From an uncultured Burkholderiales bacterium (GTDB lineage Bacteria; Pseudomonadota; Gammaproteobacteria; Burkholderiales; Burkholderiaceae_C), in assembly GCA_903828695.1 (NCBI GenBank), contig CAIKNE010000134.1:1-40112 (forward strand): 40,112 bases of DNA. Direction: 5' to 3'. Position 1 is the first letter of the stretch; each line of letters begins with the position of its first letter. This document shows positions 1-40,112 of the stretch, in pieces. The notes beneath the pieces were generated by a model. That model searched no databases. It worked only from the letters and a program-made list of their open reading frames with translations, and was not told the origin of the DNA. The position numbers and the translations under genes were made by a program.

Positions 1-34
1 CCCAGTCAGATTCAGGTCTGACTGGGTCTCTTTT
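1..34 (+). terminator. Rho-independent terminator of an upstream gene
   Basis: A perfect 10-bp stem (CCCAGTCAGA paired with TCTGACTGGG) encloses a 6-base loop and is followed directly by TCTCTTTTT. This is a textbook intrinsic terminator on the plus strand. The gene it serves lies to the left of the window. Its position just before the brnT remnant suggests that foreign or rearranged DNA begins right after it. Confidence 0.8.
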
Positions 35-106
35 TGGGCACTCGCTAATCCCATGCGTGCCAATAGTGAACTGGAGTTTTCAATCAAGGGGAATAACTGT
101 CCAAAT

Positions 107-211
107 GTGATCAGGATCATTTCTGCACGCAAGGCCTCCATACATGAATCTAAGCAATACCGATACGAGGTGCACCATGAGAAAAGAATACGATTTCACC
201 AAGGCGCGTAA
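107..211 (+). pseudogene. 3' remnant of a BrnT-type toxin gene
   Basis: Read in frame from base 107, the translation begins VIRIISARKAS and continues to a stop at 209-211. The VIRIISAR(K/R) stretch is the conserved C-terminal part of BrnT, the RelE-fold ribonuclease toxin of BrnT/BrnA modules. A full BrnT is about 90 residues; the upstream in-frame sequence does not look like BrnT and soon runs into a terminator, so the N-terminal two thirds are missing. The remnant overlaps the start of the antitoxin gene, the normal arrangement for this pair. The identification rests on one short motif and on the adjacent antitoxin. Confidence 0.6.
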
Positions 212-386
212 GAATCCTTATGCTACGCAGCTGAAGAAGCAGATCACCATTCGTTTGGATGAGGATTCAATCGGCTACTTCAAGGGTATCTCGGAGCAAG
301 TTGGGATCCCATATCAAAGCCTGATTAACCTTTACTTGCGAGATTGTGCAGCGCATCACTGCAAGTTAGATCTGCGTTGGAGGTGA
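177..386 (+). CDS. brnA: BrnA-type antitoxin (ribbon-helix-helix)
   Basis: This small DNA-binding antitoxin would neutralise BrnT and repress its own operon. I start it at ATG 177, giving 69 residues that open MRKEYDF, the usual BrnA N-terminus; a longer in-frame start at 144 would only add residues inside the brnT remnant. The body shows the basic KNPYATQLKKQITIRL segment that forms the ribbon, then two helices ending in the typical SLINLYLRDCA. The length and ending are normal for the family. Because the toxin gene before it is truncated, this looks like an orphan antitoxin. No separate promoter is obvious. Confidence 0.8.
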   Translation: MRKEYDFTKARKNPYATQLKKQITIRLDEDSIGYFKGISEQVGIPYQSLINLYLRDCAAHHCKLDLRWR

Positions 387-501
387 GTCGTCAACAAGCT
401 TGCTTGAAATTCAATTTGAGCTTTTGACGTGAGTGCGTATTCCAGCCCACTTGGACGCCTAATACCCTGCGTTTTTCGGGGGAGTTGTCCAATGAACTTT
501 T

Positions 502-777
502 TTATGACCTAATTTTAGTTCGATCTTTCCGAAGTAGGGCTAACAATGCAGGAGTAACCAAAACGAGTCCGATTTTGGAAGTCGCCAGTCCCTTGTCAAT
601 TGCGCGCATCATCGGCAATCCCAAGCCAAGATCCTTTTCGGTCAACCATACCTTTACTCCAGCAGCCGCAAGCAAATCGTGTAATTCCTTGGCGGCTACC
701 CGTCTGTCATCCCATGCATGGTAAAGAAAGCAATCACGAATATCCGGCTTCGAAGCAGTTTCCTTTTTCAACGGCAT
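502..777 (-). pseudogene. Truncated TIR-domain protein
   Basis: The 91-residue product has the start of a bacterial TIR fold: DCFLYHAWDD near residue 15 (the FxSHAxxD box), then GVKVWLTEKDLGLG, with an acidic residue where TIR NADases keep their catalytic glutamate, then SKIGLVLVTPALL. Full bacterial TIR domains of this type run on for another 40 or more residues past the VLVTPALL strand. Here the reading frame stops shortly after it, so the C-terminal part is lost. Bacterial TIR proteins commonly act as NAD-cleaving immune effectors. Without its partner domain this copy is probably inactive. An IS110 fragment abuts its 5' end. Confidence 0.65.
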
Positions 778-779
778 CC

Positions 780-893
780 CGAATCCGTCAAGGCTATGTA
801 AAAGCTCGCACGCCCCAGGCCAATCAAATTCGCGACCTACTTGCTGAGTTTGGGATTGAGATTCCCCTAGGAATTGGGTACATTCACAGCTAA
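780..893 (+). mobile_element. IS110-family transposase fragment
   Basis: The frame from base 780 to the stop at 891-893 reads RIRQGYVKARTPQANQ, then LLAEFGIEIPLGIGYI. This matches the helical linker region of IS110/IS1111 transposases, where a 'R.RQ...KARTA.ANQIR.LL.EFG' pattern precedes the C-terminal domain. Only about 37 codons survive. Neither the DEDD catalytic domain nor the C-terminal half is present, so it is a relic. It begins two bases from the start of the TIR gene, which marks a recombination junction. Confidence 0.6.
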
Positions 894-1128
894 TGCGGCT
901 AACTATTAAATTAACGTGGATTCAAGTATGAAGTGCAACACGGTTTAGAGATTCATGAAACACCTGGTTGGGTGTCTTAAATCCTAATCTCTATCTAGGT
1001 TAGTTCTTTTGAAGCAAGCGAGCACGGTGCTTTACCTAAAGTTTTTAATAGCTAAAGTGTCATTATCTCTGTAATTCGAAGTTGAATGAAAAATGACTAA
1101 CATTAGGCAGGAATTAAAATAAAAGGTC

Positions 1129-1461
1129 TCAACCTATTTTGTTCACACGAGTTCCATTTGTTGCTTTGTGATCTCCGATATAAACGGTTCTCTGACTCTT
1201 GAACTGAACGCCGTAGTGGCTAAGTCCATATTGAAACAATATTGACTTCATGTGCCCCCGAGTCTGTGTAAGTTTCCATCCTACATAAAAACGAGTTACA
1301 AGGTAGCCGGATACAAATATTACAAATCCAACTAGCATATGCCTATTAGCAATGATGACCCCTCCAATGCTTGTCGCGCCAAAAAGCCACAGATCGTTAA
1401 CTGGAGCCCCAGCAAAAACCTTTTCAGCGTTACCAAAACGAGGTATGTGATATGAGCTCAA
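1129..1461 (-). CDS. traL: F-type conjugation protein TraL
   Basis: TraL is a small inner-membrane protein of the F-type type IV secretion system needed for pilus assembly. The 110-residue product opens with an IPRF motif (residues 6-9) typical of TraL, followed by two membrane segments near residues 25-38 and 42-58 and a basic C-terminal tail with the usual YGLSHYG-like stretch. The start is TTG at 1459-1461, overlapping the stop of the preceding gene and backed by a strong GGGGAGG ribosome-binding site at 1467-1473. It is the last recognisable gene of the minus-strand transfer operon. traE and traK, which normally follow traL, are missing to its left. Confidence 0.7.
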   Translation of the reverse strand: MSSYHIPRFGNAEKVFAGAPVNDLWLFGATSIGGVIIANRHMLVGFVIFVSGYLVTRFYVGWKLTQTRGHMKSILFQYGLSHYGVQFKSQRTVYIGDHKATNGTRVNKIG

Positions 1462-2021
1462 TTATTCCTCCCCTTAGGCTCGAGACTTATTTCGGGTCCT
1501 ACTTGGCTTATTAACCCGGCGTTAGTGCTTGGTGTTCTAACCAAATCCGTACATGTGAGATGGCTCTTCCATTCCTTACTCTCTGAGAAATTAAGTAGCG
1601 GGACACAGACCTTGTCATTCTTAACCATGACCTTGGGCCATTTGATGGATTGGTACTTGAGATTGGCTTTCGTTTGCTTATCTATTTTTGCTAGGCGTTC
1701 TAGTTCTTCTTGTTGTGCATTTGATTGAATTTGCTTATAGTGCCAAAGATCGCTCTCTTCCTGGGCTGAGAGGAGTACATAGTCCGTTCGTATTGGGCGT
1801 GAGACAATAAGTGCCTTTGACGGTATACGGCCGTCAAATTCAACTTTACCGTAAACATAGACACCTTCATTACTAGGTGTAAGTATCGAAGAGCCGGAAC
1901 TAATGTTTCCCGTAATTTTGAAGTTTGCGGCTACGTTAGAAGTTTGAGTATCTCCATGACAAAAATCAGCGGCAAGTAAGCTGCAGTAAATGAGGGACCT
2001 TAAGATGAAATGTTGGTACAT
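1458..2021 (-). CDS. Hypothetical secreted protein in transfer operon
   Basis: I do not recognise this 187-residue protein. It starts with a probable signal peptide (hydrophobic stretch within residues 5-20, then a likely cleavage after ADFCHG). The mature part has a predicted beta-rich first half and a charged, glutamine- and lysine-rich middle (about residues 85-120) that could form a short helix. A pair of cysteines (in KVCVPL and HLTCTDL) may form a disulfide, which would fit the DsbC-like protein encoded upstream. It sits between trbC (26-bp gap) and traL (4-bp overlap), so it probably serves the conjugation machine at the envelope. It is not obviously TraK, TraE or TraN. Confidence 0.55.
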   Translation of the reverse strand: MYQHFILRSLIYCSLLAADFCHGDTQTSNVAANFKITGNISSGSSILTPSNEGVYVYGKVEFDGRIPSKALIVSRPIRTDYVLLSAQEESDLWHYKQIQSNAQQEELERLAKIDKQTKANLKYQSIKWPKVMVKNDKVCVPLLNFSESKEWKSHLTCTDLVRTPSTNAGLISQVGPEISLEPKGRNN

Positions 2022-2047
2022 CGATAGCTCCTTGAGTAATAAATATT

Positions 2048-2536
2048 TTATTTAGCAAAGGATGAAAACAAATTGGTGGCTTCAACTCGAATTTGTAGAA
2101 CTTGGGAGTCTTGAGCCCAATATTTCAAGGCATTACTCCATTCCATATTTCCAGAGATGATTGAGAACTCATTGTTCAGCGTGGAGCTGCCTTTTGCAAT
2201 CAGAAATGTAGGTGCTGAAACAACCTTGTATTTAGAGAAGATTAAGGGATCTATCGCAAAACTGGCTTTCCCCCCGCAACAGCTTTGATTAACCTGATAG
2301 ACGTATTTTTGCAGAGCCGATTGTCCTTCTTTGCCAAACCCATTGAACAAGAGGGTGGTTCGTGTGCTTAAACTATCTTTTGCTAATGTCTCAAGCTCGC
2401 TTCTTGGCATGAGTGTTGAGACAAAGATGTAGCTTTGCCATTTAGCAAGGATTGATTCAGACAAAGACTGCGCATTAACTAGTCTAATAGTAAAGACCAG
2501 ATAAGCAAATGCAATTAAAAGTGATTTTTTGTGCAT
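2048..2536 (-). CDS. trbC: F-type pilin assembly protein TrbC
   Basis: TrbC is a periplasmic protein with a thioredoxin-like fold required for F-pilus assembly. The 162-residue product has an N-terminal signal peptide (residues 1-22, ending VNA), then the family hallmarks: YIFVSTLMPRSELETLAKDS, matching the 'vfVS.SMP...L..la..A' block, and IDPLIFSKYKVVSAPTFLI, matching the 'IDP..F..f.V..VPtfVv' block with its cis-proline. Two adjacent cysteines lie in NQSCCGG. It starts 2 bp after the end of traU, the usual F-type order W-U-trbC. Confidence 0.85.
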   Translation of the reverse strand: MHKKSLLIAFAYLVFTIRLVNAQSLSESILAKWQSYIFVSTLMPRSELETLAKDSLSTRTTLLFNGFGKEGQSALQKYVYQVNQSCCGGKASFAIDPLIFSKYKVVSAPTFLIAKGSSTLNNEFSIISGNMEWSNALKYWAQDSQVLQIRVEATNLFSSFAK

Positions 2537-2538
2537 GA

Positions 2539-3540
2539 TTAATTAATCGAATAAGGTTGGCAGCAATCTTTGCGCTGAAAAATAAAGTAACCATAGTCTT
2601 TGTCCGTAGGTCTTGCGGCTCCTGATTCTTGTAGCATAAGCGGGCGACCAATGGGGGTACACATTCCATCAGGAAATGGAAACACTCGGTTAGTTTTGTA
2701 TTGACGCTTGTCCATGATCAGTTCTGGAACACCGAACGCATTACATGCTTTTAGCGCGTTCACCCCCGCAGTTGTTTGCTGCGCGCCTGCTGCGTGAAGT
2801 TTTGCGAGAATCCGTGCAACCAAAAGGTGTGAAACTTGCTCAGGTGTATTCGCAACATTCACATTCCCTGTAAGTGGATACATCTCGCCCCAGGCCCCCG
2901 CAACCCAGAAAAGATACTGGTTTGGAAAACCAATTGTCGATTGAATGGAGTCAGGTGCTTCAGCAGCTATAGACGCGACATCTGAGAACGCAAATGCGTA
3001 GGGCGTCAAAATAAGCGCCAATGTATCGTCGTTCCAGGTTGGATCGGCCCAAGACATGTAGGGAATGTCAAAAGACCTGTTATCTAAGCAAGGTGATGCA
3101 GATATGACACCCAGTGCGGTCATTACCGGATTGATGTATTCGTTGAGTTGCATGAATGCAGATTTGCCGCTTCCGTTACCTAAAGATGTTGAGCCGTTTT
3201 CTAGAGCGTTAAAGGGAAGGGGGATCTGAATTCCTCCTAGAAGGGGCATACAACCGGCAGTATTAGTTACATCTACCATATAACGTGGCTCCCAAAATGA
3301 TACTGGGGTACCAACGCTTAGGTTATCAGCGCAGGAACAAATAGGATTTGTTCCTGTACCTGTGTTGTAGTCGTCCCCTTGAATGCCAAGATTAATAAGT
3401 CCTCCTCCAAGGGTTATCGGAAAGAGACAGTCATAACAAATATCACTCAACGGATTAGGAAAAGCGCCTGTGCAAGTTTGTGTCTGAGCGCTTGAAAGTT
3501 GAAAAAGGCTGAAGAGAGCAATCAAGAGTATTTGTTTCAA
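2539..3540 (-). CDS. traU: Conjugal transfer mating-pair protein TraU
   Basis: TraU is a periplasmic protein needed for DNA transfer and mating-pair stabilisation in F-type systems. The 333-residue length is normal. A signal peptide (residues 1-18) is followed by the cysteine-rich N-terminal region (CTGAFPNPLSDICYDCLFPI), the GVISASPCLDNRSFD motif, a SWADPTWNDD motif and a C-terminal CxxxxRPLM and DCCQ region. The many cysteines point to disulfide dependence and explain the nearby DsbC-like gene. The start is TTG at 3538-3540, overlapping the traW stop by 4 bp, with GGAG about 7 bases upstream. Confidence 0.93.
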   Translation of the reverse strand: MKQILLIALFSLFQLSSAQTQTCTGAFPNPLSDICYDCLFPITLGGGLINLGIQGDDYNTGTGTNPICSCADNLSVGTPVSFWEPRYMVDVTNTAGCMPLLGGIQIPLPFNALENGSTSLGNGSGKSAFMQLNEYINPVMTALGVISASPCLDNRSFDIPYMSWADPTWNDDTLALILTPYAFAFSDVASIAAEAPDSIQSTIGFPNQYLFWVAGAWGEMYPLTGNVNVANTPEQVSHLLVARILAKLHAAGAQQTTAGVNALKACNAFGVPELIMDKRQYKTNRVFPFPDGMCTPIGRPLMLQESGAARPTDKDYGYFIFQRKDCCQPYSIN

Positions 3541-4187
3541 ATGCGCACTCCAGTTTCAACTAAGAGTTTTGTGCCCTGTTGAGAAATAGTGGTTGGTACG
3601 GTTTTAATATCCACTGCGTAGTTCAAATGAAGTGTCTTAATAATGACACCCTCCTGATCAAAATAAAAAGGAATGGCTTTGCCTCCTCTCCAAGGTGTAT
3701 TCTTATACCTAACTCTGAGTTCATATGGTGAACCATTCGTGAGTAGAATCTTGAGTGACTCTGTTTGCGACCTATGAATTGCATAGTTAATCTGTTTGGG
3801 GTCATTGCCGTCAATAAAGATCAAGCCACTTTGTAACTTCACCTTCTCTAATGGACGGATAACCGTTCCACGTTTGACAGCTATAGTCCCGTTTGCATCT
3901 TTAAAGTCTTTTGGGACAGTAAACGCCAAATCGCGCAACTCGGTTTTATACGTGTTGTTGGTTGCAAGCCCAAGGTTACCGAAGTCATGTAGTTTGTGCT
4001 TTAGAACCGTAATCTGATTTTTCTGGTACCGAGCTACTTCTCCTGATCTGATCTTTTTAGAAATGACTGCTTTGAGTTGTTCCCGTGCATCTTGATCAAG
4101 CGCGTATGTTGGAGCCTTTTGGCCAAGATTCTCGGAGTAGGTGTTGGTAAGGCAAAGCATTACCACGAGTGCGAGCAGCATTTTCAT
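3537..4187 (-). CDS. traW: F-type pilus assembly protein TraW
   Basis: TraW is a periplasmic F-pilus assembly factor that works with TrbC and TraU. The 216-residue protein has a signal peptide (residues 1-18, ending TYS), an early YALDQDAREQL segment, then the conserved core: PLEKVKLQSGLIFIDGNDP (PL....LLFIDGdD), KILLTNGSPYEL, and the C-terminal FYFDQEGVIIKTL followed by VPTTISQQGTKLLVE. These blocks match the TraW family in order. The gene overlaps the flanking transglycosylase and traU genes by 4 bp on each side, so the three are translationally coupled. Confidence 0.9.
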   Translation of the reverse strand: MKMLLALVVMLCLTNTYSENLGQKAPTYALDQDAREQLKAVISKKIRSGEVARYQKNQITVLKHKLHDFGNLGLATNNTYKTELRDLAFTVPKDFKDANGTIAVKRGTVIRPLEKVKLQSGLIFIDGNDPKQINYAIHRSQTESLKILLTNGSPYELRVRYKNTPWRGGKAIPFYFDQEGVIIKTLHLNYAVDIKTVPTTISQQGTKLLVETGVRI

Positions 4188-4666
4188 TTATAAACAACCA
4201 AAGCAGTATTTAAGTCCTGATTAGCCACTGAACCAAGTCTTGCGTTCATCGCAGATCTTACTTTGGCAGCATAGATCTTTCTGTTTTGCTCACCCCCAAC
4301 AGCACTTGCGTTGTAAGCTCCAACAGCCCGCCACGTATTGCCGTATTTATAAATCGAGTTAGCCAAAATCCAAGCCCCGACTTTGATATTGACACACGGA
4401 TCATGTAATTCTTTTTCAGTAATTGAATATTTTGAAAGTTCTTGTAAATGTGATGAGTTGATTTGCATAACTCCGATATCTCTTGTCCCGTTGGCATTGG
4501 TATTCACAATATTTACTTTTTGATGGCTCTCCACCCAAGCAATGGATCTGAGTAAGCCTTCATCTACACGGTACATATGAGAGGCTTGGCTGTAACAAAA
4601 GTTCTCTGAAGCTTGGACGTAACTCACTAGAAGCAGCGTTGCAATTAAGATGACAGCCTTTCTCAC
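4184..4666 (-). CDS. VirB1-like lytic transglycosylase
   Basis: This periplasmic enzyme would cut peptidoglycan to let the secretion channel through. The 160-residue product has a signal peptide (residues 1-19), then the SLT fold: catalytic glutamate in SIAWVESH (E46), the GVMQINSSHL motif and the AVGAYNAS motif. It corresponds to LtgX/VirB1/PilT-type transglycosylases encoded inside transfer operons. It overlaps both orf81 and traW by 4 bp. Confidence 0.9.
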   Translation of the reverse strand: MRKAVILIATLLLVSYVQASENFCYSQASHMYRVDEGLLRSIAWVESHQKVNIVNTNANGTRDIGVMQINSSHLQELSKYSITEKELHDPCVNIKVGAWILANSIYKYGNTWRAVGAYNASAVGGEQNRKIYAAKVRSAMNARLGSVANQDLNTALVVYK

Positions 4667-4908
4667 GCTCGCACAAAGTGTCGACGCACTAACTTTCCTA
4701 AATATGCCAGACCCAGCAATGTCTCAAGAGAGATCGCTAAACTAAAACTGTACAACGCCAAAGCGGCAAACAAGGGTGAGAAAACACCAATATCAAAGGA
4801 AGTGAAGCCAATGAACATGGCCAGCAGTGTCAAGGATAGGCAGACAAGGTGTAAAACAAAGAATCTGCCAAATTTGATGCGAGGGGTGATTTGATTATTT
4901 TGACTCAT
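4663..4908 (-). CDS. Small two-helix membrane protein in transfer operon
   Basis: This 81-residue protein has a short polar N-terminus, two hydrophobic segments (about residues 16-38 and 43-65) and a basic end (KLVRRHFVRA). It is encoded between the dsbC-like gene and the transglycosylase with 4-bp overlaps on both sides. Size and topology recall small inner-membrane components or even a pilin precursor, but there is no recognisable TraA leader and I see no family signature. The role is unknown. Confidence 0.6.
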   Translation of the reverse strand: MSQNNQITPRIKFGRFFVLHLVCLSLTLLAMFIGFTSFDIGVFSPLFAALALYSFSLAISLETLLGLAYLGKLVRRHFVRA

Positions 4909-5684
4909 TTGGATGCTCCAACCTTTACTAATTGAAGCGAATCTAATTTAGCTTGAATCCGCAGTGCAGGCACCACCCCTGGAATGAAAGAACCGTCTGC
5001 GAAGATGATAGTAGGTGTTCCTTGTATCTGAAACTGTTGACCTATAGCTAAGTTTCGATCAATTGGATTGGTGCAGGTTGCTGGTTTGGGCTTAACGCCG
5101 TTCAGTAAGTAGTCTCGCCATGCATTCTTGGGATCAGGTGCGCACCAAATTGCTTCAGCTACCATCCTGGCATTGGGATGCAATGAGATGAGTGGGAACA
5201 GGAAAATATAGACTTTGGTGTCGCTAAGCTTTTTAAGCTCAAACTCTAGTTGTTTGCAATAAGGACAGTCTGGATCTGTGAACACGTATACGACCTTCGA
5301 GCCCAGCCCGAATTCAATAGCGTCCTTGAGATCCAGCTTCGTGATATCCAACAAGGGCTTATTAGCGTTTGCAAGAGAAGCGGTTAGAGATTTACCGTCT
5401 TTCAACTGGACTACTTCTCCTTTGATCAAAATGGATAGGTCATCCGATAGGAAAATTATCTCTGTTCCTTTAACGACACTGTGAAAACCAGGGAAAGCTG
5501 GCGCAATCTTAGAGCCCACAGAGGAGGGGAATTGGGTTAGAAGTTGGTCTTCAAAAGTAGATGAAGCTTTATCTGATGATAAAAGGGATCTATGTGTTTG
5601 TGTATCCGTTACCTCAGCTGATCTTGCCAAAACCATACATGAGAGTGTAAGAAAAATTGCTGTTATGTATCTATTTTTTTTCAT
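4905..5684 (-). CDS. dsbC: DsbC-like thiol-disulfide isomerase of transfer operon
   Basis: This periplasmic disulfide isomerase probably helps fold the cysteine-rich transfer proteins (TraU, TraH, TrbC). The 259-residue product has a signal sequence (residues 1-23), a DsbC-type N-terminal dimerisation region, then a thioredoxin domain with FTDPDCPYCKQL carrying the CxxC pair C140/C143, and a QIQGTPTIIFADG stretch with the cis-proline near residue 225. F-type islands such as the gonococcal genetic island carry a dsbC in the same context. Both ends overlap neighbours by 4 bp. Confidence 0.88.
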   Translation of the reverse strand: MKKNRYITAIFLTLSCMVLARSAEVTDTQTHRSLLSSDKASSTFEDQLLTQFPSSVGSKIAPAFPGFHSVVKGTEIIFLSDDLSILIKGEVVQLKDGKSLTASLANANKPLLDITKLDLKDAIEFGLGSKVVYVFTDPDCPYCKQLEFELKKLSDTKVYIFLFPLISLHPNARMVAEAIWCAPDPKNAWRDYLLNGVKPKPATCTNPIDRNLAIGQQFQIQGTPTIIFADGSFIPGVVPALRIQAKLDSLQLVKVGASK

Positions 5685-6091
5685 AAAGTGACCTTAGAGA
5701 TAAGAAAGTAGTTATGGATGACGACGATTAAATAAAGAGCGTCTAGAGTCAGCGCCATGTAAATAAAATCTTTATTTATTTCGAGTGCGCTCCTGCTCAA
5801 AATTTGCTTGTAAAAGCTATAGCACCAGACGCTGAAAGCAATCAATTTAAAGAGGAGCAACCTCCATATAAATTCGAGGGTACTAGTGGCTCCACTGAGT
5901 AATGGATTGGCCTCAGTTAAGAGTTCTCTGCTCTCTTTTATAACCCTTGAATCTACGGTATGTGCAGTTTCAATCCATAGTCCACAGGATAAGAGGTAGG
6001 AGCTGTGCAGATCTAGGGCTTGGAGGGCTGCGAACAAACCAAAGGCAGCTATCGCCAGGGATTTGAGATTTGGTTGCTTGAGCATTTTCAT
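5681..6091 (-). CDS. Small polytopic membrane protein heading transfer operon
   Basis: The 136-residue product has about three or four membrane segments (near 12-30, 78-95 and 110-130). A polar stretch of about 30 residues containing SRELLTEANPLLSG lies between the first two. The D...S.LLxxG...E.NPL arrangement loosely resembles DUF5658-type proteins, but the match is by eye only. It is the first gene of the minus-strand transfer operon and overlaps the dsbC-like gene by 4 bp. I do not know its function. Confidence 0.5.
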   Translation of the reverse strand: MKMLKQPNLKSLAIAAFGLFAALQALDLHSSYLLSCGLWIETAHTVDSRVIKESRELLTEANPLLSGATSTLEFIWRLLLFKLIAFSVWCYSFYKQILSRSALEINKDFIYMALTLDALYLIVVIHNYFLISKVTL

Positions 6092-6194
6092 ATTTATTTA
6101 TAAGTTAGTAGCATAAACTATTAAGTATGCTTAAAACAAACAAAATAAAAATATAAATAAATAAATTTATGAAGAAAACAACTAATATTCAATA

Positions 6195-6224
6195 TTTAGA
6201 ATATATTTATGTACTTAGCATAAT
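6195..6224 (+). promoter_or_regulatory. Candidate sigma-70 promoter of plus-strand transfer operon
   Basis: TTTAGA at 6195-6200 and CATAAT at 6219-6224 are separated by 18 bp and lie about 25 bp before the trbI-like gene, whose GTG start has GAGGG in front of it (6238-6242). The 157-bp gap between the divergent transfer operons is extremely AT-rich, which makes chance matches likely, hence the low confidence. Confidence 0.35.
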
Positions 6225-6248
6225 ATATTAACTATATGAGGGTATTTA

Positions 6249-6686
6249 GTGAGTCCATTTCAGAAAATCATCAACCACGGATCCTGCAGCTACTTAGTTG
6301 TCTTTGTCTTCTGTGCATTCAGTGCTTTAGTCGGATTGAATATTCAGAAGGTTTTAAACTCAACTGGAGTAGCAGGAATAGATCCCCTTAAGTTGAAATT
6401 TGTGATTGCAGATCGTCAGGCGGTGATCTTCGATCACGCCCTCAATTACCCAGTTATGAGTGAAGTCGATAGAGATCGCAAGCTCATTCAACCCATTTTG
6501 GGTGTCTTGAGCAAGTACTCCAACCAGGGATACTTAGTAGTCGATTCGCTTAAGGATGAATCAGGAGCTTATTTTGTGTCTGCATTTCCGATTGATTCAA
6601 AGGACATCACGAGCGAACTTAAAGCTGCAGTGGACAGTGCAAACCGAGGAACTGGCGATACAAGCCAAGTTATAACGACTCATTGA
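6249..6686 (+). CDS. trbI: TrbI-like F-type conjugation protein
   Basis: TrbI is a small inner-membrane protein affecting F-pilus extension and retraction. The 145-residue product has one N-terminal membrane anchor (about residues 15-35) and a C-terminal block GYLVVDSLKDESGAYFVSAF, then DITSELKAAV, matching the 'vilVs.AVvsGapDITpevq' ending of TrbI. The start is GTG with a GAGGG ribosome-binding site 6 bases upstream. It overlaps the S26 peptidase gene by 4 bp. The match is to a short, weakly conserved family, so the name is tentative. Confidence 0.6.
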   Translation: MSPFQKIINHGSCSYLVVFVFCAFSALVGLNIQKVLNSTGVAGIDPLKLKFVIADRQAVIFDHALNYPVMSEVDRDRKLIQPILGVLSKYSNQGYLVVDSLKDESGAYFVSAFPIDSKDITSELKAAVDSANRGTGDTSQVITTH

Positions 6687-7198
6687 CCGCAATACTTCAG
6701 AAGTCAAAAAAATCCCAAAAATTACCCGTTGTACTATTTTGTCTTTCGGCACTCATCGTATTTACAGTTAAATGCTCCCCACTAATGCACACCTATTCGC
6801 TTGGTGTTGATCCAAGCTTTGAGCGGTGTTTGCCAGAGATACATCTCACCCTTTTGAAACGTATTTCACCGACTGCAGTACATCGCGGAGATTTAGTTTT
6901 TTTCCAGCCCGATACACACTTTACCTGGGTAAAGAGGGACTATATCCTCAAAAAAGTGGCTGGTATCGAAGGTGACCATCTTTTAATTAAAAATGACAAG
7001 ATATTGATCAATGGTCAAGAAATCGCGCACGGCTTTCCTTTGGCTGCTTACTACAAACGAGCCGTATTCACAAGAGATGAAATCATCCCAAAGGGTGAAA
7101 TATTTTTGTACGGAACTCATCCCTTTAGCGATGACTCTCGCTACTGGGGATTTGAGCCTATTGCCAATCTAGAGGGTACGGCCTATGTGGTTTTTTGA
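6683..7198 (+). CDS. S26-family signal peptidase of the transfer system (TraF/TrhF type)
   Basis: This is a membrane-anchored peptidase of the LepB/TraF(RP4)/TrhF superfamily, expected to mature the pilin. The 171-residue product has one N-terminal membrane segment (residues 14-30), HRGDLVFFQP, the ILKKVAGIEGDHL box with K90 aligned to the catalytic lysine, and the C-terminal LYGTHPFSDDSRYWGF box (the GD...SDSR.fG motif). The place where the catalytic serine is expected reads RCLPE, so C49 seems to replace it. The gene overlaps trbI (4 bp) and traF (14 bp). Confidence 0.8.
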   Translation: MTAILQKSKKSQKLPVVLFCLSALIVFTVKCSPLMHTYSLGVDPSFERCLPEIHLTLLKRISPTAVHRGDLVFFQPDTHFTWVKRDYILKKVAGIEGDHLLIKNDKILINGQEIAHGFPLAAYYKRAVFTRDEIIPKGEIFLYGTHPFSDDSRYWGFEPIANLEGTAYVVF

Positions 7199-8195
7199 TT
7201 ACAAAAGGATTGTGCACACTGCAATAACACTCTTCAGCTTTGCTGGACTCAATCTTTGTTTTGTATGCACCTCCTATGCCCAAGGGTTCTCAGCAGGAAG
7301 TGATTACTCAGGCGAGGAGTTTCAAAATTATATTCCTTACACAACCAAGCAAACTTCAAAGATGGTACGCACCCCAGATAATCCAGCCCCCACTAAAGCA
7401 AAAACGAAGGCAGAACTCAGGCCTTTGAAGGAATGGAAACCCCAAGAACTTGGAAATTTATGGGAGAGCAGACGCGCTGTAGCCATCATGAACCCAACAA
7501 ACGAGAATGTGCGCGCCTATATGTACACACAAGACATCATTCTCGATCTTGCAACCCGCTACGCTGAGAAGCAAATGGAGGTTGTCAGAAATGATCCAAT
7601 CCTTAACCAAAGCAACCGCATCTCAATCAGCAATTCAGGTGAGATCGATGCGAAACGTTTACAAGATAAGGCCATAAACGTAGCAATAGATGAGATGGCA
7701 AAAAAGGGGGGGCTCCTCGTCTTTGTAGACAGCACATGTATTTTTTGCGCTCATCAACTTCCTATTCTAGAAGGACTTAAAAACTCTCTCAATCCCTGGC
7801 AACCTATGGAATACCTGGTCATCTCCATTGATGGTAAAGGCCCCAATGGATGGAAGAATTTCGTTGTAGATAACGGATTATTTAAGAAGCTGAAACTCTC
7901 GATTACTCCGTCAATTGTTTATGTGCCTAATCCCACACCCTACAGCGGGGGGCTAGACACCAATCAATACATTGTTGTAGCCCAAGGTGAAATTGAACAT
8001 ATTGACGCTTTAACAAGACGAATCGCAGAAATCGGAATCAAGTCTCACATCGTCAGTAAAGAAGTGATGAAAGACTTTGATATCTGGAATCGAGGTGTTG
8101 CAACCTCTCAGGACTTGGGAGAGTTAAAGATCGATCCACAAAGGCCAAACAGTATTTCCTCATTGGTTAGAAATATCAAGAAAAATTCATTCTAG
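7185..8195 (+). CDS. traF: F-type pilus assembly protein TraF
   Basis: This periplasmic TraF/TrbB-type protein has a thioredoxin-like domain and is needed for pilus assembly. The 336-residue product has a signal peptide (to about residue 33), the GNLWESRRAVAIMNPTNENV segment usual before the fold, then LLVFVDSTCIFCAHQLP with a CxxC pair (C185/C188) and a SITPSIVYVPNP segment with the cis-proline. Unlike F-plasmid TraF, the CxxC is kept, so it may be redox active. It follows the S26 peptidase gene with a 14-bp overlap. Confidence 0.88.
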   Translation: MWFFDYKRIVHTAITLFSFAGLNLCFVCTSYAQGFSAGSDYSGEEFQNYIPYTTKQTSKMVRTPDNPAPTKAKTKAELRPLKEWKPQELGNLWESRRAVAIMNPTNENVRAYMYTQDIILDLATRYAEKQMEVVRNDPILNQSNRISISNSGEIDAKRLQDKAINVAIDEMAKKGGLLVFVDSTCIFCAHQLPILEGLKNSLNPWQPMEYLVISIDGKGPNGWKNFVVDNGLFKKLKLSITPSIVYVPNPTPYSGGLDTNQYIVVAQGEIEHIDALTRRIAEIGIKSHIVSKEVMKDFDIWNRGVATSQDLGELKIDPQRPNSISSLVRNIKKNSF

Positions 8196-8204
8196 GCAAG
8201 GTAC

Positions 8205-9746
8205 ATGTTTAAAAATATCCGCTACTCAAAACTCATCAGTGCACTCTTAAGCACATTCGTTGGTACAACCATATGGGTAGGAGGGACTTCATCTCTACTA
8301 TTTCCAGAATCAGCTCAAGCAGGGTTATTTGCCGACCTCAACAGTGTCGTAATGAGCAACGCGACTACTCCTAAAACTCTTAAAACAGGGGATCGATCCG
8401 CTCTATTTGGAGGTGCAGTGGATATGAGAGTTCCAGTTACAAGCATTAATGTGGTTACATTTAATCCGCCAAGTTTTGATGCCGGTTGTGGCGGGATTTC
8501 TCTCTCCGGCGGAGCTTTCTCGTTTATATCACTGGACCAGATCGTGAAAACCTTTAAAAACATTGCCACCAACTCTGAAGGCCTAGCATTTAAAGCAGCG
8601 ATTGATGCTATAAGTCCGAACTTGGGTAAGTTAATGCAAGAGTTTCAAACCCTATTGCAAAAGATGAATAACGCATTTAAGAATACCTGTTCAGTTGCGA
8701 ATTCATTCGTAACTGGTTCTGGACATATCATGACGAATGCAGTCAGTGGAGATGGTGCGATAGGAGCTCTAAATACCCAGTACTCGGATATGTCTGCAGA
8801 TCTTGATAGTTACACAGCAAATCCAGTTGCGTATATGGATAAAGTGTCTCCCAACATGCCCTCTGCTGGAAACATCAATCTTAAACAAATTGCGGCGTCT
8901 GGTGCTACTACGAATCTGGCCGGGTCTGGACTGAGTAATGCCGATGGATCTAGCGATGACCCGACCGACCCCAATGCACTAAACACAAAAGTGCTGCTCA
9001 GTTTTCTTGGTTTTACCATGAGCGCTGTCAACTGTTCGCTGACAGACTTAAACGGAAACGTACAAACTACAAGCAAAGTGGGTTTAGGAGGTACATTCAC
9101 CTGCACAGCTGCCTCTAGCCTGAAACTCAATGACCTTATAGAAGGAGGAGGGAGCGGCTCGCCTCAGCCAAATGCGCCTTTAACTCTGTGGCAATGCAAG
9201 AACCCTGATGGATCCGTAACCGGCGGTTCAGAGAGCCAGCCCTGTACTCAAATGCAACAAATCCACTGGAACTACTCTGGATTCAGGGGTTACACCAATA
9301 CGATGATGTTTGGTTCGCCAGATGAGGCCAGTCTAAACACTGGAAATATTAGCCCCACAAGTATTATGGGCGTCATCAATGCTACCAGTACAAACACTGT
9401 TGCAACCTTATCTTCTGCGCAGATTCAATTTTTAAATAAATTTGCACTCAAACCCGCCCTATTATTCAAATCTGCTGACCCAGGAGTTCGTCTAGACTTG
9501 GGAGTCAAGCTGAGTCGCTTAGTCAGTAGTTGTATGGCCTCTAAAGTAGGGGAGGCACTTTGGAAATCAGCGAATTCCATGAAAACAGGGAATAACTACG
9601 AACCAACTAAGGAGTTTGACGCCAAGGTGGCCGAGCTTAATTTAGATTACAAAGCTCAAAAATCTCTATGTGACAACTCAAAAGCCAAGGAAGAATATAT
9701 ACAACTTCTTGCCAGTAAGGCTCAATTAACGAGTAACAGAAAATAA
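8205..9746 (+). CDS. traH: Conjugal transfer pilus assembly protein TraH
   Basis: TraH is a periplasmic or outer-membrane-associated F-pilus assembly protein. The 513-residue product has a signal peptide (residues 1-39, ending AQA), then the classic TraH opening GLFADLNSVV, the GGAVDMRVPVTSINVVTFNPPSFDAGCGGISLSGGAFSF-type region (about residues 69-107) and a C-terminal helical part. Several cysteines fit the DsbC partner. It lies 9 bp after traF and 4 bp before traG, the standard F-H-G order. Confidence 0.93.
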   Translation: MFKNIRYSKLISALLSTFVGTTIWVGGTSSLLFPESAQAGLFADLNSVVMSNATTPKTLKTGDRSALFGGAVDMRVPVTSINVVTFNPPSFDAGCGGISLSGGAFSFISLDQIVKTFKNIATNSEGLAFKAAIDAISPNLGKLMQEFQTLLQKMNNAFKNTCSVANSFVTGSGHIMTNAVSGDGAIGALNTQYSDMSADLDSYTANPVAYMDKVSPNMPSAGNINLKQIAASGATTNLAGSGLSNADGSSDDPTDPNALNTKVLLSFLGFTMSAVNCSLTDLNGNVQTTSKVGLGGTFTCTAASSLKLNDLIEGGGSGSPQPNAPLTLWQCKNPDGSVTGGSESQPCTQMQQIHWNYSGFRGYTNTMMFGSPDEASLNTGNISPTSIMGVINATSTNTVATLSSAQIQFLNKFALKPALLFKSADPGVRLDLGVKLSRLVSSCMASKVGEALWKSANSMKTGNNYEPTKEFDAKVAELNLDYKAQKSLCDNSKAKEEYIQLLASKAQLTSNRK

Positions 9747-9750
9747 GATC

Positions 9751-12666
9751 ATGGACTACACCTTGTTCTGGGTAGATACTGATTTGACCATGATCACGGC
9801 CATATTCAATATGGTTGCAATGGTCTGCAACAACACAGACCTTATCTTCGGAGCAGCGCTTCTTGCGGGGGCATTTAAGATCTCTGTGCACAGCTTCTCT
9901 CACGGACATCTCAGATCCTCCCTCGCAGCAGCAACTATAGATTCAACCGTTGTACCTATGCTGATAGCGATTGCGCTTACAACCGGATCTCTTAAAACAA
10001 ACATCATAATTAAGAGTACCGTTTCAGGCAGCTTAAGCGCTGTCGCCAATGTACCAATGGCGCTAGCGATCGTCCCAACCGTCGCCAGTCAGGTTGGTCA
10101 AACCGTTGGCGCAGCAGTAGAGACAGCTTTGCAAGGGGTCAACACCAACTACTCATTGATAAGCGCAAGTGGTAAAGGCTTTTTAAACCCACTCAGAATA
10201 TTAGTTGCAACGCGCACGGCCGTAAGTGATTTAGGGCTTATTCCCTCTCAAATTAACGAAGTTGTAAGCACCTGTCTCAGCACAGAAAATAGCAATGTGG
10301 TGAGCTTGCAAACGGCACAGGCTATGGTCAAGGACGCAGGCAACACGCCTGGTACACCGCTTCAAACACTCCCCATCAATCAGGTCCCTGGCACGAGCAT
10401 TGGCGCCTTACTCTACATCGCATCAACGGGTTCTGGAACGCTTGAAGAAGTCGATGACATTACGGGCGGTGGTGCACCGATCCCTTTCACCATCGTTCCC
10501 TGTGCCCTAGCAGCAACCATGGTTGCCAACAATATTAGCTATGCACTCAATACAGAGAATTTTTCCAGGGTTGTACAAGGCGCAATCCAGGCCTCCGATA
10601 ACCCAGTTCAAAATCCCGGCGCAGCCAATCCCTATACGCTTGATGCCGTATCTGCTCAGTACGCAGCTATTCGCAACCCCAATGCGATGACTGCTGCAGT
10701 AGGCGGGCAAACTCAGGCTAATACAGAGATGATAAACCTACTGTTTTCCGAAATGGTGGAGCAACAACTAGACTGTTTAAATGTTACTGGTTCAAGTAAG
10801 ACAGCGTGTCAGTCGGACATCCTAACTCGATCTGAATTAGAGCGTAAAGCATTGAAGGACGCTGCAAATGCGAATATTGCGATGAAATATCTTGGTATTT
10901 TTAGCAATGATTTGCTCGCTGTATTAATTGGACTGGGACCAGTTTTGTTTATTCTCATGATGTTTATGGGTGAGAGTTTCGCAAAACCTTTAAACAGTTG
11001 GATACAAATGATGCTTTGGCCGATTTTGATGAGCCAAGTAGGTTCAGAACTTATTAACGGCATCATGTACTTTAAGGTGGCAACTTTTTTGAACAGTATG
11101 TCCCAAGGCGGCAGCATCTCCCAAGCGCTCGCCTATAACGCATACACTGAACTAGCGAACCAAATTTCAATGGCGAGCTCTTTGATGGGGGGGCTACCCC
11201 AGTTGATTGGGGTGATATTTGCGCTCGGTGGTTCAGCCGCCCTCAATAGCGTAGCCAACGAGATCAGGTCTGGCGCCAGTGATGTTGCCGACAGTCTTGC
11301 GCCGCCCCTTCAAAATACTGTCCCCCTAGTTAATCAGTCCTCCGTGGCGGTATCGACTCAAGGTGTAGGAAGTGCATCCACGACGATAAATGGTCAGGTT
11401 GATCCAGTAAACGCAGGTCTTAATTCAAGTGTGGCTAGTTCATTGAGCAATTCAATTTCTGAATCGCAAGCGAAATCCAGATCTAACACAGAGGATATGC
11501 GGTACACGAATGCAATTACTGCGGGTACCAGTCAGAGTGAAACCAACGGTATTAGGCTAAGCGAAGGACTACAAAAGTATTATGAAGAGAGTTTTAAAAA
11601 AGGCACTGGACAAAGTACGGATCAAACCTCAGTAACTACCAACTCAGCTAACCATCAAACCTCCAACGCTGCTAGTTTAAATGCGCGAGGATCCGCCAGT
11701 TTCGGAATAAGTATGCAAGGTGTAAGCGTCGGTGTAGGCTCGGGAATTGATGGACAAACAGGAGTAACAGAAACTGATTCTGCGGCGAGCGGACAAGAAA
11801 CTGCTAAAAGAAATGCAATTTCGGAAAATACCGATAGAGAAAATGCATTAAGGGAAACTAGGAACCACGCAAACGATCAAAGTTACTCCAACGACGATAG
11901 AAATTATCTAGACCGTGCCATTTCAGGTAATACAGCCGTAGGACAAACACTAACGAACGCCGATAGCAAAACAGATGCACAAGTTCAGGGTGAGGATGCA
12001 TCGCAAAGGATGTCCCTCTTTACCCAAGATGGCATCAAGATGCAACAACTTGCAACAGCCTACAACACCAACCCAGCGTTTAAGGCCTATGAAAATACCG
12101 AAGGAAACGCTTGGAGTGCTGCGCATGCAAAAGAAATTGGTGAACAAGAGGAAAGATATAACTCAGGTGCCGTTTCACAAATGAGTGGAAATAATATTCC
12201 TAAAGGATTGATCTTTAGGCATATGGCTGCTCAAGGGGTTGCAATGAATACTCATGCCTCGCCTGAAGAAAGAATGGCAGCTGGTGCATTTTTGGGTAGT
12301 TCAACCTCCATTCTGATGGGAGGGTCCAGCACACAGCTAATGAGTCCGCGTTTGAAGAACTTACAGATCCCAGACCCAAGCACCAACCCGTTGGGGAAGG
12401 ACACCCAGATGATGGCAACTGTTAATAAAAATGCAGGGACTGTCATTCACCCCCTTGTACCTATCGTATCTGCGAAATACCAAGGTGTACTGGGATATTC
12501 TATTTACGATACCAGCGCTGTTAGCACACCGACAGTTTCCGATACGCTTCATGTTGAACAAGATCAATCTAAGGCTGCTCATGAATCAGCCAGATTGAAC
12601 CTAGATGATAATGGAGCTTCAGCTAATATGCGACTTGCTAAAACAGTTGTGCGTAATAGGGATTAA
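9751..12666 (+). CDS. traG: Conjugal transfer mating-pair stabilisation protein TraG
   Basis: TraG is an inner-membrane protein whose N-terminal half works in pilus assembly and whose C-terminal half works in mating-pair stabilisation and entry exclusion. The 971-residue length is normal. Membrane segments lie near residues 25-80 and in a cluster at about 385-500 (LGIFSNDLLAVLIGLGPVL, then the MMFMGESFAKPLNSW region), which matches TraG_N. The rest (about 520-971) is soluble, low-complexity and rich in Ser, Asn, Gln and Thr, with KYYEESFKKGTGQS and other coiled stretches. It ends the plus-strand transfer operon. Confidence 0.9.
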   Translation: MDYTLFWVDTDLTMITAIFNMVAMVCNNTDLIFGAALLAGAFKISVHSFSHGHLRSSLAAATIDSTVVPMLIAIALTTGSLKTNIIIKSTVSGSLSAVANVPMALAIVPTVASQVGQTVGAAVETALQGVNTNYSLISASGKGFLNPLRILVATRTAVSDLGLIPSQINEVVSTCLSTENSNVVSLQTAQAMVKDAGNTPGTPLQTLPINQVPGTSIGALLYIASTGSGTLEEVDDITGGGAPIPFTIVPCALAATMVANNISYALNTENFSRVVQGAIQASDNPVQNPGAANPYTLDAVSAQYAAIRNPNAMTAAVGGQTQANTEMINLLFSEMVEQQLDCLNVTGSSKTACQSDILTRSELERKALKDAANANIAMKYLGIFSNDLLAVLIGLGPVLFILMMFMGESFAKPLNSWIQMMLWPILMSQVGSELINGIMYFKVATFLNSMSQGGSISQALAYNAYTELANQISMASSLMGGLPQLIGVIFALGGSAALNSVANEIRSGASDVADSLAPPLQNTVPLVNQSSVAVSTQGVGSASTTINGQVDPVNAGLNSSVASSLSNSISESQAKSRSNTEDMRYTNAITAGTSQSETNGIRLSEGLQKYYEESFKKGTGQSTDQTSVTTNSANHQTSNAASLNARGSASFGISMQGVSVGVGSGIDGQTGVTETDSAASGQETAKRNAISENTDRENALRETRNHANDQSYSNDDRNYLDRAISGNTAVGQTLTNADSKTDAQVQGEDASQRMSLFTQDGIKMQQLATAYNTNPAFKAYENTEGNAWSAAHAKEIGEQEERYNSGAVSQMSGNNIPKGLIFRHMAAQGVAMNTHASPEERMAAGAFLGSSTSILMGGSSTQLMSPRLKNLQIPDPSTNPLGKDTQMMATVNKNAGTVIHPLVPIVSAKYQGVLGYSIYDTSAVSTPTVSDTLHVEQDQSKAAHESARLNLDDNGASANMRLAKTVVRNRD

Positions 12667-12746
12667 TGTGTTGGAAAGTAATAGCCTTAATATTAATTCA
12701 AATCCTGCTGACCCTAGCAATTCAGACTTTTGAAATGTTGCTATTC

Positions 12747-14573
12747 CTAAATGTTTGCCTTGATGACCTTAATAAAGCACTCTGCATATCTTTCTAACTT
12801 GGATTGACCTACACCTGTAATATTCTCAAACTCATCTAAGCTTGTAGGCGCAGTATGAAGGATCTCCTGCAAAGTGCTGTCGTGGAAAATGATATAGGGC
12901 GGGACTCCTTGCTCAGTCGCTAATTGCCTGCGCATATCTTTAAGTGCATTCCAAAGCCTTTCCTCATCAGGATCGGTAAATGTGGGGATCGATTTTTTGG
13001 TTGAAGAAGACCTAAGGGCTTTCTGAGTTAATTGCCCAATGTCCCTTCGAAGCCAAACTTCCTCCTCATGCTTTAGCACTGGGCGAGATTTCTCGGTTAA
13101 CTGCAGACCACCATACGCCTTGATATCTGCGTCCAAATAGCCGCCCGCTACCAATTGGCGGTAGATACTACTCCACTGGTTTAGACTAAGATCAGCACCG
13201 ACCCCGAAAGTTTTAAGTAAATTATGGCCAAATTTAGAAACTCTAGGAGTGACTTTGCCCAACAAAACATCAATCAAATGGGCAACTCCAAATAACTGTC
13301 CGGTCCTGTAAACACATGAAAGTGCCTTTTGGGCTTCTACCGTTGCGTTCCATGTCTCAACCGGGTCTAAGCAGTTATCGCAGTTCCCGCAGTTACCTGG
13401 GTGATTTTCTCCAAAATACCGAAGGATTGTTTGGTGTCTGCAACCCGTAGATTCACAAAATCCAAGCAAAGCGTTAAGCTTTTGAAGCTCAACGCGTTTA
13501 CGCTCTTCGGGTGCATCTCCTGAGTTAACCATCTGCCGTAAGTTAACCACATCGCCTAGACTATATGCCATCCATGCATCTGCTGGTAATCCGTCTCGAC
13601 CTGCTCGTCCCGTCTCTTGGTAATAACCTTCCATGCTTTTGGGTAAATCTAGGTGAGCTACAAACCTGACGTTAGGCTTGTCAATTCCCATTCCAAAAGC
13701 CACGGTCGCAACCATAATCACACCTTCTTCTCGAAGAAAGCGTTGTTGATTTTTATTGCGAATCTCAGCAGTTAGTCCCGCATGATAGGGCAGGGCGTCC
13801 CAACCCCGGTCTTTTAACCACTCAGCAGTAGTCTCCACGCTCTTGCGAGAAAGGCAATAAACGATACCAGCATCATTTGGATGTTCTGTAGTTAAGAATT
13901 CTTCTAGCTGATTTTTAGCGCTATCCTTATGCAAGACCCTGTACTTGATATTAACTCTGTCAAAACTTGATATAAACTCTTTAGCTGACTCAAGCGAGAG
14001 GCGTTCAATAATTTCAAGTTTTGTTGCTGCATCCGCAGTCGCAGTCAAAGCTATTCGCGGGACGTTTGGATAACGATTGTGCAACTCAGTTAATTGTCGG
14101 TATTCTGGGCGAAAATCATGTCCCCACTGAGAGACGCAATGAGCCTCATCGATTGCAAATAGTGCAATTTTGGAGTCAGCGTAAAGCTTGTCCAGTATGC
14201 CTAAAAATCCTGGACTCAGCAAACGCTCGGGAGCCATATACATTAGATCCAGTCTCCCCCTTAGAAGCTGTTGGATGGTTGCATGGGCTTGGCCAGCGTC
14301 CATACTCGAATTCAAGAACGCGGCATTGACACCTAATTGGGTTAGGGTATCGACCTGGTCCTGCATTAATGCAATAAGAGGGGACACTACTATACCCACG
14401 CCCTCTCTGACAAGCGAGGGTATTTGGTAGCACAAGGACTTTCCTGCACCTGTTGGCATGAGCACTAAAGCGTCGCCTCCTGCTACTACTTCACTAACTA
14501 TGGACTCCTGTATGCCTCGAAATTCACTAAACCCAAATATATCCTTGAGGATTTGCTTGCTTGACTGCACCAA
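12747..14573 (-). CDS. recQ: ATP-dependent DNA helicase RecQ
   Basis: RecQ unwinds DNA 3' to 5' in recombination and fork repair. The 608-residue protein is full length. Visible are the Walker A MPTGAGKS (residues 39-46), the DEAH box at 142-145 with the following [10 protein letters not shown] aromatic-rich loop, motif [11 protein letters not shown], the four-cysteine zinc site (CESTGC then NCGNCDNC), a winged-helix RQC region, and a C-terminal HRDC domain (about residues 525-600). It runs opposite to traG with an 80-bp gap that shows no clear terminator. It is probably a chromosomal gene. Confidence 0.97.
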
Positions 14574-15016
14574 TTAAATTCCCTTTTTTAAACTAATCAG
14601 ATTGTGCCCTTGAATCTTAATTAAAGTAACTGTATTTAGGTGTAAGTGGTCAGTTATGAATAAATTTTTACATTAGCGGTAAATTGGAATACCCTAATGT
14701 AATACTATTATGATGAAAAATATGAAATTGTCTAAGCGAGGATATTCAAACAGTTGCCGTATCTCACTTGACAATTCGCCATTTAAGAACTAACTAATTC
14801 AAAGAATGGCATTCCAGCCGCAAAATACTTGATAACTAAACTTGTAGCCACAAAAGACAAATAGCTAATGGATCATAAGAGTTGGAAAGAAGATATTCCA
14901 AATCGTTATTTGTCCAGTATGTTGTGCAGCAGACATAATAATTCTGTTGTCTGTTTTATGATGATTGATGAATTTATGGTCAAGCATATTAGCTCTACTT
15001 CAAACTTTTAACTTCG
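14574..15016. other. Intergenic region between recQ and small membrane genes
   Basis: These 443 bp hold one clear structure: TTACATTAG at 14668-14676 and CTAATGTAA at 14694-14702 form a 9-bp inverted repeat. An inner GGTA/TACC extends it to about 13 bp with one bulged base. It lies about 95 bp before recQ and could be an operator or an mRNA hairpin. A 47-codon frame from ATG 14868 lacks a ribosome-binding site and family features, so I do not call it a gene. The rest is AT-rich and unremarkable. Confidence 0.5.
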
Positions 15017-15256
15017 ATGAAAAAAAATCCTAACACCCAGGTGAGATTTAGATTATTCAAATATATATGCTGGTTAGGCTATGGGTTAGCTTTTTTGGGA
15101 TGTTTAGGGGTATTGCTGGGTGTCTTGCATATTTTTGATATGCAGATCTTCTCAATAGGATTGTCTTCTGGTATTCGAATCATAGGATCCGTTGGAGTAT
15201 CAGGATGTTTACTCAGTGCGGTTGGTCACGCCGCAATCGAACGGCATCTTATTTAA
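15017..15256 (+). CDS. Small two-helix membrane protein
   Basis: The 79-residue product has a basic N-terminus, a first membrane segment at about residues 17-39 and a second, glycine-rich one at about 46-68, then a short tail. No family is recognised. It heads a set of three tiny genes on the same strand (79, 63 and 46 residues), spaced 23 bp and then overlapping by 11 bp, which suggests one transcript. The set runs toward the retinal/carotenoid cluster and ends at a hairpin shared with its far end. Confidence 0.55.
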   Translation: MKKNPNTQVRFRLFKYICWLGYGLAFLGCLGVLLGVLHIFDMQIFSIGLSSGIRIIGSVGVSGCLLSAVGHAAIERHLI

Positions 15257-15279
15257 AAAAATTTAAAAGGTAATTCAAA

Positions 15280-15471
15280 GTGTTTAAACGATCAGATTAT
15301 TTTATTTTGTTAGCTGTGATTCTGTCTTTTGTCATTTCAGCATATCTTTGGTTCGTCGATAAAGACCAATTACAAGCCATATACACCGCGATTTGGATTC
15401 CGTCCATTTTTGCATTCGCTATTTATTTCAAATTATGCGCCCTAATGAGTATAAGAAAAAATGCAACATAA
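15280..15471 (+). CDS. Small two-helix membrane protein
   Basis: The 63-residue product has two membrane segments (about residues 7-26 and 34-55) joined by a short polar loop WFVDKDQLQA, and a basic end. The start is GTG at 15280, preceded by AAAAGG at 15265-15270. Its last 11 bp overlap the next tiny gene. I recognise no family; the role is unknown. Confidence 0.55.
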   Translation: MFKRSDYFILLAVILSFVISAYLWFVDKDQLQAIYTAIWIPSIFAFAIYFKLCALMSIRKNAT

Positions 15472-15601
15472 CATACTCATGCCAGCCATTGCCATTTTCA
15501 TTCTTATGATTTTAGGTCTTATCTATACAGTCTTTGAATTTACCTCCATCGGTGAGGATTCAGTTCTGGCTGAGAAAGCAAACGCACAACTGCTAAAGTA
15601 A
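15461..15601 (+). CDS. Tiny single-pass membrane protein (46 aa)
   Basis: An ATG at 15461 opens a 46-residue frame ending at 15601. It has one strong membrane helix (MPAIAIFILMILGLIYTVF, residues 7-25) and an acidic, then alanine-rich tail (FTSIGEDSVLAEKANAQLLK). It overlaps the preceding gene by 11 bp, the kind of coupling that supports a real gene. It has the shape of a small subunit of a membrane complex. There is no family match that I can name. Confidence 0.5.
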   Translation: MQHNILMPAIAIFILMILGLIYTVFEFTSIGEDSVLAEKANAQLLK

Positions 15602-15623
15602 CAAATCATCCAAAATTTCACTT

Positions 15624-15680
15624 GTCTGTAAACGGTTCTATTAGATCCCGTCATTGATGCATTTACAGACTTTTTGGTCA
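15624..15680 (+). terminator. Candidate terminator after small membrane genes
   Basis: GTCTGTAAA (15624-15632) pairs perfectly with TTTACAGAC (15662-15670) and is followed by TTTTTGG. The loop is long (29 bases). It would end the plus-strand trio before the convergent blh gene. On the minus strand no T-run follows. Confidence 0.5.
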
Positions 15681-15691
15681 TGGGTCTGTAT

Positions 15692-16552
15692 CTAAGCAGA
15701 ATACCTAACCTGGTCTATCAGTAGCATATGAGGCAGGGTGAGTGCTGCAAGTCCAACAAACACCAATTGCATGGTGTATGAGTATTCAGACTCAGTGGGA
15801 ATCCATCGCAAGTACATCCAAACCACTGCCCCGACTGTAGCCATTGGCCAAGCGGCCGTTGCAAGCATTTTCGTCCAAGAAACTGATAAGAATCTGTGTG
15901 TTCGAAGGATGTGTCTAAGACTGTGCATCAGGCAAAAATAGGTTGTAAATGTAATCAACGGGTCTGCGCAGACGGCCATCAATGTTAATGCTAATATCTC
16001 TAAGGCCTGTACTTTGTCACGTTTAAACTGGCTATAAATAGTAACAGTCAGGAGCAATGCCCAAGGGATTGCAAGGACATGCAGAGTACTCGTGACCATC
16101 TCTGCGCTTGCAGGTTCCAGAATAGTTGAGAATAAATGAATCATTTTGAGTCGATGCAATAAGTTGGGTAAAACAATCACTGCCCCCCCATACAGAACTT
16201 TAATGATCAGTGGAGTGCTTAGTGTTAAATCTCTAGAGAAATGAAGTGCTGACATCGTCAAAAAACAAAACATAAAGAATAAGGGCCAAAGTAACCACAG
16301 ATCGATTATGAATAACACAAGCGCGGTGTACAAGAGAACAAACTTAAACCATCCTTTCTTGTCCCTAATCCGTAATAGCTTGATTGCAAACAAGGGATCG
16401 AGTGCCCCGTGTGGTACACCCAGCATAAAAACCATTAATGCCAGAATAATGAGTTGCCTTATTGAGCTACCTTGCGTTACAAAAAAGGATACTCCACTCA
16501 CGACAAGCGCAACTGTGCCAAAAACTACTCCCTGAACCCTGATTCCATTCAT
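15692..16552 (-). CDS. blh: Brp/Blh-family beta-carotene 15,15'-dioxygenase
   Basis: This membrane enzyme cleaves beta-carotene into two retinal molecules, the chromophore of the rhodopsin encoded in the same cluster. The 286-residue product is strongly hydrophobic with about eight membrane helices and has the family signature MLGVPHGALDP (H48), followed by the conserved ALHFSRD and LMHSLRHILRTH histidines that bind iron. Length and order are normal. It overlaps crtY by 4 bp and is the last gene of the operon, so retinal formation is tied to carotenoid synthesis. Confidence 0.92.
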   Translation of the reverse strand: MNGIRVQGVVFGTVALVVSGVSFFVTQGSSIRQLIILALMVFMLGVPHGALDPLFAIKLLRIRDKKGWFKFVLLYTALVLFIIDLWLLWPLFFMFCFLTMSALHFSRDLTLSTPLIIKVLYGGAVIVLPNLLHRLKMIHLFSTILEPASAEMVTSTLHVLAIPWALLLTVTIYSQFKRDKVQALEILALTLMAVCADPLITFTTYFCLMHSLRHILRTHRFLSVSWTKMLATAAWPMATVGAVVWMYLRWIPTESEYSYTMQLVFVGLAALTLPHMLLIDQVRYSA

Positions 16553-17763
16553 CGGTGCAGCACTAATTTGTAAAGTCCTTTTAAAAATAAACGCTTCGGC
16601 AATGCGAGCACTACCGCAGCGTAATCCATCATGCTACCCTGATCTGTCAGGAAACGAATGAGTCTATCCGTTTTAACATTCGAAAATAACGCGACGAATA
16701 GACTGGGCCCTAACTTTGGATTGTTTTTAATTACATTTAAGAACAAGGAGTCCATTTTTCTAACTATGAAGGAGTCCTCTAACTGAGGTGCTGGGTGAGC
16801 GTTGTTGACGATGGTGAATGCGCATTCGATAGCCCATTTTTGAATTCGCTGAAACGCATACCCCGTAGCGGATCTCGCAGCACCAGCGCTAACGCCCGCA
16901 TACACATAGGTCAGGGTATTCGTTGAATTGAATTTTGACCGACTAAGTGCGTCTTGATTCATTCCCATAGGTATTGATCCAGATTCAGTTCTCTTTATTT
17001 GATAGGTCTGACCTTGAGTTATATTTTGGATTTTTTCCTCTAGATGCGTTAAAAGTTCTTGCGCTGAATAAGGCAGAGCTCCAAAAGTTGTAAATTCAAT
17101 TAGAGCGATATGTTTTGTGATAGGTAGCACATACGTAAATCCAACATACTCCGAGTTCGGATCACAAAAGTCCATTAATGTGGCTCGATGAGGATCAAAC
17201 AGCGGCACTTCACATTCAACTTCATAACCCAAAAAGGATTGCCAAAGCGTTGCAATTTCCAAAGCATTTATAGTGCTATTTTCCATCGGCTCACCAATGG
17301 CGTAAGCTACACTTGTTAAACTAGGTCGCGTATCTACGACTAATTTGCTCGCAATAATGCCCTGATTTGTTGTCAAAAGCCACAAACCGTTTTTATATTC
17401 AGCTTCTTTTATAAGACGGATGCCTAGTCTGAGCTCTATTCGAGGGTTTGATGCGATCTTATGTTGAGTGTATTCGTAGAAAATGTCTCCTGCTAGTAAT
17501 TGGTAGGGTCTACCAGTACAAATCAGCACAGTCTCCCTATCTTCACTCACAACGAGCAGCTCTTTCCAATGATGCATACATAGAGTTGAGAACGGATTAT
17601 GAGTATCCTCCCAAAAACACCAAGTTCGATCGTTTGTGTACTTTAGTCGAGGCTCTATTAGTAGTGTTTTGGGTATATTTCCCTCCAATATCGCCAGTTG
17701 ATAGCCTAAGCTAAGTCCTGAGCAACCCCCGCCAATAATCACTAGGTCATACTGACTACGCAT
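16549..17763 (-). CDS. crtY: Lycopene beta-cyclase (CrtY type)
   Basis: CrtY closes both ends of lycopene to give beta-carotene. The 404-residue flavoprotein starts with a dinucleotide-binding motif (LVIIGGGCSGLSLG, residues 8-21), then the family's RTWCFWEDTHNPF stretch near residue 47, a DFCDPNSEYVGFTYVLP segment and a C-terminal GAARSATGYAFQRIQ motif. The substrate comes from CrtB and CrtI upstream and the product goes to Blh downstream. It overlaps crtB by 8 bp and blh by 4 bp. Confidence 0.93.
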   Translation of the reverse strand: MRSQYDLVIIGGGCSGLSLGYQLAILEGNIPKTLLIEPRLKYTNDRTWCFWEDTHNPFSTLCMHHWKELLVVSEDRETVLICTGRPYQLLAGDIFYEYTQHKIASNPRIELRLGIRLIKEAEYKNGLWLLTTNQGIIASKLVVDTRPSLTSVAYAIGEPMENSTINALEIATLWQSFLGYEVECEVPLFDPHRATLMDFCDPNSEYVGFTYVLPITKHIALIEFTTFGALPYSAQELLTHLEEKIQNITQGQTYQIKRTESGSIPMGMNQDALSRSKFNSTNTLTYVYAGVSAGAARSATGYAFQRIQKWAIECAFTIVNNAHPAPQLEDSFIVRKMDSLFLNVIKNNPKLGPSLFVALFSNVKTDRLIRFLTDQGSMMDYAAVVLALPKRLFLKGLYKLVLHR

Positions 17764-18718
17764 CGTTGGAGCTCTCTACTAGACTTAAAGTAGACTGTAC
17801 ATTAACCGGAGACACGAAGGGATGGTTGATATTGGGTGAGCTTTGGGGAGTGATCCAAAACCTAATACAAAAAACGGCCGAGACCAACGCAGCGATAGTC
17901 ATGATGTACTTTTCGGGTTTTGAGACAACAATTCGCTTATGCCAGTATTCAAAACTTTGTCGTGCCAATTTAACTCCGATCTGTCGGTATATACGCGCGG
18001 CAATCAAAACTGCAAATCTAGATCTGATTGGTAAGTAAGCTAGACCTAACTCACCGCGTCGATAGTGCTCACTGGCAAGCGCTAATACATACTCAACTGC
18101 CCGTTTGATAATGATTTGATCATTTTCATTAGGTCTAATGAGTTCGGACGGTTTAAGTGGACCGATTAAGTTTGCAGGGATGTATATTCTGTTCATTAGC
18201 GCGTCGGCTTTGATATCTCTGCAAATATTGGTCAACTGCATCGCTATCCCTAAATTCAAAGCATAATTCTTTGAATCCGGATTGTGAGAGTCCAGTACAT
18301 CACACATCATCAATCCAACCGTTCCTGCAACACGGTAGCAGTAACGCAGCAACTCGTCTTGATTCAACAATCTGACTAAGTCATTGTCGGAATCGACCCC
18401 ACGAATCAACTCAGATAGATCGTCTTTATTGATGTTGCATTCTTTTATTAACGACAATCCGTCCTGAATGACCAAATCCCTTGGTGCCGATGATGACAAA
18501 CTTTGTCTTACCGCGAGTATTCCTATCCTAGAAATTTTTGGTGAATCACACTCATCCACCATATCATCTAAGTGCCTACAAAGTCGGTACAAGCGTGCAA
18601 CGCGCTGTGTATAGTGTTTCCCTAAGAAGAAGCTTGCCCAGTAAAAACTAGCACCTTTCGTCTCTAATATAGCAATCGGAGATTTTGAGGGTGCAGTTAC
18701 TAAGGAGGTTAAGTCCAT
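17756..18718 (-). CDS. crtB: Phytoene synthase CrtB
   Basis: CrtB condenses two geranylgeranyl diphosphates into phytoene. The 320-residue product has the two aspartate-rich metal sites: DDMVDE (D51-D55) and NICRDIKAD (D168 and D172), plus the YCYRVAGTVGLMMCDVL block. An unusual C-terminal hydrophobic stretch (about residues 271-289) followed by a 30-residue polar tail extends past the normal end of CrtB and could anchor it to the membrane. Its ATG shares one base with the crtI stop, and it overlaps crtY by 8 bp. Confidence 0.93.
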   Translation of the reverse strand: MDLTSLVTAPSKSPIAILETKGASFYWASFFLGKHYTQRVARLYRLCRHLDDMVDECDSPKISRIGILAVRQSLSSSAPRDLVIQDGLSLIKECNINKDDLSELIRGVDSDNDLVRLLNQDELLRYCYRVAGTVGLMMCDVLDSHNPDSKNYALNLGIAMQLTNICRDIKADALMNRIYIPANLIGPLKPSELIRPNENDQIIIKRAVEYVLALASEHYRRGELGLAYLPIRSRFAVLIAARIYRQIGVKLARQSFEYWHKRIVVSKPEKYIMTIAALVSAVFCIRFWITPQSSPNINHPFVSPVNVQSTLSLVESSNDA

Positions 18719-20196
18719 TAAATCTTCTCATTAAGGCTGGGCAACAAAGAGGCTACCAATTTTGCGGAGCTCAGTACTCCAGGCAATCCGGCGCCGGGGT
18801 GAGTTCCAGCACCAACTAGGTACAAGTTTTTGAGTGAATTTGATCTGTTGTGAAAACGAAACCAAGCAGATTGCGTAAAGGTAGGAGAAACTGAGAAGCC
18901 TGCTCCGTGCTCGCTCAAGTAATCGAGCTCAAAATCTTTCGGGGTTTTATAGAAATCATCTGTAATGGTCGACAAGAGATCGGGCAGAATCGTTTTATCA
19001 AGTGCAGCAATAATACGGCTGCGCAGTTTGGGGCCCTCTACGTCCCAATCCTGGCCGCCAAGTAAATTAGGGACGGGGCATAGAGCATAAAAACTATCGC
19101 ATCCACTTGGCGCAAAGCTCTGATCGGTCGCAGTCGGTCTGTGTAGATAAAGTGAAAAGTCCTCACTCAATACTTTCTTCGTGAAAATATCATCCAGTAA
19201 TTCTCGGTAGTGTTTACCCAGCCAAATGGTGTGATGAGCTACCCCAGGATAAGGTTTAAGAGTGCCAAAATAAAGCACAAAGAGTCCCATAGAAACTTTG
19301 GGTTTATTTACCTTAAAGCGGTCTAACAGAGACTGATAATGCGACTTTACCAACTTACGGTATAAATGAAGGGGATCCGCATTTGAGATGACTAAATCGA
19401 ATGCAATGCTTTCACCGTTTTCTAGTACAGCTGCAATAGCCCGACCCGAATGTACGGTTAATGACTCAATAGTTTCGTTGCGTCTAATTTTTATTCCACT
19501 TCGAATCATCAGTTTTTCTAATGCCGATACAAGTTTGTGCATTCCGCCCATGACAAAGTGGACTCCGTGCTCACGTTCAAGGAAATGAATTAAACTGTAA
19601 ATGCTTGTCGTTTGAAAGGGGTTACCGCCCAAGAGGAGAGGTTGAATAGAGAAAACCTGTAACAGTTTTTCGTTCTTCAAATATCTATTTGCCAATTCCC
19701 ACACTGTCAAATAACTCTTTAATCCTAATAGTCTCGGTATTTGCTTGACCATGTCAAAGACCTTGTCAAAGGACTGCGTAGCTAACTTTGTAAATGCTAG
19801 ATCGAAAATTCTCTTCGAGTGCTTAAGTAGTTGAATGTAACCCAAGCAATCTGAGGGCTCTATACGTTTAATCTCTTCAAGAGTTTGTGCAAGTGTTCCC
19901 CCGTAATCAAAATGCTCGCCATCAGCAAACTCAAATCGGTACCAAGGAGTAAGTGGCACGAGTTGTACATAATCCGATAGTTTCTCATCAAATAACTGAA
20001 ATAGTTCTTCGAATATAAAAGGAGCGGTAATAACTGTTGGTCCGCTGTCATGGCGAAATCCGCCGCGCTCGAAAACCTGCGCTCTGCCGCCGAGCTGAGT
20101 ACATCGATCAACGATAGTTACTTCGTATCCCTTTGCACGCAGCCGTAGCGCGGTGGCTATACCTCCAAGACCCGCACCGATCACTAATGCGTGCAT
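18718..20196 (-). CDS. crtI: Phytoene desaturase CrtI
   Basis: CrtI takes phytoene to lycopene through successive desaturations using FAD. The 492-residue product opens with an FAD-binding motif (VIGAGLGGIATALRL), then RAQVFERGGFRHDSGPTVIT, and ends with the bacterial-type signature LVGAGTHPGAGLPGVLSSAKLVA near residue 465. The length is normal. It lies 111 bp downstream of the rhodopsin gene and just before crtB. An AAAAGG ribosome-binding site precedes the ATG by about 7 bases. Confidence 0.95.
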   Translation of the reverse strand: MHALVIGAGLGGIATALRLRAKGYEVTIVDRCTQLGGRAQVFERGGFRHDSGPTVITAPFIFEELFQLFDEKLSDYVQLVPLTPWYRFEFADGEHFDYGGTLAQTLEEIKRIEPSDCLGYIQLLKHSKRIFDLAFTKLATQSFDKVFDMVKQIPRLLGLKSYLTVWELANRYLKNEKLLQVFSIQPLLLGGNPFQTTSIYSLIHFLEREHGVHFVMGGMHKLVSALEKLMIRSGIKIRRNETIESLTVHSGRAIAAVLENGESIAFDLVISNADPLHLYRKLVKSHYQSLLDRFKVNKPKVSMGLFVLYFGTLKPYPGVAHHTIWLGKHYRELLDDIFTKKVLSEDFSLYLHRPTATDQSFAPSGCDSFYALCPVPNLLGGQDWDVEGPKLRSRIIAALDKTILPDLLSTITDDFYKTPKDFELDYLSEHGAGFSVSPTFTQSAWFRFHNRSNSLKNLYLVGAGTHPGAGLPGVLSSAKLVASLLPSLNEKI

Positions 20197-20307
20197 ACAG
20201 AGAGACCTTTTGTGAATTATTTTTGATTGATCTTTGAGAATCAGAAATTAATTTTGCATTTGCAAATACAACTCCTTGCAATGACAGGGAATGGTCTTTA
20301 ATGACAG

Positions 20308-21108
20308 CTAAGTTTTGTGCAAACTCTCAGACTCCTTGACCGCAACGCCCCATATGATGAGTCCAAAAGCAATCTTATTCAGTACATCAGCTAAGTTATA
20401 GATGATATTGAGACTATTCGCACTGTTTGCCACGTCTTGCCCGGTCAAGTAACCAAAATAATAGCCCAATGGATAGATGGCCCACCCGAAGGTAACAATG
20501 AGTCTCATGACCTTGAATGCGGATTGAACAGAGTGCGGTGCATTTTGAGCGTTAATCTTACTGGCTTCCCCCAAAAAGATTTCATAAAGTATATATGCCC
20601 AACCCACCATTCCGAGTACGAAGGCAGACATCGCTTGCATGTACTTAGCCTCACCCAGGTATCCTCCGATTAGCATAATCAAAGTTCCGATAATTAGACG
20701 CCAAAAAACGCCCACCGGGACTTTGGCGATAGCTGATAAGATTAAATAAAATTCAATCATTAAAAGCGGTACTGTAATGAACCAATCGATGTATCTAAAT
20801 ACCGTGGGTGTAGAACCTGTTGTAACCCATACATCGCGCATATAAAAATAGTGCACGGCAGCGACCAGAGTAACAAGGCCTGAAACTGTTAATGATGTTC
20901 TCCATTTAGCTACAACGCGGTCTCTTTCCAGAAAGAAGAAAGCAGTGGAGGCGACCAAGGCCATGGAGATGATCCAAAATGATATACCTACAAAGTCATC
21001 TTGCTTTAGAAGCGATGAGGACGCGTACGCACTGGGACTGGTGATTGCAAGTATCCCTATAAGGGATAGAAATGTTGCCGTTTTTTGCCATGATTTTTTT
21101 ATATTCAC
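20308..21108 (-). CDS. Proteorhodopsin, green-tuned light-driven proton pump
   Basis: This seven-helix retinal protein pumps protons out of the cell in light. The 266-residue product has a signal-like leader (residues 1-29) and H86 in helix B (the PR H75 position). In helix C, YIDWFITVPLLMIEF carries D108, T112 and E119, the DTE set of proton pumps (PR D97, T101, E108). Helix G NLADVLNKIAFG has D241 and K245, which binds retinal. L116, at the colour-tuning position (PR 105), indicates green absorption. The start is GTG at 21106-21108 with AGGGA upstream. It heads the operon with crtIBY and blh. Confidence 0.96.
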   Translation of the reverse strand: MNIKKSWQKTATFLSLIGILAITSPSAYASSSLLKQDDFVGISFWIISMALVASTAFFFLERDRVVAKWRTSLTVSGLVTLVAAVHYFYMRDVWVTTGSTPTVFRYIDWFITVPLLMIEFYLILSAIAKVPVGVFWRLIIGTLIMLIGGYLGEAKYMQAMSAFVLGMVGWAYILYEIFLGEASKINAQNAPHSVQSAFKVMRLIVTFGWAIYPLGYYFGYLTGQDVANSANSLNIIYNLADVLNKIAFGLIIWGVAVKESESLHKT

Positions 21109-21486
21109 AATAATCCCTATTTAAAATTTCGTGTTTTGAGTTACAAAACACTCCAGCTCGGATTATTGAATATTCAGTTGATGATGTTTTGTTCGCTAGC
21201 ATACTTAAGGTGCTAGGAATTCACTTCAAGAACATTTAATTTAATTGTTAGCCACTTTTTATAGTTTTTTAAGAAGTCCTTAGATGCCTTTGTTAGCTAC
21301 AGAACAGTTGAAATAATTTCTAAATGCTAACTTCTAGATGCAAGAGTCATGCAGACCGCAGATGATGCGAGAGGTATGACAGTTTTCTATTTTTAAGATA
21401 ATGAGATTGATCCCCAAATCATCATTACACCATTTCTAAATTAGCTTTGAATTGAATGCTAATCAACCACAAAATAAGCACATCTG
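21109..21486. promoter_or_regulatory. Divergent intergenic region upstream of rhodopsin
   Basis: The 378 bp between the rhodopsin gene and the DUF3330 gene must carry promoters for both. A perfect 8-bp inverted repeat, GTGTTTTG (21131-21138) and CAAAACAC (21144-21151) with a 5-base spacer, lies 22 bp before the rhodopsin start, either as an operator or as a leader hairpin. A weak TTGAAG-17-AAGTAT pair can be read on the minus strand near 21200-21230. No coding frame is convincing. Confidence 0.45.
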
Positions 21487-21672
21487 ATGACCCATCAAAA
21501 CGTCCCCATTGAAGTTAGTATGGTGCCCTGTCGCATTTGTTTGACAGAGGTACCTATATCAGAAGTCATAGTCTCAGAGGCTACGGACTACGTTGCGCAT
21601 TTTTGTGGTCTGGAGTGTTATCAGAAATGGAAAAACAATCCAAATAGTCCCGTGGCACAAGAAAGCCTCTGA
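21487..21672 (+). CDS. DUF3330 small zinc-finger-like protein
   Basis: The 61-residue product has a CRIC pair (residues 15-18) and a second pair in HFCGLECYQKW, separated by the conserved SEATDYVAH stretch. This matches DUF3330, a small protein with a probable four-cysteine zinc site, known near mercury-resistance transposons and in many Burkholderiales genomes. Its biochemical role is not known. It lies between the rhodopsin and cupin genes, transcribed away from rhodopsin and toward the cupin gene. Confidence 0.75.
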   Translation: MTHQNVPIEVSMVPCRICLTEVPISEVIVSEATDYVAHFCGLECYQKWKNNPNSPVAQESL

Positions 21673-21700
21673 AGGGGTCAGTTGAACTCTAAACTGGCGT

Positions 21701-22354
21701 TCAGTTAAACAGATGCCCTGTCTTAACAAATATAGTACAACCCTCTTTGCTAAAAGGTTGATGCATACTCAGATGAGGACTTCTGATCCACGAACCCGCA
21801 GGGTAGCGACCATGCTCGTCTTCAAAAACTCCGTCAACGACAAAGATTTCTTCACCCCCATAGTGCCGGTGAGCATTGAAATAGGTTTCCGGGGCCCATT
21901 TGACAAGTGTTGATCCTGTGCCTTGGCGCATGAGGGGCATTACCTTTAGTCCAGGCACCAATCCTTGATGCCAAGCAGCTGAGTTCGTATCCAAGACTTC
22001 TCGGGTGACTTGATCAGGGCCTAAGTGCATTAATTTTACAAAAAGGGTACACCCAGATTTACTAAAGGGTGCATGTGATGAACCTGGAGGATTCATCAAA
22101 TAAGTACCAGCAGGGTAATTGCCCGTTTCATCACTGAACACACCGTCCAAAACGAATATCTCCTCTCCTAGGTCATGCGTATGCGAATGAAACTGAGAGT
22201 TCGGCATATAACGAACGATGGAGGTTGCCTTCGCTATCTCACCGCCTAAGCGCTCAAGCATTCGCCTCTCAACTCCTGGTTCCGGGCTCGCAATCCATGG
22301 TAAGTCATGATGGCTAATCGAGACCCTTTTACTGTAATCTGCATTAATAATCAT
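21701..22354 (-). CDS. Double-cupin ChrR-type protein
   Basis: The 217-residue protein contains two ChrR-type cupin domains. The first (about residues 40-110) shows FHSHTHDLGEEIFVLDG and YPAGTYLMNPPGSSH. The second (about 145-215) shows FNAHRHYGGEEIFVVDG and YPAGSWIRSPHLSMH. The His/Glu pattern would bind a metal. ChrR is the zinc anti-sigma factor of the singlet-oxygen response in Rhodobacter, but the N-terminal anti-sigma domain is absent here, so this is a stand-alone cupin, perhaps an enzyme or peroxide-responsive protein. It is divergent from the MpaB gene. Confidence 0.82.
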   Translation of the reverse strand: MIINADYSKRVSISHHDLPWIASPEPGVERRMLERLGGEIAKATSIVRYMPNSQFHSHTHDLGEEIFVLDGVFSDETGNYPAGTYLMNPPGSSHAPFSKSGCTLFVKLMHLGPDQVTREVLDTNSAAWHQGLVPGLKVMPLMRQGTGSTLVKWAPETYFNAHRHYGGEEIFVVDGVFEDEHGRYPAGSWIRSPHLSMHQPFSKEGCTIFVKTGHLFN

Positions 22355-22390
22355 GAGTTGGGGTGTTTATATATAGCTTGAAACAAAAAG

Positions 22391-22435
22391 TGCGGAATAA
22401 TTTAAAATTAGCTGAGCTATTTTAGATTATTCGCA
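22391..22435. promoter_or_regulatory. Large palindrome in divergent cupin/MpaB gap
   Basis: GAATAATTTAAAATTAGCT at 22395-22413 is followed after one or two bases by AGCTATTTTAGATTATTC, its near-perfect reverse complement, and the flanks TGCG/CGCA continue the symmetry. The whole element spans about 45 bp, differing by one mismatch and two single-base bulges. It lies midway between the two divergent start codons, as expected for a shared operator. Confidence 0.55.
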
Positions 22436-22494
22436 ACTCTATCTAATCTTGATGTTAAATACACCCATCATCGCAGGTTCTAATCTTTTGCATC

Positions 22495-23373
22495 ATGATT
22501 GACTCTATTCGTAATTCTCTCAGGACAATTATCTTAGAGATGGTCGGTGGCGGCTCTGGCTCACCTGTTGCTTTTCTAACACCCAAAGGCGATCCTGGCT
22601 TATTTGGTCCAAAATCTATCGCATGGCGCGTTCATGCAGATTTCATTTCCATGATGATAGGGGGTATAGGATCCTTGTGCCTGCAAGCCTTGCACCCACA
22701 GGCATTGGCTGGGGTTTGGGATCACTCCACCTTCAGGCAAGACTTAAAGGGCAGGTTGGGTCGAACCGCCTTCTTTATAGCCGCAACGACTTATGGCCCA
22801 AAAGAGATGGCTTTAAAAATCATCGAAAAAGTCAACAAAATTCACAGCACTGTTAAAGGTACCGATGAAATGGGGAGCCCGTACTGCGCTTCAGATCCCC
22901 AATTATTAAAATGGGTTCATTTGACAGAGACCTATAGCTTTTTAAAAGCATATCAAAAGTACTGTAGTCCTTCCCTAACCCCAGCAGAGGTGGATCAGTA
23001 CTTTAAGGAGATGAGAGTCTTGGGCGAAATGATGGGTGCAACGGATATTCCCGCAACCCTTTATGATACAGAGCAAGCGATCTTGAGTTTCAACGATGAA
23101 CTTAGATACGGCGAAAGAGCTAAAACTATCATTGACCTACTGGCTCATTTCCCCTCATCCCTGCAAGTCAAGCCCTTCACATTGCTCATTACGCGCGCAG
23201 GATTTGCAAACCTACCCGAATGGGCCCTAGATCTCATACAAAAACCAATACCCAGTCCATTAGAAAAAATTCTTCTCTCAACGAGCGTTAATTTAGTGGC
23301 CATTCCTATCCGTGAGGCGTTGAAAAACGGGGTAGCAGCTCACTCCTACAAAAGAGTCTATGGATTGAATTGA
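22495..23373 (+). CDS. MpaB/DUF2236-family oxygenase
   Basis: The 292-residue product belongs to the DUF2236/MpaB family, heme-b proteins related to rubber oxygenase Lcp and fungal MpaB'. Seen in the sequence are SIAWRVHADFISMM, LQALHPQALAGVWDHSTF with the conserved histidines, GRTAFFIAATTYG, and a WVHLTETYSF block. The reaction is unknown; related enzymes cleave isoprenoid double bonds, which is suggestive beside a carotenoid cluster. It is divergent from the cupin gene and 119 bp upstream of the photolyase gene, same strand. Confidence 0.82.
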   Translation: MIDSIRNSLRTIILEMVGGGSGSPVAFLTPKGDPGLFGPKSIAWRVHADFISMMIGGIGSLCLQALHPQALAGVWDHSTFRQDLKGRLGRTAFFIAATTYGPKEMALKIIEKVNKIHSTVKGTDEMGSPYCASDPQLLKWVHLTETYSFLKAYQKYCSPSLTPAEVDQYFKEMRVLGEMMGATDIPATLYDTEQAILSFNDELRYGERAKTIIDLLAHFPSSLQVKPFTLLITRAGFANLPEWALDLIQKPIPSPLEKILLSTSVNLVAIPIREALKNGVAAHSYKRVYGLN

Positions 23374-23492
23374 ACAATAATGAAAACCCTGATCATTCAA
23401 AATTCAAGAAAATCCTGCCAACCTTGTTGCACCGCAAAATCTAACGCCTGTGTTCGTATTCGTTTCTAATTATTGATGCGCTGTAACTTACG

Positions 23493-25058
23493 ATGTTTTA
23501 TTCAGTTGTCTGGTTTAAGCGTGATTTAAGAGTTCATGACAATGAGGCTCTTTTTAAAGCCTTGGATCAGGGGCCTGTACTTTGTCTTTATATTCTTGAG
23601 CCCTCATACTGGAGGGGCTTAGATACTTCAAAAAGACAATTTGAATTCCTGAGAGAGTCTCTCTTAGATTTGGCTAGAGATTTGAAATCTATACATTTAA
23701 ATCTTACTGTCATGACAGGTGAGGCCATTGAGGTATTTTCAAAAATCTATGAGTCTTTGCCATTTCGCGGTGTCTACTCCAATCAAGAGACTGGGAACTT
23801 TCTTACGTATAGGCGGGATGTCCAACTACAAAAATGGCTACAGGCTCAGTCCGTAATATGGGATGAGTCTCTTCAGCACGGCGTTCTGCGAGGCTTGCAA
23901 TCTCGAAAAAGCTGGAGTGCACATTGGGATCTTGTGATGATGGCACCCCAGTTCATCACCAAAAATCAAATCGTTGACTACGAATTACAAACTAATTTAC
24001 ATTTACGCTTTCCCAGTGAGCGCTGGCCTAAAAATGATGAGTGGTTAACAAACAATGAGCCATGTCCTGAAAGACAATTAGGCGGAAGAGCTCAGGCTCT
24101 TGAGATCCTCTCTTCTTTTTTAAAGAAGCGCAGCGGCACCTATGTGGGCGGAATTTCCTCACCCCTAAAAGCAACCTCCGCATGTTCAAGGCTCTCCCCC
24201 TATCTGAGCCTTGGTTGCCTGAGCATGCGTGAGGTTGTACAAGCTACAAATGCAATGATTCAAAGCGGTGCAACCCGTCCTTACCAAAGTAGGGGATTGC
24301 ATAACTTTCTAAGTAGACTTCATTGGCATTGCCACTTCATCCAAAAATTAGAGAGTGAGCCTGAGATTGAATGGCGCAACATGAACGAGGGCTTTACCGG
24401 TCTTCGAGAAGAGGAGTGGTCATCGCAGTGGTTTGAACGCTTGATTGCAGCTAAAACAGGTTGGCCCTTGGTTGATGCTTGCGTCACGATGCTCAGGCAA
24501 ACGGGGTGGCTCAACTTTAGAATGCGCGCTATGTTGATGTCGGTCGCGGCCTATCCACTTTGGCTTCACTGGAAGCCAGTTGGGGACTGGTTAGCCACGC
24601 AATTTGTAGACTATGAGCCCGGTATACACTGGAGTCAAGTGCAAATGCAGTCGGGTACGACAGGTATTAACACTACTAGGGTGTACAACCCTATCAAACA
24701 AGCAATGGATCATGATCCACAGGGTGAGTTCGTACGCCACTGGTTGCCAGTCATGCAACGTGTCCCCGATGCTTGGATTTTCGAGCCCTGGAAAATGCCT
24801 GCTGATGTTCAGGAAAGTTGCGGGGTCATTGTTGGTAAAGACTGGCCCTTACCTATAGTTGATTTAGCACAGGCTACGCAAGAGGCTAAAAAACGAATGC
24901 ATGAACGCAGAGGAGTCCAATCCGTTAAAGAGATAAATGCCAAAGTACTTGATCGACACGGATCTAAAGCAAATATGAGATCAGGGAGTAGAAAAAAACG
25001 TGATGCGTTAAAGATGAACTTAAAGCAAGACGATCATCAACTTACTTTTAATTTTTAG
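23493..25058 (+). CDS. Photolyase/cryptochrome-family flavoprotein
   Basis: This 521-residue cryptochrome/photolyase family member either repairs UV pyrimidine dimers with light or senses blue light. The N-terminal antenna domain opens SVVWFKRDLRVHDNEAL. The FAD domain contains RLSPYLSLGCLSMREV, NFLSRLHWHCHF, TGWPLVDACVTMLRQTGW and the FVDYEPGIHWSQVQMQSGTTG region. Unlike classical class I photolyases (GxQWxAGxGxDA.PYFR), this last region reads MQSGTTGINTTRVYNP, typical of a distinct cryptochrome-like subgroup seen in many aquatic bacteria. The lysine- and arginine-rich tail (residues 465-510) may touch DNA. Confidence 0.9.
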   Translation: MFYSVVWFKRDLRVHDNEALFKALDQGPVLCLYILEPSYWRGLDTSKRQFEFLRESLLDLARDLKSIHLNLTVMTGEAIEVFSKIYESLPFRGVYSNQETGNFLTYRRDVQLQKWLQAQSVIWDESLQHGVLRGLQSRKSWSAHWDLVMMAPQFITKNQIVDYELQTNLHLRFPSERWPKNDEWLTNNEPCPERQLGGRAQALEILSSFLKKRSGTYVGGISSPLKATSACSRLSPYLSLGCLSMREVVQATNAMIQSGATRPYQSRGLHNFLSRLHWHCHFIQKLESEPEIEWRNMNEGFTGLREEEWSSQWFERLIAAKTGWPLVDACVTMLRQTGWLNFRMRAMLMSVAAYPLWLHWKPVGDWLATQFVDYEPGIHWSQVQMQSGTTGINTTRVYNPIKQAMDHDPQGEFVRHWLPVMQRVPDAWIFEPWKMPADVQESCGVIVGKDWPLPIVDLAQATQEAKKRMHERRGVQSVKEINAKVLDRHGSKANMRSGSRKKRDALKMNLKQDDHQLTFNF

Positions 25059-25216
25059 GGTATCCGGATTTTGATGTTGGTAAAGGCCTAAAGACGACTA
25101 GATTCGATCAACGCCATAAGTGTTGGTATGTGCGCTCCGAACTTGATTTCAGCACCATCGGTTCGATGTTGGTGCTCTTCTTCAAAGACAGCTTTACCAA
25201 CGTGACCTGGCGGCAC

Positions 25217-26050
25217 TCAGTAGAAGCCCATGGCATCTTTTGGAACCCAATAACCCATATCACCAGCACCGCACCTACGTTCAAACTTGGGTCGTAGTCG
25301 CGTTAGCTTGCGCGAACCTTCGGTGAACAGTATCTTCGCTCGCTGTGCTTCAAAGCTATAGCCACGACCAATTCCATTCATCACCCGAATCAGGCTGTTC
25401 AAGCTCTGTGTGTAGGCGTTTGTCACCGGATGCTAGAAGTAGTTGATGATCCACGGCTGCCAGTTAGACCAAGCACGTATCAGATCGGCAAAGGCACCTC
25501 TGACTTGCGGCACCACCGCCCGATTCCAAGCCTCGAATGCCTTCAATGCTTTCTGAGGTGAACTTGCGTTCTCGTAGATGACAGAGAAGTCTTCTTTGAG
25601 CCGTAAGCCACGCCCAAGTCGGGGTAATTTTTGAGTCCAACCATCCAGCAACACGCGCTCACGGTCATTCAAATCACGCTCGCGCTTCAAAAGCACAAAT
25701 CGGTCGTGCATGAGGCCTCGGCATTGCTTAGTCGTCAACTGTTCACGCAAGCCCTTTCTGACTCGCTCTAAGGCATCGTTGGCCATTCTGACGACATGGA
25801 CTTGTCGATCACAATTTTGGCCTTGGGTATCACGGCTTGAACAGCGTGACGATAAGGTGCCCACATGTCCATGGCTTGAAATATTCCGGATCACTTGTTC
25901 GTTGCGGCCATGACCAATTAAATGCTCAGAGCTGCAGGCCATACAGACCGTGGGCGCATTCTCGATTTCAGCGGTGATGTGGTAATCGTGGTCATTTTCT
26001 TCGACCCGTAATATTTTGTAGTCGGGGAGATTCAGGATGTTTACTGGCAT
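25217..26050 (-). pseudogene. Decayed ISL3-family transposase
   Basis: The frame from 26050 begins with the ISL3 zinc-finger N-terminus (MPVNILNLPDYKILRVEEND, then CMACSSEHLIGHGRNEQVIR). It then jumps over roughly 150 codons of the middle of the protein into a segment that in the next frame reads MDMWAPYRHAVQAVIP and VIDK. A missing T near 25800 restores the frame at HVVRMANDALERV. A TAG at 25433-25435 interrupts the ending just before HPVTNAYTQSLNSLIRVMN. Large deletion, frameshift and stop together show a dead copy. No terminal repeats or target duplication were found by eye. Confidence 0.88.
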
Positions 26051-26076
26051 TCAGACTAAGGCTTATTCGTAGCTCT

Positions 26077-26862
26077 CTATGTTGAGCCATTTGAATTCGC
26101 CTCGCGAATCTTTTCTGCGTCCGGATGGCAATCCACCAAGAAAGCCATCATTTCAGTGCCATCTTTACCAAGATAAAACCGTATCATGTTTTCATTAAAT
26201 TCCTGAGCTTTGGCTGCGGGGACGCTGATCGCATCGATCCCAGCTGACATCAGAATGCCATTCATCATGAAACGGGACGTGCGCTTGTTGCCATCGAAGA
26301 AGAATTGCTGCAATGCACCGAACAAGAAGAAGGCTGCTGCTTTCTCAAAGGAATGCTGAACCTTGTTTTGAAGCGCTTGCAGACCGCTTGCAAAGACGCG
26401 GTTCAACTCTGGCGCACCAGGCACTGTCGCCATCGGTGTATGTCGCCCGTGTTCGCCCAATCCAACATCCGGGGTGTAACCTGTTTCTATGCCCTCACCA
26501 CGGAAGTGCCCCCACTCCAACGCCTCGTTGCGGGCGACAAGAGCATGCAGATCCGTGAACGTCACTTTGCTCAAAGAAAATTTACCAGCCTTCACCAGTG
26601 CCAAAAGGTGTTTGGAGCTTTTGGCCAAGTTGAGAACTTGTTCTTGGTCAGAAATTTTTCGTCCTCCAATAGTCACGCCGTCCAGCAGAGTTTTGACCTC
26701 GGGAAAGGTGAAGGGATTACCTTCGAGCACGGACGCATCCCAAACGAATTCAGGCAGCATGCGATGAAAACGGAAGGCAACCCGCTCAATAGAATGAGTC
26801 GGTACGACGCCAGGCACAGTTGACCTGTCCCAGTGGAATCCGAGTGCGGAGAAGAGTTCCAT
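26077..26862 (-). CDS. Fic-family protein lacking the catalytic histidine
   Basis: Fic proteins usually transfer AMP to target proteins through an HPFx(D/E)GNxRxxR motif. This 261-residue protein has QQFFFDGNKRTSRF at 185-198, so Q186 stands where the catalytic histidine should be. The downstream anion-binding DGNKRxxR is intact. Near the N-terminus, DASVLEGN (residues 42-49) resembles the (S/T)xxxE(G/N) inhibitory motif with Ala in the first position. A related group of Fic proteins shares the QFFxDGNKR form, so this may be a family feature and not decay. It has its own promoter and follows the ISL3 relic. Confidence 0.85.
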   Translation of the reverse strand: MELFSALGFHWDRSTVPGVVPTHSIERVAFRFHRMLPEFVWDASVLEGNPFTFPEVKTLLDGVTIGGRKISDQEQVLNLAKSSKHLLALVKAGKFSLSKVTFTDLHALVARNEALEWGHFRGEGIETGYTPDVGLGEHGRHTPMATVPGAPELNRVFASGLQALQNKVQHSFEKAAAFFLFGALQQFFFDGNKRTSRFMMNGILMSAGIDAISVPAAKAQEFNENMIRFYLGKDGTEMMAFLVDCHPDAEKIREANSNGST

Positions 26863-26885
26863 ATTTTTCCTTGTACCGATAAAGT

Positions 26886-26952
26886 AATCCGGTTTTATTG
26901 TATTGAGACAATCAATCTATTGCAACAACAAAATCCGGTTTTACGATAAAAC
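26886..26952 (-). promoter_or_regulatory. Promoter and repeated operator of the fic gene
   Basis: On the minus strand, TTGCAA (26920-26925) and TACAAT (26897-26902) are 17 bp apart, a near-consensus sigma-70 promoter 35 bp before the fic start. A 12-bp direct repeat, AATCCGGTTTTA on the plus strand, brackets it at 26886-26897 and 26932-26943. The distal copy runs into a perfect palindrome GTTTTA-CGA-TAAAAC (26938-26952). This layout fits repression by a protein bound on both sides of the promoter. Confidence 0.6.
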
Positions 26953-27270
26953 TACAGCAGACTAAATATTACCCGCAAACACATTCAAATCTGGATACCC
27001 AATTTTTAAAATACTCATCAATAGTTAGGTATTTGAATATTGTACGAGCCCACTAATCACCGCATCAAAACAACTCAGCTGACATATGTCCAAGACCTCT
27101 AAAGAAATGCTTCTGAAGGAGAGTAACTGTTTGCTAAGGGCAAGACAAACAAGACTCCATGCGTATTACATTAATCTCCTAGGCTGAATTGTGCCTTTAG
27201 ACGCAACTCTAGTGAATCAAAACAGTAAACAATTAAAATCGAGGCTGATTAACAAGTCATAGGATCCAAA
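26953..27270. other. Intergenic region before DUF4149 gene
   Basis: I see no gene, strong hairpin or recognisable repeat in these 318 bp beyond the fic promoter. A GGATCC-containing stretch without a good ribosome-binding site precedes the DUF4149 start. Confidence 0.4.
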
Positions 27271-27657
27271 ATGTGGAGTCAATTACTGATTGCGTCAAAT
27301 TTAGGCGTCATGCTATTTTTTTCACTTCTCATAGCGCCCTCCATCTTTAAGGTTTTACCTGCCGAGTGGGCTGCGGTTTATGTGAGAAGTTTTTTTCCAA
27401 AATATTATGCATATTTAGCCTTCGTATCTTTTGGCGCCTCTTTTCTGGCAACAGATGTCCAAACAATGATAGTAACTGTCATTTGTGGCACATTTTTTGT
27501 CATCTTAACTGCTTATCTGACGCCACGGATCAACGCTGCAAAGGACGCCGGGCAAATGAACAAATTTGATTTTTTACATAAACTTAGCGTGCTAATCAAT
27601 GTCATTCAAATCGCTTTGTTTGTCTACCCACTAATTCCGAATTTGACTTCGTCTTAG
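27271..27657 (+). CDS. DUF4149-type membrane protein
   Basis: The 128-residue product has four membrane helices (about residues 5-25, 45-62, 66-86 and 105-123). Its opening resembles the DUF4149/TMEM205 family: an N-terminal helix with FFSLLIAPSIFKVLP, then FFPKYYAYLA, a middle loop with YLTPRINAAKDAG, and a DFLHKLSVLINVIQI ending. The function of the family is not settled. The gene stands alone between the fic region and the OsmC-YcaO gene. The length is slightly shorter than usual. Confidence 0.7.
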   Translation: MWSQLLIASNLGVMLFFSLLIAPSIFKVLPAEWAAVYVRSFFPKYYAYLAFVSFGASFLATDVQTMIVTVICGTFFVILTAYLTPRINAAKDAGQMNKFDFLHKLSVLINVIQIALFVYPLIPNLTSS

Positions 27658-28197
27658 TAAGAAATTCATTGTTGGACTTTATGGAGTGACTGTCTCACTT
27701 GCCGGAGTGTTGTTTTGTTCACTATTTACTAATTAGTTAAAAATCAGCTGGTTTTGTCGTACTATTAAAATTAATTTTTACCGATTGCTCAAACACAGTT
27801 CTTGGTACCTTAGAAATCTATTATGTTGAACTAGTCTTTTAATCAGTGACTTAAATTTCGTTTTTTTTCTGAAGCGAATGGTTCTAAAGAGTTCAATAAG
27901 ATATTGAGCAATTTAATCTGGTTGATCTGTAAAACCTTTTTTTCTACTACCCTTTTGTAGAAAAAGTAATTTTGATCATTCCATTGATCCGCCCTCTTTG
28001 GAGAAAATCCGCTCCTCGAGCGGCAGCGTCCATTCAAAAATCCGTGTTTTTTGCATTTGCCTGTTGAACGAATTTTGGATCCGCAAATCATTTTTGGTTT
28101 TCCTAGCAAAACACGGTACAGCTATTTCTTATGGCTCGCTGCTTGTCATTTTAACTATTAAAAAAAGTAATGGGAAGTTGGGCTCAGTTATGGTTGA
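27658..28197. other. Low-complexity intergenic region with a possible Cys-rich remnant
   Basis: The 540 bp are AT-rich. On the minus strand, a frame at 27843-28109 starts MLGKPKMICGSKIRSTG and continues KCKKHGFLNGRCRSRSG. This recalls the Cys-rich head of small HGGxTG-motif proteins (CGAKTR...C....NGRC..HGG.TG), but the HGG part is lost and the rest is unlike the family. I treat it as a possible decayed gene only. Nothing else is recognisable. Confidence 0.3.
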
Positions 28198-30417
28198 TTA
28201 TTTCACTACTGAATCAACCGCTTTGGATAACCAACGGGTCCGCGCCACATGCAATTTCCTGTAGCTATCGATCAAGCGGTGATGCCGATCGAGTCCCTCT
28301 AGATTCATATTTGTTGGCGTTAATCCATGAAATCGAACAGTTCCCATCACCGAACCTATTGCTGCGTCCATACGAGGGTTGCCGAACATCCTGCGAAAGC
28401 TGTGCTCATAGTCCCCGAGTTCTAGGTCTTCATCCAGATACACATCAAGCACTACTTTCAAGGCTTGGTAGAACAATCTTCGCTCGACGGTGTTGTCGTT
28501 GTATTGTAAAAAGGCTCCTACAAGATCTTGTACATCCCCAAAATGCTGTAACGCTAGGTGAATAAGTAACTTTAACTCCAGCACCGTTAATTGGCCCCAA
28601 TCTGTATTCTCATCAAACTCGATACCGATCAGAGTGGCTATATCCGAATATTCATCAAGCTCATTGTTTTCCATACGCTGCACGAGCGCCTTTAGTTCTG
28701 AATCGTTTAAACGGTGTAAGTTCAAGATGTCAGCACGGAATAATAAGGCTTTGTTAGTGTTGTCCCAGATCAAATCCTCTACCGGGTAAACCTCAGAATA
28801 ACCGGGAACAAGAATACGACAAGCTATAGCACCTAATTGATCATAGGTGGCCGTGTAAACCTCTTTACCCATGTCTTTGAGAATGTTCAAAAGTGTAGCG
28901 ACTTCCTCTGTATTGGAGTTCTCACCCCGCCCAGAGAAATCCCATTCCACAAACTCAAAATCTGATTTGGCGCTGAAAAAACGCCAAGATACGACTCCGC
29001 TTGAATCAATGAAATGCTCCACAAAGTTATTGGGCTCAGTAACAGCGTTACTGTCAAAGGTGGGCTGGGGCAAGTCGTTCAGTCCTTCAAAACTTCGCCC
29101 CTGTAATAACTCAGTCAAACTTCGTTCTAGGGCTACTTCAAAGCTTGGATGCGCACCAAATGAAGCAAAAACGCCACCAGTTCTTGGATTCATCAAAGTC
29201 ACGCACATCACCGGGTAGATACCTCCAAGTGAGGCATCTTTCACCAGAACCGGGAAACCTTGCTCTTCCAAAGCTCGAATACCCGCAGCAATACTCGGGT
29301 ATTGCTGCAAAACTTCGATTGGGACATCTGGCAAACAGATTTCACCCTCTAAGATTTCACGTTTGACGGCGCGTTCAAAAATCTCGGACAAACACTGCAC
29401 CTGCGCCTCAACCAGCGTATTGCCAGCGCTCATCCCGTTGCTGACGAACAAGTTTTCAACTAGGTTAGACGGGAAATAAACGGTCTTGGCGTCAGAGTAC
29501 CGCACAAAGGGGAGCGAACATATACCTCTAGTCGAATTACCGGAGTTGGTGTCGATTAGATGCGAGCCACGCAACTCACCCTCGGGGTTGTAAATGTGAA
29601 GGGAATAAGCATCCAAAATTTCAGAGGGGAGTGCATCCTCAAGGCCCGGCTTGAACCAGCGTTCGTTTGGATAATGGACAAACTCAGAGTTGGCAATCTC
29701 CTCACCCCAAAATACGCCTGCATAGAAATGATTGTTGCTCAAACGCTCAATGTATTCACCTAAGGCCGAAGCTAACGCACTTTCCTTGGTTGATCCCTTT
29801 CCGTTGGTAAAACACATCGGTGAATGCGCATCGCGAATATGCAATGACCAGACGTTAGGGATGATGTTGCGCCATGAAGCAATTTCAATCTTGATGCCAA
29901 GGCTTGCCAATAGTGAGGTCATATTGGCTATTGTTTCCTCTAAAGGGAGATCCTTGCCCGCAATGTAGGTTTGGGAGTCTGAGACTGGCTTCACTGTTAA
30001 AAGGGACTGGGCATCCGCGTCTAAGTTATCTACCTCCTCGATTACAAACTCAGGGCCCGCTTGCACCACCTTTTTAACGGTACAACGCTCAATTGATTGC
30101 AAAATCCCGCGACGGTCTATTTCCTTTATATCCGCTGGCAATTCAACTTGGATTTTGAAAATTTGCTGATAACGGTTTTCCGGGTCGACAATATTATTTT
30201 GTGAAAGCCGGATATTTTCAGTAGAGATATTACGAGTGTCGCAGTACAACTTGACAAAGTAGGCTGCACACAACGCCGATGAGGCTAGAAAATAATCGAA
30301 AGGCCCAGGCGCAGAGCCGTCCCCCTTGTAACGGATGGGCTGGTCTGCAACGACGGTGAAATCATCAAACTTGGCTTCAAGACGAAGCTTATCTAGAAAA
30401 TTGACTTTAATTTCCAT
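28198..30417 (-). CDS. ycaO: OsmC-YcaO fusion protein
   Basis: The 739-residue protein joins an OsmC-like domain (about 1-145, with cysteines C50 and C112 in OsmC positions) to a YcaO domain (about 165-600) and a helical C-terminal part. YcaO enzymes use ATP to activate amide bonds. The ATP/Mg motifs are visible: SALGEYIERLSNN (E221, E224) and QCLSEIFERAVKRE (Q341, E345, E348). This OsmC-YcaO form is a widespread stand-alone protein annotated as an accessory factor for RimO methylthiolation of ribosomal protein S12; no precursor peptide gene is nearby. Length is normal. Confidence 0.92.
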   Translation of the reverse strand: MEIKVNFLDKLRLEAKFDDFTVVADQPIRYKGDGSAPGPFDYFLASSALCAAYFVKLYCDTRNISTENIRLSQNNIVDPENRYQQIFKIQVELPADIKEIDRRGILQSIERCTVKKVVQAGPEFVIEEVDNLDADAQSLLTVKPVSDSQTYIAGKDLPLEETIANMTSLLASLGIKIEIASWRNIIPNVWSLHIRDAHSPMCFTNGKGSTKESALASALGEYIERLSNNHFYAGVFWGEEIANSEFVHYPNERWFKPGLEDALPSEILDAYSLHIYNPEGELRGSHLIDTNSGNSTRGICSLPFVRYSDAKTVYFPSNLVENLFVSNGMSAGNTLVEAQVQCLSEIFERAVKREILEGEICLPDVPIEVLQQYPSIAAGIRALEEQGFPVLVKDASLGGIYPVMCVTLMNPRTGGVFASFGAHPSFEVALERSLTELLQGRSFEGLNDLPQPTFDSNAVTEPNNFVEHFIDSSGVVSWRFFSAKSDFEFVEWDFSGRGENSNTEEVATLLNILKDMGKEVYTATYDQLGAIACRILVPGYSEVYPVEDLIWDNTNKALLFRADILNLHRLNDSELKALVQRMENNELDEYSDIATLIGIEFDENTDWGQLTVLELKLLIHLALQHFGDVQDLVGAFLQYNDNTVERRLFYQALKVVLDVYLDEDLELGDYEHSFRRMFGNPRMDAAIGSVMGTVRFHGLTPTNMNLEGLDRHHRLIDSYRKLHVARTRWLSKAVDSVVK

Positions 30418-30795
30418 ACGGATCTGTGTAATGAGTAAGCAAATTGATGTGGTGTCACTGGCTTACCCCCACGGCTAGTTCACAGTATAGGAAGCCTTGT
30501 CGCTAATAGGTCGGGGAAATTGCGAAATTAAGTGAAACGGCACAAAAATAGTAGTGAAATTGTCAATATATTGGTAATTCATTCCAAAAAACCTTCAAAT
30601 TGAAACGCATGAACGTAACTCAGATGTTATGAATAATCAGCACCAGCAGGTGCTGATTCAATGAAAAAACTAGCTGTCTGGGGCTCACAATACCTTTACA
30701 AATTCAAGCATTTGCATTCTTCTGATTTAAATCACATTTCCCAAATTGCAATCGATTATCCTTGCGTTCCCTTGTCAACCTTTAAGAGTGCCCAC
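30418..30795. promoter_or_regulatory. Divergent intergenic region with perfect hairpin
   Basis: The 378 bp between ycaO and the PepSY gene contain a perfect 10-bp inverted repeat, AATCAGCACC (30635-30644) and GGTGCTGATT (30649-30658), with an AGCA loop. No T-run follows on either strand, so an operator or leader hairpin is more likely than a terminator. TATACT on the minus strand near 30485-30490 could be a -10 box for ycaO, but no good -35 is seen. Confidence 0.45.
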
Positions 30796-31098
30796 ATGTT
30801 ACGTAATATCAGATTTCTCCTTACCGCCCTCATCCTAACTGCGTTAATTCCCATGTCCTATGCATCAAAGAATCATAAAGATGATGTGCAAGAGATGGAA
30901 AAAGCCAAGATCACCCTTGTAGAGGCGATCAATATCGCAGAAAAATCTGCAACAGGTAAGGCGATCAGCGCCAAACTAAAGAACTCCAAGCAAGGTTTGA
31001 TGTATAAAGTTGATGTGATGGATAGTGATAAAAAATATGAAGTTAAAGTAGACGCTTTAAGTGGGGCGGTCATCTCCTCCAATCTAGACGCGCATTAA
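30796..31098 (+). CDS. Secreted PepSY-domain protein
   Basis: The 100-residue product has a clear signal peptide (residues 1-23, RNIRFLLTALILTALIPMSYA) and one PepSY domain: ITLVEAINIAEKSATGKAIS at about 41-60, then MYKVDVMDSDKKYEVKVDALSGAVISS. PepSY proteins are periplasmic, often paired with proteases or two-component systems. I chose ATG 30796, not an in-frame start at 30661, because AAGAG precedes it at good distance and the signal peptide then starts correctly. The gene stands alone. Confidence 0.82.
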   Translation: MLRNIRFLLTALILTALIPMSYASKNHKDDVQEMEKAKITLVEAINIAEKSATGKAISAKLKNSKQGLMYKVDVMDSDKKYEVKVDALSGAVISSNLDAH

Positions 31099-31514
31099 GC
31101 CAAGCGGATGAATAGGGTGGAGCGCCTACATATTAAGCTGACTCCACTCTCTCACGCACCTTGAAATTACTGATTAAAGAGTAGCTGAATTTCTTTTTGA
31201 TTCTTCTCAGTCTTGATATCACTGCATATTAAACGAGATAAGAGAAGGTGCGGTTTTGGTCATGACCTGAAACCATCCGCGTATAAACGAGCATCACCGA
31301 ACATCACCCATCTTTAATGACTTCAAATATCTCGCTCTAGATTGGTTTGAAGCGTACTCTCTAGATCTTAAGAAATCCGCCTATTTGCTCTTAGGGTATT
31401 CCATTGGAACCCTGAACTTCTTGCAAATTTGCCTGTCTTCAAGGTTATCCTTTGGTGTTTAAGATGTGAATGTTTCAATTCATTTACTTTTAACTCCCAT
31501 TAAAGAGGTTTTAC
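31099..31514. promoter_or_regulatory. Upstream region of the dehydrogenase operon
   Basis: Nothing coding is visible in these 416 bp. AGGGTATTCCATTGGAACCCT-like dyad symmetry lies at 31393-31413; its core TTCCATTGGAA (31399-31409) resembles the TGGAA/TTCCA half-sites bound by some IclR-family regulators. GTGGAG and CTCCAC near 31117-31147 could fold after the PepSY gene, but with no T-run. AAAGAGG at 31502-31508 is the ribosome-binding site of the next gene. Confidence 0.45.
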
Positions 31515-32963
31515 TTGGAAACGGCAAAGCAATATATCGATGGTCATTGGGTCACGCAGGTCACTGGATCCGAACGTCTGGGTCAATCTTTCAATCCAGC
31601 TACAGGCGAATTAGTCGCCATGTTTTGTGACGGAACTCAAGTCGAAGCACAAGCTGCCGTGGATGCAGCACACCGTGCATTCACATCTACTCATTGGAGA
31701 AGAAGTCCACGCCTTCGTGCAGATATCTTGATGGATTTTGCAAATCGTCTTGATGCACGTAAAGAAGAAATTGCAGACTGGCTCGTCACGCTCAACGGCA
31801 AGCTCAGACGTGAAGCATTAGGTGAAATTGGTGCTGGTATTTCTGAACTGAAGTACTACGCCGGACTCGCTCGTAATCTCTTTGGTCGCGTACTGGAAGT
31901 TGAGCCAGGTTGTTTCTCCTCTTTGGACCGAGAGGCTGCAGGGGTGTGTGCAATCATTCTTCCTTGGAACGCACCGGTCACGTTACTTGTACGCTCACTC
32001 GCACCAGCACTTGCCGCCGGCTGCACTGCGATCATCAAACCGGCCCATCAAACGGCTCTGGTTAACAACATGGTTCTTGAGTGTCTCACCACCGATCCAC
32101 GTGTGCCCGCGGGAGTCATCAATTCAGTTACCGAATCAGGCTCTGAAGTCTCTCGCTTCTTGTGTGAAACCCCGATCGTTGAAGTTATCAGCTTTACTGG
32201 CTCCTCGGCAGTCGGAAAGATCATCGCACAAAATACTGCTCCCACCCTCAAGCGACTGTCCCTAGAGCTTGGCGGCAAAGCACCTGCAATCATTTTTGCA
32301 GATGCGGATATGGATAAAACCCTTGCGGGTGTGGTTGCAGGGGGCATGGTCATGGCAGGTCAACAGTGCACTGCTATCACACGCGTCCTTGTAGAAGATT
32401 CGGCGTATGACAGTTTCTCTCGCCGTCTGACAGATGCCTTGAAAGCTGTAAAAGTTGGGCCTGGTCAAGACCCAAGCTCACAGATGGGTTGTCTGATCGA
32501 TGTTCGCAACCGTGACCGCATTGATACGTTGATGCAGACTGCAGAGCGAACTCAGCGTGTGCTCCTCAGAGGGCGAGCGCTTGGTGGTGATTTATCCCGG
32601 GGAGCATTCATATCACCAAGCCTGGTAGAGGTGCATGATCTTAAGTCTGAATTCATTCAAGATGAGCTCTTTGGGCCATTGCTCGTGATTGAGCGATTTA
32701 TGAGTGAAGACGATGCCGTTACCCGTGCCAATGCAACTCGCTTTGGCTTGGCAGCTAGCGTGTGGAGCACGGACGCGAAGAAAATTCGCCGCATTGCATC
32801 ACAACTTCGATCAGGAACGGTCTGGTCTAATTGCCATAACCGTCTTTTTGCAGAAGCAGAGACCGGGGGATTTCGAGACAGCGGATATGGACGGCTGCAT
32901 GGTGTGGAAGGGCTCAACGATTTTTTGCAAACCAAACACTTTTATTTTGAGACCAATACGTGA
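31515..32963 (+). CDS. NAD(P)-dependent aldehyde dehydrogenase
   Basis: This enzyme oxidises an aldehyde to the carboxylic acid. The 482-residue product has all catalytic residues of the family: N152 in ILPWNAP, K175 in IIKPA, E251 in LELGGK and the nucleophile C285 in AGQQCTAI, plus the C-terminal ELFGPLL(V)I block. The start is TTG at 31515 with AAAGAGG six bases upstream. Its stop overlaps the start of the thiamine-diphosphate enzyme by 4 bp. I infer that it oxidises the aldehyde made by that enzyme. The exact substrate is unknown. Confidence 0.93.
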   Translation: METAKQYIDGHWVTQVTGSERLGQSFNPATGELVAMFCDGTQVEAQAAVDAAHRAFTSTHWRRSPRLRADILMDFANRLDARKEEIADWLVTLNGKLRREALGEIGAGISELKYYAGLARNLFGRVLEVEPGCFSSLDREAAGVCAIILPWNAPVTLLVRSLAPALAAGCTAIIKPAHQTALVNNMVLECLTTDPRVPAGVINSVTESGSEVSRFLCETPIVEVISFTGSSAVGKIIAQNTAPTLKRLSLELGGKAPAIIFADADMDKTLAGVVAGGMVMAGQQCTAITRVLVEDSAYDSFSRRLTDALKAVKVGPGQDPSSQMGCLIDVRNRDRIDTLMQTAERTQRVLLRGRALGGDLSRGAFISPSLVEVHDLKSEFIQDELFGPLLVIERFMSEDDAVTRANATRFGLAASVWSTDAKKIRRIASQLRSGTVWSNCHNRLFAEAETGGFRDSGYGRLHGVEGLNDFLQTKHFYFETNT

Positions 32964-34699
32964 GCATTCCCCAACATTCTGAAAAACGCAGTGCAGCCCA
33001 CTATTTTTTGGAAGGGCTAGCAGATCTTGGAATCGAATATGTGTTCGCAAATTTGGGAACAGACCATGTCTCGATCATTGAAGAGTTAGCGAGATGGGAC
33101 CTCGCAGGGCGTCCCCATCCTGAGTTCATTCTTTGTCCCCACGAAAACGTTTGCATGCACATGGCTGCTGGTTTCGCGGCCCTCACTGGCCGCGGACAAG
33201 CTGTGATGGTGCACGTTGACGCCGGCACTGCCAATTCCGTCATGGGAATGCACAATATGTTCCGCGCTCGTCTACCCGTCATGCTGATTGCGGGCAAAGC
33301 TCCATTTACCATCAGAGGCGAGTTGGACGGCTCTAGGGATAATTATGTTCATTTCGTGCAAGATCCCTTTGATATCGCAAGCCTTGTTCGTCCGTATGTG
33401 AAATGGGAGTATTCCTTGCCCAGCGGGGTGATCGCCAAGGAGGTTTTGCGCCGTGGTCACTCTATGATGCAAAGCGATCCGCAGGGCCCTGTCTACTTGA
33501 CTTTGCCTCGAGAGGTGCTTGCAGAGTCTTTAGCGACCGAAGAGGTGCGCACATTCAGCAGTCAACGCTATGGTCCGGTGATGGCCGGGGGCATTGACGA
33601 TACTCGCGCGCAAGCCGTTGCCCACCAACTCATGACTGCCCAGCAGCCCATTGCTGTAACTTCCTACCTCGGTCGAAACCCCGAGGCTGTAGGAGCGTTA
33701 GAGGATTTAGCCATGCTCTGCGGTATACAAGTGTTTGAATTTAATCCCAGTTTCTTGTGTATTCCCCGCCACTCACCTTGCTTTGGAGGATTTGATGCCT
33801 CTGGCGCGATGCGCGGTGCTGATACAGGACTATTGCTGGACGTAGATGTACCTTGGCTACCGAAGTTCGTGCAAGACAATCCCGAAACTCGTTGGACACA
33901 CATTGACGTTGACCCGATCAAAAAAGACTTCCCCATGTGGGGTTTTGCTACGGATGTAAGAGTTCAGGCAGATTGCGCTAAGGTACTGAGCCAAGTTGCT
34001 GAAATTGTGAGGGCTCAAGCCAACGAAGAATTTCATTTGCGTGTTGCCAAACGCGTTGCAAGTTGGGCCGGGCCGCGGGAGGAGCGTCTTGGGCTTGTTG
34101 ACAAGGCTGCTAAAAATCCTGGTCAAGTCGGTGCCATTTCCCCGGCTTTCCTTTGCGCAGCAATTGGACAAGCTATTAGCGAAGAAGATATCGTCATCAA
34201 CGAGGCGATTCGCAATACGTTTTCTGTTCTTAACCAAATTCCGCGCAGCCGACCCCATACGTTGCTCTGCGCAGCGGGAGGGGGGTTGGGCTACAGCGGG
34301 GGCATGGCGTTGGGCGCAAAGTTGGCCAATCCTAGTGTTCGGGTTGTACAAATCGTCGGTGATGGTGGCTTTCACTTCTCTACGCCGACCTCAGTTTATG
34401 CCACAGCACAACGCCACAACTTGCCCATTTTCACCGTGGTGCTGGATAACGGAGGGTGGCAAGCTGTTAAAGAGGCTGTGCTGCGAATTTATCCAGACGG
34501 CTCAGCCGCTCAGTCCAATGAGTTTCAATCGCGCCTTCAAGGCCAGCACAGACATTTTGAGCAAGTAGCAGAGGCCTTTGGTGCGTACGGCGAATACTTG
34601 TCAGATCCAAGCGAAACTCATGCAGCGATTGCACGCTGCTTGAGAGCTGTGGACTCGGGCCAGTCTGCGGTGCTCAATGTGCAAATTGGTCTCCAATAG
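32960..34699 (+). CDS. Thiamine-diphosphate-dependent enzyme (2-oxoacid decarboxylase/acetolactate synthase type)
   Basis: The 579-residue protein has the three-domain architecture of the acetolactate synthase/benzoylformate decarboxylase superfamily. The N-terminal domain carries the activating glutamate in LCPHENVCMHMAAG (E62). A middle domain lacks a visible FAD signature. The C-terminal domain has the diphosphate-binding motif IVGDGGFHFSTP...VVLDNGGW (about residues 470-505). It is therefore likely a decarboxylase or lyase that releases an aldehyde. The start is GTG, overlapping the aldehyde dehydrogenase gene by 4 bp, which supports consecutive steps. Confidence 0.88.
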   Translation: MSIPQHSEKRSAAHYFLEGLADLGIEYVFANLGTDHVSIIEELARWDLAGRPHPEFILCPHENVCMHMAAGFAALTGRGQAVMVHVDAGTANSVMGMHNMFRARLPVMLIAGKAPFTIRGELDGSRDNYVHFVQDPFDIASLVRPYVKWEYSLPSGVIAKEVLRRGHSMMQSDPQGPVYLTLPREVLAESLATEEVRTFSSQRYGPVMAGGIDDTRAQAVAHQLMTAQQPIAVTSYLGRNPEAVGALEDLAMLCGIQVFEFNPSFLCIPRHSPCFGGFDASGAMRGADTGLLLDVDVPWLPKFVQDNPETRWTHIDVDPIKKDFPMWGFATDVRVQADCAKVLSQVAEIVRAQANEEFHLRVAKRVASWAGPREERLGLVDKAAKNPGQVGAISPAFLCAAIGQAISEEDIVINEAIRNTFSVLNQIPRSRPHTLLCAAGGGLGYSGGMALGAKLANPSVRVVQIVGDGGFHFSTPTSVYATAQRHNLPIFTVVLDNGGWQAVKEAVLRIYPDGSAAQSNEFQSRLQGQHRHFEQVAEAFGAYGEYLSDPSETHAAIARCLRAVDSGQSAVLNVQIGLQ

Positions 34700-34751
34700 G
34701 TATTTAAAAGTTCTTACGCAAGTTCTTACCCCATCACCCAGAGAATAAATC

Positions 34752-35726
34752 ATGGCCCCCATTCAGAGATTCAGCGTGCTCATTGCCTCCTTCACTTGCT
34801 TGTTGGTATGCTCACTGCCACTGACTGCCTTTACCGCAGACTACCCCGCAAAACCTATCACTATCGTGGTCGGCTACTCTGCTGGAGGCGGGGTAGACGT
34901 GATGGCGCGCATCTTGGCTGAGAAACTACCGCCGCTTTTGGGGCAGCCAGTAGTTGTAGAAAATCGTCCCAGCGTTGGCGCCATCGTTGGTTCTAACTTC
35001 GTTGCTAAATCAAAACCAGATGGCTACACACTCCTTATGGGTGCACCGGGGTCTATTATTTTCAATCACGCCATTTACAGCAAACTTCCCTATACCCCTC
35101 AAGAACTGACACCAATCTCCTTTGTCAGTGACTCACCTTTGGTGCTCTTGGTCAATGTCAACAACCCTGCAAAAAACGTTCAAGAATTGGTTGCACAGTC
35201 CAAACAAAATCCAGATAAAGCAAATTACGGCGCTAGCTCAGCGTCCTTCCAACTCATCACCGAACTCTTCAACCGCAAGACCGGAGCAAAGTTTGCACAT
35301 ATCCCGTACAAGGGTGCAAATGATTCTGTGATGGCAGTCATGACCGGGGACGTAACGATGACCCTGGCCGACGCGGGTCCAGCATTCACAGGGTTGCAAA
35401 CGGGTCGTGTGAAAGCGCTTGCTGTGACCTCTGCAGCGCGTATGAAAGACTATCCCAACGTGCCAACGCTCAGTGAACTCGGTATAGATCTAAAAGCTTC
35501 AGTTTGGATTGGGCTGCTCGCTCCTGCTGGCACGCCGTCTGACATCATAAAGCGCTTACAAGAGGATGTTGCAAAAATAGTGGCCATGCCAGATGTTCAG
35601 AAAAAAATGACTTCCATGTCTGTCATTCCAATGAGTAATACGTCGGAAGAATTTTCTAAAATAATTGCGACAGAAATACCGCTTTGGCGACAACTGGCCC
35701 AAGAAAACAATATTACGGCTAATTAA
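34752..35726 (+). CDS. Bug/TctC-family periplasmic binding protein
   Basis: Bug receptors bind small carboxylates or related compounds in the periplasm; they are vastly expanded in Burkholderiales. The 324-residue product has a signal peptide (residues 1-29), then the family hallmarks YPAKPITIVVGYSAGGGVDVMAR, VENRPSVGAIVGSNFVAKSKPDGYTLLMG and AHIPYKGANDSVMAVMTGDV. No TctA or TctB membrane subunits are nearby, as usual for orphan Bug genes. It is third in the dehydrogenase operon, 52 bp after the decarboxylase gene. Confidence 0.93.
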   Translation: MAPIQRFSVLIASFTCLLVCSLPLTAFTADYPAKPITIVVGYSAGGGVDVMARILAEKLPPLLGQPVVVENRPSVGAIVGSNFVAKSKPDGYTLLMGAPGSIIFNHAIYSKLPYTPQELTPISFVSDSPLVLLVNVNNPAKNVQELVAQSKQNPDKANYGASSASFQLITELFNRKTGAKFAHIPYKGANDSVMAVMTGDVTMTLADAGPAFTGLQTGRVKALAVTSAARMKDYPNVPTLSELGIDLKASVWIGLLAPAGTPSDIIKRLQEDVAKIVAMPDVQKKMTSMSVIPMSNTSEEFSKIIATEIPLWRQLAQENNITAN

Positions 35727-35780
35727 TTTTGCTCATAGTTTCAGTGCCTGCCCTTGCATTCAATGTGCTTGAACTTAAAT

Positions 35781-35816
35781 GAAAGCAAAGACTATCTTTG
35801 GAGTGTCTTTGATTTC
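35781..35816. terminator. Hairpin between convergent Bug and iclR genes
   Basis: GAAAGCAAAGAC (35781-35792) pairs with GTCTTTGATTTC (35805-35816) over 12 bp with one mismatch and a 12-base loop. It sits in the 108-bp gap between two converging genes, where a two-way terminator is expected. There is no long T-run, so termination strength is uncertain. Confidence 0.5.
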
Positions 35817-35834
35817 AATTGAAACGAACACCTT

Positions 35835-36659
35835 TTAAACATTTGCACCTAAAGCTATTGATAGTGCCTTGGACGCCTGTAAAAGGTCTGAAACGTATTT
35901 GGTAATTTCAGCTTTTTTCATTCTGACAGACGGACCAAACACAGCAATTGCCCCGATCACCTCACCTGTGTTCTTAAAGAAGGGTGCAGCAATAGCCACA
36001 GCGCCCTCTATGACTTCTTCTTGGCTAAGCGCGTACCCTTTGCGGCGAATCAGCTCCAACTCCTTCTTGAGATTCAATTTCTTATTGTTGATCTTGGGCA
36101 ACGGCTCTTTCTCAAACTCCTCAATCAAATCCGTAAAGGCGAGAATAGCCCTCCCACTTGCACCTACCGATATAAGTTCCTTGTATCCAACGCCCATTTT
36201 GTAATTAAGCGCGTGTTGACTCGCCAACTCTGCGATACAAACTCTGTCAAGGCCTTGGAGCTGAAAAAGCACCACCGTCTCCCCAGTGATAGTCCACAAG
36301 TTTTCAAGAATAGGCTGCGCAATCTCACTTAGATCTAAGGCGCTTGACCAAGCGTGAGCCATCTGCGCAACTGCAGGGCCCAGCCTGAATTTAAGAGGTT
36401 CACCGCTGGAGGCGATGAAATCATTGTTCTCTAGTGTTTTAAGGAGCCTATATAGGGTGGGTCGACTGAGATCTACTTTGTGCATCAACTCGGACGCTGA
36501 CATAGAGTAGTTTTTGGCACTAAATGCTTTCAAAATATCAAGAGCCCGCTCAACCGCTCTCACATTTGCCGCGCCCTTGCTGGGCTTGGTCGGTGAATTA
36601 AAGGAGGATTTACCCAGCACTCCCTTTGGGCGAGCAGACCTCTTGGGATTAGACATCAT
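35835..36659 (-). CDS. IclR-family transcriptional regulator
   Basis: IclR regulators control catabolic operons in response to a small ligand. The protein has a basic N-terminal tail, a winged helix-turn-helix (VERALDILKAFSAKNYSMSA onward, with the recognition helix in VDLSRPTLYRLLKTLE), and an IclR effector domain that ends with IAAPFFKNTGEVIGAIAVFGPS. I start it at ATG 36659 (274 residues); a TTG at 36680 would add seven residues and cannot be excluded. It is divergent from the Rieske operon and convergent with the dehydrogenase operon, and probably regulates one or both. Confidence 0.93.
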   Translation of the reverse strand: MMSNPKRSARPKGVLGKSSFNSPTKPSKGAANVRAVERALDILKAFSAKNYSMSASELMHKVDLSRPTLYRLLKTLENNDFIASSGEPLKFRLGPAVAQMAHAWSSALDLSEIAQPILENLWTITGETVVLFQLQGLDRVCIAELASQHALNYKMGVGYKELISVGASGRAILAFTDLIEEFEKEPLPKINNKKLNLKKELELIRRKGYALSQEEVIEGAVAIAAPFFKNTGEVIGAIAVFGPSVRMKKAEITKYVSDLLQASKALSIALGANV

Positions 36660-36705
36660 CGATTTCACATTCTGTACCAATGCATTTCTTCTTTTATATA
36701 AGTAG

Positions 36706-36715
36706 GGGTTAACCC
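36706..36715. promoter_or_regulatory. Perfect palindrome near iclR start
   Basis: GGGTTAACCC is a perfect 10-bp palindrome about 45 bp upstream of the iclR start. It could serve autoregulation. A palindrome this short can occur by chance. Confidence 0.3.
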
Positions 36716-36738
36716 GTAATTCATTAATAACAAGCCCC

Positions 36739-36809
36739 AGATGAGGTAATGTTCACGTATTATTACTCATCTAGTGGATTATTGTCTCACCAGGTGGACA
36801 AATTTTAAT
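36739..36809. promoter_or_regulatory. Candidate IclR operators and Rieske-operon promoter
   Basis: AGATGAG (36739-36745) and CTCATCT (36766-36772) form a perfect 7-bp inverted repeat. CTCATCTAGTGGA (36766-36778) and CTCACCAGGTGGA (36786-36798) are a direct repeat with a 20-bp period, two helical turns, so a protein would bind one face of the DNA. TTGTCT (36782-36787) and TTTAAT (36804-36809), 16 bp apart, form a plausible sigma-70 promoter that overlaps the last repeat. AAGGA at 36822-36826 is the ribosome-binding site. Confidence 0.5.
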
Positions 36810-36835
36810 CCTAACGCACTTAAGGAAAACGAACT

Positions 36836-38110
36836 ATGAATAAAGAAATGTCAGAAACTCTCACCCGCACCGGTCCTGGCACATTGATGGGTAACTTAAT
36901 GCGCAGGTACTGGATACCTGTCATGAGCTCAAGTGAAATCGCTGAGGCAGACTCACCCCAAGTCCGCGTTCAATTGTTGGGCGAGAAACTCTTGGCCTTT
37001 AGAGACACAGAGGGCAAAGTAGGCTTGATTAACGAGTTTTGTACGCACAGGGGTGTATCCCTTTATTTCGGCCGTAATGAGGAGAACGGTATACGCTGTG
37101 CTTACCACGGTATCAAGTTTGACCGCAATGGTAAGTGTGTAGATGTCCCCGCTGCCCCCCAACTGTGCGAGAGAATGAATATCAAAGCCTATCCAACGAT
37201 TGAGCTCGCAGGACTGGTGTGGACTTACATGGGCCCAGCGGACAAAATGCCAGCCCCACCAGACCTTGAGTGGTGTAAGCTCCCAGAGTCACACGTCTTC
37301 ATCACCAAGCGGGTGCAAGAGTGCAATTACCTACAAGCGATGGAAGGCGGGATTGATACCAGTCACGTCTCCTTTGTCCATCGCTATGAGGTCGATCAAG
37401 ACCCTATGCACAAGGGTGTCAAAGCGCTTGACTACATTAAGGCCGACGGCAATGTGATCTTCACCATTGAAGATATGCCTTACGGTTTGGTCCTCTTGGG
37501 CCGTAGAAACGGCGACACCGATAGCTTTTACTGGCGCATTACCCAGTGGCTCTTTCCCTGGTACACACTCATCCCCCCGTTTGGTCACCACTCTCTTGCC
37601 GGGCACGTGTGGGTTCCAATCGATGATCACAGTTGCTGGGCATGGAGTATTAACTTTCACCCTGATAAGCCGCTCTCAAGTGAAGAGCGCACGCAAATGC
37701 AGGAGGGTAAGGGCATCCACGTTCTGTACGAAGATGCGGCTTCTTTTAAACCCATCGCCAACAAAGACAATGACTACTTGATGGACCGTGTCGCTCAAAA
37801 AGAGAAGAGGGCTTACAGCGGCGTGTTTGGCTTCTCAGCGCAAGACTACTCGCTTCAAGAAAGTATGGGGCCCATTCAAGATCATGAAAATGAGAAACTA
37901 CTTCATACGGACAAAGCCATCGTGATGGCTAGAAAAATGCTCCTTGAATCAGCTCAAAATCTAGCTAAAGGTATCGAGCCACCAGCGCTTGACTCATCCT
38001 CACAAAGGGTTAGAGCAGCAGGTGTGCTTTTGGGCAAAGAAGAGGATCCTCTTAAATGGGCTAAAGAGCACTTAAGCGACAGCAACGCGCATCCTGTTTA
38101 CTCGCTCTAA
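36836..38110 (+). CDS. Rieske non-heme iron oxygenase, phthalate 4,5-dioxygenase type
   Basis: This is the terminal oxygenase of a ring-hydroxylating or demethylating system. The 424-residue product has the Rieske [2Fe-2S] ligands C69, H71, C88 and H91 (FCTHRG and CAYHGIKF). The mononuclear iron site is GGIDTSHVSFVHR (H177 and H182), with a later acidic ligand probably in SMGPIQDHENEK. Length and layout fit the single-subunit phthalate dioxygenase/PobA group. Such enzymes need a reductase; none is encoded in the window. It heads the second catabolic operon. Confidence 0.92.
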   Translation: MNKEMSETLTRTGPGTLMGNLMRRYWIPVMSSSEIAEADSPQVRVQLLGEKLLAFRDTEGKVGLINEFCTHRGVSLYFGRNEENGIRCAYHGIKFDRNGKCVDVPAAPQLCERMNIKAYPTIELAGLVWTYMGPADKMPAPPDLEWCKLPESHVFITKRVQECNYLQAMEGGIDTSHVSFVHRYEVDQDPMHKGVKALDYIKADGNVIFTIEDMPYGLVLLGRRNGDTDSFYWRITQWLFPWYTLIPPFGHHSLAGHVWVPIDDHSCWAWSINFHPDKPLSSEERTQMQEGKGIHVLYEDAASFKPIANKDNDYLMDRVAQKEKRAYSGVFGFSAQDYSLQESMGPIQDHENEKLLHTDKAIVMARKMLLESAQNLAKGIEPPALDSSSQRVRAAGVLLGKEEDPLKWAKEHLSDSNAHPVYSL

Positions 38111-38118
38111 TCAACGGG

Positions 38119-39132
38119 ATGTCAATGAATGCTTTAATTTTTAGTCGCTTTTCAAAGCGACTCACATTGCGCTTTGCTACGCTGTTACTGATAGTCTCTG
38201 AGTGCACAGCGTTTGCACAGACTCCGCCACCAGTTTGGACACCCTCCAAACCCATACGCATCATTGTTCCCATCACCGGTAGCACCAATGATGTGCTGGC
38301 GCGCCTCATCGCACCTAAACTGCAAGAGGCATTGGGGCAAACCGTGATCGTAGACAACAAACCCGGAGCTGGGGGGAATATCGGTGCGGACTTTGTTGCG
38401 AAGTCTCCCCCTGATGGATACACACTGCTCGTTGGTTACAACGGTCCTTTGGCCATCAATCAAACCCTCTTTGACAAAATGCCCTACGACCCTGTTAAAG
38501 ACCTTGCTCCTATTACGCTTGCAGTAACTGCCTCACAGTATTTAACGGTCAATGCCAATTCTGGATTCACAAGCTTAAAAGACTTCATCTCCAAAGCCAA
38601 GGCCAACCCGGGTAAGTACTCCTATGCGTCAATTGCTGTGGGTAGTGCTTCCCACTTGACCATGGAGATGTTCAAAGCGGATGCAGGTTTAGATATCACC
38701 CATATACCCTACAAGGGTTCAGGAGCGGCGGTGACAGATTTGATTGCAGGCAATGTGGACGCAGGTTTCTTTGTTCCGGGCAATGTGCAACAATTTGTCA
38801 AAGACGGGCGTCTTAAATTACTGGCCTCATCGGGTAAGAAAAGATTTGTAAGCACACCCGACGTCCCCACTATCCAGGAGTCAGGATACAAAGACTTTGA
38901 AGCATCTTCTTGGATTGGTTTTCTTGCACCTGGCGGCACGCCAACCAATGTGATTGATAGATATCACTCCGAAATTGTCAAAATACTTCAAATGCCAGAT
39001 ATTCACAATAAACTGGTTGATATGCAGTTTGAGGTGATAGGTTCAACTCCTGCTCAGTTTAAAGGATGGATCCAATCAGAGATTCCCAAATGGGGCAAGG
39101 TTATCAAAGCTACCGGTGCGAAAGCAGACTGA
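38119..39132 (+). CDS. Bug/TctC-family periplasmic binding protein
   Basis: This second Bug receptor has 337 residues with a signal peptide (residues 1-34, ending AFAQ), then PSKPIRIIVPITGSTNDVLAR, DNKPGAGGNIGADFVAKSPPDGYTLLVG and THIPYKGSGAAVTDLIAGNVDA. It lies 8 bp after the Rieske gene, so it is likely the receptor for that oxygenase's substrate. It differs clearly from the Bug protein at 34752. Its stop TGA shares one base with the ATG of the dehydrogenase gene. Confidence 0.93.
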   Translation: MSMNALIFSRFSKRLTLRFATLLLIVSECTAFAQTPPPVWTPSKPIRIIVPITGSTNDVLARLIAPKLQEALGQTVIVDNKPGAGGNIGADFVAKSPPDGYTLLVGYNGPLAINQTLFDKMPYDPVKDLAPITLAVTASQYLTVNANSGFTSLKDFISKAKANPGKYSYASIAVGSASHLTMEMFKADAGLDITHIPYKGSGAAVTDLIAGNVDAGFFVPGNVQQFVKDGRLKLLASSGKKRFVSTPDVPTIQESGYKDFEASSWIGFLAPGGTPTNVIDRYHSEIVKILQMPDIHNKLVDMQFEVIGSTPAQFKGWIQSEIPKWGKVIKATGAKAD

Positions 39133-39905
39133 TGCATAGACTTCAAAATAAGGTCGCCATCATCACCGGTGCCGGTTCGGGTATTGGCGCAGCAACTACA
39201 GAACTCTTTTGCGCCGAGGGCGCTAAAGTTCTCATGGTCGATATGAACCAAGAAGCAATTGAGCTCACTCACAGCAAAATATTAGAAAAACATCCCGAAG
39301 CACAAATCCTGACCCACTTAGCCGACACCTCCAACGAAGCCCTGGCTTTAGCGGCTGTTGAGAAGGTAATTGCTGCTTTTGGCAAATTACATATTTTGGT
39401 CAATAACGCCTCCATGCGCAATTACAGTGCACTATCAAACGTGAGCCAAGAGGAGTGGCTAGCAGTGGTTGGTGTTAACTTGCTTGGAGTCTCCAATTAC
39501 TGTAAGGCCGCTCTTCCTGAGCTTCGCAAATTTGGAAATGCAAGCATCGTGAACGTCTCCTCTTGCTACGCTGTAACGGGCAGGAAGGGGATGGGGTTAT
39601 ACGATTCAACCAAAGCCGCTCAACTTGCTTATACCCGAACGCTTGCTTTTGAGGAGGCTCAGCACGGTATACGTGTTAACTCCATCTGTCCAGGGTCAAC
39701 GCTCACAGATTTTCATATTGATCGCGCAGCCGCCAAGGGCAAAAGTGTAGAGCAACTAAAGACTGAGCGAAATACAACCTCACTGCTTGGACGGTGGGCT
39801 TCGCCAATAGAGATAGCCAATCCTATTCTTTGGTTTGCTTCAGACGAAGCATCTTTCATCACAGGTACCAATTTGATGGTCGATGCTGGTCTTCACATAA
39901 TGTAG
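39132..39905 (+). CDS. Short-chain dehydrogenase/reductase
   Basis: This NAD(P)-dependent oxidoreductase (257 residues) has the cofactor loop TGAGSGIGAA (about residues 13-22), the structural NNAS motif, the catalytic serine in IVNVSSCYAVTG, the YDSTKAA box (Tyr and Lys), and the C-terminal DEASFITGTNLMVDAGLHI. Because D (in LMVDMN) follows the second strand, NAD is the likelier cofactor. I start at ATG 39132, which overlaps the Bug stop; a longer frame reaching into the Bug gene is an artefact. A role in oxidising a diol or alcohol after the oxygenase is plausible. Confidence 0.93.
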   Translation: MHRLQNKVAIITGAGSGIGAATTELFCAEGAKVLMVDMNQEAIELTHSKILEKHPEAQILTHLADTSNEALALAAVEKVIAAFGKLHILVNNASMRNYSALSNVSQEEWLAVVGVNLLGVSNYCKAALPELRKFGNASIVNVSSCYAVTGRKGMGLYDSTKAAQLAYTRTLAFEEAQHGIRVNSICPGSTLTDFHIDRAAAKGKSVEQLKTERNTTSLLGRWASPIEIANPILWFASDEASFITGTNLMVDAGLHIM

Positions 39906-39913
39906 TTGAACTA

Positions 39914-39955
39914 CCGCCACCCATCCATAAATACGGTTGGAGGCGGTTTCTCGGT
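39914..39955 (+). terminator. Probable terminator after SDR gene
   Basis: CCGCC(A)CC...CC at 39914-39926 can pair, with a few mismatches, with GG..GG(A)GGCGG ending at 39946, followed by TTTCTCGGTTTT. It starts 9 bp after the SDR stop, the right place to end the operon. The rest of the window (to 40112) shows no gene I can support. Confidence 0.45.
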
Positions 39956-40112
39956 TTTAGGCCGTTTCGGGCAGTTCTTGCCCGCTTGATTTCTTAATCT
40001 TCTCTTTTCGAAGTTTGGGCAAAGTTCCCAAGGCCCACTTCAAAACCACCACCGCTCAGGCTGCGTCCCGGTCGTCTTCATCACCACATTCACGCTCTTG
40101 TGAGTTTTGCGC

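Follow-up and report, generated by a model that had tools for sequence, protein, structure and literature searches.

A green-type proteorhodopsin cassette without crtE in a Burkholderiales genome and candidate host sources of its GGPP

The window, i.e., the whole 40,112-nucleotide stretch of DNA from an uncultured Burkholderiales bacterium that was analyzed, carries on its minus strand the genes rhodopsin, crtI, crtB, crtY, and blh in the order of transcription, and all five open reading frames are intact. No crtE or other PF00348 synthase was found within the window by profile search. The retinal pathway is otherwise complete, and the GGPP would have to come from the host. The reading we favor, held with roughly even confidence, is that of a working green-light proteorhodopsin cassette from a crtE-less lineage, which would be fed with host GGPP, likely by the housekeeping prenyl synthases. 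The source organism is probably a freshwater bacterium. The cassette and its neighbors are arranged as follows:

12747..14573, minus strand: recQ, the left neighbor, which adjoins the cupin gene also in the cassette-free genomes G075 and G019
15017..15256, plus strand: sm1, a small membrane-type open reading frame, convergent with blh
15280..15471, plus strand: sm2, a second small membrane-type open reading frame
15692..16552, minus strand: blh, beta-carotene 15,15'-dioxygenase, 286 amino acids (TIGR03753 Brp/Blh, 154 bits, cut-off 95)
16549..17763, minus strand: crtY, lycopene beta-cyclase, 404 amino acids (PF05834 Lycopene_cycl, 152 bits, cut-off 23)
17756..18718, minus strand: crtB, phytoene synthase, 320 amino acids (Pfam PF00494 SQS_PSY, 196 bits)
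18718..20196, minus strand: crtI, phytoene desaturase, 492 amino acids (NCBIfam TIGR02734 crtI_fam, 543 bits, cut-off 238)
20308..21108, minus strand: rhodopsin gene of the green, proton-pumping proteorhodopsin type, 266 amino acids (PF01036; alignment to PDB 8cqc)
21701..25058: the right neighbors, namely a ChrR-like cupin gene (minus strand), MPAB_Lcp (plus strand), and photolyase/cryptochrome (plus strand), assigned by Pfam and NCBIfam

With the starts of the open reading frames picked mechanically, crtI and crtB overlap by 1 base, crtB and crtY by 8, and crtY and blh by 4, while a spacer of 111 bases separates the rhodopsin gene from crtI. A first-pass annotation had described these five genes as lying on one strand with overlaps, which was borne out by the open reading frames and by Pfam and NCBIfam scores above the cut-off of each model. 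CrtB and CrtY both scored below every NCBIfam cut-off. Blh residues H48, D52, H104, and H210 were invariant in all 51 Blh rows of more than 220 residues, the window's own row included. Neither sm1 nor sm2 matched a Pfam family above cut-off. Among 61 genomes sampled from the genus, sm1 occurs in two, which are the only cassette carriers; in the second of these (G027), it has the same position and orientation as in the window, and an sm2 with 89% identity is found at the equivalent place.

The opsin was assigned to Bac_rhodopsin (PF01036) with 147 bits (cut-off 24.6) and aligned with the green proteorhodopsin structure 8cqc at an E-value of 3e-84. In this alignment, the opsin has counterparts of D97, T101, and E108 (proteorhodopsin numbering), of the leucine L105 that marks the green type, and of the Schiff-base lysine, in agreement with the D-T-E set, retinal lysine, and green-type leucine reported at first pass. 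The protein is 86% identical to the opsin of G027, with residues 34-131 unchanged. On these grounds, it is predicted to be a green-absorbing outward proton pump. A weak rhodopsin match in another genome (G032) was dropped, as its translation looks like a metal transporter of the ZIP type.

Comparison with a sister species (G075, 89-90% DNA identity) revealed how the cassette is placed. A blastn search of the window against contig C158 of this genome returned matches to 12721-14594 and 21708-25057. The region 14595..21486 is absent there, as is DUF3330 (21487-21672), and the recQ and cupin matches lie 127 bases apart. This joined site indicates that the cassette is an insertion of ~7 kb between recQ and the ChrR-like cupin gene. 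DNA matching the right neighbors is contiguous in G075 and is found in pieces in G019 and G027. The cluster had been thought to sit directly between a conjugation locus and insertion sequence relics. Instead, its left neighbor is recQ, and to its right come DUF3330, cupin, MPAB_Lcp, and photolyase. Some 4.3 kb separate the rhodopsin gene from the start of the ISL3 remnant; the ISL3/Fic piece represents an insertion separate from that of the cassette. At the border of the tra genes with recQ, 37 bases are identical at a contig end of the cassette-free G075, so that this border seems to be common to G075 and the window. The proposed horizontal gain therefore stands in part: the cassette looks mobile, given the joined site in G075, the different neighborhood of the G027 cassette, and its grouping across families in the crt tree, but no tie to the conjugation genes or the insertion sequence remnant was found that would make these its agents. 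With regard to phage carriage, no relative was seen in one viral scan with CrtB. Among 72,556 plasmid records, Blh relatives were present on four, at 25-29% identity, and sm1 had no match.

Cassettes of this kind are known, and the missing crtE is a modest variant. Of the 80 top-ranking related named loci, 56 showed the junction between rhodopsin and crtI; crtE was present there in 52 and absent in four. In a crt tree of 32 rows, the window, G027, L088, and G054 form a clade (SH-aLRT 98.8), nested among crtE-bearing cassettes and with G027 as sister of the window, so that the cassette groups with those of other families. The crtE state changes at least twice in this tree when G054 is scored as crtE-less. 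As the window's crt genes group with two further crtE-less cassettes among crtE-bearing ones, the loss of crtE probably took place in a mobile cassette lineage. The cassette of G027 (locus L006, same genus) has the same gene order, likewise without crtE; it differs in its genomic neighbors and in that its genome includes a photosynthesis cluster that brings a crtE of its own. L088 (Betaproteobacteria bin.365), which with G054 has the next nearest crt genes, also lacks crtE between rhodopsin and crtI, but its genome contains Photo_RC and, as its third synthase, one of the photosynthesis type. G054 has a partial cluster with fused crtB-crtY on a contig that ends before any rhodopsin, and a genome search found none. 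Furthermore, three genomes (G245, G421, and G336; 95, 80, and 94% complete) carry crtI-crtB-crtY-blh and a divergent rhodopsin gene with no synthase in the cluster. Each has two synthases and no Photo_RC; thus, the crtE-less state recurs without photosynthesis.

Another point of comparison is the freshwater strain AAP5, which we take to be Sphingomonas glacialis. Like the window, it has rhodopsin and retinal genes, but its xanthorhodopsin is reported to lie beside the cleavage gene, with the other crt genes in a separate cluster and with bacteriochlorophyll photosynthesis genes present (PMC7762795). Vibrio campbellii has a proteorhodopsin cassette rhodopsin-crtEIBY-blh (PMC3380642), Tardiphaga strains carry an XR-crtEIBY-brp (xanthorhodopsin) operon (PMC7701988), and whole-operon transfer is reported there. 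The window has the same gene set minus crtE, and two extra small open reading frames beside blh. Among the top-ranked results of a search by title and abstract, whose limited coverage makes it no evidence of absence, no paper dealt with crtE-less proteorhodopsin cassettes in this group.

The whole genome (G000, 97.95% complete) contains two PF00348 polyprenyl synthases, both outside the window, and these are read as IspB and IspA. The first-pass annotation had noted the absence of crtE, which holds for the cassette and its flanking DNA in the window, and had offered a distant crtE or a broadened IspA as the GGPP source. The former was not found in the assembled bin with PF00348, though unbinned DNA could hold one. 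Nor does the latter show in the sequence: the protein shares 97.8% identity with the IspA of the cassette-free G075, with seven differing positions, none of them in the Asp-rich motifs, and the residues ahead of the first such motif, which we assume to indicate FPP or GGPP as product, are the same, so that there is no sign of broadening. Tyr-Ser occupies this place in 14 of 15 IspA rows (the 15th stops short of the column), and Ala-Ser in the two CrtE sequences read. A GGPP leak from an ordinary IspA or IspB is possible. Against such a supply, visible carotenoid is not known to form with IspA and IspB of E. coli unless crtE is added.

In the mechanism that we propose, crtE would have disappeared from the rhodopsin-crtI junction in an ancestor of the cassette lineage. 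In the window, the cassette with the two small convergent open reading frames forms the insertion between recQ and DUF3330/cupin. Host GGPP would be converted to phytoene, lycopene, beta-carotene, and retinal by CrtB, CrtI, CrtY, and Blh, and the opsin would pump protons outward. The most likely source is a trickle from IspB, which passes GGPP en route to its long chain, or from IspA; a small amount may suffice, since one retinal per opsin is needed.

The most serious alternative, which we consider clearly less probable, is a dual phototroph whose photosynthesis gene cluster is missing from the bin and whose crtE supplies the cassette. Photo_RC was found in 41 of the 61 sampled genus genomes and, among the loci of 29 relatives, in all four with the most similar IspB (G075, G019, G027, and G012), but it is absent from 12 of 27 good-quality genus genomes. 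In G027, which has the cassette, puf genes and crtE lie together on one contig. In G000, contig C104 runs on for about ten bases after phaB and stops. The photosynthesis island of G075 opens with hemC 2.6 kb further on, and none of this intervening DNA was found in G000. Such a contig end would allow for a crtE that was left unbinned. The right flank of the photosynthesis site (the ispH side) was not found in the first ≤20 kb of 60 of the 161 contigs. Against the dual phototroph, the assembly has 161 contigs for 3.0 Mb, so that by a rough estimate about one chosen point in four would have a contig end no more than 2.6 kb away, which is not rare. The nearly complete bin contains neither Photo_RC nor a third PF00348 synthase, and the crtE-to-bch stretch of G075 has no DNA match in it. 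Photo_RC also accompanies a cassette reduced to rhodopsin, crtY, and blh (L076; blh cut by the contig end), but one host with Photo_RC kept crtE in its cassette (L114), as did Tardiphaga, some strains of which are reported to have photosynthesis genes (PMC7701988). Counted by hand, crtE-less cassettes went with Photo_RC in 3/11 versus 1/25 cases (Fisher p 0.08, kinship ignored; G054 and G306 dropped, as their contigs end at crtI), or 3/13 versus 1/25 (p 0.11) with these two counted as crtE-less. The photosynthesis cluster is thus weak as a general answer to the loss of crtE. A broader version, which we regard as doubtful, is that a transferable crtE-less lineage spread through bacteriochlorophyll phototrophs and draws for its retinal on the crtE of their photosynthesis clusters, two light systems thereby sharing one pathway, with trimming to rhodopsin-crtY-blh in one host; the window's species would be a dual phototroph or have kept rhodopsin after losing photosynthesis.

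It is unlikely that the cassette is not self-sufficient, with retinal or carotenoid imported or the pathway idle and decaying. The lack of a dedicated GGPP source in the bin (PF00348) and other reduced cassettes (rhodopsin-blh in L075, besides L076) would fit, but all five genes are intact with ends overlapping or close, core residues of CrtB, Blh, and the opsin are retained, and the opsin is conserved relative to that of G027. A CrtB that takes FPP and yields a C30 carotenoid would make GGPP unnecessary and would agree with the absence of crtE and with the top NCBIfam model of CrtB, presqualene synthase HpnD (157.9 bits, far below the cut-off of 278.6). We consider this highly improbable. In an alignment with the C30 enzyme CrtM of S. 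aureus, CrtB shows the small residues S and A opposite F26 and W38, which speaks against such a switch under the rule that we presume for these residues. Outside the crtE-less set, 2 of 47 CrtB rows share the S/A pair, and no row among the 57 carries F or W at these positions. Moreover, central cleavage of a C30 chain would not yield retinal.

Taken together, this is ordinary proteorhodopsin biology with modest variation. If the favored reading of a cassette fed by host GGPP is right, crtE would be dispensable in rhodopsin cassettes, and more than one loss of it would have occurred. The host could then take over the GGPP step, and how such cassettes spread may depend on host isoprenoid metabolism. 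This raises the question of whether the GGPP output of a normal IspA or IspB covers the demand of one retinal per opsin, or whether a photosynthetic host is needed.

The cluster proposed by the first-pass annotation was recovered in full on the minus strand, with all five genes found intact and co-directional when the open reading frames were read:

21108-20308, minus: rhodopsin, intact ORF
20196-18718, minus: crtI, intact; NCBIfam family cut-off passed
18718-17756, minus: crtB, intact; Pfam cut-off passed, NCBIfam cut-offs not
17763-16549, minus: crtY, intact; Pfam cut-off passed, NCBIfam cut-offs not
16552-15692, minus: blh, intact; NCBIfam family cut-off passed

The opsin matched solved green proteorhodopsins best and, when aligned with them, retains the D-T-E triad, the leucine of the green type and the retinal lysine. 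The triad and this leucine are usual, a lake survey having reported them for almost all of its type-1 rhodopsins (PMC9878933). The names of related records suggest a freshwater habitat for the organism. The cassettes of L073, L074, L101 and L082 resemble freshwater betaproteobacterial ones and come from metagenome bins under the names Bordetella parapertussis or Klebsiella pneumoniae; these titles look like mislabels and were given no weight.

The GGPP synthase gene crtE is missing from the cassette, as annotated. A search of the whole genome bin (3.02 Mb in 161 contigs, 97.95% complete) for PF00348 polyprenyl synthases returned two genes. Judged by its neighbours, the one directly upstream of a coaE-like frame reads as IspB and the one adjoining dxs and an xseB-like frame as IspA. 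The distant crtE considered in the first-pass annotation was thus not found in the assembled bin.

The window's opsin and that of G027, the other cassette carrier in the genus, served as queries against named genomes; 564 related loci resulted, of which the 80 best were kept (L089 and L099 share one genome, as do L116 and L132). crtI was not seen in 24 of the 80. The rhodopsin-crtI junction was visible in 56, with a synthase gene in 52, including L121, where it overlaps a long crtI frame, and without one in four (L087, L088, L101, and L107). The long crtI frames of L087, L101, and L107 look like crtI-crtB fusions. In an order-level sample, Blh scored above the cut-off in 14 of 399 genomes, the window's own counted; among the other 13, G054, G306, G245, G421, and G336 have two synthases and the remaining eight have three. 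The junction is out of view in G054 and G306 because the contig ends at crtI. A single 695-aa frame in G054 (L170, 10362-12449) is a crtB-crtY fusion.

A tree of concatenated CrtI-CrtB-CrtY-Blh, with 32 rows selected by hand from a 57-row FastTree, paired the window with G027 (support 100); L088 and G054 joined them with support of 98.8 (0.971 in the 57-row tree). This clade is nested among crtE-bearing cassettes, the nearest being that of Polynucleobacter aenigmaticus (L085, support 90). L087, L107, and L101 formed a second crtE-less group. The crtE state changed at least twice on the 32-row tree, with G054 scored as crtE-less though its contig ends at crtI. The clusters of G245, G421, and G336 form a third, distant group, in which the opsin is divergent from the crt genes. 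The rhodopsin tree again placed the window and G027 together, with low deeper support. Since hosts from different families sit in one crt clade, the tree speaks for transfer of the cassette; the transfer of whole proteorhodopsin clusters has been reported earlier, in a passage of PMC2889829.

Within the genus, a search of 37 genomes found rhodopsin in the window's genome and G027 only (a third, weak match was discarded). Cassette DNA was likewise confined to these two among 61 genomes, except for a 90-base crtI match in the photosynthesis island of the sister species, G075. Two stretches of the window, 12721-14594 and 21708-25057, have matches of 89-90% identity on contig C158 of G075, where a gap of 127 bases separates them; in G019, recQ and the cupin gene lie ~1 kb apart and the cassette is absent. 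In G027, the cassette is flanked by RND-efflux-type and TPR genes, as read from the frames, and a relative of DUF3330 (21487-21672) adjoins the cupin gene. The cassette was therefore inserted between recQ and DUF3330/cupin; G075 may never have acquired it, or may have lost it along with DUF3330. The lower G+C content of 14600-21700 (41.1% vs 44.7% for the whole window) lends mild support to insertion.

The horizontal gain suggested by the first-pass annotation is supported for the cassette, by its insertion and by the crt clade across families; nothing observed ties it to the conjugation locus or the IS relics named there. The segment 25058-27000, with an ISL3 transposase remnant and a Fic-like gene, is likewise absent in G075 and is a second, separate insertion event. 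The tra block closes with 37 bases (12631-12667) that are also present at a contig end of G075, which lacks the cassette; the tra genes are therefore probably neighbours of longer standing. The conjugation-type genes (1129-12666; TraU, DsbC-like, signal peptidase, TraF, TraH, TraG) form two divergent blocks beside recQ, and no relaxase was found in the eight frames scanned there.

Two small membrane-type ORFs, sm1 and sm2 (15017-15471, plus strand), are convergent to blh, with order and orientation kept in both genus carriers. Neither reached the cut-off of any Pfam family. sm1 was detected in two of 61 genus genomes and in none of the remaining 59; among 88 other rhodopsin/Blh loci, one relative of sm2 outside G027 was detected at E < 0.01, in L120, 8 kb from rhodopsin. 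Both may travel along with the cassette.

The first candidate source of GGPP for the cassette would be a trickle from IspB or IspA. Such a housekeeping leak is plausible because G245, G421, and G336 have complete clusters with two synthases and no Photo_RC (reaction-centre family). No change toward GGPP was seen in the IspA sequence, however, which counts against a leak and leaves the broadened IspA of the first-pass annotation unsupported. The main rival is a photosynthesis crtE outside the bin. Photo_RC is present in 41 of 61 genus genomes, G027, besides its cassette, has crtE and puf genes together on a single contig, and the L088 genome contains Photo_RC along with a third, photosynthesis-type synthase. 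The Comamonadaceae genome Jr-14may18-246 (L076) combines Photo_RC with a locus of rhodopsin, crtY, and blh only (blh cut by the contig end), a layout as if the photosynthesis cluster provided the earlier carotenoid steps. In the window's bin, however, neither Photo_RC, crtE nor a match to photosynthesis-island DNA was found. Also against this rival, the L114 genome has Photo_RC, yet keeps crtE in its cassette, operons of photosynthetic Tardiphaga include crtE (PMC7701988), and the association of crtE-less cassettes with Photo_RC is weak overall. PMC7701988 also reports strains that lost photosynthesis yet kept rhodopsin, so this sequence of events has precedent. The L087 genome has a third synthase close to weak crtI-like pieces; Photo_RC was not found in it.

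Contig C104 of the window's genome stops ~10 bases beyond phaB, where G075 continues for 2.6 kb, through one small frame and a glycosyltransferase-like gene that is broken, before the island begins at hemC. This ending is compatible with an unbinned island, although a contig end this close is not rare among 161 contigs. The phaB-hemC DNA of G075 had no match in the window's genome, and the island's other flank was not found at the 60 of 161 contig starts searched. On the hemC side, the island has other neighbours in G012 and G027 than in G075. The islands (G075:C56, G027:C87, G012:C49) carry extra hemA, hemB, hemC, hemE, hemF-like, and dxs genes beside crtE.

The window cluster is genuine, an ordinary cassette for proteorhodopsin and retinal that has probably lost crtE and bears clear signs of mobility. 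In the preferred reading, its GGPP would come from the IspB/IspA trickle, with a photosynthesis crtE outside the bin as the main rival.
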